From Flavobacteriaceae bacterium PS02337 (lineage in GTDB: Bacteria; Bacteroidota; Bacteroidia; Flavobacteriales; Flavobacteriaceae): a DNA stretch of 64,000 bases. Both the position numbers and the translations under genes were made by a program. This document shows positions 1 to 64,000 of this stretch, piece after piece (position 1 is the stretch's first letter; each line of letters begins with the position of its first letter). The DNA lies in contig JASCOE010000002.1 of NCBI GenBank assembly GCA_029959285.1, positions 496,001-560,000 on the forward strand, given 5' to 3'. Under the pieces are notes generated by a model that made no database searches, had not been told where the DNA came from, and worked only from the letters and a program-made list of their open reading frames with translations.

Positions 1-4
1 ATCC

Positions 5-1045
5 ATGCAATTATTGATTTCAATTGCATTTTTATTGGTCGGATTTACGATTCCGCTTAATGGATTTTTTATCATGTCTTTAGCCATATTTTGGGTTGCT
101 GCTTTTGCATCGGCTTCGAATGATATTGCGAGCGATGGTTTCTATTTATTAGTTTTACCAAAAGAACAGCAGTCTTTTTTCCTCGGAATCAGAAGTACTT
201 TTTATAGACTTTCAATGTTAGCCGGAAACGGATTAATTGTACTTTTTGCAGGTTATTTAGAACACAAATTCGGCGACAATACAAAAGCTTGGTCTTATAC
301 AATGATTGGCGTAGGTTTATTAATGACTTTTATTACGATCTATAATTTTATTTTTACTCCAAGAAACGAAATTAACACGGTAGAAAGTAAAGACCATCAT
401 CATCAAAATTTCGCAACGATTTTCACGAGTTTCTTCAAGAAAAAACAAATCGGTTTAGTTTTGGCTTTTATCTTGGTTTTTAGATTAGGAGAATCGCAAT
501 TACTTAAAATGTTGAGTCCGTTTTTGCTAGATCCGAAAGAATCAGGCGGAATGGGACTAGATACAGAAGCCGTTGGAATTATTTACGGAACTTGCGGCGT
601 GGCTGCTTTAACAATTGGAGGAATTTTGGGCGGAATTGCGATTTCTAAACAAGGACTTACCAAATGGATGTTTCCCATGTTTTTAGCAATGCATCTTCCA
701 ATTATTGGATTTATCTTATTAGCATTCTTTCATCCTACTTCAATTTATTACATTTATGCCGTTGTAATTTTAGAACAATTCGGTTATGGTTTTGGTTTTA
801 CGGCATTTATGATGTATTTAATTCATGTAGCCGAAGGAGAATCAAAAACAGCACATTATGCACTGGCAACTGGTTTTATGGCAATGGGAATGATGCTGCC
901 AGGAATGTTAAGCGGTTTTATACAACAATATTTAGGCTATCAAAATTTCTTTATTTGGGTTTTGCTAGCTACAATTCCAGGTCTTATTTTATCACGTTTT
1001 TTAATTTTCCCGAAAGATTTTGGGAAGAAAACAGAAGAAGTTTAA
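5..1045 (+). CDS. AmpG-like MFS permease (5' end cut off by window edge)
   Basis: A polytopic inner-membrane transporter of the major facilitator superfamily, most like the AmpG/PAT branch that imports anhydromuropeptides or similar cell-wall fragments. At least nine hydrophobic segments can be read in 346 residues, including an early run with the charged ASNDIASDGFY loop typical of the AmpG branch. Full-length family members have about 400-430 residues, so the true start lies upstream of the window and the ATG at 5 is only the first Met seen. The downstream GH3 hexosaminidase supports a cell-wall recycling role. The substrate is inferred from branch resemblance and context, not shown. Confidence 0.75.
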   Translation: MQLLISIAFLLVGFTIPLNGFFIMSLAIFWVAAFASASNDIASDGFYLLVLPKEQQSFFLGIRSTFYRLSMLAGNGLIVLFAGYLEHKFGDNTKAWSYTMIGVGLLMTFITIYNFIFTPRNEINTVESKDHHHQNFATIFTSFFKKKQIGLVLAFILVFRLGESQLLKMLSPFLLDPKESGGMGLDTEAVGIIYGTCGVAALTIGGILGGIAISKQGLTKWMFPMFLAMHLPIIGFILLAFFHPTSIYYIYAVVILEQFGYGFGFTAFMMYLIHVAEGESKTAHYALATGFMAMGMMLPGMLSGFIQQYLGYQNFFIWVLLATIPGLILSRFLIFPKDFGKKTEEV

Positions 1046-1066
1046 TCCCAAATCAAACTTTTACAT

Positions 1067-1408
1067 ATGGAAATCAATGAAAATTTGCAGGCCGAACGAA
1101 ATCTGAAAGGAACTGAGTTCGAAAAAAATGGAAATCTTGAAAAAGCGATTGAATTGTATGAAGAAAATGTTGCAGAAGGCTTTAAAGGAAATCACCCTTA
1201 CGATCGATTGGCTACGATTTACAAAAATCAAAACGATCTCGATAATGAAATTCGAGTTTTAGAAAAAGCCATTATTGTTTACGAAGAAATCACGATTGAA
1301 GACCGATTAGAAGGTTTGCCGAAACTTTTCCGTTTTAAAAACCGATTGGAAAAAGCGATTGAAACCAAAAAACAATTGGCTAAACAAAAAAAGGCAAAAT
1401 TGAAATAA
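1067..1408 (+). CDS. Small TPR-like helical protein
   Basis: A 113-residue soluble, charged, all-helical protein. Residues 15-60 read as a degenerate tetratricopeptide pair (GNLEKAIELYEENV, then DNEIRVLEKAI), and the C-terminus is Lys-rich. There is no signal peptide or membrane segment. It starts 21 bp after the permease stop and 25 bp before the acetyltransferase, so it is probably co-transcribed with them. I do not recognise a named family, and a protein-protein adaptor role is only what the TPR-like repeat suggests. Confidence 0.7.
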   Translation: MEINENLQAERNLKGTEFEKNGNLEKAIELYEENVAEGFKGNHPYDRLATIYKNQNDLDNEIRVLEKAIIVYEEITIEDRLEGLPKLFRFKNRLEKAIETKKQLAKQKKAKLK

Positions 1409-1433
1409 AACTACTTTTTAGCATTTAGAAATC

Positions 1434-1877
1434 ATGTTAAAACGAACCAATTCAGACGATATCGATTTTATAAATCTAGTTGCTTTATTAGATAAAGATT
1501 TGGCAATTAGAGACGGAGAAGATCATGCGTTTTACAATCAGTTTAATAAAACCGATAAAATAAAACATACGATTGTTTATTACGAAAACGGGATTCCAGT
1601 CGCTTGTGGCGCTTTTCGCGAAAAAGAAAGCGATAAAACCGAAATCAAACGAATGTATGTTCATCCTGATTATCGCAAAAAAGGAATTGCTTCAAAAGTT
1701 TTAGCCGAATTAGAAATTTGGGCGAAAGAAGTGGGTTATACGTATACCATTTTAGAAACTGGAAAAAACCAACCAGAAGCCATCAACTTATATCAAAAAT
1801 TAAATTACACCATAATTCCAAATTATCCTCCTTACGAAGAAATGGATAATAGTGTTTGCATGAAAAAGACTTTATAA
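1434..1877 (+). CDS. GNAT family N-acetyltransferase
   Basis: A 147-residue single-domain GNAT acyltransferase. The acetyl-CoA pyrophosphate-binding segment is visible around residues 76-90 (KRMYVHPDYRKKGIASKVL, the R/Q-x-x-G-x-A signature), followed by the beta-strand with LETGKNQPEAINLYQKLNY typical of the family C-terminus. The acceptor is unknown; an amino sugar or peptide fragment is possible given the neighbouring recycling genes. The stop codon overlaps the ATG of the GH3 gene by one base (TAATG), which indicates translational coupling. Confidence 0.85.
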   Translation: MLKRTNSDDIDFINLVALLDKDLAIRDGEDHAFYNQFNKTDKIKHTIVYYENGIPVACGAFREKESDKTEIKRMYVHPDYRKKGIASKVLAELEIWAKEVGYTYTILETGKNQPEAINLYQKLNYTIIPNYPPYEEMDNSVCMKKTL

Positions 1878-3490
1878 TGAAAATTACTGCCGAAGCATTA
1901 CGACAAAGAATAGGACAATTTTTCTTTCCTGCTGTTTTTATCAACGATACCGAAGAAAATATCCAAGAAACAGAACGCCTTATTAGAGAACATAATATTG
2001 GCGGACTGACCTTTTTTCACAGTCGTGCGAGGGCTGCAACCAATTATGAAAGCAAGAAAAAAGTTATTTTTAATGATGACAGCTACGAAAAAATTAAAGC
2101 CTTAATTGTCCGTTACCAAAAAGCAGCTTCTACTCCACTTTTAATCAGTATTGATGCAGAATGGGGTTTGGCAATGCGAATTGAGAAAACACCTCAATAT
2201 CCGTATGCAATTACACTTGGCGCTTTACCTACAAACAAATCTGATTTGGTTTTTGAAGTCGGAAAACAAATTGGTTTAGATTTAAAAGCTGCTGGAATTC
2301 AGTATAATTTATCGCCTTTGGCAGATATTAATAACAATCCAAACAATCCTGTTATTGGTTATCGTTCTTTTGGTGAAAATAAAGAAAAAGTAGCCAATTT
2401 TTCGGTTGAATATTTAAAAGGAATGTCAGAAGTTGGCGTTTTAGGCTGTCTAAAACACTTTCCCGGACACGGAAATACGAATGTCGATTCGCATTTGGGA
2501 TTGCCAGTTTTAAAGGAAAATTTAGAAGAATTATTAGAAAACGAATTATATCCGTTTATTAAAGGAATCGAAAATAATGTCGATTCGATTATGATTGGAC
2601 ATTTGGCTGTTCCGAGTTTAAATGACGGAAAAGATACATCGGCAACTTTATCAAAAGCGGTTATTCAAGATCTTTTGCGTGATAAATTAGGTTATGATGG
2701 TTTGGTAATTTCTGATGCTTTAAACATGCACAGCGTTTCTAAATTGTATGAAACAAAAGGTCAATTAGAATGGGAAGCTTTCAATGCTGGAAATGACATT
2801 TTATGTTTCGCCGAAAATGTTCCCGAAGGAATTGAAGCGATTTATAAAAATGCATCGCCAAATCGTATTTTCGAAAGCTACGACCGAATTATGAAAGCCA
2901 AAGAAAAAGCTGGAATTCTTTCTGGAAACACAACAGCTTCAGGCGAATTAGATTTCGAAAAAACAGCTGATTTAAATCTGCAAATTGCTCAAAATGCGAT
3001 TACAACAATCATTGATAATTCAAGTACAGAATTAGCTTTTGAATCTCAGAAAAACAACAAATTAGCTAAACTGAGTTTATATAAAAATACCGAAAACACT
3101 TTCTTCAAAACTTTAAATTCAAAATTGTCTTCTCCAGAATTTACTTTTGAAAATTTAGAAATTTCGGATATTTCATCTATTAAAAATGAATTAGAAAATT
3201 TTGAAACGATTATTATTTCATTATTTGTTCCAAAAGCAAAACCAATGAATAATTTCGAAATTAATGATGAAGTTTTAGAATTGCTTTCTGATTTACTTCA
3301 AACCAAAAAATGTATTGTTTACGTTTTCGGAAATCCATACGTTTTACCTATAATTCCGAATCTTAAAAAAGCTTCAGGATTGGTTCAGGCGTATCAGGAT
3401 TTTGAAGAATTTCAAAAAACAGCAGGAATTCAATTTTTAGAAAAAATTACTTCAACTGGCACTCTTCCCGTAAACATTGAAATTCAATAA
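1877..3490 (+). CDS. nagZ: Glycoside hydrolase family 3 beta-N-acetylglucosaminidase (NagZ-like)
   Basis: Predicted to remove terminal N-acetylglucosamine from muropeptides during cell-wall recycling. The bacterial GH3 hexosaminidase signature KHFPGHG with its His-Asp dyad lies near residues 192-206, and the nucleophile loop SDALNMH is near residue 279. At 537 residues it is longer than classic NagZ (about 340) and carries an extra C-terminal domain of about 190 residues, as in Bacteroidetes GH3 enzymes. No signal peptide is visible, so a cytoplasmic enzyme fits the upstream AmpG-like importer. I chose ATG 1877 over 1856 because it makes a one-base TAATG junction with the preceding gene. Confidence 0.85.
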   Translation: MKITAEALRQRIGQFFFPAVFINDTEENIQETERLIREHNIGGLTFFHSRARAATNYESKKKVIFNDDSYEKIKALIVRYQKAASTPLLISIDAEWGLAMRIEKTPQYPYAITLGALPTNKSDLVFEVGKQIGLDLKAAGIQYNLSPLADINNNPNNPVIGYRSFGENKEKVANFSVEYLKGMSEVGVLGCLKHFPGHGNTNVDSHLGLPVLKENLEELLENELYPFIKGIENNVDSIMIGHLAVPSLNDGKDTSATLSKAVIQDLLRDKLGYDGLVISDALNMHSVSKLYETKGQLEWEAFNAGNDILCFAENVPEGIEAIYKNASPNRIFESYDRIMKAKEKAGILSGNTTASGELDFEKTADLNLQIAQNAITTIIDNSSTELAFESQKNNKLAKLSLYKNTENTFFKTLNSKLSSPEFTFENLEISDISSIKNELENFETIIISLFVPKAKPMNNFEINDEVLELLSDLLQTKKCIVYVFGNPYVLPIIPNLKKASGLVQAYQDFEEFQKTAGIQFLEKITSTGTLPVNIEIQ

Positions 3491-3548
3491 GTTAAAACCA
3501 TTTATAGTCAAAATTTATCAACTTATAAATTTTTATAATCACATCTTA

Positions 3549-3580
3549 TTGTAAGTACCTGCACTTATGACCTATTTTTG
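3549..3580 (+). promoter_or_regulatory. Bacteroidetes-type promoter of the peroxiredoxin gene
   Basis: TTG at 3549-3551 and TATTTTTG at 3573-3580, separated by 21 bases, match the Flavobacterium TTG-N19-21-TAnnTTTG promoter. They lie 36 bases upstream of the peroxiredoxin ATG. Confidence 0.65.
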
Positions 3581-3615
3581 CATCAGAAATAAATTTTTAA
3601 CGTAAAACGAAAAAT

Positions 3616-4254
3616 ATGTCTTTAGTAGGAAAAAAATTCCCAAGTATTGCAGTAGATGCTATCTCAGAAATGGGTGACAATTTAAAAATCAACATTTTTG
3701 AAGAAGCAGTAAACAACAATAAAAAAGTACTTTTATTTTGGTACCCAAAAGATTTTACTTTTGTATGTCCAACTGAATTACACGCCTTTCAAGCTGCATT
3801 ACCAGAATTTGAGCAAAGAAATACTATCGTAATTGGTGCTTCTTGTGATACAAACGAAGTTCACTTCGCTTGGTTAAACACTCCAAAAAACAATGGTGGA
3901 ATCGAAGGTGTTACTTACCCAATCTTAGCTGATACTAACCGTAACTTAGCTAACATTTTAGGTATTCTTGACATCGAATCTACAAGCTACAGCGAAGATA
4001 CAGATTCAGTTATCATCGAAGGTTCAAACGTAACTTACAGAGCTACTTACCTTATTGACGAAACTGGAAAAATCTTCCACGAAAGTGTAAACGATATGCC
4101 ATTAGGACGTAACGTAAACGAATACTTAAGAATGGTTGACGCTTACACGCACATCCAAACTAAAGGTGAAGTTTGTCCTGCAAACTGGGAAGCTGGTAAA
4201 GAAGCTATGTCTGCAGACAGAGTTAGTACTGCTGAATACTTAAGCGCAAACTAA
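3616..4254 (+). CDS. 2-Cys peroxiredoxin (AhpC/TSA family)
   Basis: A cytoplasmic thiol peroxidase that reduces hydrogen peroxide and organic peroxides. The peroxidatic cysteine is C51 in FTFVCPTELH, and the resolving cysteine is near residue 187 in GEVCPANWEAG, the arrangement of a typical two-Cys peroxiredoxin. The length of 212 residues is normal. A thioredoxin gene follows about 190 bp downstream and is a plausible reductant. The gene has its own strong-looking promoter. Codon use favours frequent codons, as expected for an abundant protein. Confidence 0.93.
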   Translation: MSLVGKKFPSIAVDAISEMGDNLKINIFEEAVNNNKKVLLFWYPKDFTFVCPTELHAFQAALPEFEQRNTIVIGASCDTNEVHFAWLNTPKNNGGIEGVTYPILADTNRNLANILGILDIESTSYSEDTDSVIIEGSNVTYRATYLIDETGKIFHESVNDMPLGRNVNEYLRMVDAYTHIQTKGEVCPANWEAGKEAMSADRVSTAEYLSAN

Positions 4255-4260
4255 TTTTTT

Positions 4261-4436
4261 AATTAGTTTCTAAGATACTAAGATGCTAAGGTTCTGAGAT
4301 TTATTCTTAGACCTTAGTAACTTAGAAATCTTATCTCTACAAAAAATCTGAAAAAATTATAGTGCAAAGAAAGTAAAGGTTCAGCAAAAAAACTCAGAAC
4401 CTTAGCATCTTAGCGCCTTAGAACCTCAAAAAATAA
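4261..4436. repeat. Intergenic inverted repeat built on CTTAG heptads
   Basis: The spacer between the peroxiredoxin and thioredoxin genes contains an exact 18-bp inverted repeat: AGATGCTAAGGTTCTGAG at 4281-4298 and its complement at 4393-4410. It sits within longer runs of CTAAG/CTTAG units. On a transcript these arms would form a long hairpin. Confidence 0.8.
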
Positions 4437-4441
4437 AGAAA

Positions 4442-4750
4442 ATGTTAATCGACTTAAACGAAGATACGTTAGCAGATTTAGTTGCTAAAAATGAAAAAGT
4501 AGTAGTACAATATTCAGCTTCATGGTGTGGAAATTGCCGTATTATGAAACCAAAATTCAAAAAATTAGCAACAGAAAATGAAGCTATCACTTTTGTTTTG
4601 GTTGATGCAGAAAATTCTCCTGAATCAAGAAAATTAGCTAATGTGAGCAACTTGCCAACATTTGCAACTTTCGTAAACGGACAATTAGTTGGAGAAACGC
4701 AAACTAACAAACAAGAAGTTTTAATCGATCTTGTAAACGCTATTGCTTAA
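4442..4750 (+). CDS. Thioredoxin family protein
   Basis: A 102-residue single-domain thioredoxin-fold protein with the redox motif WCGNC (Cys29, Cys32) and the cis-proline segment NLPTF near residue 78. Classic thioredoxin has WCGPC, so the Asn variant suggests a dedicated partner rather than general Trx1. No signal peptide is present, so it is cytoplasmic. Its place between the peroxiredoxin and the small acidic gene at 4860 suggests it recycles that peroxiredoxin; this is inferred from context. Confidence 0.88.
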   Translation: MLIDLNEDTLADLVAKNEKVVVQYSASWCGNCRIMKPKFKKLATENEAITFVLVDAENSPESRKLANVSNLPTFATFVNGQLVGETQTNKQEVLIDLVNAIA

Positions 4751-4760
4751 ATTTAAATTG

Positions 4761-4858
4761 TTAGACTTGCTTAGATTTTTAGACATTTTAGATGTCTTTA
4801 AAATTTTAAAGAAAGTCTAAGAAGTCTAAGCAAGTCTAAAAATCTAAGAAGTCTAAAT
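4761..4858. repeat. GTCTAAG/CTTAGAC heptad repeat spacer
   Basis: The whole 109-bp gap between the thioredoxin gene and the next gene consists of AGTCTAAG-like units in both orientations, for example AGACTTGCTTAG near 4763 and CTAAGCAAGTCT near 4825-4836. It can fold on itself. It is of the same general kind as the spacer at 4261-4436 but has a different core word. Confidence 0.75.
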
Positions 4859-4859
4859 T

Positions 4860-5117
4860 ATGAAATTACCAGTAATAAAGCATTTAACGCAATTCATCGA
4901 AGAAAACGATCAGGATTATATCATTGAAACGATTGAAGTTCTTGAAGCTATGACGGAAATTCCTTCTCTAAAAGATGAAGAATTAGACGTAATAGGCGAA
5001 TTGATTTCTAATATGTATGGCGCTCTTGAAGTACAAAAACTTGTAGCTCAAGGAACAGATAAAAAAGAAGCTTTAAATACGTTTATGAAACGTGTTTTAG
5101 GTTCTATCGATAAATAA
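4860..5117 (+). CDS. Small acidic conserved protein (DUF6952-like)
   Basis: An 85-residue acidic, helical, soluble protein without cysteines. It resembles the Flavobacteriia family that I recall as DUF6952, which sits directly after peroxiredoxin and thioredoxin genes; the family name comes from memory. Role unknown. The conserved position suggests an accessory of the peroxide-defence group. A rho-independent terminator follows at 5151-5184. Confidence 0.7.
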   Translation: MKLPVIKHLTQFIEENDQDYIIETIEVLEAMTEIPSLKDEELDVIGELISNMYGALEVQKLVAQGTDKKEALNTFMKRVLGSIDK

Positions 5118-5150
5118 ATCGAGACTCTAAATCAAAAAAACATGACGGAG

Positions 5151-5184
5151 AAAGCGTTTCTATTTTAGAGACGCTTTTTTTTTT
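5151..5184 (+). terminator. Rho-independent terminator
   Basis: The arms AAAGCGTTTC (5151-5160) and GAGACGCTTT (5168-5177) pair with one G-T and are followed by a T run to 5184. It ends the peroxiredoxin-thioredoxin-small-protein group. Confidence 0.8.
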
Positions 5185-5212
5185 GTTTTTAATCTCAGTC
5201 TCAGTTTACACT

Positions 5213-5560
5213 TGTCAGGCTGAGCGTCCCGAAGCTTCGGGAGAAGCCCACGCAAAGTAAATCTAAAATCTATCCTTTAAAATCTAAAATAATTAGGGCG
5301 AGACAGAATTTGAAAAAGTGGGCAAACATACTTTATCTATATACGCCCACTTTCTCAAATCCTGTCGGGCTATCCGTGCTACTTCGGTAGCTAGCTTCTA
5401 TCCCTCTCGCAGGTAAACGTTTTCAATTAAACATTTATAATTATCGACAAAGAATTGTCAGGCTGAGCGGAGTCGAAGCCCACACATAGAAAATCGACAA
5501 ATAGCAGCAATTTAAATTACGGAGCTACTTGCGTGGGCTTCGACTCCGCTCAGCCTGACA
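5213..5560. repeat. REP-like repeat cluster in a 590-bp gene-free gap
   Basis: The gap 5118-5709 has no credible gene. It holds three repeat modules. TGTCAGGCTGAGCG-type units occur at 5213 (interrupted by the 16-bp palindrome TCCCGAAGCTTCGGGA at 5227-5242) and at 5456-5483, with an exact 28-bp inverted copy at 5533-5560. A separate imperfect inverted repeat pairs 5301-5323 with 5345-5366 (GAAAAAGTGGGC against GCCCACTTTCTC). Confidence 0.8.
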
Positions 5561-5709
5561 AACACAATAAATCTAAAATAATTAGATAAATTCGTGAATT
5601 CGTGGCTATCCAAAAACCATGCTTAATCTCTCCTTAAACCGATAACAAATACTTTTAGATTCAAATATTAATCCTTACTTTTGAACCTCATTAATTTTAA
5701 ACAAAAAAC

Positions 5710-6207
5710 ATGGCATCTATCACATTAGGAGGAAATCCAGTTCATACATCAGGCGAATTACCAGCAGTTGGAACACAATTAGCTGACTTCAAATTAGTTC
5801 AAAATGACTTATCTGTTGCCTCTTTAAGCAACTTCGCTGGTAAGAAATTAGTTTTAAATATCTTTCCAAGCGTAGATACAGGAACTTGCGCAACATCTGT
5901 TAGAACTTTCAACGCTAGTGCTAGCGGATTAGAAAACACAACTGTTTTATGTATTTCTAGAGATTTACCTTTTGCTCAAAAACGTTTTTGTGGTGCTGAA
6001 GGTTTAGAAAATGTAGTAAACTTATCAGATTTTCAAACTGGAGCTTTTGGAAAAGCAAACGGTTTAGAAATCGTTGACGGACCATTAGCAGGTTTACACT
6101 CAAGAGCAATTATTGTGGTTGATGCAGATGGAAAAATCGTTCATACAGAACAAGTTGCAGAAATTGCAAACGAACCAAATTACGAAGCGGCTTTAGCAGC
6201 ACTATAA
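5710..6207 (+). CDS. tpx: Thiol peroxidase Tpx
   Basis: An atypical 2-Cys peroxiredoxin of the Tpx family, reducing lipid and alkyl hydroperoxides. The peroxidatic Cys60 lies in VDTGTCATSVRTFN and the resolving Cys94 in KRFCGAEG, at the normal spacing. The length of 165 residues is standard. A TACTTTTG box at 5676-5683, 27 bases before the ATG, is a likely -7 element. It is separated from the other peroxide genes by the repeat cluster and is probably transcribed on its own. Confidence 0.95.
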   Translation: MASITLGGNPVHTSGELPAVGTQLADFKLVQNDLSVASLSNFAGKKLVLNIFPSVDTGTCATSVRTFNASASGLENTTVLCISRDLPFAQKRFCGAEGLENVVNLSDFQTGAFGKANGLEIVDGPLAGLHSRAIIVVDADGKIVHTEQVAEIANEPNYEAALAAL

Positions 6208-6220
6208 TATTTTCCTTTAA

Positions 6221-6595
6221 ATGGAGTTTCAAAAAGATAATACATTTGTTACAGGTCGATTAAAAAGCGTTACTTATGCTTTTAAAGGAGCTGTAAAATT
6301 GATAAAAACAGAACACAGCGTTATGGTTCAATTCTCTTTGGGAATTATTATGACCATTGCGGGTTTCTATTTTCATATTTCACAAACCGAATGGCTATGT
6401 CAAACCATGGCCATCGGTTTGGTTTTAAGCATTGAAGGATTGAATACGGCTGTTGAAAAAATTGCCGATTTTATTCATCCTGATTACAGCAAACGAATCG
6501 GATTTATTAAAGATATTGCTGCCGGAGCGGTATTTTTTGCCGCATTAACCGCAATAGCAATAGGCTTGATTATTTATATTCCAAAATTTATTTAG
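6221..6595 (+). CDS. dgkA: Diacylglycerol/undecaprenol kinase family membrane protein
   Basis: A 124-residue integral membrane lipid kinase with three hydrophobic segments. The family signature is present as IEGLNTAVEKIADFI followed by KDIAAGAVFFAAL, containing the metal- and ATP-binding Glu and Asn residues. In this branch the substrate may be undecaprenol rather than diacylglycerol, and the sequence does not decide. The gene starts 13 bp after tpx and ends 18 bp before ftsK, a common neighbour in Flavobacteriia. Confidence 0.88.
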   Translation: MEFQKDNTFVTGRLKSVTYAFKGAVKLIKTEHSVMVQFSLGIIMTIAGFYFHISQTEWLCQTMAIGLVLSIEGLNTAVEKIADFIHPDYSKRIGFIKDIAAGAVFFAALTAIAIGLIIYIPKFI

Positions 6596-6613
6596 GCAAA
6601 GGAAAACGCAAGA

Positions 6614-9064
6614 ATGGCAAAAAATAAAAAAGAAACGGTAGATAAAAAAAACGACAAACAAGAAGGAAATAAAAGATCTTTTAAGATATCTAAACAACAA
6701 AAATTTGTTTTAGGCTGTCTTTTGGTTCTTTTTTCTGTCGCATTATTAGTGGCATTTATTTCTTTTTACGTTAACGGACAATGGCAAAACGATCAGAGTG
6801 TTGTAAACCAACTTGGCGATCGTACTGAAGTTGCCGAAAACTGGCTCGGAAAATTTGGAGCTTATCTTGCCGATTTAGTAATCTACAGAGGTTTCGGACT
6901 TGCTTCTTTCTTATTCGTACGTTTATTTTTCCTTACCGGAATGTTTTTGGCATTAGAACTTTCTACTCAAAAGCTGAAAAATACTTGGTTTTGGGATATT
7001 TTTGCTATTATCGTAGTTTCTGTATTATTTGGTTTCTTCGCCACTTCTGCACCCGAATTGGGCGGCACAATTGGTTACGAGTTAAATCTTTTCCTTCAAG
7101 ATTATATCGGAAAAACAGGTACTTTATTGACACTGCTTTTCGGTTTAATTGTCTACTTGATTTTCAAAATCAAACTATCTCCAGAAAAAATTCAATCGTA
7201 TTTTGATTCAACTAAAAAAGAATTTAAATCAGAATTAGAGACTTTAAAACCAGCTGTTCAACAGCCTGAAAGCGCTTATAATTTAGAAGAATTTGTTGTA
7301 GAAGAACCAGAAAGTGATCCAGAATTAGATGAGATTCACATCAAAACTGTTGATTCACAATTTGAAATCAACAAAGAAGCATTGAAACCAACTATCAATC
7401 ATTCTTCTGAAATCGAATTGAATCCAATTTTAAAACCAATTCAGCCAAAACAAGAATTACCATTAGTTTCTCCCGATGAAGCTTTTGTAATAGAAAAAGC
7501 AGAAGAAGAAGATATTATTGAAGAAAACTTAGCTTCTCGCCTAGTTGCCGATTTTGGATTATTTGATCCGACTTTAGATTTATCTAATTACAAATTCCCA
7601 ACCATCGATTTATTAAAAGAATATTCGACTGGCGGAATTACAATTAATCAAGAAGAATTAGAAGAAAATAAAAACAAAATTGTAGATACTCTTCGTAACT
7701 ACAAAATTGAAATTGCACAAATTAAGGCAACTGTTGGACCATCGGTAACTTTATATGAAATTGTGCCAGAAGCAGGAATCAGAATTTCTAAAATTAAAAG
7801 TTTAGAAGATGATATTGCTTTATCATTATCTGCACTTGGAATTCGTATTATTGCGCCAATTCCAGGAAAAGGCACTATCGGTATTGAGGTTCCGAACAAA
7901 AAACCAACTATGGTTTCTATGAAAAGCGTTATTGGAGCAGCAAAATTCCAAGAAGCCGAAATGGAATTACCAATTGCTTTAGGTAAAACTATTTCAAATG
8001 AAACCTTTGTTGTCGATCTTGCCAAAATGCCTCACTTGTTGATGGCTGGGGCAACTGGTCAAGGAAAATCGGTTGGATTAAATGCGGTTTTAACTTCATT
8101 ATTATATAAAAAACATCCGGCAGAAGTAAAATTTGTTTTGGTCGATCCGAAAAAAGTTGAGCTTACACTTTTCAATAAAATAGAAAGACATTATTTAGCC
8201 AAACTTCCTGATACGGAAGACGCTATTATTACCGACAATGCAAAAGTTGTAAATACTTTAAATTCACTTTGTACAGAAATGGACAATCGTTATTCTTTAT
8301 TAAAAGATGCGATGGTTCGTAATATTAAAGAATACAATGATAAATTTAAAGCAAGAAAATTAAATCCAGAAGCTGGCCACCGATTTTTACCCTATATTGT
8401 TTTAGTTGTCGATGAGTTCGCCGATTTAATCATGACCGCTGGAAAAGAAGTTGAAATTCCTATTGCGCGTCTGGCTCAGTTAGCCCGTGCTATTGGTATT
8501 CACTTAATTATTGCAACACAAAGACCTTCAGTTAACGTAATTACCGGTTTAATTAAAGCCAACTTCCCTGCAAGAATTGCTTTTAGAGTAACTTCAAAAA
8601 TTGACTCAAGAACTATTTTGGACACGCAAGGAGCCGATCAGTTAATTGGTCGTGGAGATTTATTGTATACAAATGGAAATGACGTTGTACGTGTACAGTG
8701 CGCATTTATTGATACTCCAGAAGTAGAAAAAATTACAGATTTTATTGGTGGACAAAAAGCATATGCTACAGCTTATTTGCTCCCAGAGTTTGTTGGAGAA
8801 GAAACTGGCATTAATCTTGATATAGATATTTCTGACAGAGATACTTTATTTAGAGAAGCGGCGGAGATTATTGTCAATGCCCAGCAAGGTTCTGCTTCTT
8901 TATTGCAGCGAAAATTAAAATTAGGATACAACAGAGCAGGTCGTTTGATCGATCAACTTGAGGCAGCAGGTATTGTTGGTCCTTTCGAAGGCAGTAAAGC
9001 AAGAAGTGTGAATATTTTAGACTTAAGTGCTCTTGATCAATTTTTTAATAATGAACAAAATTAA
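6614..9064 (+). CDS. ftsK: DNA translocase FtsK
   Basis: A septal DNA pump that clears the chromosome and activates dimer resolution. The 816 residues contain a basic N-terminus and about four membrane segments in residues 30-185, then an acidic linker. The motor has Walker A AGATGQGKS near residue 477 and Walker B VLVVDEFADLI near 596. The C-terminal winged-helix gamma domain (about 745-805, ending in AGIVGPFEGSKARSV) reads the polarity signal. The linker is short compared with E. coli FtsK. The downstream LolA-like gene begins just after the stop. Confidence 0.96.
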   Translation: MAKNKKETVDKKNDKQEGNKRSFKISKQQKFVLGCLLVLFSVALLVAFISFYVNGQWQNDQSVVNQLGDRTEVAENWLGKFGAYLADLVIYRGFGLASFLFVRLFFLTGMFLALELSTQKLKNTWFWDIFAIIVVSVLFGFFATSAPELGGTIGYELNLFLQDYIGKTGTLLTLLFGLIVYLIFKIKLSPEKIQSYFDSTKKEFKSELETLKPAVQQPESAYNLEEFVVEEPESDPELDEIHIKTVDSQFEINKEALKPTINHSSEIELNPILKPIQPKQELPLVSPDEAFVIEKAEEEDIIEENLASRLVADFGLFDPTLDLSNYKFPTIDLLKEYSTGGITINQEELEENKNKIVDTLRNYKIEIAQIKATVGPSVTLYEIVPEAGIRISKIKSLEDDIALSLSALGIRIIAPIPGKGTIGIEVPNKKPTMVSMKSVIGAAKFQEAEMELPIALGKTISNETFVVDLAKMPHLLMAGATGQGKSVGLNAVLTSLLYKKHPAEVKFVLVDPKKVELTLFNKIERHYLAKLPDTEDAIITDNAKVVNTLNSLCTEMDNRYSLLKDAMVRNIKEYNDKFKARKLNPEAGHRFLPYIVLVVDEFADLIMTAGKEVEIPIARLAQLARAIGIHLIIATQRPSVNVITGLIKANFPARIAFRVTSKIDSRTILDTQGADQLIGRGDLLYTNGNDVVRVQCAFIDTPEVEKITDFIGGQKAYATAYLLPEFVGEETGINLDIDISDRDTLFREAAEIIVNAQQGSASLLQRKLKLGYNRAGRLIDQLEAAGIVGPFEGSKARSVNILDLSALDQFFNNEQN

Positions 9065-9116
9065 TCCAATCATGAAAGCAAAAATTCAAGAAATCAACAA
9101 CAATTCTATCACAAAC

Positions 9117-9764
9117 ATGACTAAAAAGTGTTTTCAAATGGCAGCTATTTTGCTTTTGAGCTTCACTTCTATTCAAGCTCAAGATAAAAAAGCAAAAGAT
9201 CTATTGAACGAAGTAACTTCTAAAATAAAAAGCTACGACAACATTGTTATCGATTTTAAATATTCTTTAAACAATGCAAAAGAGAACATCAATCAAGATA
9301 GCAAAGGAAATGTAACCATGAAAGGAAATCAATATGTTTTGAATTTTATGGGCGTTACTAAAATTTTTGACGGTCAAAAAACATACACTATTGTTCCTGA
9401 AGACGAAGAGGTTACTATTTCGAAAGTAAATGAGAAAGATGATAGCGCAATCACTCCTTCAAAAATGTTAACTTTCTTTAACTCTGGTTATAAATACAAT
9501 ATGGACATTGTTCAAAATGTAAAAGGAAGAAAAATTCAATACATAAAATTAGCTCCAACGAGCGGAAAAGATCAAAGAAAAGAAATTCTTTTAGGTATTG
9601 ATGTTCAAACAAAACACATTTATAATTTGATTGAAACTGGAAAAAACGGAACAAAAACAACTTTAACCGTTAATTCTTTTAAAACCAATCAGCCATTGTC
9701 AAAAAATCAATTTACATTTGTATCGAGTAAATACCCGAAATACTACATTAATAAATTAGATTAA
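9117..9764 (+). CDS. LolA-like outer-membrane lipoprotein carrier
   Basis: A periplasmic carrier that shuttles lipoproteins to the outer membrane. From ATG 9117 the protein (215 aa) begins with a clear signal peptide, MTKKCFQMAAILLLSF followed by SIQAQ. In-frame ATGs at 9027 and 9072 add a poorly conserved polar leader, and 9027 would overlap ftsK, so I prefer 9117. The mature part shows the LolA half-barrel pattern, with GNVTMKGNQYVLNFMG and later LGIDVQTKHIYNLIETGKNGT. It is placed between ftsK and an LptF/G permease, an envelope-biogenesis setting. Confidence 0.82.
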   Translation: MTKKCFQMAAILLLSFTSIQAQDKKAKDLLNEVTSKIKSYDNIVIDFKYSLNNAKENINQDSKGNVTMKGNQYVLNFMGVTKIFDGQKTYTIVPEDEEVTISKVNEKDDSAITPSKMLTFFNSGYKYNMDIVQNVKGRKIQYIKLAPTSGKDQRKEILLGIDVQTKHIYNLIETGKNGTKTTLTVNSFKTNQPLSKNQFTFVSSKYPKYYINKLD

Positions 9765-9772
9765 TTACAAGG

Positions 9773-11230
9773 TTGAAAATTTTAGACAAATACTTACTAA
9801 AAACTTTTCTGATTACGTTTACTACGGTATTCGTAATCCTTTTTTTTATATTCATACTCCAAACAGTATGGCTTTTTATATCAGAATTAGCAGGTAAAGA
9901 CCTTGACTTACTTTTGGTTGTAAAATTCCTTCTGTTTTCTATGCCTAGAATTATTCCGCTGGTTTTGCCTTTATCGGTTTTACTGGCTTCGATTATGACT
10001 TTTGGAAATCTTGCCGAAAACTACGAATTTGCAGCGATGAAATCTTCTGGAATCTCTTTGCAAAGAGCCATGAGAGTATTGATTATTTTTATTTTTGTTT
10101 TAAGTATTGTCGCATTTTGGTTTGCCAATAACGTTATTCCGTATGCCGAATATAAATTTGTCAATTTTAGAAAAAATATTGCACAAGCCAAACCCGCAAT
10201 GGCAATTGCCGAAGGTCAGTTTAATGATGTTGGAACATACAACATTAAGGTAAACAAAAAAACTGGCGAAAACGGAAATCATCTTACAGGTGTAACTATT
10301 CACGAAAAGCCTAGCACAATGGGCGAAAACAAGACTGTAATTAAGTCTAAAACCGGTGAATTGATTAGTAGCGAAAAATCGAGCATTCTTCAATTGGTTT
10401 TAAATGACGGTTATTATTATCAAGATGTTACTCCAAAAAAATATGAAGATCGTGCAAAATTGCCTTTTATAAAAGGTAAGTTTAAAAAGCAAATCATTAA
10501 TATTGATTTAGCCGAATTAAACAAAGTTGACGATAGCAAAGAAAGTATCGCCGGAACAAATGCCATGTTGAATGTTAATGAATTACGATATACTTTAGAT
10601 TCATTAAATAAAAACTTAGACAACGAAATTGTATCCTTTTCTGAAAATATCAACCAGAGAGTTGGTATTAGAAGAGCTCCACAAAGTGTAAATAAAGATA
10701 TAAAGAAGAAAAAACAACTTCCAAACAACCTAATGTCATTGTATTCTAACAAAGATCAGGTTGACATTTTAAAAATGGCAGGAAGTAATATCACAAGTAA
10801 TATTTACACAATTGATACTACTCAAAAAGATTTAAAAGATAAGCAAAGGGAAATTAATAAACACTTAAGTGCTTTATACGAAAAATTCGTTATTGCTTTT
10901 GCTTGTTTTTTAATGTTCTTTATTGGTGCTCCACTTGGTGCTATTATTAGAAAAGGCGGACTTGGACTTCCAATTGTATTTGCCGTTTTAATTTTTATTA
11001 CTTTTCACTTTATCAATACTTTTGGAAAAAGACTATCTCAAGAAGGTGGAATGTCTCCATTTGTAGGTTCATGGATGTCATCGTTTATTTTGTCGCCATT
11101 AGCAGTTCTTTTAACTTATCGCGCTACTAATGATAACGGATTAATCAATTTTGATGCGATTACAACTCCGATTTCACAACTATTTCAGAAAATTTCCGAG
11201 CGGTTTCAACCTGCTCAAAAGCAAGAATAA
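9773..11230 (+). CDS. LptF/LptG family lipopolysaccharide export permease
   Basis: An inner-membrane permease of the YjgP/YjgQ family that works with LptB to extract LPS. It starts at a TTG (MKILDKYLLKTFL); no ATG fits the conserved N-terminus. Three membrane segments occupy residues 1-125, a periplasmic beta-jellyroll-like region follows (about 130-350), and three more segments come near the C-terminus (GAPLGAIIRKGGLG, the conserved coupling region). At 485 residues it is longer than E. coli LptF/G (about 360), with an extended middle domain as is common in Bacteroidetes. Confidence 0.9.
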   Translation: MKILDKYLLKTFLITFTTVFVILFFIFILQTVWLFISELAGKDLDLLLVVKFLLFSMPRIIPLVLPLSVLLASIMTFGNLAENYEFAAMKSSGISLQRAMRVLIIFIFVLSIVAFWFANNVIPYAEYKFVNFRKNIAQAKPAMAIAEGQFNDVGTYNIKVNKKTGENGNHLTGVTIHEKPSTMGENKTVIKSKTGELISSEKSSILQLVLNDGYYYQDVTPKKYEDRAKLPFIKGKFKKQIINIDLAELNKVDDSKESIAGTNAMLNVNELRYTLDSLNKNLDNEIVSFSENINQRVGIRRAPQSVNKDIKKKKQLPNNLMSLYSNKDQVDILKMAGSNITSNIYTIDTTQKDLKDKQREINKHLSALYEKFVIAFACFLMFFIGAPLGAIIRKGGLGLPIVFAVLIFITFHFINTFGKRLSQEGGMSPFVGSWMSSFILSPLAVLLTYRATNDNGLINFDAITTPISQLFQKISERFQPAQKQE

Positions 11231-11232
11231 TT

Positions 11233-12366
11233 ATGTCAACAACAAAAATACAACTGAATACCATTGAGGAAGCTATAGAAGATATTCGTCAAGGTAAAGT
11301 AATCATTGTAGTCGATGATGAAGATCGTGAAAACGAAGGTGATTTTTTAGCTGCAGCTGAAAAAGTAACGCCAGAAATGATCAATTTTATGGCTACGCAC
11401 GGACGCGGTTTAATCTGTACACCACTTACAGAAAGCCGATGTAAAGAATTAGATCTTCGTGCAATGGTTACCAATAATACGGATCATATGGAAACTGCTT
11501 TTACAGTTTCTATCGATTTAAAAGGAAATGGTGTGACTACTGGAATTTCTGCAGCTGATCGTTCTAGAACAGTTGAATCTTTAGTTGACCCGAATACAAA
11601 ACCGCACGATTTAGCTCGTCCTGGACATATTTTTCCTTTAATTGCAAAACAAGGAGGTGTTTTAAGGAGAACTGGCCACACAGAAGCTGCAATTGATTTT
11701 GCACGTTTAGCTGGATTTAAACCCGCTGGTGTAATCTGCGAAATTCTTAACGAAGACGGAACAATGTCTCGTTTGCCTGAATTGATAAAAGTGGCTAAAA
11801 AATTCGATTTAAAATTAGTTTCTATCGAAGATTTGGTAGCTTACAGAATGCAACACGATAGTCTAATTGTTAAAAAAGAAGATTTCGATATAGAAACTCG
11901 TTTTGGAACTTTTAGATTGAGAGCTTACGAGCAGACAACTAATAAACAAATCCATATTGCTTTAACAAAAGGAACATGGAATTCTGGAGAACCAATTTTA
12001 ACTAGAATTCACTCTTCGCAAGTAAATAATGACTTATTAGGAACATTGACTAATAATGCTGAACAGCAATTGGATGATATGTTTAAAGTGATTAATGAAA
12101 ACGGAAAAGGCGCCGTTATCTTTATCAATCAAGACATGACTGCCATTAATCTTTTAAATAGAATTTCAGAACTTAAAGCGCTACAATCTAATGGAACTTT
12201 AAAAGCTCCAAAAGTTATTATTGACAGCAAAGATTACGGAATTGGAGCTCAAATTCTTCATGATATAGATATTTCTAAAATTAGATTAGTTTCTAATACA
12301 GAGCAAACAAAACGTGTTGGTATGATTGGTTACGGACTTGAAATTACGGAATACGTTAATTATTAA
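11233..12366 (+). CDS. ribB: 3,4-dihydroxy-2-butanone 4-phosphate synthase with degenerate GTP cyclohydrolase II domain
   Basis: The N-terminal domain (1-205) converts ribulose 5-phosphate to dihydroxybutanone phosphate for riboflavin synthesis. Its active-site loop [11 protein letters not shown] (residues 28-38) and the [11 protein letters not shown] segment are intact. The C-terminal domain (about 218-377) has the GTP cyclohydrolase II fold pattern ([11 protein letters not shown]), but all three zinc-ligand cysteines are replaced: the region reads [20 protein letters not shown] at 259-278. The RibA half is therefore probably not catalytic, and a separate RibA is expected elsewhere. The gene is 2 bp from lptF/G and 1 bp from the thioesterase gene. 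Confidence 0.92.
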
Positions 12367-12367
12367 T

Positions 12368-12766
12368 ATGGGAACAGTAGAAGAAAGAATTCAGAAATCT
12401 GAAACACGTATTTTTAAGGCCGTTTTTCCAAGCACAACAAATCATTATGATACTTTATTTGGAGGAACTGCTCTGCATCTTATGGATGAAGTCGCGTTTA
12501 TCTGCGCGACACGTTTCAGCCGTAAAAAAGTAGTTACGATTTCTACTGGACAAATTGACTTTAAAAAAGCGATTCCAGCTGGAACTTTAATCGAGTTAGT
12601 AGCAAAAGTAGACAGCGTCGGAAGAACTAGCTGTAAAATTCACGTTGATATTTTTATGGAACAGATGTATTCGGAACTTCGTGAAACAGTAGTTTCTGGA
12701 ACTTTTTCGTTTGTAGCAGTCGACGAAAACAAAAAACCGACGCCAATTTTAGACGATTTGGAATAA
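12368..12766 (+). CDS. Acyl-CoA thioesterase (hotdog fold, YciA/BACH type)
   Basis: A 132-residue single hotdog domain hydrolase of acyl-CoA thioesters. The family pattern is seen in [25 protein letters not shown], with the active-site Asp in LMDE, and in the following [17 protein letters not shown] 12368 is chosen because it follows the ribB stop by one base; an upstream ATG at 12326 would lie inside ribB. The preferred acyl chain cannot be read from the sequence. Confidence 0.87.
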
Positions 12767-12865
12767 ATTTTCAAAAATTATCATTTCGTAAATACTGATA
12801 ATTAGACACTTGAAAATTAACTTAAAAAAAACGCTAAAAAAGTTTTTATAATCGGAAAAGCGCAC

Positions 12866-12873
12866 TATATTTG
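12866..12873 (+). promoter_or_regulatory. Probable -7 box of the tRNA-Ser promoter
   Basis: TATATTTG at 12866-12873 matches TAnnTTTG and lies 32 bases upstream of the tRNA. No clear TTG box was found at the right distance. Confidence 0.5.
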
Positions 12874-12905
12874 CACTCGCAATCAGAAAACGATCGCAAC
12901 ATACT

Positions 12906-12990
12906 GGAGAAATGGCAGAGCGGTCGAATGCGGCAGTCTTGAAAACTGTTGACTGTAACAGGTCCGGGGGTTCGAATCCCTCTTTCTCCG
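12906..12990 (+). tRNA. tRNA-Ser (anticodon TGA)
   Basis: An 85-nt cloverleaf with acceptor arms GGAGAAA (12906-12912) and TTTCTCC (12983-12989) and discriminator G. The anticodon loop CTTGAAA gives TGA, and there is a long variable arm of the class II type. The T-arm reads GGGGGTTCGAATCCC. CCA is not encoded. The ICE integrase gene begins 265 bp downstream on the same strand, so the 3' end of this tRNA is the likely attachment site. Confidence 0.95.
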
Positions 12991-13024
12991 CTGAACGAAG
13001 TTTCAAAAGGAAACTTTAAAAGTT

Positions 13025-13059
13025 AAAACCCTTTAAATACTTGTATTTAAAGGGTTTTT
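13025..13059 (+). terminator. Terminator downstream of tRNA-Ser
   Basis: A perfect 16-bp stem, AAAACCCTTTAAATAC (13025-13040) against 13043-13058, with a 2-base loop and ending in a T run. Confidence 0.8.
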
Positions 13060-13104
13060 CATTTTTTGGCAATCGTCAAAAATCACATGTTATTGCAAAG
13101 GGTG

Positions 13105-13160
13105 GTACACTTATAAGTACACTTTTATTTTGGTGGGTTTTGACCATAAAAAAAGTGTAC
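13105..13160. promoter_or_regulatory. Candidate integrase arm-binding sites
   Basis: GTACACTT occurs at 13105-13112 and 13117-13124 as direct copies and inverted at 13153-13160, all between the tRNA and the integrase gene. Short repeated sites at the integrase-proximal end of an element are typical of arm-type or excisionase sites. A separate hairpin (GGGAATTC at 13170-13177, GAATTCCC at 13183-13190) lies closer to the gene. Confidence 0.45.
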
Positions 13161-13255
13161 TAAATCAAAGGGAATTCTCTTGGAATTCCCCGAAAACAAA
13201 GGTGTGTTTCGAAATTTTTAAATCAATTTGAGTATTAATTTAAAAACTAGAAGGC

Positions 13256-14488
13256 ATGTTAAAAGTAATTTTTTACCTCAAATCAGAAAAGGCAGATAAG
13301 AATGGAGAGTTTTCAATATTTGCACGTATTACATTCAACCAGAAAAGAATTTCCTTAAGTACCGGAAAAACCATTTCTAAGGAGAGATGGGACTACACAA
13401 ACAAATTAAGAATTCTTCTGAGGACAGAAAAGGAAAAGGTTCTTAAAAACTATCTCGATATTTACCGCCTAACTGTCGAAAAGAAATTCAATATCCTTTT
13501 TAATCTCGATCCAGATGTTCCATTAGAAATACTTAAAGCAGAACTTTCAGGAAAATCAAAATTACAGACAAAGAAAACCACACTGCTTCAAATTATGGAG
13601 CGCCATAATAAATTTTTCAGAAAAAAAGTGGATGCCGGCGAAAGAGCATCAGCCTCACTGCAGAAATACAAACGAAGCACTGAGCTAATTTCGAACTTTA
13701 TGGTAAAACAATACGGAATAGAAGATATTCCTGCTGATGAAATTTCAAGTTCATTTATATACAATCTTGAGGAATTCCTTAAATACGAAAGCAGTTTTAA
13801 GGGCCATGTTGGAATAAAAAACAATTCAGTGGTAAAATATATTAAGATGTATAAAACAGCCTTTAATTATGCCATCAGAATGGATCTAATCCAAAAAAAT
13901 CCCTTTAATGTTTATGATGGAAAGCTGAGCGTTAAAGATGCAGTATTTCTAACACAGTGCGAACTCGACACCCTCGAGAAAAAAGTCTTCTTTATTGAAA
14001 GACTCGACAGGGTCAAAGATATTTTCCTGTTCAGCTGTTATACCGGATATGCTCCAACTGACGCTTTAAAGCTTTCACAAAAAAACATTTCAAAAGACAA
14101 TAATGGTAACCAGTGGATTATATCAAATAGAACGAAAACATCAATTAAAGAAAATGTTCCCGTTCTGCCTCCCGTCGAAAAAATCATTCAGAAGTACAAA
14201 GGGAAGCAGCCAGGATTGCTGCCAAGCATTTCAAATCAAAAAATGAATGCTTATTTAAAGGAAATTGCGGATCTGTGCGGAATAACCAAGTACCTCACAT
14301 GGTATGTTTCAAGACATACTTTTGCAACTACAGTAACTCTTGGCAACGGAGTCAGACTTGAAAATGTTTCAGCCATGATGGGACACACTAATGTCAAACA
14401 GACACAACACTATGCAAAAGTTCTAGATGTAAATATAATGGAGGATATGAATATGGTCAAATCTAAATATGAAGAAAAGGTTTCCTAA
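13256..14488 (+). CDS. Tyrosine recombinase (ICE integrase)
   Basis: A site-specific recombinase that inserts and excises the element. The 410 residues contain an N-terminal arm-binding domain (about 1-100), a SAM-like core-binding domain (110-215) and a catalytic domain. Catalytic positions seen: Lys294 in RTKT, Arg353 in YVSRHTF, His377 in MMGH and the nucleophile Tyr386 in QHYAKV. The usual first arginine is Ala266 (CYTGYAPTD), and the HxxR histidine is Tyr350, as in many Bacteroidetes conjugative-transposon integrases. It sits beside tRNA-Ser and ends at a bidirectional terminator. Confidence 0.93.
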   Translation: MLKVIFYLKSEKADKNGEFSIFARITFNQKRISLSTGKTISKERWDYTNKLRILLRTEKEKVLKNYLDIYRLTVEKKFNILFNLDPDVPLEILKAELSGKSKLQTKKTTLLQIMERHNKFFRKKVDAGERASASLQKYKRSTELISNFMVKQYGIEDIPADEISSSFIYNLEEFLKYESSFKGHVGIKNNSVVKYIKMYKTAFNYAIRMDLIQKNPFNVYDGKLSVKDAVFLTQCELDTLEKKVFFIERLDRVKDIFLFSCYTGYAPTDALKLSQKNISKDNNGNQWIISNRTKTSIKENVPVLPPVEKIIQKYKGKQPGLLPSISNQKMNAYLKEIADLCGITKYLTWYVSRHTFATTVTLGNGVRLENVSAMMGHTNVKQTQHYAKVLDVNIMEDMNMVKSKYEEKVS

Positions 14489-14532
14489 AAAAAAGCAGAG
14501 GATTTCAAATTTGAAATCCTCTGCTTTTTTTA
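14487..14532. terminator. Bidirectional terminator
   Basis: A perfect palindrome centred between 14510 and 14511, core GCAGAGGATTTCAAA, flanked by A and T runs. It serves the integrase gene (+) and the convergent small gene (-). Confidence 0.85.
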
Positions 14533-14534
14533 AT

Positions 14535-14666
14535 TTATTTTCCAGGTTTTTTTACTGGCGGTTTTAAGGAAGGCGTGTTTCCTGGTGTATCTTTGTTGTC
14601 ACGCTGCCTTCTGTCAGGTTTACCTGTGGAATCGGCTATTCTTTTTGGTCCGGGCTTTAGTGCCAT
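14535..14666 (-). CDS. Small basic proline-rich protein (43 aa)
   Basis: A short minus-strand reading frame starting at ATG 14666-14664 and encoding 43 residues that begin MALKPGPKRIADSTGKP and end PPVKKPGK. It is rich in Lys, Arg and Pro, with no hydrophobic segment. It ends within a few bases of the bidirectional terminator, which is why I think it is transcribed. Function unknown. It lies upstream of the integrase terminator and downstream of the HTH gene on the same strand. Confidence 0.5.
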   Translation of the reverse strand: MALKPGPKRIADSTGKPDRRQRDNKDTPGNTPSLKPPVKKPGK

Positions 14667-14738
14667 AATATTAGTTTTTAATTAGTTATCTTCAAAATAT
14701 ACATTTTTTATATGAATATTTACTTACACTTTTTATGA

Positions 14739-15029
14739 TCAACTTTTATTTTCCTGAAGAATTTTTTCAATTTGACTTGAGTCATACAAGAATATTTCAC
14801 CAAGTTTTGAATAAGGAAGGATTCCTGTCTGTCTGTATTTTATTATCGTATTTGGTGAGAGCCCAAATATTTTTTTTAAATCTTCATTCCTGTAATAAGC
14901 AGGCCTGCCGTCATTCCCTCTTGAATTTATTTTAGAATCAATGGTCTCAAGTTTTACAACAACAGGATCAATCATCTTTTTAACTTTCATAAGAAATGAG
15001 AGTTTCTTTTTTTTGACATCCTTTTTCAT
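14739..15029 (-). CDS. Helix-turn-helix protein (excisionase-like, MerR/HTH_17 type)
   Basis: A 96-residue DNA-binding protein. The basic N-terminus is followed by YRNEDLKKIFGLSPNTIIKYRQTGILPYSKLG near residues 46-77, the winged helix-turn-helix typical of excisionase-like proteins. Its place next to the integrase end of the element suggests control of excision or of the neighbouring regulators. It is read opposite to the integrase gene and is the last larger gene of a small regulatory block. Confidence 0.8.
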   Translation of the reverse strand: MKKDVKKKKLSFLMKVKKMIDPVVVKLETIDSKINSRGNDGRPAYYRNEDLKKIFGLSPNTIIKYRQTGILPYSKLGEIFLYDSSQIEKILQENKS

Positions 15030-15080
15030 TAATTAAAATTTTTAAATTATTAAATTATTAAACAAAAAATTTTGTTCAGA

Positions 15081-15518
15081 CTACCAATTTTCAATTCTTG
15101 ATTTTCTTTCTTGTAATCTAAAAATCAATAAATTCAAAAACTCAATCTGCTTTTCCCTATAAGTATACCCTTTGCTTTCAGCAAATTCTTTGCTGATATT
15201 TTTGATTTCACATTGCTTGTCATTCTTTCCTGAATAAGTAAAATTGTTTTCTAAAAACTTTTGAAATTCAATCCTGTTATTCTTTTTATCCAATATTTCA
15301 AAAAATAAAAAACCTTCATCCATAAGAATATAGAAAAGATTTGCAAATTCTATTTTACTAAATGAACTTTTGCATCTTCCTGAATTAGAAACTGAAGCGG
15401 ATATTTTACTGTGGACATCATCTTTTAAATTTTCCTTCAAAATCCTTTCAAGTATAATTAATCTGGATTCATGCTTTAAAAGTTTGTCTAAGCAATCCAA
15501 AATTTTTGTTTTTTTCAT
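15081..15518 (-). CDS. RteC-like regulatory protein
   Basis: A 145-residue basic protein. Residues about 50-125 (FSKIEFANLFYILMDEGFLF, then FQKFLENNF) resemble the C-terminal domain of RteC, the regulator that controls excision in CTnDOT-type elements. It is shorter than RteC (about 210 residues) and lacks its N-terminal part. This assignment rests on pattern resemblance only. It is flanked by an HTH gene and a winged-helix gene on the same strand. Confidence 0.5.
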   Translation of the reverse strand: MKKTKILDCLDKLLKHESRLIILERILKENLKDDVHSKISASVSNSGRCKSSFSKIEFANLFYILMDEGFLFFEILDKKNNRIEFQKFLENNFTYSGKNDKQCEIKNISKEFAESKGYTYREKQIEFLNLLIFRLQERKSRIENW

Positions 15519-15536
15519 GATTTAGAAATTTAAAGC

Positions 15537-15824
15537 TTATTCCAAATGAAAATAGATACTGCTTCTTTTGTTTTTATTCTTCGTCGGAACATAAACCAGA
15601 TAGCCGTAATTATCCAGATCATGCATACATCTATGGTAAGTTTTAGGAGATACCACTTTGGCAATGTTTTGAATTTCTATGCTGTACGCTAATATTGGAT
15701 TGATGTGATCTTTAGAAGCGCGAAACTGGAGTAAAGCTGCAAAAATTGCAATATGGGTAGTTCCAATTCTAAAATCATCTTCAATTGCCTGAAAAAATCT
15801 GGTTAAGATTTGAAGATTATCCAT
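15537..15824 (-). CDS. Small winged-helix-like protein
   Basis: A 95-residue protein whose layout fits a winged helix-turn-helix: helices at 1-30 and 44-53, a recognition-like helix in SPKTYHRCMHDLDNYGYL, and a wing ending SSIYFHLE. It lies 10 bp after the gene at 15835. Probably a DNA-binding regulator or a replication accessory of the ICE; no named family recognised. Confidence 0.55.
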   Translation of the reverse strand: MDNLQILTRFFQAIEDDFRIGTTHIAIFAALLQFRASKDHINPILAYSIEIQNIAKVVSPKTYHRCMHDLDNYGYLVYVPTKNKNKRSSIYFHLE

Positions 15825-15834
15825 AGGCTTTATA

Positions 15835-16866
15835 TCAAAATTTTGGAGTCATCTTTCTTGAAGATGTTTCAATATGCATCTCAGGCTTCTTTACCTGCTG
15901 AATTTTACATCCTCTTTCCAACTCCTTTAAACTTATCTTCTGCATTATGTCATTATAAAAGTTTAATGTTTTAAAACGGGGATTAGCCTCAATAAAAGTT
16001 TTTACTTCTCTGCCTTCAATTAACAGCACCGCCTCTTCTATTTTGCCTTCTTTTAAGGAACTGCATAAATCGTAAAATGCCTCTCCATCTGTATTCTTAA
16101 GAGGAAGAAGAGCCAAAACATTTTCAACTCTATAACCATAATCCTGAGGAAACTCATGCATCCGGTAATTTTCACTTAAATCCTTGTCATAAAAATTAAA
16201 CTGCTTCCATGTACCATTTTTAAGTACTGATCTTCCAGCGAGCATATTATACGCTTCATCTACGTTGAAATATTCGGACGCCTCATTTTTAAAATGATGA
16301 GTACTTCTTCCAGACGGAATAGAGTCTGTATGCAGAGTTGATGTAAAACCTTCAAACTGGTAAGCTCCTTGTACATCCTTTGCAAAATGAAGTGAATGAT
16401 CAAGCCTTTCCTTTTCAGATATGTGATAAGAGACAGGTATATAAAAATTCAGCTGCTCCTCTTTTATTTGATGCAGAACTTTATCCCATACTTGAGCGAA
16501 ACCAGTGTTTTTAAGCTGTACTTCCAATGCTCTTTTATTAGCATCCAAATCTTTTAAGTATGCGGGTTTATGAATTCTTTCAAATACGATAGAATTTACT
16601 GCATCATTAAAAAGACGTTTGAAAACGTTAGGATATAGTTTATGTCTTAAACTTTTATATTCGTGCTTCAGGAACTGTACAGTAATAAGTTCGTCCAAGG
16701 ATTTTGTTTTACCGTACTTAAAGAGAAGCATTTTAAAGAATTTCAGCTTTTCTATGCCAAAAGAGCGCTCGATGCCTGGACTTTTACCAAATATGGATTT
16801 AAGTTTATCTTCCTTGGACATCCACTCTTTTACTTCATTCTGTATTCTATTGTTCTCAAACGACAT
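15835..16866 (-). CDS. ICE protein of unknown function (paralogue of the next gene)
   Basis: A 343-residue soluble protein. From about residue 100 it is homologous to the protein encoded at 16894-17697: both share an LKNTGF or LKYTGF start, an EAYNMLAGRSV box, a YGY box and the C-terminal box EANPRFKTLNFY. The extra N-terminal 100 residues are specific to this copy. The shared C-terminal box resembles DUF3945-type proteins of Bacteroidetes mobile elements, but I am not certain of the family. It lies at the distal end of the tra transcription block. Confidence 0.65.
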   Translation of the reverse strand: MSFENNRIQNEVKEWMSKEDKLKSIFGKSPGIERSFGIEKLKFFKMLLFKYGKTKSLDELITVQFLKHEYKSLRHKLYPNVFKRLFNDAVNSIVFERIHKPAYLKDLDANKRALEVQLKNTGFAQVWDKVLHQIKEEQLNFYIPVSYHISEKERLDHSLHFAKDVQGAYQFEGFTSTLHTDSIPSGRSTHHFKNEASEYFNVDEAYNMLAGRSVLKNGTWKQFNFYDKDLSENYRMHEFPQDYGYRVENVLALLPLKNTDGEAFYDLCSSLKEGKIEEAVLLIEGREVKTFIEANPRFKTLNFYNDIMQKISLKELERGCKIQQVKKPEMHIETSSRKMTPKF

Positions 16867-16893
16867 ATTTAATCTTTTAGTGGATCACCGAAA

Positions 16894-17697
16894 CTAAACT
16901 GATCTGGCTGCTTTCCTGGAACGTGATGCAGAATTCGATTCTTTCTGTGCTGGCTCATCATCATTATTGTTCTGCGTTGCACTCTTTTCTTTTGATTGCG
17001 ATTGTTTCTCATTTTTACTTTCTCTATCATTGATTCTTTGCAATGAAGAATCATAAACCTTTACCGTTTTAAACTGCGGATTTGCTTCCACAAACTGTTT
17101 TCGTTCTTCTCCACCCACAACAAATGTTACGGACTGCAGATTTCCTTTTTTTAGAGAATTTATTAAATCTTCTTTATACTGCGGAGTAAGCAGTTCTTTT
17201 ATAGAATGCTTTTCCAGCGAAGCTTCCAGATCATAGCCGTAATTCTGGTGATACTGGTTCAGCTTAAAGTTGCCACTGTTGTCGGTTTCCTTGAAATTCA
17301 AAGAAATCCAGGCATTATAGGTTTCACCGTCCTTAGTTTTTAAATCCTTATTAACTGATCTTCCTTCCATCAAATTGTACGCTTCTTTGAGTGTAATACT
17401 GGTGCTATTATTATTAATATAAAAAGTCTGCTCTAATCCCGGCTTATTTTCCTCTTTCTGGAGATTAACCTTATAAGAATTAAAAAAACACATATCACTC
17501 TGATCGGAAATTTTAAAATTCAATTCAACAGTTACAGTATCATTGTTCGGAACACCATTGTTCATAATACCGGTATGAATCACTTTAAAATCCTTGTCCC
17601 CTTTTAGAATATTCTCTCTTAATTCAGCATCAAAAGTTTCTCCAAATCCAGTATACTTTAACTGGTCTTTCAGATATTGCAAATTTTTCTCGTTCAT
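16894..17697 (-). CDS. ICE protein of unknown function (paralogue of the previous gene)
   Basis: A 267-residue soluble protein with the shared boxes LKYTGFGETFD (near 13), EAYNLMEGRSV (near 105), NYGYDLEASLEKH (near 152) and EANPQFKTVKVYD (near 209). The last 50 residues are a low-complexity Lys/Ser/Gln/Glu tail. It carries no signal peptide. It follows traN by 27 bp and probably belongs to the tra operon. Function unknown; see the paralogue at 15835. Confidence 0.65.
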   Translation of the reverse strand: MNEKNLQYLKDQLKYTGFGETFDAELRENILKGDKDFKVIHTGIMNNGVPNNDTVTVELNFKISDQSDMCFFNSYKVNLQKEENKPGLEQTFYINNNSTSITLKEAYNLMEGRSVNKDLKTKDGETYNAWISLNFKETDNSGNFKLNQYHQNYGYDLEASLEKHSIKELLTPQYKEDLINSLKKGNLQSVTFVVGGEERKQFVEANPQFKTVKVYDSSLQRINDRESKNEKQSQSKEKSATQNNNDDEPAQKESNSASRSRKAARSV

Positions 17698-17724
17698 GAT
17701 CTTTACATTTAAAATTAGTATTGC

Positions 17725-18555
17725 TTAAAGGTTACCTAGAATTTCAAGATTTACCATTTTCCTGTTTTTTATATCCAGTTCAAGATGCCTGCCTCCGTTT
17801 CTCTCAAAGACCTGCATGGTAAACTTCTTCTTCTCGGGTATTGTAAATTTTGGAAGAGCAAATACAACTGTAATTTCAGAACTATCAGAAATCCGGCTGT
17901 AATCACCAGTATTGAAAAGCGGCATAATCTCTATTTCCTGAGATGCAGTACGTTTTGATTTTCTTTGGTCACGGATAAAAAAACGAAGCTGGTCTACATC
18001 ATAATTAATTTTAGAATCATTGCCTAAAAAGACTCTGAAATACATTATGTCCTGATGAATAAAAATACCATCAACTTTCATCTCTATTTCTGATCTTCTT
18101 GAATTAAGTCCGCTCACTTTATTTTTTTTAGATAATGCGAGCATTGCATAATCTCTTATTTCCTTCTGGTTTTCATTCTCCATCGAAAACAGCAGCTGTT
18201 TATCATCCGCATTTCGCAGTCCGGCATCGATGTTTAAAGTCGGACATAAATCATCAAAGTTTAATATGAAACTGTAAAGCTTACCATCGGATGTGACTAC
18301 TGTCAGGTTGGTCTGGAGAAAATTCTGTTTTCCAGCTTTCAGCAGCAATATATTTTCAACTCCTTTTGCTTTCTGCACCAAAACATCACGGCTGCCGATA
18401 TCCAGACTTTTGACAGCGTAGGGGAATAAGATACTAGTCGTTTTTGAATAGCTCAGCTGTATATTATTATATTCAGATTTTAAATTATACTGTGTATATC
18501 CTGAAACTGTTGTCAGAAAAGCACATGTAAATATTAATAGTTTTATTTTTTTCAT
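17725..18555 (-). CDS. traN: Conjugative transposon protein TraN (VirB9-like)
   Basis: A periplasmic component of the Bacteroidetes (MPF_B) mating channel, the DUF4138 family. The start at 18555 gives a clean signal peptide (MKKIKLLIFTCAFLTTVSG) and leaves a 16-bp gap to traM. Upstream in-frame ATGs would overlap traM. The mature protein is beta-rich with the family feature DVLVQKAKGVENILLLKA near residue 55. TraN is thought to act with TraM and TraK in the outer-membrane core complex. Confidence 0.88.
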   Translation of the reverse strand: MKKIKLLIFTCAFLTTVSGYTQYNLKSEYNNIQLSYSKTTSILFPYAVKSLDIGSRDVLVQKAKGVENILLLKAGKQNFLQTNLTVVTSDGKLYSFILNFDDLCPTLNIDAGLRNADDKQLLFSMENENQKEIRDYAMLALSKKNKVSGLNSRRSEIEMKVDGIFIHQDIMYFRVFLGNDSKINYDVDQLRFFIRDQRKSKRTASQEIEIMPLFNTGDYSRISDSSEITVVFALPKFTIPEKKKFTMQVFERNGGRHLELDIKNRKMVNLEILGNL

Positions 18556-18571
18556 GTTGGATAGTTTACCG

Positions 18572-19861
18572 TTATTTTTCATTTTTTTCCTTCTCATCAT
18601 AAAGCAGCACTTTGTAGCCTGCTCTGACTGCCACTTTAATAAGTTTTACTTTCTTGCTCAAAAGTGTTTTCGCCGCCTCCACTCCCATTCCTGCTGCCTG
18701 TGCTCCCCATGAATCACTGACTCCCGCAAGCCCAATACTCTGCATTGACCTGTCGACAGAGGCTTTTGCAACGTCCCTGTTAATTGTACCGGGAATGTAA
18801 ATCCCCTTTATACCGTCGATATCAAAAACAGAAAGCTCCACAGGGAAAATAGAATGCAGGTATTTTATTGTAGTGATTTTTATTTCAAGCCTCTCTCCTT
18901 TAAGAGATGCAGTTCCAAATACAAAACTGTTTCTTGGAATGAGCACCCCGTTGATAAAAACATCATTTACAAGCCTTATCTTCACAATTGAACCGTTTAC
19001 AATGGTCTGCGTTTCATGAACTGCCGCCTCAACAGCATTCTGTATTTCTTCGTTAACGTTTTGTTCTTCCAAAGAATAAAAAGAATTCGTTTCCTGTTTT
19101 AGTGCTGATTGCGAATTACTCTGCATTGAACTTATACTTTGCTCATCTGCTTTCCTGCTCACAGAAAACACTTTCCCTTTCTGAATCTTTGAATTCTGCC
19201 TCAGCTTTTCCTGAACGCGTTCGGGGTGCTGTATATCTAAGATATTTTCCAGCATCCCTCCCAGCTGCGCCAGTTCTGGATCAGGTTCAGAGGGTGCGTT
19301 CATTGCCGCCATCAGCTGTTCCAAGTTTTTCATTTCTGCTGATTCACCGTAAGGCGGTTTCTGGTATTGGAACTCTCTCATGTCCTGATCATAGTGATTT
19401 ACTTTAGGAGGCTCTGTAATTGCCTTTTGTAGAGCTTCAAGTTTCTGGTACATTTTCTGTTCATTTTCCGGTTTTAAATAACCTGTGTTCAGCCTGCCTT
19501 TTTGACTTCCTATTAAAGCTGCATCCGAATCAAAAGAGCTTTCATCTTCAATATCACGTCCATCCGTCTTAATTATCGAATAATTAGGATCTTTTTTTTT
19601 CTGCTCCTCAAGTTTTATAGAATCAACTGATGCTTGATCATAGTAGCTCATTTTATCCAATGAAGAATCTTCCTTTAACTTTGGGTTTGGAAGCAACATA
19701 TTAAAACCTGTTTTTTTTTCTGTTGAAAATGGGGTTTCTTTTCCTTTACCGCCTCCAAGAACCCAGAAAAGCAATGTTATAAATGGCAGTATAACCAATG
19801 GAAGAACCAGCATCATTTTACGGTCCTTTCTGCCATTGACTAAAAGTGTTTTATTTTCCAT
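18572..19861 (-). CDS. traM: Conjugative transposon protein TraM (VirB10-like)
   Basis: A 429-residue inner-membrane-anchored, periplasm-spanning subunit of the mating channel. A single membrane segment (about 17-36, LVLPLVILPFITLLFWVL) follows a short cytoplasmic tail, then a long Gln/Glu-rich linker. The folded C-terminal domain (about 270-429) has the VirB10-like pattern NGSIVKIRLVNDVFINGVLI and IKGIYIPGTINRD. Its place between traL-like and traN genes is the canonical order. Confidence 0.9.
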   Translation of the reverse strand: MENKTLLVNGRKDRKMMLVLPLVILPFITLLFWVLGGGKGKETPFSTEKKTGFNMLLPNPKLKEDSSLDKMSYYDQASVDSIKLEEQKKKDPNYSIIKTDGRDIEDESSFDSDAALIGSQKGRLNTGYLKPENEQKMYQKLEALQKAITEPPKVNHYDQDMREFQYQKPPYGESAEMKNLEQLMAAMNAPSEPDPELAQLGGMLENILDIQHPERVQEKLRQNSKIQKGKVFSVSRKADEQSISSMQSNSQSALKQETNSFYSLEEQNVNEEIQNAVEAAVHETQTIVNGSIVKIRLVNDVFINGVLIPRNSFVFGTASLKGERLEIKITTIKYLHSIFPVELSVFDIDGIKGIYIPGTINRDVAKASVDRSMQSIGLAGVSDSWGAQAAGMGVEAAKTLLSKKVKLIKVAVRAGYKVLLYDEKEKNEK

Positions 19862-19913
19862 AATTTCATTTATTATAGTTACCTGTATTGAATTCCCCAG
19901 GCCTTTAGAGCAT

Positions 19914-20318
19914 TTAAAAGCCTGCGTCGTTGGACTTATATTTTTTATCTAAATCGATTATTCCCGAAACATTTATTACGCTGTCTATGTATCTGCCGAG
20001 ATCAGATTGCTTTTCACTTTTTAGAAGAGATATATTCAGTAAATGCAACGTTTCATTTTTATCAGAATAAATAGGTTTAACAACTGATATTTCCTCAATG
20101 CTGATTGATTCAGAACTGTCCAGCAAAACACCGCTTATTACTTTATAAAAACAAAGAACAGTTCCTGTCATCATGAAAACTGCAAGTGATAACCAAAGCT
20201 GTGATTTGGAAAGGTTTTTAGTTATCCTATTCATTTTAACCACCCACCAGAATCTGATCATAACATAAATTCGTGAATGCTTATTGGTGTTTTTGTGTTT
20301 GCTGAATAACCTTCTCAT
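19914..20318 (-). CDS. TraL-position conjugation membrane protein
   Basis: A 134-residue protein with one membrane segment (about 40-61, LWLSLAVFMMTGTVLCFY) after a basic N-terminus and a polar periplasmic tail. It occupies the traL slot between traK and traM. The start ATG overlaps the traK stop (ATGA), which supports start 20318; an internal Met at residue 29 is the other option and matches the usual TraL length of about 100. Homology to TraL is inferred mainly from position, size and topology. Confidence 0.65.
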   Translation of the reverse strand: MRRLFSKHKNTNKHSRIYVMIRFWWVVKMNRITKNLSKSQLWLSLAVFMMTGTVLCFYKVISGVLLDSSESISIEEISVVKPIYSDKNETLHLLNISLLKSEKQSDLGRYIDSVINVSGIIDLDKKYKSNDAGF

Positions 20319-20938
20319 GGTTTTCTGTTTAAAGTTCCAAGATCTTTATTCTCAATCGTATTGAAGCGCTCAATAAGAAAGCCGTGCGGATTATTATCAC
20401 TCCTTGAAACATTACGAAGAGTTCCCTCGGTAATCAGATTTCTGTTGAGTATACTTGTGGTTCGTATGATATTCTGCCGGGCAAAGCATTTAAAGCGGTA
20501 GGGATATTCATTGATATCAATGGAAACGCTGTCTATTAGAACTGTTTGGCTTATATTTCCTGATATAATACCCGAATAATACCCATTTTCTTTTAGATCA
20601 TCGTAGATGCGCTTAACTGAATTATCGGCCAGATACAGGGCTTTTGTTACGTTGGCTTTAATTACTTTATCATCCGGATCAAGGCTGAAGAAATACTGGT
20701 GAAATGTCTTTACATGATCCCTTGCCTCAACCGGCACATTGTCTTTACGGTCTGACGCGTAGGCTTCAAGCGCTTTTCCATTTGCAAGGATATAAACCTT
20801 ATCCTGCATCAAAGCGACAGCGCTGAAACTTTTATAAAGAGCATAACACGTAATGACTGTACTGCCTGCGATGACCAGCATCGTAAACCCTCTTACGTGG
20901 CGGAAAGCTGTATCTATATTTTTCATCTTGCTGAACAT
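20315..20938 (-). CDS. traK: Conjugative transposon protein TraK (VirB8-like)
   Basis: A 207-residue bitopic inner-membrane protein of the mating apparatus. The membrane segment is at about 17-37 (FTMLVIAGSTVITCYALYK), and the periplasmic NTF2-like domain has the family pattern DHVKTFHQYFFSLDPDD and YLADNSVKRIYDDLKE. It begins 12 bp after traJ and overlaps the next gene by 4 bases. Confidence 0.92.
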   Translation of the reverse strand: MFSKMKNIDTAFRHVRGFTMLVIAGSTVITCYALYKSFSAVALMQDKVYILANGKALEAYASDRKDNVPVEARDHVKTFHQYFFSLDPDDKVIKANVTKALYLADNSVKRIYDDLKENGYYSGIISGNISQTVLIDSVSIDINEYPYRFKCFARQNIIRTTSILNRNLITEGTLRNVSRSDNNPHGFLIERFNTIENKDLGTLNRKP

Positions 20939-20950
20939 AACCGCATGCTT

Positions 20951-22144
20951 TTAATTTTTAGAATTTCCTTTGAGCCTCTCGCTCATATAACTTCCTTTAT
21001 CTTCAAAATAAGGCGAAGATGTAGAAGACGATGACATACTCTGGCTCATTTTTCCTGCCGCATTGCCCATCGTATCCATTACCATTCCGGCTCCCGATGC
21101 TGCACCTCCGATTACAGAGGAAGTCGAACCGCCAAACAGACTGGTTACTTTTTGTCCCAATGCGCTCCCCCCTGAGGCGTGCACAATGTAGTTAGCTACA
21201 GAGGGCACAGTAAAATAACCAATAATGCCTATAATCATAAAAATCAAGTAGCCCATATCGGTCCTGCTGAAAAATGTATCCCCTGATGTATTGATCTGCG
21301 AGATATCAAGCCTCAGCATCTGCTCCTGAATTTTGCCGATAATACCGCCAAAGATATTAGCTACGGGAAGCCACAGATAGATATTTATATATCGGGCAAG
21401 CCAGACTGTGAGAGTATGCTGGAAGCCGTCAAATACTGCGATCCCAAACACCAGAGGCCCTAAAATGGAAAGCACCACCAGCTGAAAAGTACGCAGCGTA
21501 TCAATACACAGTGAAGAGGCCTCGAAGAGAATCCGAAGCACCTCGCTTACCCATTCCTTGACCGAATTTCTGAAACTGTAAGAGGCTTTTTCCATGGCAA
21601 ACTTTACATCATTTCCTATTCCTTCCATAAGTCCTTCATCAGAAGGATCTGCTCCGTCATGGGTATATTTGTACCATCTGTCCCGGTCGCCTGTTCCAAG
21701 AACGCCCACATACATTTTCCAAGGGGCGCTTTCCTTGACTGCTTTTTCTTTTTCCCTGAGAAGCACTTCAATGGCCTTATTAGATCCCGAAACCATGGAA
21801 GCGGTAGCAGTGACTGTCGGTTTCATGACCCCGTTGATCAGCGCAAGCACAGAAGGAAAAATCATAATGCAGAATCCGATTACAAACGGCCTAAAGAGCG
21901 GGTAAAAATCAATGGGCTCAGCATTGGCAATATGCCGCCAGACCCTTGAAGCAATATAGAAGACGGCTCCAAATCCCGCTAAACCCTGCCCCACTCCCAT
22001 GAGATTGCTGCAGAGCGGCATCATCTCATCGTACAGCTGTTCCAGAACTGAATGAAGACTGCCTATATCATCGCCTAGTCCCTGAGCTGAAACTGCTCCA
22101 GGAAGAAGAAACAACGGAAAAGCTTTTTTTAAAATCGTTATCAT
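20951..22144 (-). CDS. traJ: Conjugative transposon protein TraJ (VirB6-like)
   Basis: A polytopic inner-membrane channel subunit. ATG 22144 gives a signal-like first helix (ITILKKAFPLFLLPGAVSAQ) and a 10-bp gap to the previous gene; the longer frame from 22318 would overlap it. Around six to seven hydrophobic segments follow, with the characteristic FDGFQHTLTVWLARYINIYLWLPVANIFG near residue 230. The C-terminus is Gly/Ser/Met-rich. Length 397 residues. Confidence 0.9.
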   Translation of the reverse strand: MITILKKAFPLFLLPGAVSAQGLGDDIGSLHSVLEQLYDEMMPLCSNLMGVGQGLAGFGAVFYIASRVWRHIANAEPIDFYPLFRPFVIGFCIMIFPSVLALINGVMKPTVTATASMVSGSNKAIEVLLREKEKAVKESAPWKMYVGVLGTGDRDRWYKYTHDGADPSDEGLMEGIGNDVKFAMEKASYSFRNSVKEWVSEVLRILFEASSLCIDTLRTFQLVVLSILGPLVFGIAVFDGFQHTLTVWLARYINIYLWLPVANIFGGIIGKIQEQMLRLDISQINTSGDTFFSRTDMGYLIFMIIGIIGYFTVPSVANYIVHASGGSALGQKVTSLFGGSTSSVIGGAASGAGMVMDTMGNAAGKMSQSMSSSSTSSPYFEDKGSYMSERLKGNSKN

Positions 22145-22154
22145 GATAGGCTGT

Positions 22155-22790
22155 TTAATCTTTAAAATGATAATTTTTTCGAATTGAGGCCGCGTCATTA
22201 GATTCCTTAGAACGCTGCAAAGCCAGTACAGATGCAGATCCGTTAAAGTCGCGCAGAAATATGACCTTCTGCTGCATGTCGTCATATATCCTGTCAATCG
22301 CTTGGAGTCTTTCGTCATCAGTCATTCTTAGTTTGTCTGCTGTGATGACGGCTGTCAATTCATCTATATTCCTGAGGCTTTCCCTGCTCAGATTCGAATA
22401 CACTTTTTCAAAATATTGTATTTCCTTCGGACTGAACCGTTCATTTTTAAGGATCCTGTCAATGCCGCTACGGCTTTCCTTCATCAGTGTAAACTGATAG
22501 TCCACTATGTCTGCTACCCGCTTGTAATTTTTCACAACAGGGCTTACCTGCATCAGGGCATCTAAAAAAGTCTTGTGCAGTGAAAAATTTCCTTCCGACA
22601 TATCCTTTACAGCTTTGTATCCGCCGCTCAGTATATCGTAGCCTTTCTTCATGTCGCTCAATATCTTTTTAAACTGGGATAGTTTTTCGATATTTAAAAT
22701 GAGCTGCTGGATTTCAGCAGACTGTGCCTTTGCTGAAAGAGGAACACACATTAAAAGTGACACTGCAAAAATTAATAACATCTTTTTCAT
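22155..22790 (-). CDS. Exported TraI-like paralogue (first of two shorter copies)
   Basis: A 211-residue protein with a signal peptide (MKKMLLIFAVSLLMCVPLSAKAQ) and an all-helical mature part. It aligns along its length with the proteins at 22802 and 23435: each has an E-Y-x-E/F-K/R-V/T-Y/F box, an MTDDERL-like box and a terminal RSK or KAK box. Such genes are often labelled TerB-like in databases, but the signal peptide and the tra operon position argue for a VirB5-like periplasmic role. Confidence 0.7.
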   Translation of the reverse strand: MKKMLLIFAVSLLMCVPLSAKAQSAEIQQLILNIEKLSQFKKILSDMKKGYDILSGGYKAVKDMSEGNFSLHKTFLDALMQVSPVVKNYKRVADIVDYQFTLMKESRSGIDRILKNERFSPKEIQYFEKVYSNLSRESLRNIDELTAVITADKLRMTDDERLQAIDRIYDDMQQKVIFLRDFNGSASVLALQRSKESNDAASIRKNYHFKD

Positions 22791-22801
22791 AGTAAGTTTG
22801 T

Positions 22802-23419
22802 TTATAAGCCATACAATTCCCCAGACTGTCTGCTGTCATTTTTTTCTTTAGCTTTCGATAATGCAAGCACTTTAATTTCCCCGCTGAATTTCTCGCAGAA
22901 AGCGTAATCTTCACTCACTGCCTCATAAAGCTTGTCAATACGCTCAATTCTTTCGTCGTCCTTCATTTCGAGTTTAGTGCTTGTCGTCAAAAGAAGCAGC
23001 GTATCGATACTTTCATCATAGCTTTCAAGCAGACGGTTGAATGTCCGCTCAATATAATCAAGTTCACTGCCGTGAAACAGATCATCATTCTGGAGATTTT
23101 TAAAAGTCCTTTTATAGGTTTTTAAAATCTTAACCTGCAGCGAGATAATTTCTGCAACTCTTGTATAATTCCTAACCTTTGGATTTATTGACAGAAGCGA
23201 CGCAAAATAATCACTGTGCAGGTTCACTTCACCTTTCTTAGCATCTGAAATAAAATTCAGCCCGTTTTTAACTGTTTTATATCCTTTTGCAGCATAATCC
23301 ACATAAGTCCTAAGAGCAGCAATCTGAAGGAGCAGCATCCGCTTCTGTTTTGCCTGCTGCGCCTGAAGGCAGTAGCTAAGCAGCGTTGCTGTTAGGCATA
23401 GAAATATTGTCTTTTTCAT
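22802..23419 (-). CDS. Exported TraI-like paralogue (second shorter copy)
   Basis: A 205-residue helical protein with signal peptide MKKTIFLCLTATLLSYCLQA. The conserved boxes of the group are SELDYIERTFNRLLES (near 105) and MKDDERIERIDKLYE (near 150). It is separated from its neighbours by 11 and 15 bp. A cysteine in the signal region (SYCLQA) is not a convincing lipobox. Probably another pilus or mating-pair component; the exact partner is unknown. Confidence 0.7.
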   Translation of the reverse strand: MKKTIFLCLTATLLSYCLQAQQAKQKRMLLLQIAALRTYVDYAAKGYKTVKNGLNFISDAKKGEVNLHSDYFASLLSINPKVRNYTRVAEIISLQVKILKTYKRTFKNLQNDDLFHGSELDYIERTFNRLLESYDESIDTLLLLTTSTKLEMKDDERIERIDKLYEAVSEDYAFCEKFSGEIKVLALSKAKEKNDSRQSGELYGL

Positions 23420-23434
23420 CTTTTTGAGTACTGT

Positions 23435-24124
23435 TTACGGAATTCCGTAAAATTGTTTCACTTTATTTACTTCAGCATCTGTTTTTGCCCTCTGAAGGCT
23501 CAGCAGTACATTCTGCTGGTTGAAAAGCCTCAGATCATTGTAATTGGTGTCAATCTGATCCGCCGCTTTATTTATGATTTCCAGCCTTTTCAGATCACTC
23601 ATCTGCGTGGTAAAAGAGTCGATGATTAAAAATATCTGGTCAATATTTTTCATGCTCTCTTCCAGTATGCCGTCATATACCTTTTCCATATATTCCAATT
23701 CCGAGACTGTGAAACTCTGGTCTCTTTTAAAAAGATTCCATGCCCTCTCGTATTCTTCAATCAGGCGGGTCTGCTTAGAAGAGATTTCCTTAATTCTCTG
23801 GTAGTAGGTGATGATGGACTTTACCTTCTGCAGCTCCTCGTAATAGCCTTTATAGAGATCTCGCTGTTTTTTCGTCCAGTCCGAAATCTCATCCAGCTTT
23901 AGCTTGGAAAGTGTGTTCTCCACCTGCTTCTGTGCGTTTTGAAGCCAGATGGTTTTGTTTTGCAGCCTCTGGATTCCGAGATCGATAGCTTTGATTACTT
24001 TCTTTGTTACAGCTTTCACTATCTCCAGAATCGGAAGCGCTGCAGTTTTTTCTGCCGGTCTTGCAGGCGTGCTGATCAGCAGAAAACACATAAGACATGC
24101 AGCTATACTAATTTTCGTTTTCAT
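23435..24124 (-). CDS. traI: Conjugative transposon protein TraI (DUF4141, VirB5-like)
   Basis: A 229-residue exported helical protein. Signal peptide MKTKISIAACLMCFLLISTPARPA is followed by a long coiled region (NKTIWLQNAQKQVENTLSKL) and the shared box SELEYMEKVYDGILEES. It sits directly downstream of traG, the canonical place of TraI in CTnDOT-type operons. It is the founding copy of the three-gene family in this operon. Confidence 0.82.
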   Translation of the reverse strand: MKTKISIAACLMCFLLISTPARPAEKTAALPILEIVKAVTKKVIKAIDLGIQRLQNKTIWLQNAQKQVENTLSKLKLDEISDWTKKQRDLYKGYYEELQKVKSIITYYQRIKEISSKQTRLIEEYERAWNLFKRDQSFTVSELEYMEKVYDGILEESMKNIDQIFLIIDSFTTQMSDLKRLEIINKAADQIDTNYNDLRLFNQQNVLLSLQRAKTDAEVNKVKQFYGIP

Positions 24125-24136
24125 TTGACTTAATTT

Positions 24137-26605
24137 TTAATTTCCATTTCTTATTTCGCGGGCCATAGCTGCAATTCCTTTTTTGATATCCCCGCCAAAC
24201 TGCTTGGCATATGCATTCATTTTGACCTTCTCGCTTTCTTCGGTAGTATAGGCAAGATATTCCTCCAAGGATACCTCTGTACGGTAGACCTTGGAAAGCA
24301 TTCCTCCCAGCGATATAAAAACTTCTTTGTACTTTTTATCTGGATCATTGGCTTTGTTCACTGAAAGCACCAAAGCTTTCTCCTTTTCGGTCAGCCCGAG
24401 CAGTTCCTGAATCTGGTCGAACTTGTTCTGATACTTGCTCTGGTCCAGCAGGATTTTGCAGTCACTGTTGTTGATAATGGCCTGCTTGACAACTGGTGAG
24501 GAAATAATATCCTCCACCTCCTGGGTAACAACTATTGCCTCACCAAAGAACTTACGAACGGTCTTAAATAAATACCGCAGATATTCCGCCATCCCTTCTC
24601 TGGCAATGGCTTTCCATGCTTCTTCAATTAAGATCATTTTACGGATGCCTTTGAGTTTTCGCATCTTGCTGATAAATACCTCCATAATGATAATGGTCAC
24701 CACTGGAAACAGTATGGGATGGTCTTTTATATTATCCAGCTCAAATACAATAAAGCGCTCTTTGAGAAGATCTAGATTCTCTGTGGCATTCAGAAGGTAA
24801 TCAAACTCGCCTCCGCTGTAATAGGGACGGAGGACATAGAGAAAATTATTGACATCAAAATCTTTCTCTTTTACTTTATCTTCCTGCAGGATGGACACAA
24901 ACTCCTCCTTCAAGAACTCATAGAAGGTATTGAAACAGGGAAAAATATTTTTATCCTTTTCAAGGTTTTCATAATAGAGCTGCAGTGCATTGGAAAGTGC
25001 TACATATTCGCTTCTATTAAACGTTTCATCATCTTTCTTCCATAATGCCAGCAGAAGCGTTTTAATGCTTTCTTTTTTTTCAGTATCCAGACTGTCTCCT
25101 TCGCTGATGTAAAAAGGATTGAAACGGATCGGATTCTTCTCATCATAAGTGAAATAATAGCCTTTTACCATATCGCATAACCCTTTATAGCTGTGCCCTA
25201 CATCCACCAGTACAATGTGTGTTCCCTGCTCGTAATAGCTTCTGACCATATGATTGGTAAAAAAGGATTTGCCGCTTCCTGATGGCCCGAGTATAAACTT
25301 ATTGCGGTTGGTGCAGATGCCTTTTTTTATCGGTTCATCACTGATATCAACATGAACAGGTTTTCCCGTCAGACGGTCTCCGAGACGAATGCCGCACGGA
25401 CTAAGTGAGGACCGGTAGCCTGTTTCCATATTGAGAAAACACACGGCCTGTTCGGTAAAGGTGTCAAAAGCATCATTTATCGGGAAATCGGCCGCATTAC
25501 CGGGAATTCCTGCCCAGTAAATCTGGGGCGCTCCGACAGTTTCCTGTTTAGCGGCTGCATCCATCTGCGCCAGAGCGGATGAAATCTTGTTTTTTATGTC
25601 TTTCAGTTCTTCTTTTTCCGAGGTCCATGCCAAAACATTAAAATGTGCTTTAACAGGCAGTCTCTGCTGTGCAATCGCTTCATTTAGAAAATCATTGGTT
25701 GCGTCCCTTGCAATCATATTCTCACGGCTGTAGGCGGACAATGACTGGAGCCTTAATCTTTTACTTTCCAGCTTTTGGATCGTTTTCTGCGCATCTTCAA
25801 TAAAAATATACTGGTTGTATATATGATTGCAGGAAAGGAGCTGCCCCAGCGTAGACGCAAAACCGACACTGAACTTTGTTTTATCAGTCGAGTATCTGTC
25901 AAAATTGATTCTTGATCCGCAGAGAGCGGGAAGATCAGCAGCATCCCCAAGGGTAAAAAGCTGGCTGTGCTTCTCTCCTATCTGCATCCCGTCTGAAAAC
26001 TTGAGATCATTGTAAACGAATGAGTTTTCGCTTGCAGATAAAAAATAATACTTTTCAATAAGTCCAATTTTTCTGCTCTGGCTCCTCAGTTCATCATTTA
26101 TCAGTCTGGTCAGACGGATAAATCCGCTGTCCTCCATAATTCTTTTAAACTGGCCTGTACTGTCAATAAAATCCTGAAGAAACTGGGATTTAGTCACCTC
26201 CTGCGGCGCAATGCTTTTTCTTATGAGATTAGAAAATAAAGAACTGGAATTCTTTCTTCCTTCTGGCTTCTTTGTAATCATAATGTAACAGGAATGATCC
26301 AAAAATGGTCTTTCATTAAAAAAACGCTCGCTGCTTCGGGTTAAGAAACTGCTGTCTTGATTGTCAAAATCCGCTTTGTAGCTGTTTTCTAAAAACCAGT
26401 CCTGCTTATGAAACACTGTAAACTTGGGAAGTATTTTCACAGCCTTAATCCACGATTGGTGAAATGCTTCATATTCCTGATCCGACAGCGTAAAAATCTC
26501 AGGCAGATCAGCTTTAAATACAACCGTTACATCACCCTGCTTTGACAAAATGCAGTCATGCTGCACATCCATAATCGGTAAAACATCATCCAATTCCTTT
26601 TCCAT
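24137..26605 (-). CDS. traG: Conjugative transposon ATPase TraG (VirB4-like)
   Basis: The ATPase that powers assembly and substrate passage in the MPF_B type IV secretion system. It has 822 residues. Walker A GPSGSGKSFF is at 440-449 and Walker B MILIEEAW at 657-664; the VirB4 tail follows with VTQEVEDIISSPVVKQAIINN near 700. The N-terminal third (1-390) is the family-specific VirB4 domain. Its start overlaps the methyltransferase stop by 20 bases, so the two are translated together. Confidence 0.95.
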   Translation of the reverse strand: MEKELDDVLPIMDVQHDCILSKQGDVTVVFKADLPEIFTLSDQEYEAFHQSWIKAVKILPKFTVFHKQDWFLENSYKADFDNQDSSFLTRSSERFFNERPFLDHSCYIMITKKPEGRKNSSSLFSNLIRKSIAPQEVTKSQFLQDFIDSTGQFKRIMEDSGFIRLTRLINDELRSQSRKIGLIEKYYFLSASENSFVYNDLKFSDGMQIGEKHSQLFTLGDAADLPALCGSRINFDRYSTDKTKFSVGFASTLGQLLSCNHIYNQYIFIEDAQKTIQKLESKRLRLQSLSAYSRENMIARDATNDFLNEAIAQQRLPVKAHFNVLAWTSEKEELKDIKNKISSALAQMDAAAKQETVGAPQIYWAGIPGNAADFPINDAFDTFTEQAVCFLNMETGYRSSLSPCGIRLGDRLTGKPVHVDISDEPIKKGICTNRNKFILGPSGSGKSFFTNHMVRSYYEQGTHIVLVDVGHSYKGLCDMVKGYYFTYDEKNPIRFNPFYISEGDSLDTEKKESIKTLLLALWKKDDETFNRSEYVALSNALQLYYENLEKDKNIFPCFNTFYEFLKEEFVSILQEDKVKEKDFDVNNFLYVLRPYYSGGEFDYLLNATENLDLLKERFIVFELDNIKDHPILFPVVTIIIMEVFISKMRKLKGIRKMILIEEAWKAIAREGMAEYLRYLFKTVRKFFGEAIVVTQEVEDIISSPVVKQAIINNSDCKILLDQSKYQNKFDQIQELLGLTEKEKALVLSVNKANDPDKKYKEVFISLGGMLSKVYRTEVSLEEYLAYTTEESEKVKMNAYAKQFGGDIKKGIAAMAREIRNGN

Positions 26606-27236
26606 TTTTCCTCGCTTTACTAATTTTTGCTTTTCTCTGCCAGAGGCTTCTGGCTTCCTTCAAAATATGCTCTCCAAGATTTGGATCCACACAGTTCCGA
26701 AGCACCTGCCTTTTGTTTGAAATATTAGACTCCTTTAAACTGAAACCTAAAGCCTGTTCAAGTTCAGGAATCTGGGCATGCCGGATTTTAATCGCTGCGC
26801 ATAGATCAGGTTGGGAAATCTCAAAATTTGACCAGAACAAATGGCGCTGCAGTACAGCATCGGGATCAATAAGTGGTTTATAATAAGGCTTTACATTTTC
26901 AACAGTCCATAAACATTCAGCGTTATGCCTTAGAAACAAGATTTCCTGATAGAGTCTCATATCGGGCAATACTGCAGGAGTACCTCGGAATCTCACACAT
27001 ATATTCTGTCTGAACGATGAATGGGACTGGCATGGAGGCGAAGTCCAGATAAAATCATACTCCTTATAATGATTCAGAAGATACTGATGCGCATCTCCAA
27101 TCACCACTATATCCTGTGGAAAGTTCTCTGAATAGATAGCTGCCAACTGCGGATCAAGCTCGACAGCAGTGACAGATACATCAGTCCAGTTTTTTCTATT
27201 GCCTCCTATTCCGGCATAAAGATTTAAGACTTTCAT
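26586..27236 (-). CDS. Compact DNA (cytosine-5) methyltransferase embedded in the tra operon
   Basis: A 216-residue enzyme predicted to methylate cytosine in DNA. Motif I is NLYAGIGGNR at 5-14, motif IV is SPPCQSHSSF with catalytic Cys69, and motif VI is WTVENV at 110-115. A motif X-like segment PNLGEHILKEA is near the C-terminus. It is much shorter than restriction-type enzymes (over 320 residues), so the target recognition domain is minimal. No restriction nuclease gene is nearby. It lies between traF (30 bp) and traG (20-base overlap). An orphan methylase protecting the transferred DNA is the likely role. Confidence 0.82.
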   Translation of the reverse strand: MKVLNLYAGIGGNRKNWTDVSVTAVELDPQLAAIYSENFPQDIVVIGDAHQYLLNHYKEYDFIWTSPPCQSHSSFRQNICVRFRGTPAVLPDMRLYQEILFLRHNAECLWTVENVKPYYKPLIDPDAVLQRHLFWSNFEISQPDLCAAIKIRHAQIPELEQALGFSLKESNISNKRQVLRNCVDPNLGEHILKEARSLWQRKAKISKARKNGKGIG

Positions 27237-27266
27237 AGCGCAACCTATTTTAACGTTCTTTAACTA

Positions 27267-27575
27267 TCACTTTGTAAAAACCAGCCTGCTGCGTACTTTT
27301 ATACATTTGGGAATCTGTCTGGACGCTAATGCTTTCATCATACCATATTCGCCATACTTCCTGCTCATCTTATAAATCTTAATGACCATCACCGTTCCTG
27401 ATGCGCCGATTAAAGCAACGCAAATCAGTGAAGGAATTCCGATTATAAAGAGTACTGCAAAAACAATCATCAGCCCGACAACACCTACTCCCAGATACCA
27501 TATATACTGGGCTTTAAGGCCTTTAAATTCAATTGACTGATTGATTCCTTTGTTTATTGGGTATACACTGCTCAT
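27267..27575 (-). CDS. traF: Conjugative transposon protein TraF (VirB3-like, DUF4133)
   Basis: A 102-residue inner-membrane protein with two adjacent hydrophobic segments (about 27-47 and 50-68). The family N-terminus YPINKGINQSIEFKGLKAQY and the basic tail are present. It pairs with TraE and TraG at the base of the mating channel. It starts 12 bp after traE. Confidence 0.92.
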   Translation of the reverse strand: MSSVYPINKGINQSIEFKGLKAQYIWYLGVGVVGLMIVFAVLFIIGIPSLICVALIGASGTVMVIKIYKMSRKYGEYGMMKALASRQIPKCIKVRSRLVFTK

Positions 27576-27587
27576 GATGGAGACTGC

Positions 27588-27926
27588 TTATACACCAAAG
27601 AAAGATTTGATTACTGTAGCCACTACGACAAGAAACACGCAGCTTCCAAACCATGCGGCGGCAACCTTGCCTGTATCAGGATCTCCGGCGTTCCACTTCT
27701 GATAAACTTTAACAGCGCCAATAAGTCCGAGTATTGCGCCGACTGCATACATCAATTCTGTACCTGCATCAAAATAGCTCCTTACCTTTTGGTTCGCTTC
27801 ATTAATTCCTGCCACACCATCCTGGGCATATGCATTTCCTCTAATAATTAAAAGCAGAAAAATTAAGCTTAGCAGCTTCTTGTTCTTTTTAAAAAAACAC
27901 TTTAACTTTATTCCATCATTCACCAT
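27588..27926 (-). CDS. traE: Conjugative transposon protein TraE (VirB2-like, DUF4134)
   Basis: A 112-residue pilin-like protein. A signal-type helix (LLSLIFLLLIIRGNAYA) precedes a mature peptide with two hydrophobic helices, the family motif VRSYFDAGTELMYAVGAILGLIG and the KVYQKWNAGDPDTGK loop. It is the first of the compact tra genes. The 130-bp gap upstream holds a folded element. Confidence 0.92.
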   Translation of the reverse strand: MVNDGIKLKCFFKKNKKLLSLIFLLLIIRGNAYAQDGVAGINEANQKVRSYFDAGTELMYAVGAILGLIGAVKVYQKWNAGDPDTGKVAAAWFGSCVFLVVVATVIKSFFGV

Positions 27927-27961
27927 CGCACATCATTTTAAAGATTAATATTTATTCAAAA

Positions 27962-28049
27962 AGCAGAGGAACAGCGCCGTCACATCATCTATTCTCCTTG
28001 TCACATTTTACCATACCGCACTAGAGCGGACGGGGAAAATTCCTCTGCT
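27962..28049 (-). terminator. Structured terminator-like or leader element upstream of traE
   Basis: Outer arms AGCAGAGGAA (27962-27971) and TTCCTCTGCT (28040-28049) are exact complements about 68 bases apart. Read on the minus strand, an inner hairpin CCGC-TCTAGT-GCGG lies between them, and TTTTTG follows the outer arm. It ends the gene at 28057 and would lie in the traE leader if transcription reads through. Confidence 0.55.
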
Positions 28050-28056
28050 GTTTTTT

Positions 28057-28560
28057 TTAATTATTGTCTTCCCATAATTCGTCTGCTTCACTTGAAGTAA
28101 GAAGCAGTTCAGGATACTTTTCTGAATCAAGAGCCAGCAGAATGTTTACGTTGCTGCGTAGAGAAGAAATCTTCACATAGGGATAATCCGAAAGAATTAA
28201 TCGGATATAATTTTTGAACTCAAGATTTGAGCGTTTTAGTTCTGCGCTTTCCCTAACTGCGGCTGTCAGACGGGCTGAAAGTTCTTTTACCTCATCAAGA
28301 GTGGCAAATGATTCTTCAAATGCTTCATTAAGATTAGTGCGACTGCTTTCGTCTTGCTTTAAAGGCTGTAAGGAATAATTTTGACCCCTGCTGCCTCTCA
28401 GCGGGAAACTAATTTTCTTTCTGCCCTGCAGAATCTCTTTTATTTCAAAAGAATAATAGCGCAGGCCAATAAAGAGATACCATAATACTAATATGGTAAT
28501 AACAGTTAAAAGGTAACTGTTCCAAGTAATAGAATTTAACATAGCATTTTCATTTATCAT
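28057..28560 (-). CDS. Single-pass membrane protein upstream of traE
   Basis: A 167-residue protein with one membrane helix (about 15-32, YLLTVITILVLWYLFIGL) and a polar cytoplasmic part. The stretch FATLDEVKELSARLTAAV at about 84-101 is probably a coiled coil, and the C-terminus is acidic. It is the first gene after the putative tra promoter, so it may be part of the conjugation machinery. No named family recognised. Confidence 0.65.
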   Translation of the reverse strand: MINENAMLNSITWNSYLLTVITILVLWYLFIGLRYYSFEIKEILQGRKKISFPLRGSRGQNYSLQPLKQDESSRTNLNEAFEESFATLDEVKELSARLTAAVRESAELKRSNLEFKNYIRLILSDYPYVKISSLRSNVNILLALDSEKYPELLLTSSEADELWEDNN

Positions 28561-28619
28561 TCAACATCATCTCATACTATGAATAAACCATGAAGACAAT
28601 TATGGTTTATTTTACGTTC

Positions 28620-28650
28620 CAAAGTAACTTCGGAAATAAAACTTCTACAA
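28620..28650 (-). promoter_or_regulatory. Putative promoter of the tra operon
   Basis: On the minus strand, TTG (28650-28648) and TACTTTG (28626-28620) are 21 bases apart. This is close to the Bacteroidetes consensus, with one base missing from the -7 box. It lies 60 bases upstream of the gene at 28560. Confidence 0.5.
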
Positions 28651-28690
28651 GTACAACTTTTTCTGTACCCCAGTTGTACCCCTGTACCCC
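28651..28690. promoter_or_regulatory. TGTACCCC iterons and inverted GTACAACT pair
   Basis: Three copies of TGTACCCC (28664-28671, 28675-28682, 28683-28690) and the inverted pair GTACAACT (28651-28658) / AGTTGTAC (28672-28679) lie directly upstream of the tra promoter. They probably form an operator for an element-encoded regulator. Confidence 0.5.
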
Positions 28691-28735
28691 TTAATAATTT
28701 CAAGGGCTTAGAGAAGAATAAAAATTTAAATGCAT

Positions 28736-28760
28736 AAAAAAACCTCCTTAAAAAGGAGGT
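28736..28760 (-). terminator. Terminator of the lipoprotein gene
   Basis: An 8-bp perfect stem (AAGGAGGT at 28753-28760 with ACCTCCTT at 28742-28749) with a 3-base loop, followed on the minus strand by a U run (28741-28736). Confidence 0.8.
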
Positions 28761-28781
28761 CAAGTTTATTTTTTAGAATTA

Positions 28782-29345
28782 TTAATTTTCTATAATCTTC
28801 CTAAACATCATTAGTTCAGCGTCTTTTTTATCAATTATCTTCCAGCCGTCCGAAAGAATAAAATATGCTTTTTCTTTCTTTTCAGCTGGAAGTCCAGGCC
28901 ATAAAACTCCAAATTCATTGAGTTCATATTTAACAATGTATTCGGCCACAGCCATCTTTTTATCATTTGTTTCAGCTGTTATCTGAATGATTTCTCCAAA
29001 CTTCCTCAATCCTATCTTAACATTCTGGATTTTGTATTCTCGTTCCTCTGCTGTTCTTTCAAGCAGAAAAGGTTCAGCCGAATCTGTAAACTCTATCAAA
29101 GGTCGATCTCCATCTTTAGGTTCTCTAACTTTCATAACTCTAACAAAACCTTTTTCTTCTAATCCTGAATCCAGCATTTTTTTTGCATGCCCAGGATCAT
29201 TGCAGAAAACCTCAAAATCGATTTCTTGAGGAAATTGGTATTTTTTTACAATCATACTTTCTGCTGTTTTACTATCCAGTTTATTGTTCTGGCAGCAGAT
29301 AAACAGAAGGCTGAACAATGGCAGTATTCTTAATAGTGATTTCAT
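28782..29345 (-). CDS. Predicted lipoprotein of unknown function
   Basis: A 187-residue secreted protein. The signal sequence MKSLLRILPLFSLLFICCQ carries a lipobox ending at Cys17 or Cys18. The mature part is mixed alpha/beta with no cysteine motif beyond one residue. It is followed by a good terminator. It lies between the tra promoter and an unknown 400-residue gene, all on the minus strand. No family recognised. Confidence 0.65.
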   Translation of the reverse strand: MKSLLRILPLFSLLFICCQNNKLDSKTAESMIVKKYQFPQEIDFEVFCNDPGHAKKMLDSGLEEKGFVRVMKVREPKDGDRPLIEFTDSAEPFLLERTAEEREYKIQNVKIGLRKFGEIIQITAETNDKKMAVAEYIVKYELNEFGVLWPGLPAEKKEKAYFILSDGWKIIDKKDAELMMFRKIIEN

Positions 29346-29361
29346 GATGTCATAAATTAAA

Positions 29362-30564
29362 TTAGTATTCTTTTATATGCTTAATGATTTTCTCCAATGT
29401 TTTAATAACAAATTCTTTATCTTTTTCTTCAGGATTATACGACTTGCTCCTCACCGACTGATATGATAAATTTCTTTTGAATGGAGTTGAGAGATAAGGA
29501 ACGATCGTCTTAAATATTAAACTCATTGATTTTGCTTTCAATACTCTTGTTTCATCAGTGGCTCTTAAAATCAGCCCCATTTGGTCAGATGAAAGAGTGC
29601 ACTGGATTTTGTTGTCTTGTATCTGACTGGATGAATTTATATTTCTCTTAGAAAGCACATTCTCTAACTCTTCCATTTCATCCCGACTCTGCAGAAAACT
29701 AATCTCTGATACGAACCAGTTCTCCAAGACATCTTTAATATTCTGATGGCTGACATCGAAAGTAATTTTCACGTTTGAGTGCAGCTGCTTGAAATCCTTG
29801 AAAAAGAGTAAAAGGAGATTCAATTTTGCTGACTGTTTTTCAGTGTTGTAAATCTGTTCAGTCATTCTCTCTGTAAGAATCGAAATGTATTGCACAGAAT
29901 TAAAATTATGGTCGATTAAAAGTTCATCAAGAGGAGTGAAAACAGATGGGTTTTCCAGATCGTCATTATATTCATCAAGCAGTTTTAAAAGGTCTCGAAA
30001 ATAGAGAATCCGCCGATAAGTAAGTTTTTTGCCGTTATCAGCTTCAATTGAATTCTGCAATATTTTTACAATTCGTTTGATCGTTAACTTATCAGGCTCA
30101 GCGCTTAAGTTTCTTTTGTAGATTCTCTGAAGTTTTAATGCAAGTTCTTTTCTGCACACCATAAGATAAGTTATCGGCACTCTTTCGTCAAGACTCAGAT
30201 AATATGAAAACCTGTCTTCAATGAAGGAAATCAGATAATCAAGATTTGAAATGAGAAGATCGGCTAGTTTTCTTATTTTTTCAGATTTAAGAACTTTTTC
30301 TGTACGGTTTTCGATGATGCTGTCCAGCAGGAAAATTAATGTTGAATGATATTGCCTGACTGTAACACGGATATGCCTTTTCTTTTTTAATGAAAAAACT
30401 TCATTTTTCAAATGCACTTGTATCTTAATAGATTCATTTGAAATATTTTCGGTAATAACTGAGATATCATTATCATTCAAACTTTCAATATTTGTGCTTA
30501 GTGGATCAAAAGTCTGCAGTATCAAAGTATCAAACCATTCCAATGGATAATTAATGTTCATCAT
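29362..30564 (-). CDS. Unknown 400-residue helical protein
   Basis: A soluble, largely helical protein with no signal peptide or membrane segment. The N-terminal half is Leu/Ile/Arg-rich (HIRVTVRQYHSTLIFLLDSI). The C-terminal box ATDETRVLKAKSMSLIFKTI with PYLSTPF looks conserved in type, though I cannot name the family. It follows the AraC regulator gene by about 30 bp and may be its partner or target. Confidence 0.6.
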   Translation of the reverse strand: MMNINYPLEWFDTLILQTFDPLSTNIESLNDNDISVITENISNESIKIQVHLKNEVFSLKKKRHIRVTVRQYHSTLIFLLDSIIENRTEKVLKSEKIRKLADLLISNLDYLISFIEDRFSYYLSLDERVPITYLMVCRKELALKLQRIYKRNLSAEPDKLTIKRIVKILQNSIEADNGKKLTYRRILYFRDLLKLLDEYNDDLENPSVFTPLDELLIDHNFNSVQYISILTERMTEQIYNTEKQSAKLNLLLLFFKDFKQLHSNVKITFDVSHQNIKDVLENWFVSEISFLQSRDEMEELENVLSKRNINSSSQIQDNKIQCTLSSDQMGLILRATDETRVLKAKSMSLIFKTIVPYLSTPFKRNLSYQSVRSKSYNPEEKDKEFVIKTLEKIIKHIKEY

Positions 30565-30594
30565 CTTTAGATTTTACAATGAAACAACTGAACA

Positions 30595-31479
30595 CTAACG
30601 ATTCTTATATCTATCAATAAAAATCGCACGATATTCTGAGGGAGAATATGACGTATGCTTTTTGAAGAAAATGCTAAAGATTGAGACACTTGCAAATTCC
30701 ATTTCTTCAGCGATTTCTGCAAATGTATTTTGAGTATCTTCCAATAAAATTTTTGCTTCGCTGATAATAGCTTCAATAATTAATGCTTTTACAGAACTAC
30801 CAGTAACCTCCTTTACTACTTTATTTAAATACTTACTAGTAATAAAAAGTGCGCCTGCATAAAATTTAGCGTGATGCTGTTTTTTATAATGTATAGAAAG
30901 TACCGTTAAAAACTGAATAACCAAATTTTCTTTCCTCGTAAAACTTATTGCAGTATCAGATGAATACTTTGCATAAATTAACTTAAGTTCATACAAAAAT
31001 AAATTTAAGCTAATCCTGTAAAGCTCCTCATCAATATCGGTTCTTTTCGCCTCTAAATTAATGTAATGTACCAGCTTATAAATTAGAGATAATACCTGAT
31101 ATTCTTTTTCTTCAAGTGAAGCCTTCAAAGGTTCTTTTCTAATAAAAAAGTAAAACGAATCAACCAATTCTTGTTTCAGACAGTTTTTTACAGCAAACTC
31201 TGATGAGAAAGTAATTAAATACAGCTGAAGTTTTTCTCGGACTTCAAAAATTGTGCAGATCGAATCCTTTGGAATAACTATAAGATCTCTTGCTGATAGA
31301 TTTTGAATTAATTCCTGTAGTTTAATTATAACGTTGCCTGATCTAATTAAGAGCACTGCTAAGTTTTCTGTGATAAAAGGCTCATCGCTTTCAATTCTGT
31401 CATATCTTTTTATAATATGAATATCTACACCTTCACTAGAAGCATCTAGTAAATTGGCATTTATTAGGTTTTTTATCAT
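30595..31479 (-). CDS. AraC family transcriptional regulator
   Basis: A 294-residue regulator. The C-terminal 90 residues hold two helix-turn-helix units: SKYLNKVVKEVTGSSVKALI and FAEIAEEMEFASVSIFSIFFKK, then SPSEYR, the AraC signature. The N-terminal 190 residues form a cupin-like sensor region without an obvious ligand motif. It probably controls the adjacent genes or the tra block. It is placed at the upstream end of the ICE minus-strand region. Confidence 0.88.
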   Translation of the reverse strand: MIKNLINANLLDASSEGVDIHIIKRYDRIESDEPFITENLAVLLIRSGNVIIKLQELIQNLSARDLIVIPKDSICTIFEVREKLQLYLITFSSEFAVKNCLKQELVDSFYFFIRKEPLKASLEEKEYQVLSLIYKLVHYINLEAKRTDIDEELYRISLNLFLYELKLIYAKYSSDTAISFTRKENLVIQFLTVLSIHYKKQHHAKFYAGALFITSKYLNKVVKEVTGSSVKALIIEAIISEAKILLEDTQNTFAEIAEEMEFASVSIFSIFFKKHTSYSPSEYRAIFIDRYKNR

Positions 31480-31517
31480 AACTCTCTTCCTTTAAATTTT
31501 CCGTACTGCATAGGTCT

Positions 31518-31745
31518 TCATACTTTGAATCTTTTTCGAATCAATAGATAGAAAACAAAATACAGGTTAAACAAACAGGTAACATACAGCATATATACCT
31601 GCAAACGGAAAGGTATATATGCCGTAGGTCCTGCAGTTCTAAAATAATCTGCGGGCTGATAGTCAAATAAAAGTCCTAGAATAACAATGAGACTAATAAG
31701 ATTGGTTAAAACCATCACGATATTTAAAATGGCACGTAATTTCAT
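31518..31745 (-). CDS. Small two-helix membrane protein
   Basis: A 75-residue protein with hydrophobic helices at about 8-27 (IVMVLTNLISLIVILGLLF) and 48-68, joined by a polar loop with several aromatic residues, and a basic C-terminus. Function unknown. It lies between the AraC regulator and a lipoprotein gene on the same strand. Confidence 0.6.
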   Translation of the reverse strand: MKLRAILNIVMVLTNLISLIVILGLLFDYQPADYFRTAGPTAYIPFRLQVYMLYVTCLFNLYFVFYLLIRKRFKV

Positions 31746-31777
31746 ATATGCAGATTTTATTTAAAACTTTTAGAATA

Positions 31778-32470
31778 TTAAAGCAGCTTCTCAAGAAGGG
31801 CAATAACAAGTATAATTGACGTTTCATTTTTACTAAAGAAAGGCTTGGCATGTTTGCTTCCTACCAGAATATCCCAATCCTTATCCTTACGTTCTTCCTC
31901 TGTGTACAAGGAATACCGTGAAATAGATGCGACAGTTAGAATGGTCTCGGTTTCCTCAGAAGTAAAAATTGTATTACTGAGCACATCAGATTCATAACCA
32001 AGAATGTAATTATTGGAGATCGTAAATTCTTCCTGCCTTTTGCTTATAAGATTCTGAAGGAAATTTATAAGATTGTTTTTAGCATAAGTCTGTAAAGTGC
32101 TATTCTGAACTATAAGAATAATACTGTTGTCTGGATCGGAAAGTATTGCTTCCACCATCTCGTCAGTAAAGGGTATTAATCTATTAGTAATAGACTTTTT
32201 GTTCGGAATATTATTTAAAACAAACCTTATCTGCTCAGTAAGTTCCTCAACAGAATTTGGAGACTGATTCTTTTGATAAAAAACTTTCAATAATTCGTAA
32301 ACTTTCTGCCCTTCTATATCAAAAGGGTTGCCGTCACCCTTAAAAGATTGGCTTTTACTTTCAGAATTCTGTAGTGAACCTGATGTGGGTTCTGAACTTT
32401 CAATATCGGAATCTGCCGAACACGAAATAAATAAAAATGATGCAGTAATACATAATAAAAAAGTTTTCAT
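31778..32470 (-). CDS. Predicted lipoprotein of unknown function
   Basis: From ATG 32470 the protein has 230 residues and starts MKTFLLCITASFLFISCSA, a lipoprotein signal with lipobox FISC. A Ser/Glu-rich tether follows, then an all-helical domain. The longer frame from 32608 lacks a plausible N-terminus. It is divergent from the TPR-AraC regulator at 32788, with a shared intergenic region holding a strong palindrome. It may be a surface sensor or accessory of the SusC/D island; this is inferred from position. Confidence 0.65.
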   Translation of the reverse strand: MKTFLLCITASFLFISCSADSDIESSEPTSGSLQNSESKSQSFKGDGNPFDIEGQKVYELLKVFYQKNQSPNSVEELTEQIRFVLNNIPNKKSITNRLIPFTDEMVEAILSDPDNSIILIVQNSTLQTYAKNNLINFLQNLISKRQEEFTISNNYILGYESDVLSNTIFTSEETETILTVASISRYSLYTEEERKDKDWDILVGSKHAKPFFSKNETSIILVIALLEKLL

Positions 32471-32615
32471 GATTTTGATGTTTGAAATGAATGAGATTAT
32501 TTTCTCAGTCCTTTTCATCCGGATAAGCAGAACTTTTATCCAGCACCCTGCTGGACATTTTGCTTTTGAATTCAAGACAAAACTATTATGCTCATTAGTC
32601 ACCCGCAAACCATTG

Positions 32616-32663
32616 TGTGTGGATTTTCGGCAATTCCACTGTGGATTTCATGGAAATCCACAG
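32616..32663. promoter_or_regulatory. Palindromic operator in the divergent intergenic region
   Basis: The 317-bp gap 32471-32787 has no gene. It holds an exact inverted repeat, CTGTGGATTTC (32639-32649), ATG, GAAATCCACAG (32653-32663), and an extra half-site, GTGTGGATTTTC, starting near 32617. It sits between a lipoprotein gene (-) and a regulator gene (+). Confidence 0.6.
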
Positions 32664-32787
32664 TGCTTTCAACCAAACAAAACACTGTATTTCAATTGTT
32701 TATGTTACTTTTATATTAATCTAATGTAAAATTAATATTACAGCATTGAGTTGGCCAATTATCAATGCCGCACAAATCCCTAATTAT

Positions 32788-34479
32788 ATGAATAAATCAA
32801 ATCTAGTTATTGCCTGCCTGCTGCTGTTTAATCTTTTGTCAGCTCAAAAAAACTCATTCACCATCCCAGATTCTCTAAAGAAAAAAAGCTATGAATACTT
32901 AGATACTAAATTCTATGCTTTGAAGAAAGACAGTGCACATGCAGCCATATATGCCTACAGCTTTCTTAAGAAGGCCAGACTGGAAAAAAACTCGAAAGAA
33001 ATTATGAATGGATACCAGAATTTGATGCTGATATCCCCCAATAAAATCAAACCCACCTACATAGACAGTATTTTATACACAGCTAAAAAATCAAATGACA
33101 ATGCATTAATTGGAGCTGCATATCTCACTAAAGGCACCTATTACTATGGTTTGAAACATCAGAAACTTGCAATGGATTATTATTTAACCGCAAATAGTTA
33201 TGTTTCAAAGACAAATGATCAATATCAGATACATAAAGTAAAATACTGTATTGCCCTAACAAAGTTTTATGTAGGATTTTATGATGAAGCTGTTTCTCTT
33301 TTGAGAGAATGCATAGATTACTATAAAAATGTTGAGGCAAGACCTTATCTTAATTCTATTCACATGCTGGGGCTTTGTTACAATAAACTTGGCAATTATG
33401 GATTATGCACGCAGATGAATACTTTAGGAATATCGGAAAGCAAGAGATTAAAATCGACTGTAATGATTCCCTATTTTGTTCATTCTGAAGGCATCAATGA
33501 TTACTTTAAAGGAAACTACGCAGAATCGATTAAAAATATAGATTCGTCCCTTGACCCTATTATTGAAAACGAAGATTTTGCAAATGTCGCAATTGGAAAC
33601 TTTTATTTAGGAAAAAGTTACTGGTCACTTAACAAAAAAGAAAAAGCATCGAAGCATTTTCAAATCGTTGATAGTATTTTTAAAGAGAACAAATATCTGA
33701 GACCGGATTTAAGACAGGCATTCGAACTTTTGATTAACTATTATAAAACCAAAAAAGATTTAGATAATCAATTATACTACATCAATGAACTTTTAAAAGC
33801 TGATACTCTTCTTGTAGAGAACAGTACCTATATAGTTAGCAAAATTCACAAACAGTATGATACAAAAGAACTAATTCAAGAAAAAGAAAAGATATTGATA
33901 GAAAAAAATGAAATTGAAGAAGATCTAAAAAAGGAACAGTATTATGATATAATATTTGCATGTGTTATCTTTTTGCTTTTCATCTTTATAATCTGGCAGA
34001 CCCGGCGTTATTACAAAAGAAGAAAAATGTATGAAAAAAACTTTGAGCTTAGAATGCAGGAACTTAACGCAGTTAAAAATAAACCCAAAATCAAGATTGA
34101 AAAGGAACCGATAAAAGATATAAATACTGAAACAGTTGCAGCTATACTAAAACAGCTTGAAAGATTTGAAATCGAAAAAAAATTTTTAGAAAAAGATTGG
34201 AATCTTGTTACGCTAGCCGCAACATTTAAATCAAACACTAAGTATTTAGCCGCTATTCTAAGTTATTATAGGGATATGGGAATGAGTGAATATATAAACG
34301 GTCTTCGGATCGAATACATCATCAACTTATTACAGACGGAACCAATATATAGAAAATACACCAATGAAGCATTAGCTCAAGAAGCAGGCTTCAGCTCAAC
34401 CCAACGGTTTGCAAACGCTTTTTTGGCAAAAGCAGGAATGCCGGTAAGCTTTTTTATTCAGAGAATAAATAAGTCGTAG
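32788..34479 (+). CDS. TPR - membrane helix - AraC HTH regulator
   Basis: A one-protein signal transducer of 563 residues. The start at ATG 32788 gives a signal peptide (MNKSNLVIACLLLFNLLSAQ). Residues 20-385 are a tetratricopeptide array (for example AYLTKGTYYYGLKHQKLAMDY) expected in the periplasm. One membrane helix follows at about 390-408 (IIFACVIFLLFIFIIW), then a coiled linker and a C-terminal AraC-type HTH (ALAQEAGFSSTQRFANAFLAKAG). The topology suggests sensing of an exported signal and direct DNA binding. The SusC/D-peptidase genes downstream are likely targets. Confidence 0.85.
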   Translation: MNKSNLVIACLLLFNLLSAQKNSFTIPDSLKKKSYEYLDTKFYALKKDSAHAAIYAYSFLKKARLEKNSKEIMNGYQNLMLISPNKIKPTYIDSILYTAKKSNDNALIGAAYLTKGTYYYGLKHQKLAMDYYLTANSYVSKTNDQYQIHKVKYCIALTKFYVGFYDEAVSLLRECIDYYKNVEARPYLNSIHMLGLCYNKLGNYGLCTQMNTLGISESKRLKSTVMIPYFVHSEGINDYFKGNYAESIKNIDSSLDPIIENEDFANVAIGNFYLGKSYWSLNKKEKASKHFQIVDSIFKENKYLRPDLRQAFELLINYYKTKKDLDNQLYYINELLKADTLLVENSTYIVSKIHKQYDTKELIQEKEKILIEKNEIEEDLKKEQYYDIIFACVIFLLFIFIIWQTRRYYKRRKMYEKNFELRMQELNAVKNKPKIKIEKEPIKDINTETVAAILKQLERFEIEKKFLEKDWNLVTLAATFKSNTKYLAAILSYYRDMGMSEYINGLRIEYIINLLQTEPIYRKYTNEALAQEAGFSSTQRFANAFLAKAGMPVSFFIQRINKS

Positions 34480-34501
34480 CCATAATTATTTACTTTTAGA
34501 A

Positions 34502-34531
34502 TTGGTTCTTTTAATTTTAAAATTACATTTG
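34502..34531 (+). promoter_or_regulatory. Promoter of the histone H1-like gene
   Basis: TTG at 34502-34504, a 19-base spacer and TACATTTG at 34524-34531: an exact TTG-N19-TAnnTTTG promoter, 25 bases before the ATG. Confidence 0.75.
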
Positions 34532-34555
34532 TCGCCGTAATTAAAACATGACAAT

Positions 34556-34732
34556 ATGAAAGATCTAATCGTAAAAATTAATGCAGAGATTGAAACATTC
34601 AAAACTGAATCTGAATCTCTTTCAGAAAAAGGAGTTAAAGCTGCTGGAGCAAGAGCTCGTAAATCTTCGTTGGAAATTGAAAAACTTTTAAAGGAGTTTC
34701 GAAAAGTTTCTATTGAAGAATCTAAAAAATAA
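34556..34732 (+). CDS. Histone H1-like small protein (Hc1 type)
   Basis: A 58-residue highly charged protein whose sequence follows the Bacteroidetes Hc1/H1-like family: MKDLIVKINAEIETFKTE at the start, then KAAGARARKSSLEIEKLLKE, ending ESKK. Such proteins bind DNA non-specifically. It has its own consensus promoter and its own terminator (34748-34781), so it is independently expressed. Chromosomal copies are common in Flavobacteriia; this one is element-borne. Confidence 0.82.
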   Translation: MKDLIVKINAEIETFKTESESLSEKGVKAAGARARKSSLEIEKLLKEFRKVSIEESKK

Positions 34733-34747
34733 TTCGACTTTAATTAG

Positions 34748-34781
34748 AAAGCCCTTCAAATAAATCTGAAGGGCTTTTTTT
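34748..34781 (+). terminator. Terminator of the histone H1-like gene
   Basis: A 10-bp perfect stem (AAAGCCCTTC 34748-34757, GAAGGGCTTT 34768-34777) followed by a T run. Confidence 0.88.
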
Positions 34782-34838
34782 ATAGTTATTCTATCAAATC
34801 AATAGTTTCCAAACAAAAAATAGTTAAAAAAATAATAT

Positions 34839-35072
34839 TCACAGACCTTTATCTGGCCAAAAATCTTTTGGGGAACAATTAAAAATTTTTGCAATGTCAT
34901 TTAAATGCTGAACATTATATTTTGCTTTTTTTGAAGATTCAATATCTCCAATAAACCCCACACCCTTATCCAATCTTAGAGATAATTGCTCTTGAGTAAA
35001 GCCCTTTTCCTTGCGGATGGTTCTTACCCTATCAATTATATAATTTTCTATTTCGGATAATTTGTCATTCAT
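34839..35072 (-). CDS. XRE-family regulator (controller-protein-like)
   Basis: A 77-residue single HTH_3 domain protein: RTIRKEKGFTQEQLSLRLDK, then GFIGDIESSKKAKYNVQHLN, and IAKIFNCSPKDFW. Size and layout resemble the controller (C) proteins of restriction-modification systems. ATG 35072 is chosen over an upstream TTG. The palindrome ATGGACTATAGTCCAT lies 38-53 bases upstream, so auto-regulation is likely. It is divergent from the RNA element and SusC gene. Confidence 0.82.
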   Translation of the reverse strand: MNDKLSEIENYIIDRVRTIRKEKGFTQEQLSLRLDKGVGFIGDIESSKKAKYNVQHLNDIAKIFNCSPKDFWPDKGL

Positions 35073-35109
35073 AATATACAAATAGCCAACATTATTTGTT
35101 AAATTTCAA

Positions 35110-35125
35110 TGGACTATAGTCCATA
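35110..35125. promoter_or_regulatory. C-box-like palindrome ATGGACTATAGTCCAT
   Basis: A perfect 16-bp palindrome located between the XRE gene (-) and the RNA/SusC unit (+). The core GACTATAGTC matches the type of site bound by restriction-modification controller proteins. Confidence 0.65.
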
Positions 35126-35136
35126 TTTGTTATTTT

Positions 35137-35168
35137 TTGTTATATTTGTATTCTATTACATATATTTG
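35137..35168 (+). promoter_or_regulatory. Promoter of the structured RNA / SusC unit
   Basis: TTG at 35137-35139, 21 bases, TATATTTG at 35161-35168. Transcription would begin near 35174, directly before the folded region. A second TATATTTG at 35141-35148 lacks a well-placed TTG. Confidence 0.55.
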
Positions 35169-35173
35169 CGATT

Positions 35174-35345
35174 CTTCAGAAAAATATTTGAAGCACTCGC
35201 TTTGAATCTCGCGTTAGGAAACTGGTAATTTTTGCAACGAGATGATAAGTAAGATGCTCACGTCCTTTGACGTGGGCTCACTTATTGTTGCAACGGTATA
35301 CCAGTACCTCTAACGCAGTAAGATGAGTTCCACGTCATTTTTTTC
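35174..35345 (+). ncRNA. Strongly folded RNA-like element upstream of SusC (unidentified family)
   Basis: Nested exact complementary arms form one long hairpin: GCGTTAG 35211-35217 with 35310-35316, ACTGGTA 35221-35227 with 35299-35305, TTGCAAC 35232-35238 with 35287-35293, ATAAGT 35245-35250 with 35280-35285, and CACGTC 35259-35264 with GACGTG 35269-35274 around a CTTT loop. A small 5' hairpin (CTTCA/TGAAG, 35174-35193) precedes it. A second CACGTC (35331-35336) followed by a T run can compete for GACGTG. It could be a cis-regulatory leader or a free RNA. It matches no riboswitch class I recognise. The rest of the 476-bp gap (35346-35548) has no gene. Confidence 0.6.
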
Positions 35346-35548
35346 TCTTCCTACTGTATTCTTAGCAAAATCTTCATTTTTTTATCGCATTTGTCCTGTC
35401 TAATCTTGAAATAATAATGCCTGTGAATTAAAAAAACTATTACTTGCTTTACTTCAAAGCACAAAAAATGGCCCTCAACGGCAGCGACCAAACTAGCGTA
35501 GAGGACCTTAGCTAATCAAAATCAATTTAACTAACCAAGTCCAATATT

Positions 35549-38500
35549 ATGAATAATTTTTCATTTTACAAGGATGGAAGAGTGCTTTATTGCCTAATTT
35601 TTACGGCATTTCTGTTCACTTTTTCGTCATCGTTTGCCATTAACTCCTCTCGGCATATTAGTATTATTTTCCAACAGAATCAGATAAAAGGAACAGTCAC
35701 AGATGGCTCTGTTCCTCTGCCCGGAGTAACCATTGGCGTAAAAGGCAGTGGTAATAACTATGCTATCACCGACTATAGCGGGCAGTATGTAATTAATGTT
35801 GCAACAAAAGACACTTTGATTGTTTCCTTTATTGGATTTAAAACTAAGTACGTCCCAATAAACGGAAGTACAAAAGTTGACATTACACTCCAATACGATA
35901 CAACAACATTACAGGAGGTCCGGGTAAATGCTGGTTATTATTCTGTAAAGGAAAGTGACCGTACGGGGAGTATTGCCCGGATTACCTCCAAAGATATAGA
36001 AACCCAACCTGTAACAAATGTTTTAGCAGCCATGCAGGGGCGTATGGCAGGTGTAAACATTACACAGAATACAGGTGTGGCAGGAGGCGGATTTGATATA
36101 CAAATTAGAGGAAGAAACAGCATAAGAACCGATGGGAATGCTCCTTTGTATATTATTGACGGGGTTCCGTATTCCTCAGAGACTATCGGAAATAATAGAA
36201 GCACCGTAGTTCTGCCAGCGGCCTTCGATCCTTTAAATTCGATAAATCCTTCTGATATTGAAAGTATCGAGGTTTTAAAAGATGCCGATGCAACTTCTAT
36301 TTACGGTTCAAGAGGTGCTAATGGTGTGGTACTTATTACAACAAAAAAAGGCAAGGAAGGCATTACTCGTTTTGTGATGGATTTCCGGCAAGGAGTTGGA
36401 ATGGTCACCAGATTTATGAACCTTATGCATACAGAGCAGTATTTAGAGATGCGTAGTGAAGCTTTCAGAAATGACGGAATTTCTTTTGGACCATCGGACT
36501 ACGACGTAAACGGGACATGGAACCAGAACAGGTATACAGACTGGCAGAAAGAATTTATTGGTGGCATGTCCACTTATACTGATTTGCAGGGCACAGTATC
36601 TGGAGGATCAGCACAAACACAGTTCCTTTCAAGTGCCTCACTTCATAGGGAGACAACAGTTTTTCCAGGAGATTTTGGATACAATAAAGCAAACTTTCGA
36701 ATTGCCGTTAACCATGAGTCGGAAAATGGTAAATTCAAAATAAATACGACCGCAGGCTACACTGCGCAGAAAAACAACCAGCCCTCGATTGACCTTACAC
36801 GATATGTAACAGTTCTGGCACCTAATGCGCCCTCCCTTTATGATGAAAGTGGAAATCTAAACTGGGAGAACAGCACGTGGGAAAATCCGCTCGCAGCCTT
36901 GGAAGGAAAATACCATACGACAACTAATGATCTCACTGCAAGCACTATGCTGTCTTATGCAATTTTTCCGCAGTTGACATTAAAGACCAGTCTGGGATTT
37001 TCCAGTACCAATCATTATGAGACGCGCACACAGCCCTCTACGATGTTTGATCCCGTATATCAGTTAGGAAGTGAATACTCTGCTATAACAGCAAATTCAT
37101 CCCAAAGGCAGTCGTGGATCATTGAACCACAGATTGAGTGGAATCAAACATATGGAAAAATCAAAACACAGGCGCTCTTTGGAAGTACTTTTCAAAAACT
37201 TACCGGTGGCCAATTGCTTCAGGAAGCAACTGGTTACACTAGCAATGCTCTGATTTATAACCTGGCCGCTGCAAAAGTACTAAATGCTGTTTTCGACACG
37301 GAATCAATTTATAAATATCAGGCTCTTTTTGGCCGTTTAAACTTTGTTTTCGATGACAGGTATATCATCAACCTTACCGGCAGAAGAGACGGGTCGAGCC
37401 GTTTTGGTCCTGGAAATCAATTCGCTAATTTCGGCGCGGTGGGCGCGGCATGGATTTTTATAGGAGAAAAAGACAACAATTTAAGTTTTATTAATTTCGG
37501 AAAAATAAGAGCTAGTTATGGAACAACGGGAAGTGACCAGATTGGCGATTACCAGTTTATTGATACCTACACTTCAACTGGAATAAAATACGGCAGTGTA
37601 ATAGGGGTTTTGCCAACTAGACTGTTCAATCCAAATTTTAAATGGGAAATCAACAATAAGCTCGAAGCTGCACTTGAAACTGGCCTTTTTAAAGACAGAA
37701 TCTTCTTAACTGCTGCATGGTACTTAAATAGATCATCAAGCCAGCTTGTCGGTTTACCTCTGGCTGCGACGACAGGCTTTGCTTCTATTCAATCGAACCT
37801 AAATGCGACTGTCCAAAATACTGGCTTTGAAATGACTTTACGAACTGTAAACTTTCAAAAAATGGATTTCAGCTGGATAACCAATTTCAACATTTCACTT
37901 GCTAAAAATAAACTGCTGTCCTTTCCACAGCTTAAAGGATCGACTTACGAAAACAAATTTATTATTGGACAACCACTGAATATTGTAAAAACATACCATT
38001 ATATAGGAATAGATCCCCTGAGCGGAAATTATCAGTTTGAAGATGTCAATAAGGACGGTATGATTACCTCACCAGAAGACAAAGTTTACATTTCAGATCT
38101 TAATCCAAAATTTTTCGGAGGACTGCAGAACCAGATTACCTGGAAAAACTGGAGACTGGATTTTCTTCTTCAATTTACCAAGCAGAAAAATTACAGCGAA
38201 GAATATACGCTAGGAATGCCCGGAACTATGAGCAATCAGACAGACCGGATCAAAAACAGATGGCAAAACGTAGGTGATGTTTCGGAATTACAAAAATACA
38301 GTACAGGTGCAGACGGAAAAACACTCGACGCGGCTTCAAAATATTTTAGCAGTGATGCGGTAATAACCGATGCTTCATATGTTCGCTTGAAAAATGTGGC
38401 ATTGTCATTTGTTGTTCCAAAAGAATGGATTAAAAATGTCCAGTGTCGCTTATCATTTGAAGGTCAGAACCTGCTGACCTTTACTCCATACAAAGGAATG

Positions 38501-38575
38501 GATCCCGAATTTAAATTTACAGGATACCTTCCTCCACTATCAGTTTTTACAACAGGTCTAACTCTTACATTTTAA
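35549..38575 (+). CDS. SusC/RagA-family TonB-linked outer-membrane transporter
   Basis: A 1008-residue TonB-dependent channel. After a signal peptide (about 1-31) come a carboxypeptidase-regulatory-like domain (KGTVTDGSVPLPGVTIGVKG, about 49-120), the plug domain with ALYIIDGVP-type and VLKDADATSIYGSRGANGV motifs (about 200-265), and a long beta-barrel ending in TTGLTLTF, a normal C-terminal strand. It is paired with the SusD-like gene 12 bp downstream. The adjacent peptidase and cysteine peptide suggest a peptide ligand rather than glycans; no glycoside hydrolase is nearby. Confidence 0.95.
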   Translation: MNNFSFYKDGRVLYCLIFTAFLFTFSSSFAINSSRHISIIFQQNQIKGTVTDGSVPLPGVTIGVKGSGNNYAITDYSGQYVINVATKDTLIVSFIGFKTKYVPINGSTKVDITLQYDTTTLQEVRVNAGYYSVKESDRTGSIARITSKDIETQPVTNVLAAMQGRMAGVNITQNTGVAGGGFDIQIRGRNSIRTDGNAPLYIIDGVPYSSETIGNNRSTVVLPAAFDPLNSINPSDIESIEVLKDADATSIYGSRGANGVVLITTKKGKEGITRFVMDFRQGVGMVTRFMNLMHTEQYLEMRSEAFRNDGISFGPSDYDVNGTWNQNRYTDWQKEFIGGMSTYTDLQGTVSGGSAQTQFLSSASLHRETTVFPGDFGYNKANFRIAVNHESENGKFKINTTAGYTAQKNNQPSIDLTRYVTVLAPNAPSLYDESGNLNWENSTWENPLAALEGKYHTTTNDLTASTMLSYAIFPQLTLKTSLGFSSTNHYETRTQPSTMFDPVYQLGSEYSAITANSSQRQSWIIEPQIEWNQTYGKIKTQALFGSTFQKLTGGQLLQEATGYTSNALIYNLAAAKVLNAVFDTESIYKYQALFGRLNFVFDDRYIINLTGRRDGSSRFGPGNQFANFGAVGAAWIFIGEKDNNLSFINFGKIRASYGTTGSDQIGDYQFIDTYTSTGIKYGSVIGVLPTRLFNPNFKWEINNKLEAALETGLFKDRIFLTAAWYLNRSSSQLVGLPLAATTGFASIQSNLNATVQNTGFEMTLRTVNFQKMDFSWITNFNISLAKNKLLSFPQLKGSTYENKFIIGQPLNIVKTYHYIGIDPLSGNYQFEDVNKDGMITSPEDKVYISDLNPKFFGGLQNQITWKNWRLDFLLQFTKQKNYSEEYTLGMPGTMSNQTDRIKNRWQNVGDVSELQKYSTGADGKTLDAASKYFSSDAVITDASYVRLKNVALSFVVPKEWIKNVQCRLSFEGQNLLTFTPYKGMDPEFKFTGYLPPLSVFTTGLTLTF

Positions 38576-38587
38576 ATTTTTAACATC

Positions 38588-39997
38588 ATGAAAGTAAACC
38601 CATATAAAATTGGAGAAAATATTTTTTCTATAAAGATTTCAATCTTTTTTTTGCTCCTTCTTTTAAATGCCGGATGTGATTCTTTTGTAGAGGTCGGCCA
38701 GCCATCTGGACAGCTAACCAAAGAGACTGTTTTTCAAGACAGGGCAACAGCAGAAGCAGCAGTAACTGCTGTGTACTCTTCGATACGTGATACTGGTATC
38801 TTATCAGGAAGTAACTTATCAATAACAACAAAAATGGGCGCATATGCAGATGAGCTGAATTTCTATGGAACAAGTTCAAACACGACATTGAATTTTTACA
38901 ACAATACATTACTTCCTACAAATCCACAAGTAAATAATTGGTGGAAGACTGCCTATAATCAGATATATGCCGTAAATTCTATAATTGAGGGTATTTCCAA
39001 GTCCAAAGTATTATCACAATCAGAAAAAGATCAATTTATGGGAGAATCCTTATTTATCAGGTCTTTAATCCATTTCTATCTCATGAACTTATATGGTGAT
39101 GTCCCATATATAGCAAGCACTGATTATATATCCAACAATAAAGCCCTCAAACAACCTGCCGATTTTTTATACTCCAAAATAATAGAGGATCTGCTTCTGT
39201 CCTATTCCCTACTTCAGGAAAAATATTTAACAAACGACCGCACCCGCCCTAATAAAGCTGTTGCTATGGCGCTTCTGTCCAGGGTATATCTCTATTCGAA
39301 ACATTGGGCAGAGGCATCTAATGCAGCTTCTTATATCATAAACAAAAGTGATGTTTATAAGTGGGAAAGCGATTTGAATAAAATATTTCTCAAAGCAAGC
39401 AGTACAACTATCTGGCAGTATAAACCTGCACTTGAAGGGCAGAATACCGCAGAAGGTGGCGCTATGATCTTGCTGGCTGGTCCTCCCTCCGATGTTGCAT
39501 TGAATCCTGCATTTGTCGATTCATTTGAAACAGGCGACTTGAGAAAACAAAAATGGATAGCCTCCGTTTCCAAAGGCACTCTTAGCTGGTATTTTGCCTA
39601 TAAATATAAGACCAAGCTTATGACCGCCACATCAGTTGAATATTCAATCCAATTCAGACTTGCTGAACAGTACCTGATCCGTGCAGAAGCAAGAGCCTAT
39701 CAGGGAGATTTAATCGGTGCAAAGGAAGATCTTAATAAAATAAGACTTACTGCTGGATTGAATGATACAAATGCACTTTCACAGCAGGAAATAATCAATG
39801 CTGTAAAAAAGGAACGTCGCTTTGAGCTCTTTACTGAATCCGGCCACCGCTTTTTTGACTTAAAAAGGAATGGCGACTTAGATGCAGTATTAACAGGTGT
39901 TAAATTTGGGTGGAATTCAACGGACAGCCTGCTACCCATTCCTGAATCTGAGCTGATCTTAAATCAAAATTTGCTGCCTCAAAACCCAGGTTATTAA
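38588..39997 (+). CDS. SusD/RagB-family outer-membrane lipoprotein
   Basis: The substrate-capturing lid of the SusC-type channel. The signal sequence ends in a lipobox (LLLLNAGCDSF, Cys about 30). The SusD helical pattern is clear: GESLFIRSLIHFYLMNLYGDVPYI, the TPR-like VAMALLSRVYLYSKHWAEASN, and the C-terminal RLAEQYLIRAEARAYQGD and RFELFTESGHRFFDLKR boxes. It has 469 residues. The peptidase gene starts 5 bp after its stop, so the three genes form an operon. Confidence 0.95.
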   Translation: MKVNPYKIGENIFSIKISIFFLLLLLNAGCDSFVEVGQPSGQLTKETVFQDRATAEAAVTAVYSSIRDTGILSGSNLSITTKMGAYADELNFYGTSSNTTLNFYNNTLLPTNPQVNNWWKTAYNQIYAVNSIIEGISKSKVLSQSEKDQFMGESLFIRSLIHFYLMNLYGDVPYIASTDYISNNKALKQPADFLYSKIIEDLLLSYSLLQEKYLTNDRTRPNKAVAMALLSRVYLYSKHWAEASNAASYIINKSDVYKWESDLNKIFLKASSTTIWQYKPALEGQNTAEGGAMILLAGPPSDVALNPAFVDSFETGDLRKQKWIASVSKGTLSWYFAYKYKTKLMTATSVEYSIQFRLAEQYLIRAEARAYQGDLIGAKEDLNKIRLTAGLNDTNALSQQEIINAVKKERRFELFTESGHRFFDLKRNGDLDAVLTGVKFGWNSTDSLLPIPESELILNQNLLPQNPGY

Positions 39998-40002
39998 ATA
40001 GT

Positions 40003-42651
40003 ATGAAAAATTATTCTAGAAATGCATGGTCATTATTTACAAAAGTAATGATCTTGACAATTGTATATTTTTTATCCTGTACTGTAAGATCCCAGTCCAT
40101 ATCAGCTAAGAGAAATGCATCGCCTTTAGATTATAAACTCTGGAGCAAAGCAACTTCTAAGGGGCTTTCCGAGATGGGCCTTTGGTACCTCTATAATGTA
40201 TCGTATGAAAATGGATCTGATACGCTTATCGTTAAGAACCTTCAAAGGCCTATTTCATACATTTGTCCTAAAAGCCAAAAAAGCAGTTTTCTTCATGAAA
40301 AATGGTTCTGCAGCTTAAACAATGTCGATGAGTTATCAATTATAGATTTGGTTTCGGGCAAAAAAGAAGTAATTAATAATGCTTTAAATTTTGAAATTAC
40401 AACAGATAACAAACTGCTAATTGTAGTTTTAAAAACGGAAAGCAACAATAAAACTCTCCTTATCAGGTCATTTGAAAAACCAATATCATATAAAATTCAA
40501 AATGTCTTGGCATATGCCTATAATGCTATAGGGAATAAACTGATTTATAGTAGTATTTCTGCAGGAATTTGCCGTGTTTTTATTTTAAATACAGACAAGC
40601 ACACTACTGACTTGGTCAGTGAAAGTTCTGATGAAAAATTGTACAATTTTATCTGGCAGCAAAGTGGCGGATCAGTAACCTATCTTTCTAAAAAAAGTCA
40701 CCAAGCGGACAATTTATCCCAAAATCAAAAAATTGTCTGTTACAAGCTGAATACAAAAAAGCTCTACACATTCCAGCCTGAACAAGCTACTGGATCAAAT
40801 TTATCTTCTACTTCTGCGCCGGCAATTTCTGAATTAGTACTATCACAAGATGGCCAGAGTGTTTTTTTTAAAATGAAAAATCAGAAAAAAGATATTGCTC
40901 TTAATCAAAAAAGTATCGTTCAGGTATGGAATGCTGCAGACAAAAATTTGCCTCCCACTGGCAATAGTAAAAAGGATAACTATCACCCGAAAATTGTGAT
41001 GTGGAATCCTGAAAAACAGCTTTTCAAAATTCTGACTGATAGTCTATATTCTGAAATAATGCTAAATTATGGACAGAAATTTGCTATCTTATGGAATCCT
41101 GCCGTTGATGAACCTCAGTCAAATTTTTATGCTTTAAGAGACTATAAAAGCGTTGAATTGGCGACTGGACAGGAAGTCGTTTTTCTAAAGGACTACAGTT
41201 ATGGTGTTGACAAGATTTCATTATCTCCTGCAGGAAAATATGTAACTTATTTTAAGAAGGGGGATTGGTGGCTGTACAATATTGAACTAGACACTCATAG
41301 CAATCTTACAGAAAATTTGCAATACTCTTTCGCCAACGAAGAGAATGACTTCGTAGGAGAAATACCTGCCTACGGCCATGCGGGATGGACTGCTAATGAT
41401 AAGTCAATCTTACTGTACGATAAATTTGACCTCTGGGAAATTTCACCGTATGATTTCAAGACTAAAAGAATAACGTATGGACGTGAGATAAATACGCAAT
41501 ACAGAATAATTCACTCTTTGGAAAAAAAGAGGCAGATAGCTAATTTTGATGGTGTAACATCTTTGATTATTGATAAGGACAAGGACATATTGGTGCAGTC
41601 AAAAAGTAAAACTGAGAACGGTTTATATAGACTTACACAAAAAAATAAATTAATATCGGTTGTCAGCAGCAAAAATAAAATTTCAGCACCAATAGTATCT
41701 CAAGATGGGAGCACTATTGTTTACAGCGAGGAAAATTTTGACTTGCCGCCAAGGATAATACGAAAGCAAAAAAATCATGATGAATTATCACTGATTTATG
41801 AGAGTAATCCCCATACCAAACATTTTAATCAAGGCCGCTCTGAAGTAATCAATTATCGCAACTCAAAGGGAAAGGTTCTCCAGGCTGCTATTTTTTTTCC
41901 GTCAGACTACACATCTTCTAAGAATTATCCAATGATAGTGAATATATATAGCCGTCAATCTGAAAAAGCAATTGAATATGTTAACCCCTCCTTATACAGC
42001 AGTAGCGGTTTTAACATAAGCAATTACACAAATAATGGCTATTTCGTTCTTCTTCCCGACATCATATATGAATCGGGAAATCCTGGAAAATCTGCGGTAG
42101 ATTGTGTACTTTCAGGGACAAAAAAGGCTTTAGAATCTTTTCCTATAGATCCTAAAGCTATTGGACTAATTGGACATTCCTTCGGAGGTTATGAATCAGA
42201 TTTTATTATCACCCAGACTGATATGTTTTCAGCTGCGGTGGCAGGTGCCGCGATCACCGATATGGTTAGTAGTTACTTACACTTCTCAGAGAATTATTTC
42301 CGCCCTAATTTCTTTCAATATGAATCCTCACAGCTCCGTATGGGAGAATCTATTTTTAAAAATTTTCAAGGTTACCTTTCTAACTCGCCTGTTTATTATG
42401 CTGATAAAGTGAATACCCCTTTACTTTCCTGGGCAGGAGTAGAAGATGTCCAAGTACACCACTACCAGACCATAGAGTTTTACCTCTCTTTGAGAAGACT
42501 TGGCAAGAAGCATGTCATGCTCCTTTATCCTGAGCAAGGTCATACTCTTACAAACAAAGACCAGCAATTAGATCTGAGTACGCGGATTATGGAATGGTTT
42601 GATAAATATTTAAAAAAGAACTCTTCAACAGTGCAATATAATTATAATTAA
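40003..42651 (+). CDS. Exported S9 family (prolyl oligopeptidase-like) peptidase
   Basis: An 882-residue serine peptidase with an N-terminal signal peptide (about 1-31), a beta-propeller-like region (about 60-600) and an alpha/beta-hydrolase domain. Catalytic residues read as Ser near 726 in GLIGHSFGGYE, Asp near 816 in WAGVEDVQ and His near 847 in PEQGHTL. S9 enzymes cleave short peptides. It is in one operon with SusC/D, so it probably trims peptides before or after TonB-dependent uptake. The propeller is divergent from characterised DPP-type members. Confidence 0.9.
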   Translation: MKNYSRNAWSLFTKVMILTIVYFLSCTVRSQSISAKRNASPLDYKLWSKATSKGLSEMGLWYLYNVSYENGSDTLIVKNLQRPISYICPKSQKSSFLHEKWFCSLNNVDELSIIDLVSGKKEVINNALNFEITTDNKLLIVVLKTESNNKTLLIRSFEKPISYKIQNVLAYAYNAIGNKLIYSSISAGICRVFILNTDKHTTDLVSESSDEKLYNFIWQQSGGSVTYLSKKSHQADNLSQNQKIVCYKLNTKKLYTFQPEQATGSNLSSTSAPAISELVLSQDGQSVFFKMKNQKKDIALNQKSIVQVWNAADKNLPPTGNSKKDNYHPKIVMWNPEKQLFKILTDSLYSEIMLNYGQKFAILWNPAVDEPQSNFYALRDYKSVELATGQEVVFLKDYSYGVDKISLSPAGKYVTYFKKGDWWLYNIELDTHSNLTENLQYSFANEENDFVGEIPAYGHAGWTANDKSILLYDKFDLWEISPYDFKTKRITYGREINTQYRIIHSLEKKRQIANFDGVTSLIIDKDKDILVQSKSKTENGLYRLTQKNKLISVVSSKNKISAPIVSQDGSTIVYSEENFDLPPRIIRKQKNHDELSLIYESNPHTKHFNQGRSEVINYRNSKGKVLQAAIFFPSDYTSSKNYPMIVNIYSRQSEKAIEYVNPSLYSSSGFNISNYTNNGYFVLLPDIIYESGNPGKSAVDCVLSGTKKALESFPIDPKAIGLIGHSFGGYESDFIITQTDMFSAAVAGAAITDMVSSYLHFSENYFRPNFFQYESSQLRMGESIFKNFQGYLSNSPVYYADKVNTPLLSWAGVEDVQVHHYQTIEFYLSLRRLGKKHVMLLYPEQGHTLTNKDQQLDLSTRIMEWFDKYLKKNSSTVQYNYN

Positions 42652-42662
42652 TTTTAAAGAAT

Positions 42663-42688
42663 AAATGCAGTTCCTAGGAACTGCATTT
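42663..42688. terminator. Bidirectional terminator between convergent operons
   Basis: A perfect 26-bp palindrome (half-site AAATGCAGTTCCT) between the peptidase gene (+) and the small peptide gene (-). Confidence 0.85.
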
Positions 42689-42695
42689 ACAATTA

Positions 42696-42980
42696 TTATT
42701 CTGGTCGATAAACTTCAACGGCACAAGATCCGTTTGCATTTTTTGCCCAAAGTTGTTGCGACGATGGATTATTATAATCAACACGACAAATTGGGCCATT
42801 GTCTGTTGAACATGTGAATTTTTCCTCGTCACAGAGTCCTGCAGGATTTAGTCGCTTAAATGCATCTACATCTATAACGGCTTTTCTGCTTTTCTCCATT
42901 GCACTAGTTGTAAATGCACCCGCAATAGCAAGGGCAAATACCATAACAGGCACAGCCTGTTTTAAATTAATTGATTTCAT
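42696..42980 (-). CDS. Small exported four-cysteine peptide (DUF6520-like)
   Basis: A 94-residue protein. The hydrophobic leader MKSINLKQAVPVMVFALAIA has a possible cleavage after TTSA (residue 27). The mature part of about 67 residues has four cysteines (50, 57, 65, 86) in GLCDEEKFTCS, GPICRVDY and GSCAVEV, enough for two disulfides. It resembles the Bacteroidetes DUF6520 family of unknown function (recalled, not searched). It lies 75 bp downstream of the MauE-like gene on the same strand. Candidate exported signal, toxin or cargo of the SusC/D island. Confidence 0.75.
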   Translation of the reverse strand: MKSINLKQAVPVMVFALAIAGAFTTSAMEKSRKAVIDVDAFKRLNPAGLCDEEKFTCSTDNGPICRVDYNNPSSQQLWAKNANGSCAVEVYRPE

Positions 42981-43055
42981 AATAATAGTTTATATAGTTA
43001 ACGATCTACTCTTTTACAGGTTTTCGATCTTCCCCTGACTCTGCGCAGTTTACAA

Positions 43056-44582
43056 TTAGTTAATTATTTTATATTGGTTTGTAATTATTTTTCCAAGTCT
43101 GTAGGCTGTAAGATTCTTACCGATGAGGGCATAGAGAATACCTTCTCTAACATAAAAACTGTTCAGTTTTTCATCGTTTATATTATAGACATAAAAGCTT
43201 GAGACATAAGATCTATCCCTGATATTATAGACATCAATAATTGCTGCCTGATTCCACATTTTCCGATCCTCATACCTTCCGATAATATTAGAATTTATAA
43301 ACAATAAGTTCTGACATATAGCTCCGCCTTTATTGACAACCTGAGGCGGAGCTGCCAATTTCTTGACTCCACGGCTTTTGATGTAAGCAACCTTAATTTT
43401 AGCTGGGCTGGCTGTATCGATCGTATGGCTACGGTAAATCAGATTTAATCTACTATCGGATACAACATATTCGTTCCGGTACGTATAAACATATACATGC
43501 CTATTGCTGTAATAATCATAATATAATTTTCCGTCAACGTCAAACATCCCATCAACTTGCTTCTGTAAAAGATCAGAATGAATACTCACTCGCGAAGGAT
43601 TCCCAAAAAACAAGTCTCCCAACTCACTCTGGTCAGTACTTTGATCAATCGTCCTAAATGAGATCCTAAGAGAGTCAATGACTTGTGGCTGCGTGAATCT
43701 CAGCCTTTCTCTCCCAACTAATTTTGCTTTCCAGTCAAGGGTATTTCCTTTGAAAACCGAAGATATATTTCCATCAATAAGATAAAACCCAGAGTTATTA
43801 ATCCTCAACTGCACACTTTTTGAAATTGCAGTATCATTCACTTTTATTGTATGATACTTAGCACTTACAAGAGCTGTGTCCAATTCTGTGGCTATAAGAG
43901 GCGCACTGCGGTTTCCTAAATAGATCTTATTATTAGCCGAACCTGCAAAATAAAAGGAGTTATAAAGTAGGTCTTTTTCATAGATCTTTTCCGTTCCTCC
44001 TGCAAACCTTCTTATAAAAGAATTATCAAATTTAATTGCATTTTCAGAATTTGTAAAAAGCAAAAACATGATTCCCGTAGCCAGAAAAAATGAAGTTATC
44101 AATAATATAGGCCTGTATTTTTTTTCAAAATAAAAAACATTTTTAGTAGCATTTGATTGTTTTTTTACCGGCGAAATTAATATAGCTAATAAACCAATTA
44201 TTATAAAGAATATATTAAATACAAAATGCTCCCTCCAATTCATTTTTTCTAAAATTCCACCACAGGTACAGGGTACGTATGGACTATAATGTAATATTAT
44301 ATAGATATACATGCTGAACATGACCATAAGAACAAAAGAGCAGTATAATCCAATAATTCGGTATTTTGGGAAAACAAGCATTAAGAAAACCAAAAGTTCA
44401 AATATTATTACTCCCCACGATACAAATCCAGCGTATGCACTAAGTAAAGGAGACTGCGCAAGCTGTATTTGAAAGTTCTCAAAATCTAATACCTTTGATA
44501 TTGCCGCATAAACAAACAGCAAGACAAAAAGCATGCAGATTACTTCAACGATGATATTTTTTGTTTGAAATTTTATGTTCAT
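43056..44582 (-). CDS. MauE/DoxX-like redox membrane protein with large exported C-terminal domain
   Basis: A 508-residue protein starting at ATG 44582. The first 160 residues are a four-helix MauE/DoxX-type membrane domain with the cysteine motif PCTCGGILEKMNW near residue 103 on the outer face, as in proteins that help form disulfides in exported partners. A fifth helix lies at about 178-197. The remaining about 310 residues are beta-rich, possibly a propeller, facing the periplasm. It precedes the four-cysteine peptide gene, which could be its oxidation substrate. The fused C-terminal domain is not part of canonical MauE. Confidence 0.75.
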   Translation of the reverse strand: MNIKFQTKNIIVEVICMLFVLLFVYAAISKVLDFENFQIQLAQSPLLSAYAGFVSWGVIIFELLVFLMLVFPKYRIIGLYCSFVLMVMFSMYIYIILHYSPYVPCTCGGILEKMNWREHFVFNIFFIIIGLLAILISPVKKQSNATKNVFYFEKKYRPILLITSFFLATGIMFLLFTNSENAIKFDNSFIRRFAGGTEKIYEKDLLYNSFYFAGSANNKIYLGNRSAPLIATELDTALVSAKYHTIKVNDTAISKSVQLRINNSGFYLIDGNISSVFKGNTLDWKAKLVGRERLRFTQPQVIDSLRISFRTIDQSTDQSELGDLFFGNPSRVSIHSDLLQKQVDGMFDVDGKLYYDYYSNRHVYVYTYRNEYVVSDSRLNLIYRSHTIDTASPAKIKVAYIKSRGVKKLAAPPQVVNKGGAICQNLLFINSNIIGRYEDRKMWNQAAIIDVYNIRDRSYVSSFYVYNINDEKLNSFYVREGILYALIGKNLTAYRLGKIITNQYKIIN

Positions 44583-44636
44583 CTTTAAAATTGTTAGTAA
44601 TTGACATTGCATTAAATTTGGCTTAATAAACATAAG

Positions 44637-44705
44637 CAAATGTAAAGCTGTAAAATGAAAGAAAACACATCAAAAACACGCCAAAAAACATCAAAAACAC
44701 GCCAA
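44637..44705 (-). promoter_or_regulatory. MauE-operon promoter with tandem 18-bp activator-like repeats
   Basis: On the minus strand, TACATTTG (44644-44637) matches the -7 box. Directly upstream are two exact copies of an 18-bp word (plus-strand ACATCAAAAACACGCCAA, 44667-44684 and 44688-44705), spaced 21 bp start to start, two helical turns apart. Confidence 0.65.
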
Positions 44706-44730
44706 TTTATATTTTGAAAATCATCTAATA

Positions 44731-44768
44731 AAAATGCTTTACAGATTAAGTCCGTAAAGCATTTTCTT
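44731..44768. terminator. Terminator between the MauE promoter region and the next gene
   Basis: Arms AAAATGCTTTAC (44731-44742) and its complement (44754-44765), with A and T tracts on both sides. It ends the minus-strand gene at 44787 and so insulates the cargo island. Confidence 0.75.
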
Positions 44769-44786
44769 TTTTTTCATCTTCTTTAA

Positions 44787-45077
44787 TTAAGTTTTAGCGT
44801 CTTCAATAAAACTCAAAAGCTTCTGATTAAGTTCCACAAGTCCCGCCTTTTGAAGGCATTCTTGCGAAACATTTTTAAGCTCAATCAGCTCCTCTTCTGC
44901 TATGCTTCCCATAAGACTTCCCTCATCTTTTTCCAAGAGTACTCCCCTGTCAATAAAGTGGCATAACAGCAGTACATTTTTGCGTGAAATTTTCAGATCA
45001 ATCTTCACCGGCTCACTCATGCCAGGGATGCTCAATACCGTATCGAACACCTTAGCTGCATAATTCTTTGCACTCAT
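44787..45077 (-). CDS. Small soluble protein of unknown function
   Basis: A 96-residue acidic, helical protein without cysteine motif or signal peptide (RKNVLLLCHFIDRGVLLEKDEG, then EEELIELKNVSQ). It is divergent from the mobilisation genes across the candidate oriT and ends at a good terminator. The position suggests a mobilisation or regulatory accessory; no family recognised. Confidence 0.6.
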   Translation of the reverse strand: MSAKNYAAKVFDTVLSIPGMSEPVKIDLKISRKNVLLLCHFIDRGVLLEKDEGSLMGSIAEEELIELKNVSQECLQKAGLVELNQKLLSFIEDAKT

Positions 45078-45261
45078 AATTTCAGCGTTTTTAAATTAAT
45101 AAATCAAAGCCTAAAGGTAGCAATGACACCCTAAAGCATCATAAGCAAAATTTACCTATGATGGGATGCTTTGGAATTTCCTGCATAAATTCGTCTGAAT
45201 AATAGAAAGGAGTCTCAAATTTAAAAAGACTCTATAAGATTGCCACGCCTTGCTGCAATCT

Positions 45262-45300
45262 GCAAGATGTCCGGTTGTATCACAACCGCTATCTTGCTGC
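45262..45300 (+). other. Candidate origin of transfer (oriT)
   Basis: A nested inverted repeat: GCAAGAT (45262-45268), CGGTTGT (45272-45278), ACAACCG (45282-45288), ATCTTGC (45291-45297). The right arm reads ACCGCTATCTTGCTGCC, close to the MOBP/IncP nic region ACCTATCCTG-C. It lies 66 bases upstream of mobC and the relaxase gene. A further inverted pair (AAAGCATC 45133-45140, GATGCTTT 45164-45171) is in the same 288-bp gap. Confidence 0.6.
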
Positions 45301-45365
45301 CTTTCTGCTCGGAACTCGCTGGCAGTGAAAACTGAAAGATTTTTAATGTCTAATGAAAAGGAAAA

Positions 45366-45761
45366 ATGATGAAAGAAGAGAAAAAAAACAGAACCAGATG
45401 GCTCCATCTTAGGCTGAGTGAAGATGAATATAAGCTGATTCAGAAATATTTCGATGAATCAGTCTGTCCAAAACTGAGTGATTTTGCCCGCAGTAATCTG
45501 CTGAAAAAACCCTTGGTTCTAAAGTACCGAAATACTTCTCTTGATGAATTAATGGCTGAATTAATAAATCTGAGAAAAGAGCTGAATTCAATCGGAAACA
45601 ACTTTAATCAGGCGGTAAAAAAACTGCACACATTATCTCAAATATCTGAGCTCAAAGTGTGGATCCTTGGTTTTGAAACCGATAAAAGAATACTGTTCAA
45701 TTCTATGGAAGAAATTAAAATTACCATTAGAAATCTTGCCGAAAAATGGTTGCAGTCATAA
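45366..45761 (+). CDS. Relaxosome accessory protein (MobC family)
   Basis: A 131-residue DNA-binding relaxosome protein. The N-terminal part RWLHLRLSEDEYKLIQKYF fits a ribbon-helix-helix, and the MobC box LMAELINLRKELNSIGNNFNQAVKKL follows at about 63-88. It probably bends oriT DNA for the relaxase. The relaxase gene starts 16 bases before its stop. In CTnDOT-type nomenclature this is the MobA position. Confidence 0.85.
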   Translation: MMKEEKKNRTRWLHLRLSEDEYKLIQKYFDESVCPKLSDFARSNLLKKPLVLKYRNTSLDELMAELINLRKELNSIGNNFNQAVKKLHTLSQISELKVWILGFETDKRILFNSMEEIKITIRNLAEKWLQS

Positions 45762-47005
45762 ACACCGGATCCTCAGTCAGAAGCATCTTTAATTACAATG
45801 AAAATAAAGTCGAGGCAGATAAAGCAGAGCTTATTGGAGAAGGAAATTATCCTCTTGACGCTTCTGAATTATCTAAAGAGCATCGATTAAAACTGCTTTT
45901 AAAACAGCTCGAATTAAATACAAATGTAAAGCGCGGAAGCGTGCATATTTCTCTCAATTTTGATTCTTCTGAAAACTATCTTTCAAAGGATAAGCTTATG
46001 GAAATTGCCGATGCTTATATGCAGGGAATTGGGTTCGGCTCACAGCCTTATCTGGTCTATCAGCATCATGATGCGGGACATCCGCACATCCACATTGTAA
46101 CTGTAAAAGTAAAGCCCGACGGAAAACGGATTGACATGCAGAACATAGGCAGAAACCAGTCCGAAACAGTCCGCAAAGAAATTGAAAAGACATTTAAATT
46201 AGTCCGGGCTGAGGGTAGCAAAAAAGAAAACATGCTCAATATAAAAGCTGTAAAAAACAGTGTTATCGAGTATGGAACACGCGAAACAAAAAAGGCAATA
46301 GCTAATGTGTTGAGCGCAGTGGTTCCTAATTATAAATATACTACCATAGGAGAATTAAACGCCGTTCTGAACTTGTATAATGTCACGGCGATTCAGGGCG
46401 GAAAAGATTCAAGAATGTTTCTACATAAAGGTCTGGCTTATCAGGTCCTCAATGATAAAAAACAGCCCATCGGCGTACCGATAAAGGCCAGCAGTTTTTA
46501 TCTAAAGCCCACCCTAAAAAATCTTGAAACAAAATTTATTGCAAACAAAACGGCTAGGAATCCTTATTTAAAAAGAATTAAAAATGCAGTTGATATGGCA
46601 TTTATTCAGAACAAAATAAAGGCAGTTTCTGACCTTGAGAGAATTCTCATCCGGGACGGGATTAAGGCTGTACAGAGAAAAAATGAACAGGGACTTATTT
46701 ACGGTGTAACCTATGTGGACCATAAAACAAAATGCGTTTTTAATGGGAGCACTATTGGAAAATTATACTCAGCATCGGGTTTAGAAGAACGCTGCGGAAT
46801 AAAAAGATCAAGCAGCAGAACAGCAGTCGCAAATATTGAAAATAATCAGCTTAAAGATAAAGTACAGCATTCATCTTTTATCAACACAAGCGAACTGCAG
46901 AAGGTATTTGAATCACTGCTGCAGCCTGAATCAGCTGCTGAATACATTTCAAAGGAATTCAAAAGAAAAAAGAAAAGAAAAAGCAGAGGACAGAGTGATT
47001 ATTAA
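45746..47005 (+). CDS. Relaxase/mobilisation nuclease (MOBP-type)
   Basis: The nicking enzyme of conjugative transfer, 419 residues. The metal-binding histidine triad is HHDAGHPHIHIV at 107-118. The N-terminal INTGSSVRSIFNY contains Tyr17, a candidate for the nucleophile that stays bound to the nicked strand. The C-terminal third is Lys/Arg-rich. It overlaps mobC by 16 bases and precedes the coupling protein gene by 16 bp. The candidate oriT is about 450 bp upstream. Confidence 0.93.
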   Translation: MVAVINTGSSVRSIFNYNENKVEADKAELIGEGNYPLDASELSKEHRLKLLLKQLELNTNVKRGSVHISLNFDSSENYLSKDKLMEIADAYMQGIGFGSQPYLVYQHHDAGHPHIHIVTVKVKPDGKRIDMQNIGRNQSETVRKEIEKTFKLVRAEGSKKENMLNIKAVKNSVIEYGTRETKKAIANVLSAVVPNYKYTTIGELNAVLNLYNVTAIQGGKDSRMFLHKGLAYQVLNDKKQPIGVPIKASSFYLKPTLKNLETKFIANKTARNPYLKRIKNAVDMAFIQNKIKAVSDLERILIRDGIKAVQRKNEQGLIYGVTYVDHKTKCVFNGSTIGKLYSASGLEERCGIKRSSSRTAVANIENNQLKDKVQHSSFINTSELQKVFESLLQPESAAEYISKEFKRKKKRKSRGQSDY

Positions 47006-47021
47006 TTAAAAAACTAAGACA

Positions 47022-49010
47022 ATGCAGACAGGAGAAAATGAACAGGCGCTTAGAAAAATTCTTGATATGACAAGGCTTATCAGCATGCTGCTGCTGTGCC
47101 TGCATTTTTATTATTATGGTTATTATGTTTTTAAGCTCTGGGGTTTTACATGTTCCTTTGGTGATAAATTGATGCAGAACATTTTCCGCACCGGTCTTTT
47201 TAATTATTTCAATACATCCAAACTTTTTGCATTGGGATTTTTAATCATCTCGCTTCTTGGGGCGAAGGGCAGAAAAAATGAAAAACTAAATTTTAAACAA
47301 GCTCTTTATTATATTATCGTCGGAATCTCTGTCTACTTTTTAAGTTACTTTTTTCTGATTGCTTTAATCCCTTCTGAACAAAGAATGTCTCTTTATATTT
47401 TCTTCACCTCTGCCGGATACCTCATATTACTTTCTGGAGGAACAATACTTTCGCGAATCATAAGGAAGAATCTCAACTCTAAAGATATTTTCAACAGGGA
47501 AAATGAAACATTTCCCCAAGAAGAAAGGCTGCTTGAAAATGAATACTCAATTAACCTTCCCGCACAATATAAATTAAAAAACAAAATCAGAAAAAGCTGG
47601 ATAAATATCATAAACCCGTTTCGAGGTATCCTCGTGCCGGGCACACCAGGATCTGGAAAATCTTATTTTGTAATCCGTCATGTTCTTACACAGCACATTC
47701 GAAAACAGTTTAGTGTATTTGTCTACGATTTTAAATTTGACGACCTGACTATTATAGCTTACAATACCTGGCTGAAATACAAACATCTATATAAGATTGA
47801 GCCTGCTTTTTATGTGATTAATTTTGATGATCTGAGCCGTACCCACAGATGCAATCCTCTTGATCCTAAATCAATGACAGATATAACAGATGCCGCTGAA
47901 TCAGCACGCACTATTCTTCTTGGATTGAACCGGGAATGGATAAAAAAACAGGGGGACTTTTTTGTCGAATCGCCTATCAATTTTCTTTCAGCTGTTATAT
48001 GGTATCTGCGCAGATACAACAACGGAGAATTCTGCACGCTTCCTCATGTAATTGAACTCATGCAGGTTGAATACAATAGTCTTTTTACGTTGCTCAGAAC
48101 TGAAAAAGAAATTGAGATTCTGATCGATCCTTTTGTCAGTGCCTATCTCAATAATGTCATGGAGCAGCTTGAGGGCCAGATAGCATCCGCAAAGATTTCA
48201 ATGGCCAGACTCTCAAGCGCCCAGCTTTATTATGTACTCTCAGGAAATGACTTTACTCTCGACATTAATAATCCTAATGATCCTAAGATAGTCTGTATGG
48301 GAAACAACCCGCTGAAAATCCAGACTTATGGTGCTGTGCTTTCGCTTTATGTGAGCAGGCTCATCAAACAGGTAAACCAGAAAGACAGACTTAAAAGCAG
48401 TCTTATATTTGATGAATTTCCTACCATTTATCTCAATAACATGGACAGCCTGATAGCAACTGCAAGAAGCAATAAAGTAAGCACCTGCATTGGTATTCAG
48501 GACTTCAGCCAGCTCCGTAAAGATTATGGGCGCGAGCAGGCAGATGTTATACTCAATATCACCGGCAATATCATCAGCGGTCAGGTAAATGGTGACACAG
48601 CAAAGCAGCTCTCCGAGCGTTTTGGTAAAATAATGCAGGACCGCGAGAGTTTATCCATAAACAGTTCGGATACATCAATCAGCAGATCAAAACAATTGGA
48701 ATCAGCAGTCCCTGCTTCCAAAATTTCCTGCTTAAGCTCTGGTGAATTTGTAGGTATAACTGCCGATAATCCTGACTGTAAAATTGAGCTCAAAACATTT
48801 CATTCGGAAATAATCAATAATCACGAGCAGCTTAAAAAAGAAGAGAACTCATATCAGCAGATAAGCCCGGTACGCACTATAAACAGTACAATGATTGAAC
48901 GCAATTATCTGCAGATAAAAGAAGATATATCAGAGATTGTAAATTCAGAACTGGAACGTCTTTTACATGACCCTGCCCTGTCTCATTTAGTTATCAAAAA
49001 GAAAAAATAA
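47022..49010 (+). CDS. Type IV coupling protein (VirD4/TraG class)
   Basis: A 662-residue membrane ATPase that links the relaxosome to the mating channel. Hydrophobic helices are at about 15-40, 60-75, 87-107 and 117-135. Walker A GTPGSGKSYF is near 206-215 and Walker B SLIFDEFPTIYL near 461. The VirD4 box IGIQDFSQLRKDYG is near 489. In Bacteroides elements this gene is called mobC. It closes the mobilisation operon. Confidence 0.93.
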   Translation: MQTGENEQALRKILDMTRLISMLLLCLHFYYYGYYVFKLWGFTCSFGDKLMQNIFRTGLFNYFNTSKLFALGFLIISLLGAKGRKNEKLNFKQALYYIIVGISVYFLSYFFLIALIPSEQRMSLYIFFTSAGYLILLSGGTILSRIIRKNLNSKDIFNRENETFPQEERLLENEYSINLPAQYKLKNKIRKSWINIINPFRGILVPGTPGSGKSYFVIRHVLTQHIRKQFSVFVYDFKFDDLTIIAYNTWLKYKHLYKIEPAFYVINFDDLSRTHRCNPLDPKSMTDITDAAESARTILLGLNREWIKKQGDFFVESPINFLSAVIWYLRRYNNGEFCTLPHVIELMQVEYNSLFTLLRTEKEIEILIDPFVSAYLNNVMEQLEGQIASAKISMARLSSAQLYYVLSGNDFTLDINNPNDPKIVCMGNNPLKIQTYGAVLSLYVSRLIKQVNQKDRLKSSLIFDEFPTIYLNNMDSLIATARSNKVSTCIGIQDFSQLRKDYGREQADVILNITGNIISGQVNGDTAKQLSERFGKIMQDRESLSINSSDTSISRSKQLESAVPASKISCLSSGEFVGITADNPDCKIELKTFHSEIINNHEQLKKEENSYQQISPVRTINSTMIERNYLQIKEDISEIVNSELERLLHDPALSHLVIKKKK

Positions 49011-49063
49011 TCAATTGATCCTTTAATTGTTTTCTTTATCCAGAGAAAAGGAAAAATATTCTT

Positions 49064-49498
49064 TTACCTGCCGGATTCCTTAATAATCTGCAGTGTCTTG
49101 TCATCTTGCTCTCCTTTATAATATTTTTCAAGCACCTGCCTGAAACAGTCGGGCGCATCTGGCAGCAGGCTGAACAGGGTCATGCAGGATTTGAGTTTTC
49201 TCTCATCCGGCCTGCCTAGGATTTCCAGTGCCGTTTTATTTTCGATTTTAAGCATTGCGCTGGTAATTTCCATCAGACGTTTACCCAGTATCGGGTGGTC
49301 AAGGTACAGTGAGGCTTCCTTTAGGTCTTCAATGCCGTAAAAGATATTATAGTCCGTGAATCCCAGTCCTCTCAGCTGGGGAAAAATAAACCACATCCAG
49401 TGGGTCTGTTTTCTTCCTTTCCTGATTTCTTCTAGCGCAATGGCGTACGTTTCCCGCTGCGCCTCTAAAAAACGGTCCAAATCATATCGCTTTTCCAT
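49064..49498 (-). CDS. DUF1810 family protein
   Basis: A 144-residue soluble protein from ATG 49498 (MEKRYDLDRFLEAQ). It contains the family features RKGRKQTHWMWFIFPQLRGLG, YLDHPILGKRLMEI and the C-terminal MTLFSLL segment with Cys. DUF1810 proteins have no firmly established function, though they appear near nucleotide- and ADP-ribose-related genes in other genomes. Here the gene stands alone on the minus strand between the mobilisation operon and the SSB gene. Confidence 0.88.
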   Translation of the reverse strand: MEKRYDLDRFLEAQRETYAIALEEIRKGRKQTHWMWFIFPQLRGLGFTDYNIFYGIEDLKEASLYLDHPILGKRLMEITSAMLKIENKTALEILGRPDERKLKSCMTLFSLLPDAPDCFRQVLEKYYKGEQDDKTLQIIKESGR

Positions 49499-49812
49499 TG
49501 TAGTGTTTTTTTGCCGTTTGAATTTACAAAATATTTCAATGCCGCTCACAGAACAGGCGTCTTAAACTGCTTCTGCCTGCCGTAAAACGGACTGGGAAAT
49601 TTCCAATGAAAACGGATTAAAAGAGCCGCGAAAATAGCACCCGCAGGCTCCTGCATGCGCATAACGGCCCTGCCGCCCTTCGGGACTTATAGCACTCCGG
49701 AGCCTTTATCGGGCGCTTGATTTTGTGCTTTCTTTTTTCCCGTTTTTCTTTTGGAAAATTTCATGCGGGGCTTGGGAAAAAACAGATAAACATTCACTTA
49801 AAATCTTGCATC

Positions 49813-50202
49813 ATGGAAATCTCAGGACGAATTACAAAAGATGCCGTAACGGCAAAAGTTTCAAACGACAGGGAGGTGGTAAATTTCTCCATTGCCGTAA
49901 ACGACAGCTACAGATCAAAAGGGTCTGCCGAACTTAAAAAGATTGTGACCTACATCGACTGCTCCTATTGGATGGGCTCCAAAATGGCGCAGTGGCTTAA
50001 AAAAGGAACCATGGTCGAACTCTTCGGGCGCATAGGTCTGAATGTCTACAATAATGCCGAGGGAAAAGCGCTCGGCTCTCTCACCTTTCATACCAATAAT
50101 ATTAAGATACTGGTTTTCCCGAAAGCGGAAAGCGATTCCAATACTCCCGCAGTTTCAAAGAAAAAAACGGTTAAAAATCAACCCGACGACCTGCCTTTCT
50201 GA
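49813..50202 (+). CDS. ssb: Single-stranded DNA-binding protein (ICE-borne)
   Basis: A 129-residue OB-fold SSB (MEISGRITKDAVTAKVSNDREVVNFSIAVND). The acidic tail ends in DDLPF, the tip that recruits partner enzymes. Start ATG 49813 gives the standard N-terminus; the longer frame reads into a non-conserved leader. It probably coats the transferred strand during conjugation. The upstream gap 49499-49812 (314 bp) has no gene; it is noticeably GC-rich, with small inverted repeats such as CTCCGGAG. Confidence 0.9.
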   Translation: MEISGRITKDAVTAKVSNDREVVNFSIAVNDSYRSKGSAELKKIVTYIDCSYWMGSKMAQWLKKGTMVELFGRIGLNVYNNAEGKALGSLTFHTNNIKILVFPKAESDSNTPAVSKKKTVKNQPDDLPF

Positions 50203-50239
50203 TTGGAATTAACATTGTTTCAAATTAAAATTATACGCT

Positions 50240-50620
50240 ATGAAAGCATCAGAAAAATTTAAAACCGCCATAGAAAGCTACCTCAGCGAAAAAGCGCAGA
50301 ACGATGCCGAGTTTTCTGCCGACTTTAAAAAAGAGAGCAAAAATCTTGAAAGCTGTTTCCATTACATTTTCGGCGAGGTCAAAAAAACAGGGGAATTCGC
50401 CTTTGACAATCAGGAAATCTTTGATATGGCTGTCAGATACTACAAAGACGACAGCATTGGAACCCCTGCCCCTGTTGCGTGCAGAGTGGCGGTAAGTGCG
50501 CCTGCAAAACCTGATTTGTTCTCAACTGCTCCCGCAGTATCGCAAAGCACATTTCAAAAAACAGAAACCGTACAGCCCGTGAAGCCCGTTCAGAAAACCC
50601 TAACACTCTTTGACTTATGA
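50240..50620 (+). CDS. PcfK-like protein
   Basis: A 126-residue protein of the PcfK-like family found in Bacteroidetes conjugative elements: MKASEKFKTAIESYLSEKAQ, a helical core with NLESCFHYIFGEVKKTG, then a Pro/Ala-rich linker and the terminal box TLTLFDL. That C-terminal box may be a clamp- or SSB-type interaction peptide. The gene overlaps the PcfJ gene by four bases (ATGA), so the two are coupled. Function unproven. Confidence 0.85.
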   Translation: MKASEKFKTAIESYLSEKAQNDAEFSADFKKESKNLESCFHYIFGEVKKTGEFAFDNQEIFDMAVRYYKDDSIGTPAPVACRVAVSAPAKPDLFSTAPAVSQSTFQKTETVQPVKPVQKTLTLFDL

Positions 50621-51933
50621 TACCCAAAACCATTATAGAAAAAGAAATCAGCGCCTTAAGCGTTTCCCTTGTCCCCGTTACAGCACACATGCAGTTGTGG
50701 GCGGAAAAGAATATTTTCCTTAAATGGGCGGTGCTCTCAAGAGGGAAATTCCATTGTCTGGAATGCACCCGCTCATGGAAGCCTGACACACAGAGCCAGT
50801 CCTGCCAGAATTATATCAATTGCACCGCCTGTCAGGGCAGGCTTAAAATGCATCAGCACAATCAGGTGCATTTCAAGGAAATAGAATACTTTGCCCTCAC
50901 CGATACCTGCTCTGGGTATCAGGTGGTGCGCATCATCTGCTCGCACAAGAACATGAAAAAGAACTTTCTTCCCCACTATTCCCATACCGAAGTCATGCAG
51001 CATTGGATTAGCCCCAAAGGGGAAGTGCGCACTATCTCCCGAAGCACCAATGTTTTCTCCCATGCCTATGATGCATGGCAATACTATTCCCCTTTGGAAA
51101 TCCGTCCAAAGGATTTTCAGAACAGCCCGAAATACCGCATCAATCCCTATAAGGTTTATCCGCACCTCAAAGTGATTCCTCTTTTGAAAAGAAACGGCTT
51201 CAAGACTTCCCTGCACGGAATTGCTCCTCAGATTCTCTTTACCGCACTTTTAAAAGACCCCGTGGCGGAAACTCTTTTGAAAAGTTCGCAGACAAGTCTG
51301 CTCAAGCACTACCTGACTTCCAATGAACAGCACCTGCGTGAAAACTGGCAGGCGGTTAAAGCCTGCCTTAAGCACCGCTATAAAATTCAGGACATCAAAA
51401 TTTGGGAGGATTACATTGCCCTGCTCAGATGGTTCAAAAAAGACATCGGCGCTCCTGCGCTTGCCTGCCCTGAGGATTTAGACCAGGCGCATGACAGGCT
51501 TGTCGCCAAAAAAAGGGATATTCAGCGAAAGAAACATCTTGCGCAGCTGCGCGCCGAAATACAGAAAGCAGAGCCGATTTACAGACAGGATAAAAAGCAG
51601 TTTCTTGGACTCTCTTTTACCGATAAAGACCTGACGGTAAAAGTCCTTGACTGCGTGCAGGATTTCCTCCAAGAGGGCGACACGCTACACCACTGCGTAT
51701 TTACCAATGAATATTATAAAAAGAAAGATTCCCTGATACTCTCGGCGCAGATCGGCAGCACACCCGTGGAAACCATTGAAGTTTCCCTTTCCAAAATGGA
51801 AGTCATCCAATGCAGGGGGCTTCGCAATAAAGCCACTAAATATCACAGCAGGATTTTGGGGATTATCCGCAGAAATATGCCCGAGATTGCCCGACGCATG
51901 AAAAAACGGAAAAAACAGAGGGCTTCCGCTTGA
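50617..51933 (+). CDS. PcfJ-domain protein
   Basis: A 438-residue basic protein with a Cys/His-rich N-terminal part (CLECTRSWKP, CQNYINCTACQGRLK, near 48-75) that looks like a zinc finger, and the PcfJ box in the C-terminal third (QEGDTLHHCVFTNEYYKKKDSLILSAQ near 343-370). PcfJ-type proteins accompany PcfK in conjugative plasmids and elements; their biochemical role is not known to me. It is followed by a terminator at 51951-51978. Confidence 0.85.
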   Translation: MIPKTIIEKEISALSVSLVPVTAHMQLWAEKNIFLKWAVLSRGKFHCLECTRSWKPDTQSQSCQNYINCTACQGRLKMHQHNQVHFKEIEYFALTDTCSGYQVVRIICSHKNMKKNFLPHYSHTEVMQHWISPKGEVRTISRSTNVFSHAYDAWQYYSPLEIRPKDFQNSPKYRINPYKVYPHLKVIPLLKRNGFKTSLHGIAPQILFTALLKDPVAETLLKSSQTSLLKHYLTSNEQHLRENWQAVKACLKHRYKIQDIKIWEDYIALLRWFKKDIGAPALACPEDLDQAHDRLVAKKRDIQRKKHLAQLRAEIQKAEPIYRQDKKQFLGLSFTDKDLTVKVLDCVQDFLQEGDTLHHCVFTNEYYKKKDSLILSAQIGSTPVETIEVSLSKMEVIQCRGLRNKATKYHSRILGIIRRNMPEIARRMKKRKKQRASA

Positions 51934-51950
51934 AGCATTTTACTATTGAT

Positions 51951-51978
51951 ACCGCAGATTGATACTGCGGTTTTTTTT
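51951..51978 (+). terminator. Terminator after the PcfJ gene
   Basis: Stem ACCGCAG (51951-51957) with CTGCGGT (51965-51971), followed by a T run. The rest of the 51934-52201 gap is GC-rich with short hairpins and no gene. Confidence 0.75.
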
Positions 51979-52201
51979 GGCGCGCAGACACTTTAAGGCG
52001 TATGGGGCAGTATCGGGTTAAGGTGCTATTGGGGAATGTTAAGTCAATTTCATCACAAAGTTCGGGCACGGCTTTCGGTTCTCCGCAAAAAATTCCCCCA
52101 TAAATGCAGGGCTCCGCTCCTGCTTTATTGCGTTGCTTTCTGCGTTCGCTCAGCCCTGCCCGGGCAGCGGTGCTGTAATTAATCTTAAAACTACAGCAGC
52201 T

Positions 52202-52672
52202 ATGAAAAATCTACAACAAAACACAGACTGGCAGAAAGTATCAGAAATCGAACTGATCTATAAAAGCAGGGTAAAAAGCGCCGACAGGCCTTATATCTCT
52301 TCATCAAGAGATGCCTACCGAATATTGATCGAAAACTGGGATCCCGGCAAGATAGAATTCTTCGAGCAGTTCAAAGTGCTGCTGCTCAACCAGTCCAACA
52401 GAGTTCTGGGAATCTATGAGGTTTCCTCAGGAGGCATTGCGGGAACCGTGGTTGATATGCGCCTGCTTTTTGCGGCAGCCCTAAAAGCTGCCGCCGTCGG
52501 GATCATCATCACCCACAACCATCCCTCAGGAAAGACTGCCCCTTCAGAGGCCGATAGAAATATGACCCGAAAAATCCGCGAAGCGGGAAAACTGCTGGAT
52601 ATTCCGCTGCTCGATCACCTGATCGTAACGCCCGAAACCTATTACTCTTTTGCAGATGAAGACGCCCTTTAA
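52202..52672 (+). CDS. RadC-like JAB-domain protein
   Basis: A 156-residue MPN/JAB-fold protein of the RadC family, without the N-terminal HhH region of full RadC. The metal motif is THNHPSGKTAPSEAD with His105, His107 and Asp118. Start ATG 52202 is preferred to 52133, which adds a low-complexity leader. Such short RadC-like genes are typical passengers of mobile elements and may help with strand establishment; enzymatic activity is unproven. Confidence 0.9.
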   Translation: MKNLQQNTDWQKVSEIELIYKSRVKSADRPYISSSRDAYRILIENWDPGKIEFFEQFKVLLLNQSNRVLGIYEVSSGGIAGTVVDMRLLFAAALKAAAVGIIITHNHPSGKTAPSEADRNMTRKIREAGKLLDIPLLDHLIVTPETYYSFADEDAL

Positions 52673-52695
52673 GGGCATTTTCATCTTTAATGCCC

Positions 52696-52726
52696 TTGCT
52701 CTGTTCCGGTTTTTTAGGTACTTTTG
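52696..52726 (+). promoter_or_regulatory. Promoter of the DUF6965-like gene
   Basis: TTG (52696-52698), 20 bases, TACTTTTG (52719-52726). It overlaps the end of the RadC-like gene region and ends 4 bases before the ATG at 52731, so the transcript would be nearly leaderless or start inside the gene. Confidence 0.5.
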
Positions 52727-52730
52727 CCTT

Positions 52731-52970
52731 ATGAATCCAGAAGAAATAAAACGCTACTTTGAATCCCTTCCGCCCCCGAAAGAAGTGGAATGGAAACCGT
52801 GGGCAAAAATTACCGATACCGAGCTTTTTTTAAAAAGCTGCTACACAGGCATACGCACCTTCAATGGAAGTCTTGATATGTGCCCCGCATGGTGGCATCT
52901 GAAAGATTTTTACCTTCTCATCAAAAAAACAGCACCTCAGCCAAGCAGCGAAGAGACTGCTTCAGAATAA
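52731..52970 (+). CDS. DUF6965-like small protein
   Basis: A 79-residue protein from ATG 52731: MNPEEIKRYFESLPPPKEVE, then LKSCYTGIRTFNGSLDMCPAWWHLKDFY. It resembles a small Bacteroidetes family recalled as DUF6965 and found near RadC-like genes on mobile elements. It is soluble, with two cysteines. Role unknown. A terminator (53005-53030) follows. Confidence 0.7.
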   Translation: MNPEEIKRYFESLPPPKEVEWKPWAKITDTELFLKSCYTGIRTFNGSLDMCPAWWHLKDFYLLIKKTAPQPSSEETASE

Positions 52971-53004
52971 TTCCGATCCTTCCGTAAATTCTTAATAAAG
53001 CAGA

Positions 53005-53030
53005 AAAGCACCTATTTGGGTGCTTTTTTT
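53005..53030 (+). terminator. Terminator upstream of the polymerase cassette
   Basis: Stem AAAGCACC (53005-53012) with GGTGCTTT (53019-53026) and a T run. Confidence 0.82.
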
Positions 53031-53059
53031 ATGCCCTGAAAAATAAGGCTTTTTATATT

Positions 53060-53116
53060 TTGTTATTATTTAGAACATTTTATTTTTAAAAATTGTTATT
53101 ATCCGTGCTAATTTTG
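53060..53116 (+). promoter_or_regulatory. Control region of the translesion-synthesis cassette
   Basis: TAATTTTG (53109-53116) is a -7 box 24 bases before ATG 53140. TTGTTATTAT occurs twice as a direct repeat (53060-53069 and 53093-53102), 33 bp apart, a possible damage-response operator. Confidence 0.45.
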
Positions 53117-53139
53117 ACAAGTATAAAATGATCAAGATT

Positions 53140-54321
53140 ATGAGCCGGGCAATTGTACATATTGACATGAACACGTTTTTCGTATCCTGCGAAAGGCTGG
53201 AAAATTCAAAGCTAAACGGCATACCGCTTATCATCGGTGGCGGTGACAGAGGTGTTGTGGCTTCCTGTTCCTATGAAGCCAGAAAATTTGGTGTGCGTTC
53301 CGCCATGCCGATCCATATGGCCATGAAACTCTGCCCTCAGGCAAAAATAATGAAAGGCGACATGGAACTCTATTCCAGACTCTCCCATGACATTACCGAA
53401 ATCATTCAGGAAAAAGCACCCGTGGTGGAAAAAGCGAGCATTGATGAATTTTATCTGGACATCACTGGAATGGATAAATTTTATGGCAGCTACAAATGGA
53501 CTGATGAGCTGGCACAGCGCATTACAAAAGAAACGGGGCTTCCCCTGACCTTTGCCCTTTCGGTCAACAAAACCGTTTCGAAAATCGGAACCGGTGAAGG
53601 CAAGCAGAAGCAGAACCTTGAAATCCCCGAACATCTGGTACAGTCATTTTTGAATCCGCTATCCATACGAAAAATCCCGATGGTCGGACAGAAAACCTTT
53701 GAGCTTCTTTCCCGAATCGGCATCCGCACCATCCAGACGCTCTCTGAAATGCCGGCGGAATCACTCCAGCAGATGATAGGCAAAAACGGCACTGAGCTCT
53801 GGAAAAAAGCCAACGGAATAGACAACACCCCTGTAGAGCCCTATACGGAAAGAAAATCAATTTCAACCGAACATACCTTCTCTCAGGACACCATTGATGT
53901 ATTGAAACTAAACCGGATCCTGCAGGGCATGGTGGAGAAGCTGGCCTATCAGCTGCGCGCTGAAGAATGGCTCACCTCGACGGTGACCGTTAAAATAAGG
54001 TATGCCAATTTTGATACCGAAACCAAGCAGTCCAGAGTCCAGTATACTTCAGCGGATCATATTCTTACCCAGACCGTGACGGATCTCTTTACCAAGCTCT
54101 ACCAGCGCCGAATGAGACTGCGCCTGATCGGAGTGCGCTTTAGCGGCCTTGTCAGGGGAACTTATCAGATTGACCTGTTCAATGACACCGAGGAAATGCT
54201 TGCCCTTTATCAGGCCATGGACAGAATGAAGACCCGTTACGGATTTGATGCCGTGATGAGATGCGCCGGCGCATCTTTCAAACCAAATAACAAAGACGAA
54301 ATTTTAAAACGCAGAAAATAG
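53140..54321 (+). CDS. dinB: Y-family DNA polymerase IV (DinB)
   Basis: A 393-residue translesion polymerase. The catalytic carboxylates are intact: Asp9 in HIDMNTFFVSCERL and Asp102-Glu103 in KASIDEFYLD. It is therefore an active DinB and not an ImuB-like pseudo-polymerase. The HhH/thumb segment PMVGQKTFELLSRIGI and the little-finger domain follow. I prefer ATG 53140 (MSRAIVHIDM) to 53128, which would lie only about 7 bases past the expected transcription start. It is coupled to the DnaE-type gene 3 bp downstream. Confidence 0.93.
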   Translation: MSRAIVHIDMNTFFVSCERLENSKLNGIPLIIGGGDRGVVASCSYEARKFGVRSAMPIHMAMKLCPQAKIMKGDMELYSRLSHDITEIIQEKAPVVEKASIDEFYLDITGMDKFYGSYKWTDELAQRITKETGLPLTFALSVNKTVSKIGTGEGKQKQNLEIPEHLVQSFLNPLSIRKIPMVGQKTFELLSRIGIRTIQTLSEMPAESLQQMIGKNGTELWKKANGIDNTPVEPYTERKSISTEHTFSQDTIDVLKLNRILQGMVEKLAYQLRAEEWLTSTVTVKIRYANFDTETKQSRVQYTSADHILTQTVTDLFTKLYQRRMRLRLIGVRFSGLVRGTYQIDLFNDTEEMLALYQAMDRMKTRYGFDAVMRCAGASFKPNNKDEILKRRK

Positions 54322-54324
54322 ATC

Positions 54325-57300
54325 ATGTACCTCAACTGCCACTCTTTTCATTCCCTGCGCTACGGCACCATTCCGCTGGATGATCTGATCAGGCAGGCAG
54401 CTGATTGCGGTGTCACGGCAGCAGCCCTGACCGATGTCAACACCGTAACGGGGATCTATGATTTTATCAAAGGCTGCCAGGCCCTGGGCATAAAACCGCT
54501 TGTCGGGATAGAGTTCCGCTGCAGGCACAAATTCCGCTATATCGGACTTGCCAAAAATGCGGCAGGGCTTGCCCAGATGAACCGGTTCCTGACCGATCAT
54601 AATTTCAGCGGTGCTCCGCTTCCCGAAAAAGCTCCTGCTTTGGAATCGGTGTATTTTATCTATACGCTGGAAAATGCGCCTGCACAGCTCGGCGAGAATG
54701 AATTTATCGGCATTCGGCCAGACCAGCTCTCAAGGCTCTATATGCCAGAGCTTAAAAAGAAGATTTCAAAAATGGTTATCCTTCAGCCGGTGGTATTCCG
54801 CACCAAAAGAGAATACAACCTGCACAGGATCCTGCGCGCCGTTGACCTCAATGAGCTTCTGTCCAAACTGGGGCCTGATGACTGCTGCAGAAAATCCGAT
54901 ATGATGATTCCTGAAACCGAACTTGGCGCGTTGTATAAAGATTATCCTCAGATCATCCAGAACACCCGATATATCATTGAGCACTGCGACTTCCAGTATG
55001 ATTTCGAAAGCCCAAAAAACAAAAAATATTACACCAAAAATAAAGCTGGGGACATTGCCCTTTTGACCACCCTTGCCGAAGAAGGTCTGGTATGGCGCTA
55101 CGGACGCCATAACCCCGAAGCAAAGACGCGCGTGGAGAAAGAGCTCAAAGTGATCAATGACCTTGAATTCAGCGGCTATTTCCTCATCACCTGGGACATC
55201 ATACGCTACAGCAACAGCAGAGGTTTTCTCCATATCGGAAGGGGCTCGGGCGCCAACAGCATCATTGCCTACTGTCTGGGAATAACCGACATCTGCCCTT
55301 TGGAGCTTGACCTGTATTTTGAGCGCTTTCTGAATGAAAACCGCAAAAGCCCTCCCGATTTTGACATCGACTGGTCATGGAAAGAGCGTGATGTGATCTT
55401 AAAATATATCTTCAACCGTTACGGTTATGAGAATGTGGCTTTCTGCGGCACTAATGTGGAATTCAAATACCGCTCGATTTTCCGCGAAGTCGGCAAGGTT
55501 TTCGGACTGCCGAAAGACGAGCTTGATCTCTTGGCAAAAAATCCCATGAAGCTGCACCAGACCAACTCCATAGTCAAGCTGGTGCAGGAATATGGCATGA
55601 TGCTCGAGAAATACCCTAACATGCGAAGTATGCACTCCTGCGGAATTCTGATCTCTGAAGAGCAGCTGACCAATTACACCCCGCTGGAAATGCCACCAAA
55701 AGGGTTTCCTATCGTACTCTTTGACATGCACACGGCCGAAGATATCGGTTTTGACAAGTTCGACATCCTGAGCCAGAGAGGCATCGGGCATATTGATGAT
55801 ACCGTAAAAATAATTGAGCAGAACAGAGGCATCCGCATTAATATCCGCGACACAAGGCTTTCAAAAGATGAGAAGTCCGCAAACGTATACCTTGCCCAGG
55901 GACGCACAATTGGATGCTTTTACATTGAAAGCCCTGCCATGCGCGGTCTATTGCGCCGTCTGAAATGCGATAATTACAAAACCCTTGTGGCCGCCTCTTC
56001 CATCATCCGCCCGGGTGTGGCGCAGTCGGGAATGATGAAGGAATACATCTTCCGCCATAACAATCCGTCAAAATTTGAGTATTTCCATCCGGTTTTCGAG
56101 CAGCAGCTCGGAGAAACCTACGGGATTATGGTGTATCAGGAAGACGTTATAAAAATTGCCCTGCATTACGGCGGGCTCTCGGCCGCCGACGGCGATATCC
56201 TCAGACGTGCCATGTCCGGCAAGGGACGTTCCAAAGCTGCTCTGCAGAAAGTCAAGGACGATTTTTTTATTGCCGCCGCCGAAAAAGGGCATCCCGAAGA
56301 GCTGAGCCGTGAAATCTACCGCCAGATCGAATCCTTCGCAGGCTATTCCTTCTGCAAGGCGCACTCCGCTTCCTACTCCTTGGAAAGCTACCAGAGCCTT
56401 TACCTGAAGGTGCACTACCCTGTTGAATTTATGGTGGCTGTGATCAATAATCAGGGTGGGTTTTATCGCACTGAAATCTACGTGCACGAAGCCAGAATGG
56501 CCGGCGCTGTCATACATACGCCATGTGTGAACAAAAGCGATTATGAAACTGCGCTTTACGGCAGCGATATTTATCTTGGGTTTATGCACCTGCAGGGCCT
56601 TGATTCCAAACTCTCCCAGTTCATCTCTTATGAACGAGGGAGAAACGGCATTTATAAATCGCTGGAGGATTTCATAAACAGGGTGCCTATGGGCATCGAG
56701 AATGTAAAAGTCCTTATTTTCATAGGTGCTTTCCGCTTTACGGGAAAAACCAAAAACCAGCTGCTGGTGCAGGTCAGCCTTCTGATGAATAATTTCAAGC
56801 CCGAAAACCGCGGGCTTATGCTCATTGAGCAGCCGGCTAAGGAATTTATGCTGCCTGTTTTGGAGCGCTCGGTATTTGAGGATGCCTTTGATGAAATCGA
56901 GCTTCTGAATTTTCCCATTTCCTGCACCGTTTTTGATCTGCTGCAGACCAGACACCGCGGGGATGTGATGGTGCGCGATCTTCTGAAATACCATAAAAAG
57001 CAGGTCCGCATGCTGGCCTACCTGATCTCAACAAAACAGGTGCCGACCAAAAGGGGAAATATGTATTTCGGGACATGGATCGATCATGAGGGAGCCTATT
57101 TTGATACGGCGCATTTCCCCGACAGTCTGGTGAATAATCCTTTTCAGGGAGGAGGCTGCTACCTGCTATTGGGAATCGTGGAAATTGACTATCATTTTCC
57201 GACCATCACCATTTCAAGGATGGCGAAAATGCCTTTCATTCCCGATCCCAGATACTCGGACTCCGATAAAAGGTATACCACCCAGCACAATATCAAACAG

Positions 57301-57378
57301 GATGTCAGCAGCACCCACCGCCAGCCTTATCCGCAGGAGCACGAGATCAATCTGCCGCGCCACAGAATGAAATTCTGA
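54325..57378 (+). CDS. DNA polymerase III alpha subunit, error-prone DnaE type
   Basis: A 1017-residue C-family polymerase. The N-terminal PHP domain (about 1-200) keeps HSFHSLRYGT but has TDVN where TDHD-type motifs are usual. The palm has FLHIGRGSGANSI near 305 and the catalytic PPDFDIDWSW near 342-351. The finger region has GYSFCKAHSASYSLESYQ, and a C-terminal OB domain (VRMLAYLISTKQVP) follows. It is shorter than replicative DnaE (about 1160). The neighbouring DinB and SRAP genes argue for a mutagenic repair polymerase of the DnaE2 kind. Confidence 0.9.
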   Translation: MYLNCHSFHSLRYGTIPLDDLIRQAADCGVTAAALTDVNTVTGIYDFIKGCQALGIKPLVGIEFRCRHKFRYIGLAKNAAGLAQMNRFLTDHNFSGAPLPEKAPALESVYFIYTLENAPAQLGENEFIGIRPDQLSRLYMPELKKKISKMVILQPVVFRTKREYNLHRILRAVDLNELLSKLGPDDCCRKSDMMIPETELGALYKDYPQIIQNTRYIIEHCDFQYDFESPKNKKYYTKNKAGDIALLTTLAEEGLVWRYGRHNPEAKTRVEKELKVINDLEFSGYFLITWDIIRYSNSRGFLHIGRGSGANSIIAYCLGITDICPLELDLYFERFLNENRKSPPDFDIDWSWKERDVILKYIFNRYGYENVAFCGTNVEFKYRSIFREVGKVFGLPKDELDLLAKNPMKLHQTNSIVKLVQEYGMMLEKYPNMRSMHSCGILISEEQLTNYTPLEMPPKGFPIVLFDMHTAEDIGFDKFDILSQRGIGHIDDTVKIIEQNRGIRINIRDTRLSKDEKSANVYLAQGRTIGCFYIESPAMRGLLRRLKCDNYKTLVAASSIIRPGVAQSGMMKEYIFRHNNPSKFEYFHPVFEQQLGETYGIMVYQEDVIKIALHYGGLSAADGDILRRAMSGKGRSKAALQKVKDDFFIAAAEKGHPEELSREIYRQIESFAGYSFCKAHSASYSLESYQSLYLKVHYPVEFMVAVINNQGGFYRTEIYVHEARMAGAVIHTPCVNKSDYETALYGSDIYLGFMHLQGLDSKLSQFISYERGRNGIYKSLEDFINRVPMGIENVKVLIFIGAFRFTGKTKNQLLVQVSLLMNNFKPENRGLMLIEQPAKEFMLPVLERSVFEDAFDEIELLNFPISCTVFDLLQTRHRGDVMVRDLLKYHKKQVRMLAYLISTKQVPTKRGNMYFGTWIDHEGAYFDTAHFPDSLVNNPFQGGGCYLLLGIVEIDYHFPTITISRMAKMPFIPDPRYSDSDKRYTTQHNIKQDVSSTHRQPYPQEHEINLPRHRMKF

Positions 57379-57407
57379 TTTTTTTTATGTAAAGTCCTAA
57401 GAATGAA

Positions 57408-57560
57408 TTAAATTTGATAGAGAAGTAAAAAAAGAGAAAGAAAAATAAGCATGCAGCACAGCAGTTTTCTGCTGTTTCTTTTCCACAATAGCTTTTTTCG
57501 CTGCTCATTTTCTTTTATAAGCCTTTCAATGCGCTTGATATCTATTGGCCAAGTTTCCAT
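57408..57560 (-). CDS. Small single-pass membrane protein (50 aa)
   Basis: A 50-residue minus-strand frame from ATG 57560: a charged N-terminus METWPIDIKRIERLIKENEQ, a basic stretch, then a hydrophobic helix LLCCMLIFLSLFLLLYQI at the C-terminus. The arrangement (amphipathic charged part plus clean membrane segment) is unlikely by chance. It is convergent with the polymerase gene and divergent from the SRAP gene. No family recognised. Confidence 0.45.
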   Translation of the reverse strand: METWPIDIKRIERLIKENEQRKKLLWKRNSRKLLCCMLIFLSLFLLLYQI

Positions 57561-57666
57561 AAGATGAGTTTTGCCAGACTTAAGCGCAATGAAAAAGACA
57601 AAAGCCCTTATAAGGGTAAATTTGAGTCAGGATAAGACATTATTAACAGCCTTAAAACGGAAAATT

Positions 57667-58293
57667 ATGTGTTATTACACCCAGCAGAATGCCTCGATAG
57701 AAGACCTGAAAAGACGATTTAATGCGGAACTCGACAACGAGGAGACCTATCTGAAGTCTGATTTTATAAACGGTTTCTCCCATCCCAACATCCCCGTTAT
57801 ACTCGATTCCTCTCCGCACCTTATCACGACGGATTACACTTGGGGGCTTCTGCCTTCCTGGGCAAAAGACATTGAGTTCAGGAAAAACACGCTCAATGCA
57901 CGCATTGAATCCATCGACGAGAAAGCATCGTTCAAAAATATAACACACAACCGATGTCTGATAATCGCTTCGGCCTATTACGAATGGCATTGGAATGACG
58001 AAAAAGGAAAAAGCAAGGACAAGTACCAGATCAATTCGCAGGATGATGAAATCTTCACCTTTGCAGGCTTATATTCTTCGTGGACGGATCCGGTAACCGA
58101 TGAGATTAAAAACACCTATACCATGGTGACCACTAAAGCCAATAAGATAATGGACTTCGTACACAACCACAAGCACAGGATGCCTATCATGCTGAAAAAA
58201 CAGGATGAAACGGCTTGGCTGGACCAGTCAGTCGCTATCACGGAATTTGCCTATCCCTACGAAGGAAACTTGATTGCGCTTCCATCAAATTAA
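57667..58293 (+). CDS. SOS response-associated peptidase (SRAP / YedK-HMCES family)
   Basis: A 208-residue SRAP domain protein that cross-links to abasic sites in single-stranded DNA. The start at ATG 57667 places the essential Cys at position 2 (MCYYTQQ). The longer frame from 57571 would bury it, so this start is firm. Other conserved features are LNARIESI with the Asn and Arg, YYEWHW with the catalytic Glu, and HKHRMPIML with the active-site His. It completes a lesion-tolerance cassette with the two polymerases upstream. Confidence 0.93.
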   Translation: MCYYTQQNASIEDLKRRFNAELDNEETYLKSDFINGFSHPNIPVILDSSPHLITTDYTWGLLPSWAKDIEFRKNTLNARIESIDEKASFKNITHNRCLIIASAYYEWHWNDEKGKSKDKYQINSQDDEIFTFAGLYSSWTDPVTDEIKNTYTMVTTKANKIMDFVHNHKHRMPIMLKKQDETAWLDQSVAITEFAYPYEGNLIALPSN

Positions 58294-58303
58294 TAGCAGC
58301 TTT

Positions 58304-58729
58304 ATGAAACAGGATATCGATTATTTCAAAGGCATGAGCACCGAAGACCTGCATCAGAGATTTCTGCAGAAGCTGTATTCCAAAACAGAATTCATACAGT
58401 ACAATGACCCTGATGATTTTTTCGATCCGGAACAGGAATACGGAAATCATATAACGCAGTGTATTGCAGAGGAAAGAGATTTCATAAGAGAATTAATTCG
58501 AAGCTCATCAGCCGAAGCCGGAATAGTACTGGCAGACGAGCGTGTTGAAGAATTGGTGCAGCAGAAAAGTGAAGAGATCAACCAGCTTACCGGATCGTCA
58601 ATCGAAGACTATATTGAAAAGACTTCGGTAACCTATATTGACCCAGTGATGGAATGTGAACAAAAATTTCCTTTGCAGAGGTGGCTGTGCAGATTTTGGA
58701 AATTTATAAAATCTTTATTCAGCAGATAA
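58304..58729 (+). CDS. Acidic protein of unknown function following SRAP
   Basis: A 141-residue, strongly acidic helical protein from ATG 58304 (MKQDIDYFKGMSTEDLHQRF). The basic aromatic C-terminus WLCRFWKFIKSLFSR could be an amphipathic or clamp-binding tail. It starts 10 bp after the SRAP stop and is probably in that operon. An in-frame ATG at 58274 would overlap the SRAP gene. No family recognised. Confidence 0.6.
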   Translation: MKQDIDYFKGMSTEDLHQRFLQKLYSKTEFIQYNDPDDFFDPEQEYGNHITQCIAEERDFIRELIRSSSAEAGIVLADERVEELVQQKSEEINQLTGSSIEDYIEKTSVTYIDPVMECEQKFPLQRWLCRFWKFIKSLFSR

Positions 58730-58982
58730 CCATTTCAAAATGGAACAAAAGTAAACTACCTTCCCATTATCTTTGCATTGTTAATTATAAAACAATGTAT
58801 CCAATAAATGAAATCGTGATTAACAGCTCTTTCCTGGTATTAAGAATGTTCTTCTTCAATTATACATTTTTCATTGGCAGCACACTCAAATTTGCCAAAT
58901 ACATCCAACTGTATATAATATTCCTTTTCCCTATTGTTCCCTTCAAATCCCTAATTGGTTTTTCATTTTAAAAATAATACTT

Positions 58983-59372
58983 TCAAAATACCTCCTGATA
59001 TAGGAGTTCAATTGTTATCTGTTTTTTTGCTTTCCCTTCTTCCACGAAAATTGTACTCCATCTCGGCACGAAATTTTCAACCAAATAATGGAAAGCACTA
59101 AGAATTTCTTCTGCAGAATTTTCCAAATCGATTCCCAAATTCTTTTCATATCCGATAATGCGATAGAACACGCCATCCTGCAGCAGCTCATCCTGTCCAT
59201 CGGCTGTGTTGTCAGGCGCCATCCCAAAGCAGAAAATTTCAGTACTGCTGCTAAGAAGTTCTATCAAATGGGACCGGATGGTTAAAAACAGAGCCTCGTC
59301 ACTAAGACCAAAAGGAACATCCAGCCGGCCGGCCCTGATTGTTAGCGCAAGATCTTCAAAATGCAGTTCCAT
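58983..59372 (-). CDS. Unknown small protein
   Basis: A 129-residue acidic alpha/beta protein from ATG 59372 (MELHFEDLALTIRAGRLDVP), with EILSAFHYLVENFVPRWSTI toward the end. There is no signal peptide. An upstream Met at 59405 adds a hydrophobic stub and is less likely. The gene follows the one at 59439 on the same strand. Function unknown. The 250-bp gap 58730-58982 has no convincing gene. Confidence 0.55.
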   Translation of the reverse strand: MELHFEDLALTIRAGRLDVPFGLSDEALFLTIRSHLIELLSSSTEIFCFGMAPDNTADGQDELLQDGVFYRIIGYEKNLGIDLENSAEEILSAFHYLVENFVPRWSTIFVEEGKAKKQITIELLYQEVF

Positions 59373-59438
59373 AAAAAAAAAATTAGTTTCTAAAACCAGC
59401 CGCATATATCAGCTATGCAAATCAAGAAAACAGCCGCT

Positions 59439-59903
59439 TCAGTCCAGAATGCCCTTTCCAAATATCTTCTCCACCTGAAATATATAACTTTTCAAAATAG
59501 GCGTTGGAAGAAAAAATCTGCTTACTGCAGCAGCCGTTGCATCCAGCTTCTGATTATCAAATGATTGTTCCAGCAATACAGTATAATCCTTAAGCTGTCC
59601 CTCATCAAATATTTTGCGTAAATCCCTTTCGGTATTAATGTAAGATTTCAGCATGGGAAAATCATTATTATTGTCCATTTCGTACCTTTCAAGTCCAAAT
59701 TTTAATTCAAGAAACTCTTTTCTGAACAATTCAAGAATTTTAGGCAAATTGTGGCCATATAAGATGTTAGGTATGAGTCCTGCTTTATAATTAGCATAAT
59801 GATCCTGCGAGCACATCTGATTCTCGAGGTACCTTTCAAAAGTCTGAATTCGGTATATATAATCAGCTTCAAAAATATTAGGATCTTGATAATCAATATT
59901 CAT
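59439..59903 (-). CDS. Unknown 154-residue protein
   Basis: A soluble, mostly helical protein (FEADYIYRIQTFERYLENQM, then ILELFRKEFLELKFGLERYE). No recognised motif. It is one of two small minus-strand genes next to the defence genes, divergent from the DUF4365 gene across 143 bp. They could be an accessory or regulatory pair; nothing in the sequence proves it. Confidence 0.55.
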   Translation of the reverse strand: MNIDYQDPNIFEADYIYRIQTFERYLENQMCSQDHYANYKAGLIPNILYGHNLPKILELFRKEFLELKFGLERYEMDNNNDFPMLKSYINTERDLRKIFDEGQLKDYTVLLEQSFDNQKLDATAAAVSRFFLPTPILKSYIFQVEKIFGKGILD

Positions 59904-60046
59904 ATGATGTCTATTTCATGTTAACCATAAAAATAGATAAATTTTCAATTACATTTTGATATAACTTATTGTTCTCAGAAATTTCCGATATAGGTTCAGC
60001 AAATCTCCATCCATTTTTCTAACTTTACTTTGTAAATTTACTCATT

Positions 60047-61882
60047 ATGATGTACCGCAGTTTTGAAGATGAGGATCTTCCCAAAGTAAATCCAAACGAG
60101 AACCTTGAAACAATTTCTGAGTATCATCTCCTATCATTGTTCCCTATTGAAAAATTTCAAATCAGGGCAGAAAAAGACAGAGACAAGGGAATTGATTTTC
60201 ATATTGAACTTAAAAAAGAAATGGCCGATGGCCGATGGAGATACACCAACTATCAATTTGCTGTTCAGTTAAAGGCAACCAATACAATTCAGCAGTCGGA
60301 TGATGGCAGTTTTGGCTTCCAGCTTTTTACTTCAAATATCAATTACCTGCTCAATAATCCGATGCCTGCCTATTATATCTTTTACCACCATCCTACAAAG
60401 GCTTTTTTCTACGAAAATGCAAAGAATCTTGCCATGCTGCTCCAGCATAAAAACCCCGAATGGCAAAAGCAGCAGTCGCACAAAATTTATTTCACCAAAA
60501 AACTTGACCAGCAGGCCGTTCAGCACATTTATGATGAAACCTATGCGCATGGTGATACACTAAAACACATAAATCAATTTATTAACCCGCTTGAAACCAA
60601 GAATAATTCAGATCGATTGATTATTGATGCAGACCTTGAGGTCTATAGCGTTGCACAAAATATCGAATTTATTGATCAGTTTGGTGCCGATCTGGTAAAT
60701 AACAATCGTTTCAATACAGTAATTGAAATAGAGAAAAGAAGCTGGCCCAGGGACAGCGCGACGCCCCGCTTTTATCTTTTTTGCGGAATTGCATATTATC
60801 AGAGGGGAAATCTTTTCAAAGCGCTTGAACTGCTCACTGAGGCAAAGAAACTTTCTGGCGAATTTGACCGCCAGGGACAGGCAATAATTGAGCACACTAT
60901 TTTAAGTGCAAGATATCTGCTTGATATGATAACCAAAGACGACTTTGATCTTCAGATGGAAAAGATAAACAGCCTAGTGGATGCCGGATCCTTTTTTCAG
61001 ATTGAAAAAGCTTATGAAACGCTCTCCTCAAACAGGGCACAGCCAGCTGCAGCGATCATACAGTATTATGATACAATGAAGAAGATTATTGAAAATGAAA
61101 AAAGCTCCTTTGTCCGCATTGTCGCCTATAATAAGATTATTGAGGCAGAGTCCTCAATTCTTCTGCATGATCTGGCGATGAATTTTTCGTTTTTTATGGG
61201 ACGTGTCCAAAGGCCATTTAAAAGCAGGGCATATCTGGAATGGCAGCAGATTGAAAGGAAATTCATGGATAGGCTTCATGCTATTGAGGCATACACAAAT
61301 AAATGCGGCTATCATATGGGAGGAGCATACCTAACATTGGTATTCATAAAATGGAACTATGAAAAGGCAATTCATATTCACTATCTGGGATGCTGGAAGA
61401 AGAGAAATTTCGACTTGCTTGAACCGGTAAATGGCTTAATGCTGCAGATGCTGGAGAAACTTTGCGGCTCACTCGATCAGCTTTCGCAATTATACCAGAC
61501 AAATGACTATATTGAAAATATGATTTCCAGCATGATACTAAAATTTCAAATCCAGCATTTTTCAGGAAAATACGAAGAAGCCAATGAAACAAAGAATAAA
61601 ATTTTGCATGCCATCGATAAACATGGATTTCAGGGGTTGAAAAAAGAGTATGAAACTATTTTTAACAAGGGAACCGCACATGAGTGTTTCGTAGAAAAAT
61701 ATACAAAGTTTATGAACAAACTTCAAGACTCAGCAGTAGAAAAAGGTTTTGACCCTTATCGAATTCTTAGCGAAAAGGAAATGAATTATAAAACTGTATG
61801 GTCGATAATGGACTTTATTGAACTTGACTTTTCCATACTATCAACAATAGACGATAAGGAAACTCAGAAAAATAACGACTAA
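60047..61882 (+). CDS. DUF4365 (nuclease-like) protein with long helical C-terminal domain
   Basis: A 611-residue protein. Residues about 15-170 form a DUF4365 domain, related in pattern to PD-(D/E)xK nucleases: Glu25 (ISEYHLLSL), Asp50 in DKGIDFHIEL and Gln74-x-Lys76 in FAVQLKAT. The rest (200-600) is helical and TPR-like (FYLFCGIAYYQRGNLFKALELL). DUF4365 domains occur in anti-phage and restriction-like genes. It stands alone before the HamA/HamB pair. A defence effector is the best guess. Confidence 0.7.
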   Translation: MMYRSFEDEDLPKVNPNENLETISEYHLLSLFPIEKFQIRAEKDRDKGIDFHIELKKEMADGRWRYTNYQFAVQLKATNTIQQSDDGSFGFQLFTSNINYLLNNPMPAYYIFYHHPTKAFFYENAKNLAMLLQHKNPEWQKQQSHKIYFTKKLDQQAVQHIYDETYAHGDTLKHINQFINPLETKNNSDRLIIDADLEVYSVAQNIEFIDQFGADLVNNNRFNTVIEIEKRSWPRDSATPRFYLFCGIAYYQRGNLFKALELLTEAKKLSGEFDRQGQAIIEHTILSARYLLDMITKDDFDLQMEKINSLVDAGSFFQIEKAYETLSSNRAQPAAAIIQYYDTMKKIIENEKSSFVRIVAYNKIIEAESSILLHDLAMNFSFFMGRVQRPFKSRAYLEWQQIERKFMDRLHAIEAYTNKCGYHMGGAYLTLVFIKWNYEKAIHIHYLGCWKKRNFDLLEPVNGLMLQMLEKLCGSLDQLSQLYQTNDYIENMISSMILKFQIQHFSGKYEEANETKNKILHAIDKHGFQGLKKEYETIFNKGTAHECFVEKYTKFMNKLQDSAVEKGFDPYRILSEKEMNYKTVWSIMDFIELDFSILSTIDDKETQKNND

Positions 61883-62376
61883 TAATGTTAGAAGTAAAAT
61901 TTGCATACTAAATTGCAAAGCATCTCAGTCCATTCTCGCAATTTATTATGCAATAATTTCTGTTTTCTTAAAAAATTAGCACTTATATTTTCTTTATTTA
62001 CATCACTTTCAACTTTAATAGGCCGATACTTATTAATACAGCAAAATTCTCCTTTCCAATTCTTTCGTCTAAATCTATTCCCTTCAGTCTAATAAGAAAT
62101 ATAAAAAGAAGGCAAATATTATAAGTATTTCTACTATCTTCAAATTTTACCAGATTTTCAGCACTTCTTTATCTTTTTCTCAAAATAAACGGGTATTTCT
62201 ACTTGTTGCAGTACTATTAATATGTGATACATTTATCAAGATTTGTTGCAATAAATACGGTTTTCCGTAATAACTTTTATTTTATTATTTTAATATTTGT
62301 CATACTTAAATTAAACCTTAAAGGTTTTTTTTTATGTAATTTTCAATAATAACAACTTATACCAAAACTTATTATA
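61883..62376 (+). other. AT-rich 494-bp gap between two defence loci
   Basis: No convincing gene. A short hairpin (AAACCTT 62313-62319 with AAGGTTT 62321-62327) plus T run resembles a weak terminator. TAATATTTG near 62291-62299 is a one-base-off -7 box that could serve hamA. Confidence 0.5.
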
Positions 62377-63147
62377 ATGTTTGGTCGCTATAAAATTAAA
62401 ATCTCAGATAAAGTCACTCTGCACTGCATCAGCTTAGACCAGTATTCTGACAGGCTGAAAAATTATATACATAAAAATCTGCACTTCATCTGGAACGGGG
62501 ATAATGAAGAGATTGAGAGCAGTATGGATATAAAAGTCACTAAACAGGAATTAATTAATCTACTTGCAAAGAAAACTCCAAAACAAAAAATCGGCATTGT
62601 CTCAGAGTTTATCTGCCACCTCTATCTTCGAAGCTGTAATTTTAAACAGCATTTCCTATTTCGCAATCTTGAAGAAAAAGGAATGAAGAAGGGTTTTGAC
62701 GGTCTTTATCTTCAGAATGATGCTTTTTTTATTTATGAAAGTAAATCATCTCTCGAATCCACAACCGATTCGACACACAACGGCAATATAAGTGAAGCCT
62801 ATAACGATCTTAAAAAAAAAATAGATGGCAGTAACTCGGCTAATGATCCTTGGAGAAATGCCTACAATCACGCTGCCCATCGCAGCATAAATTACAATGA
62901 AAATATTTCAAAAACATTAAAAAAACTTTCTATGGAGTATGTCCAAGAAGAGTATGGCAGCATCGATGATTATAATGTAATTCCAAGCTCGACATTGTAC
63001 ATGGGTGCAAGGTATCTGCCCATTGACAAAGATGATTTGAAAGCAAAAATAGAAAGCTTAACAAGTGCTTATGGATCGCAGAGAATTGTTGTTTTATGCG
63101 TCAACAAAAAATCTATACAACAATTTATGGACTATTTAAATGAGTAA
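62377..63147 (+). CDS. hamA: HamA-like nuclease subunit (DUF1837, Hachiman type)
   Basis: A 256-residue protein of the DUF1837/HamA type. PD-(D/E)xK-like residues can be seen: Glu77 in GIVSEFICHLYLR, Asp108 in KGFDGLYL and Glu121-x-Lys123 in FIYESKSSL. In Hachiman systems HamA is the nuclease held in check by the HamB helicase. The stop codon overlaps the start of the helicase gene by 8 bases (ATGAGTAA), the expected coupled arrangement. The alternative is the related AbpAB system, which shares the domain pair. Confidence 0.78.
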   Translation: MFGRYKIKISDKVTLHCISLDQYSDRLKNYIHKNLHFIWNGDNEEIESSMDIKVTKQELINLLAKKTPKQKIGIVSEFICHLYLRSCNFKQHFLFRNLEEKGMKKGFDGLYLQNDAFFIYESKSSLESTTDSTHNGNISEAYNDLKKKIDGSNSANDPWRNAYNHAAHRSINYNENISKTLKKLSMEYVQEEYGSIDDYNVIPSSTLYMGARYLPIDKDDLKAKIESLTSAYGSQRIVVLCVNKKSIQQFMDYLNE

Positions 63148-64000
63148 TATTATCACCGTTGAGAAGAGGCAGTTATCTGAGCTTAAAAAGAATGACTATT
63201 TTAATGACTGCCTCACTAAACTGGTTCTCGGTTCAAGACTTGAGCATCAGCAGGCACAGTATCTGCTGAGCTCTGCATTGATATTTTTTGAATACTACAA
63301 TAGAGATCAAAGACTGAAGGGTTATTTTAGCATAGCGTACTATATTATACTAAAATACAGCATTTTGCATAAAAATTACAAACCTTTATATGACATAGCA
63401 CTACAAATCGGTTTTTATCCCATTTCAGATTACTTGATCAAATATAGACTGCTGGACGAAAACAATCTTCAGGAATCATTGATCAATAGACACATTTCAA
63501 AACTATACGGAAAGGAAAACTATATCGAAACTATAGAACAATACAATAGATCTAACGAAGTATTTGCTAATATAAAGATAAAAGATACGGCATATATTGC
63601 ACCTACATCGTATGGCAAAAGCTCGATAATCAGAGACGTAATTCTTCAAAATGATTTCAACAGAATTGCAATCATTGTTCCTACAAAATCTTTGATAACG
63701 CAGACTTATAACGATATCAGGAAAATGCAGCTGAATTACAAGTTAATTCTACATGACGAAATGTATACAGGTCAGGAAAGGTTTATAGGCATTCTTACGC
63801 AGGAACGCGCATCGAGACTTGTTAATAAAAAGAAATTAAGTTTCGATATGCTTTTTATTGATGAAGCACATAATCTACTAGACAATGACAGCCGTAATTT
63901 ACTTCTATCCAGACTAGTAATGCTCAATTATAAAATAAATCAAGACCAGAGATTGTTATTCCTTACCCCTCTCATTTCTGATGCATCTAATCTAAAAATT
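63140..64000 (+). CDS. hamB: HamB-like DExH helicase (3' end beyond window)
   Basis: An open reading frame from ATG 63140 to the window edge, 287 residues without a stop. A helical N-terminal region (1-150) is followed by superfamily 2 motifs: Walker A APTSYGKSS at 154-162, motif Ia IIVPTKSLI at 178-186 and DEAH in FIDEAHNLL at 239-247. SF2 helicase paired with a DUF1837 gene is the Hachiman layout. The C-terminal RecA domain must lie outside the window. Confidence 0.8.
   Translation, partial: MSNIITVEKRQLSELKKNDYFNDCLTKLVLGSRLEHQQAQYLLSSALIFFEYYNRDQRLKGYFSIAYYIILKYSILHKNYKPLYDIALQIGFYPISDYLIKYRLLDENNLQESLINRHISKLYGKENYIETIEQYNRSNEVFANIKIKDTAYIAPTSYGKSSIIRDVILQNDFNRIAIIVPTKSLITQTYNDIRKMQLNYKLILHDEMYTGQERFIGILTQERASRLVNKKKLSFDMLFIDEAHNLLDNDSRNLLLSRLVMLNYKINQDQRLLFLTPLISDASNLKI

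Follow-up and report, generated by a model that had tools for sequence, protein, structure and literature searches.

A recurrent SusCD-S9 peptidase cassette on a conjugative element that includes a four-cysteine DUF6520 protein, a MauE-propeller protein and a structured RNA leader

A five-gene unit, in which susC, susD and an S9 peptidase gene converge on a DUF6520 gene and the gene of a MauE-propeller protein, is carried by a mobile element of a Flavobacterium-like bacterium, and this layout recurs in many related bacteria. It lies in the window, the whole stretch of 64,000 nucleotides that was analysed, where every gene that an earlier note on this DNA had listed was found. The counts support the conclusion that the five genes form a true unit. 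The complete set was present in 73 of 80 relatives and the S9 gene faces the peptide and MauE genes in 79 of them; the 80 are public loci, the best among 253 relatives, and they were retrieved by means of two peptide patterns that the MauE-propeller supplied. One copy is in Flavobacterium johnsoniae strain CI04 (L047). MauE is therefore present in them by construction and a separate sample served as the independent test. There the MauE-propeller gene directly adjoins 34 of 38 DUF6520 matches and, in the reverse view, a PF20130 match adjoins 34 of 42 MauE-propellers; our own HMM, applied to three of the other eight, found a DUF6520-type neighbour in each. In a set of 83 loci, a DUF6520-type gene adjoins the MauE-propeller in every one. 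The same unit is present in a second family, in a sample of 20 loci that were likewise picked by their MauE-propeller. Thus, the co-occurrence of the five genes outside this element, on which the earlier note had made its reading depend, is borne out.

The susC gene (35549..38575, plus strand) codes for a SusC/RagA TonB-linked outer-membrane transporter that scored 681 bits against TIGR04056, whose cut-off is 368; the starts of SusC ORFs were taken as the first possible codons, and the distances between the RNA and susC are approximate. The susD gene (38588..39997, plus strand) codes for a SusD/RagB family protein (PF14322/PF07980), and since the SusC and SusD models both exceed their cut-offs and the genes are adjacent, the pair is a SusCD transporter. 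The third gene (40003..42651, plus strand) codes for a serine peptidase of the S9 (prolyl-oligopeptidase) family with S726, D815 and H847 as catalytic residues (PF00326, E 3.9e-26); the Ser-Asp-His triad is present in 78 of 78 S9 relatives, which places the protein among the S9 serine peptidases, and a crude scan found a lipobox in 22 of 79 S9 proteins. No glycan enzyme was found among the ten proteins scanned in the region, as the earlier note had held, and the reading of the unit as a glycan uptake system was dropped. We infer that SusCD may take up the DUF6520 peptide.

The DUF6520 gene (42696..42980, minus strand) codes for a precursor with a signal-peptide-like start followed by a beta mini-protein of about 60 residues with four cysteines, and the peptide scored 34.6 bits against PF20130 (curated cut-off 25.4). 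The four cysteines are invariant in 57 of 57 rows of the peptide alignment A6, whose mature part has no other invariant residue, and they look structural. A search of the PDB gave no convincing relative by sequence and none by fold. The partner gene (43056..44582, minus strand) codes for a MauE domain with the motif PCxCGG (110.7 bits against PF07291, curated cut-off 27, E 7.9e-32), a fifth transmembrane helix and a beta-propeller. The earlier description of a MauE-like oxidase was correct as to the domain and not as to a bare oxidase, because the fifth helix and the propeller are fused to it. The PCxCGG motif, which is kept in 83 of 83 MauE-propeller relatives, and the four invariant cysteines in the partner suggest that MauE is a disulfide-forming enzyme acting on DUF6520, and they fit the earlier proposal that the peptide is exported and probably acquires disulfides. 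The ten scanned proteins include no other Mau family, and the genes of the unit include no dedicated exporter and no classical immunity gene.

Upstream of susC is a structured RNA leader of about 180 nt (35164..35344, plus strand; model R1) that consists of a 5' hairpin, a pseudoknot, a long arm and an alternative terminator ending in a T-run. The fold in the window is strong (z = -6.3), as was expected from the folded RNA reported earlier, and the pseudoknotted fold is backed by 61 distinct copies with 231 compensatory cells against 72 in shuffled alignments; the further pair types, unlike the other measures, were not above shuffles (60 of 500 as high), and all the shuffle controls ignore the relatedness of the copies. 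The copies form set A4, whose rows were picked by two sequence motifs (64 matches, 62 of them distinct, from which one long row, L034, was dropped). The terminator hairpin, which is exclusive with the upstream arm, is paired in about 98% of cells, and its support is conservation more than covariation. A conserved fold with a mutually exclusive terminator, as in an attenuator or riboswitch, is therefore what the leader has. For the leader no Rfam family reached its gathering score; a tRNA was the only match in the window, and at E<=5 there were two matches, both far below cut-off. Because R1 was built from A4, its matches in A4 loci hold by construction; a sample of 196 genomes gave matches in 44 of them, although some of the further genomes may share species with A4 rows, two contigs from one further set being as long as contigs of the relatives. 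The RNA, lacking an Rfam match, is a strong candidate for a new cis-regulatory RNA family with a two-state anatomy. In the second family it also precedes quite different cargo, which points to a general switch and not to one that senses this peptide alone.

The RNA bears at its 5' end a -7 box of the form TAnnTTTG (TATATTTG, 35161..35168, plus strand), a consensus that is quoted in PMC7366714. The box is in 61 of 61 A4 rows, where only the TA is free because the rows were picked by TTTGCGnnnCTTC, and in the free test it was in 13 of 13 RNA copies that were not picked by motif. Diverging from the leader is a gene for a small XRE/Cro-type regulator (HTH_3; 34839..35081, minus strand; PF01381, 34 bits). 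In 68 of 78 copies the longest divergent ORF of 60 or more residues begins no more than 150 nt from the RNA, compared to 815 of 2000 random positions, and 41 of the 64 divergent ORFs scanned match HTH_26 at E 0.01, a scan in which 10 of the 64 rows hold a longer and more distant ORF picked by the length rule. Thus, in most copies a small gene, very variable and often HTH-bearing, diverges from the RNA. Most copies of the unit begin with the leader and this regulator, which the earlier note had underrated. A second hairpin lies closer to susC (35470..35507), and in the minus-strand direction a T-run comes after it; it is possibly the terminator of an antisense RNA. It gave 16 compensatory cells against 4.9 in shuffled alignments. 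That count used the window and 40 of the 58 sites that a regex had found among 75 SusC genes, and the hairpin's further pair types were not above shuffles (459 of 500 as high).

The regulator that the earlier note had placed over the unit, a TPR protein with one transmembrane helix and an AraC HTH (32788..34479, plus strand), is above cut-off for PF13424 and has a transmembrane peak; its HTH scored 28.2 bits against PF12833, under the cut-off of 33.6. It is seldom linked to the unit in the Flavobacterium-type loci, where the sequence fetched held a relative in only 8 of 80 (72 of 80 without one), and nearly always linked in the second-family sample (18 of 20). The lipoprotein-like ORF (31778-32470, minus strand; lipobox read by eye) had also been counted in the system. 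We place it outside the unit since a relative is beside only 1 of 80 relatives (L089).

Gene content, gene order, the near-obligate pairing, the conserved motifs and the RNA structure were observed directly and the mechanistic steps are inferred from them. The explanation that we tentatively put first, and that seems quite possible while falling short of probable, is a mobile, self-regulated cassette by which a disulfide-stabilised mini-protein is exported and then recaptured, whole, as fragments or in a complex. The XRE-type protein would set expression together with the RNA leader. Since the upstream arm, as antiterminator, and the 3' terminator hairpin exclude each other, the leader may act as an attenuator of susC-susD-S9; counted against this is that in 13 of 61 rows, the pseudoknot being left out, the antiterminator conformer did not come out as the more stable fold. 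DUF6520 would leave by Sec, the MauE domain would oxidise its four cysteines while the propeller holds it, and the folded mini-protein would act outside. The cognate SusCD would then return it, S9 would cut it, and the TPR-AraC regulator, where present, could read the product. A use in self-recognition or signalling is favoured over nutrient capture because variation is greatest in the peptide and the regulator and some genomes hold several diverged copies of the cassette. The mean p-distance is 0.70 for the peptide (the fastest), 0.64 for S9 (the next) and 0.41 for SusC (the slowest). In a mirror-tree that took in 66 of 69 loci, the partial correlation of peptide distance was 0.16 with SusC and 0.15 with MauE (0 of 500 permutations as high in both cases) and 0.14 with S9 (1 of 500). 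With SusD it was -0.05 (399 of 500), and since SusD is the usual ligand lid, this weakens the recapture reading. The recapture loop is also counted against by the 72 of 80 loci in which the TPR-AraC regulator was not found and by the persistence of peptide and MauE without SusCD. In own-genome copy C2 and in loci L074, L088 and L098 the S9 gene is truncated and SusCD was not found in the stretch, yet peptide and MauE are kept; this pair may therefore do something without SusCD.

It is conceivable, but on balance unlikely, that the mini-protein is a secreted carrier of a scarce ligand such as a metal, haem, a vitamin or a quinone; SusCD would re-import the loaded carrier and S9 would destroy it to release the ligand. 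The cassette would then resemble siderophore systems, in which a secreted small binder goes with a TonB-type transporter and a hydrolase, the ligand being freed by esterases, and the several diverged copies in some genomes and a folded beta mini-protein for which the PDB gave no relative by sequence or fold would suit a carrier; against it, no conserved ligand site is visible in A6 outside the structural-looking cysteines. Ordinary scavenging, in which SusCD-S9 feeds on foreign oligopeptides and DUF6520-MauE helps to fold or protect envelope proteins, is an unlikely explanation too, although SusCD pairs can import peptides, as RagAB indicates (PMC11817032), and the host genome has a SusC-SusD-S9 set without DUF6520. 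A general digestive enzyme would not be expected to diverge fast and in step with the peptide, as S9 does, nor does a helper role account for the tie of DUF6520-type genes to the MauE-propeller in all 83 loci and in 34 of 42 in the separate sample. That DUF6520 is a bacteriocin, with SusCD as its receptor or, with S9, as an uptake-and-destroy immunity route, we consider very unlikely; a small, secreted, very variable cysteine protein on a conjugative element with variable regulators would suit it, but the unit has neither a dedicated exporter nor a classical immunity gene, and two peptides were present at only 4 of 80 loci.

For the RNA, the alternative is that it is not a leader switch but works by itself as an sRNA, or as the guide RNA of an ECF sigma-Cas12f-like pair. 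In favour are a promoter box and a terminator of its own, and in 6 of 20 loci, sampled mostly from copies without MauE-propeller, it precedes ECF sigma and Cas12f1-like genes, of which one pair was run through Pfam. On the other hand, in the window's family a full-length MauE-propeller gene lies no more than 15 kb from 16 of the 17 strong copies, no such pair was seen beside the Flavobacterium cassettes, and the longest words shared with the next 700 nt are of 12 nt, the same as in shuffled sequence. We therefore regard this alternative as doubtful, though worth keeping in mind. The broadest form of the preferred recapture reading would be that conjugative elements carry diverged recapture loops for self-recognition, each with a private XRE-type repressor, and that one shared, unreported pseudoknotted RNA attenuator is reused by Flavobacteriales, including for sigma-Cas12f cargo; taken as a whole this is speculative and rather improbable.

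Several known systems share parts of the unit. To our knowledge, RagAB is accompanied neither by a cognate exported cysteine peptide nor by a MauE-propeller or a comparable RNA leader. MauE and MauD mature methylamine dehydrogenase, and there too MauE is found beside a small cysteine-bearing exported protein with a beta-propeller partner; here the propeller is fused to MauE, there are only four cysteines and other Mau families are absent from the scanned proteins. In clusters for lasso-peptide isopeptidases with TonB receptors an S9-fold peptidase adjoins an outer-membrane transporter, and among NCBIfam models our S9 protein best matches that of the Atxe2 isopeptidase (NF033523); however, it scored 86 bits against a cut-off of 400 and no lasso cyclase is among the scanned genes, and this assignment was rejected. 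RNA-guided transcription by sigma-E-dCas12f was reportedly described in 2025, and the same type of RNA precedes an ECF sigma and Cas12f1-like pair in the second family; beside the Flavobacterium cassettes no such pair was seen, and no local guide match was found. The likeness to RagAB of Porphyromonas gingivalis is that of a SusC/SusD pair implicated in the uptake of protein and not glycan (PMC11817032). In Bacteroides PULs, DonS-type antisense RNAs likewise regulate a susC operon from its 5' end (PMC7366714); the main RNA here differs in being sense, about 180 nt long and pseudoknotted with its own terminator, and an antisense RNA might be present only at the second hairpin. In Flavobacterium psychrophilum 64 structured 5' regions without known function have been reported, and those named in a section of PMC9723704 (pheA, hisG, ftsY, acsA, alaS, rimP) are not at susC; overlap is possible beyond these. 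A search of the open PMC literature gave no match for DUF6520 or NVEALA, and none of the matches listed, by title and abstract start, describes the unit. SusCD systems are by default read as glycan importers, whereas the widespread SusCD unit described here nearly always goes with a putatively secreted four-cysteine mini-protein and with a membrane redox-propeller protein dedicated to the unit, and it often lies near conjugation genes. If the recapture loop is true, Bacteroidota would hold a peptide dialogue through SusCD, and the two-state anatomy of the RNA lends itself to a direct test by transcription in vitro.

The cassette is carried by an integrative and conjugative element, which is confirmed by an integrase gene adjoining tRNA-Ser together with genes for TraM, a TraG P-loop protein, MobA relaxase and a T4SS coupling protein. 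The mobilisation module (mobC-like, MobA relaxase, coupling protein; 45366..49010, plus strand) adjoins the cassette. No second copy of the tRNA-Ser end, which would define the ends or att repeats, was found within the window; a search for plasmid carriage gave no match and that reading was dropped. Mobility genes are within the fetched flanks of 47 of 80 relatives. A histone-H1-like Hc1 gene (34556-34732; PF07432), absent from the list in the earlier note, is also present. The genome has four DUF6520-MauE copies, and compared to the window's the other MauE proteins are 43-45% and the peptides 30-42% identical. It also has a SusC-SusD-S9 set without DUF6520 (C1, L020), beside thioredoxin-like and M16-like genes, both named from reading the sequence.

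The integrative and conjugative element (ICE) that the earlier note saw around the cassette is real. In the window (G000:C22:496001-560000, in a genome of 5.7 Mb) a tyrosine integrase gene (13256-14488) adjoins tRNA-Ser (12906-12991), TraM and TraG P-loop genes are present, and the cassette sits between the tra and mob modules with the MobA relaxase and T4SS coupling protein genes on its 3' side. The plus strand of the cassette carries susC, susD and the S9 peptidase gene, on which the genes for the DUF6520 peptide and the MauE protein converge. Every item that the note had listed is present, and its gene list omitted a histone-H1-like Hc1 gene at 34556-34732. An ImuB-like Y-family polymerase gene and a DnaE2-like gene lie as a pair at 53128-57378, next to the mob module. 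Within the fetched flanks, 47 of the 80 public loci also have some mobility gene: 31 a relaxase, 24 a coupling protein and 13 an integrase. As a control, the own genome has 38 SusD matches and 5 relaxases, and two SusD genes are less than 10 kb from a relaxase, these being 2 of the 3 cassette SusDs versus none of the 35 others.

The five genes recur as a unit. The public loci, which are the best 80 of 253 relatives and nearly all from Flavobacterium, were fetched by the MauE-propeller; 73 of them have all five genes, and in 79 the S9 gene faces the peptide-MauE pair. Three of the seven incomplete loci are contig ends (L024, L029, L038), in L062 an insertion shifts S9 7 kb away, and S9 is truncated in L074, L088 and L098, the last two lying next to tra genes. 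A separate sample, 196 genomes drawn from the order, gave 38 DUF6520 matches in 26 genomes and 42 full-length MauE-propellers in 27. Of those DUF6520 matches, 34 lie immediately downstream of a MauE-propeller, and three of the remaining four fall within ORFs of 351-708 aa. Eight MauE-propellers had no PF20130 match, and in the three examined (L166, L168, L169) our own HMM found a peptide. Twenty further cassette loci, 19 of them from the second family of the order (f5), all have peptide and MauE, and S9, SusD and SusC are each in 18; the peptide match in L171 is weak and interrupted by a stop, and MauE in L183 is divided over two ORFs. The TPR-AraC regulator was found in 18 of these twenty versus 8 of the 80 Flavobacterium-type loci. 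The own genome holds four DUF6520-MauE copies, and the others are 43-45% (MauE) and 30-42% (peptide) identical to those of the window. Two of them (contigs C12 and C13) have a complete susC-susD-S9, while C2 retains the 3' end of S9 alone. This remnant (L019, 3582-6353) has the S9 end fused behind another ORF, DUF6520 and MauE-propeller intact, and an integrase-like gene adjoining. On C21 (L101, 496-3978) the N-terminal part of a cassette-type SusC merges within one ORF into unrelated sequence, helicase-like by our reading, which makes this ORF a chimera or an assembly join.

The window peptide matches PF20130 (DUF6520) at 34.6 bits against a cut-off of 25.4. Its four cysteines are invariant across 57 aligned members, and 85 of 88 peptides have exactly four past residue 25. 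In the AlphaFold model (overall pLDDT 74.4) the four-stranded mature part is confident, with block means of 84-90 from residue 41 on, and the signal part is low-confidence; at E below 1 Foldseek found no PDB relative. Two different DUF6520 peptides stand in tandem at L063, L069, L076 and L079. In the partner, the MauE domain, with PCxCGG present in 83 of 83, is joined by a fifth helix and by a further domain modelled as all-beta (mean pLDDT 89.7); in Foldseek this domain best matches propellers (olfactomedin, NHL, WD40 and a Bacteroides DUF4221 protein).

Upstream of susC is a conserved RNA element of about 180 nt, 88-1416 nt (mostly 250-480) from the susC ORF start in the copies surveyed. Over 61 distinct rows, 92.8% of cells are paired in a first structure (shuffled 84.9, slid 37-43), which has eight helices with a pseudoknot among them. 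It has 231 compensatory cells versus 71.5 shuffled, spread over 18 of 46 pairs; in pair types it does not exceed shuffles (60 of 500 as high). Helix 6 is paired in 55.7% of cells, which we attribute to gaps. In a second structure, which reuses strands from two helices of the first, GGCGTGGGCTCACTTA pairs with TAAGNTGAGTTCCACGCC, followed by a T-run. Its helices are paired in 98-99% of cells with few double changes, and it therefore leans more on conservation. By computed energies the first conformer is favoured in 48 of 61 rows. A TAnnTTTG box stands at the 5' end in all 61 rows, though these were chosen by TTTGCGnnnCTTC, and in 13 of 13 copies chosen without TTTGCGnnnCTTC. The RNA had no Rfam match.

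Of 78 RNA copies, 68 have their longest divergent ORF starting no farther than 150 nt away, versus 815 of 2000 random positions, and 41 of 64 such ORFs scanned match HTH_26, a Cro/C1-type model. Compared with the window's regulator most are 9-28% identical (exceptions 41 and 58%), ten rows being a wrong, longer ORF. For the second hairpin, which lies proximal to susC at 35470-35507, compensatory cells number 16 versus 4.9 shuffled; pair types are no more numerous than shuffled, and one of nine pairs is unpaired in 32 of 39 rows. Since it resembles a terminator on the minus strand, an antisense RNA similar to DonS (PMC7366714) may end there.

To these parts, their linkage, motifs and RNA structure, all of which are shown, we add a proposed working. 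The XRE-type protein would repress the cassette and the RNA would attenuate expression; the peptide would be exported by Sec and then oxidised, we infer by the MauE domain, recaptured by SusCD and cleaved by S9. Our confidence in this loop of export, oxidation and recapture is no more than moderate because the data that bear on the peptide-SusCD link are indirect: the peptide and S9 diverge fastest (mean p-distance 0.70 and 0.64), and peptide distance is partially correlated, though weakly, with SusC, S9 and MauE, and with SusD not at all. Neither cassette nor RNA was described among the matches listed from the open literature. For F. psychrophilum, PMC9723704 reports 64 structured 5' elements, with which the RNA may overlap.

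The RNA model scores at least 150 bits in 63 of the 80 public loci; in one of these, L033 (19999-20491), RNA and HTH regulator gene are inverted relative to susC, possibly a natural inversion. All nine strong matches in the relatives' sample, window included, precede the cassette SusC type, and 13 of the 20 further loci have the RNA at 109-183 bits. The 196 genomes gave 119 matches in 44 genomes, 65 of them at 105 bits or more. A full-length MauE-propeller lies no more than 15 kb from 28 of these 65, namely 16 of the 17 that belong to the window's family and 12 of the other 48, all twelve f5; 28 of 42 MauE-propellers have such a match. Within f5, the RNA stands before other cargo too: a protein of about 180 aa of unknown family, and a variant cassette (L200, L201, L202) in which thioredoxin-like-SusC-SusD faces a MauE lacking the propeller and a peptide with two Cys; two of these three loci also have TPR-AraC. 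A third kind of cargo there, seen in 6 of 20 loci fetched mostly for lack of the MauE-propeller (L185, L187, L192, L198, L199, L204), is an ECF sigma and Cas12f1-like pair, named by Pfam for L187, where the TNB match is a remnant, and by similarity for the other five; this pair may be related to sigma-dCas12f. Because it heads such other cargo, the RNA would be a general switch that the cassette shares with other units, and this makes it less likely that the RNA senses the peptide itself.

Weaker RNA copies lie directly 5' of a small receiver-like gene (METG..) in L106, L107, L125 and L130, and others precede secreted-looking proteins. Several copies are interrupted at one site, with identical sequence on either side, CGTGGG / GGGCTC (own C12, C13 and C21 as starts, C3 and C6 as ends; L017, L018, L101-L103). 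The GGG is probably a duplication, and the identical sequences would represent the two termini of a single repeated insert (its body did not appear). By stem pairing, the left half on C3 fits the right half on C13, and C6 fits C12.
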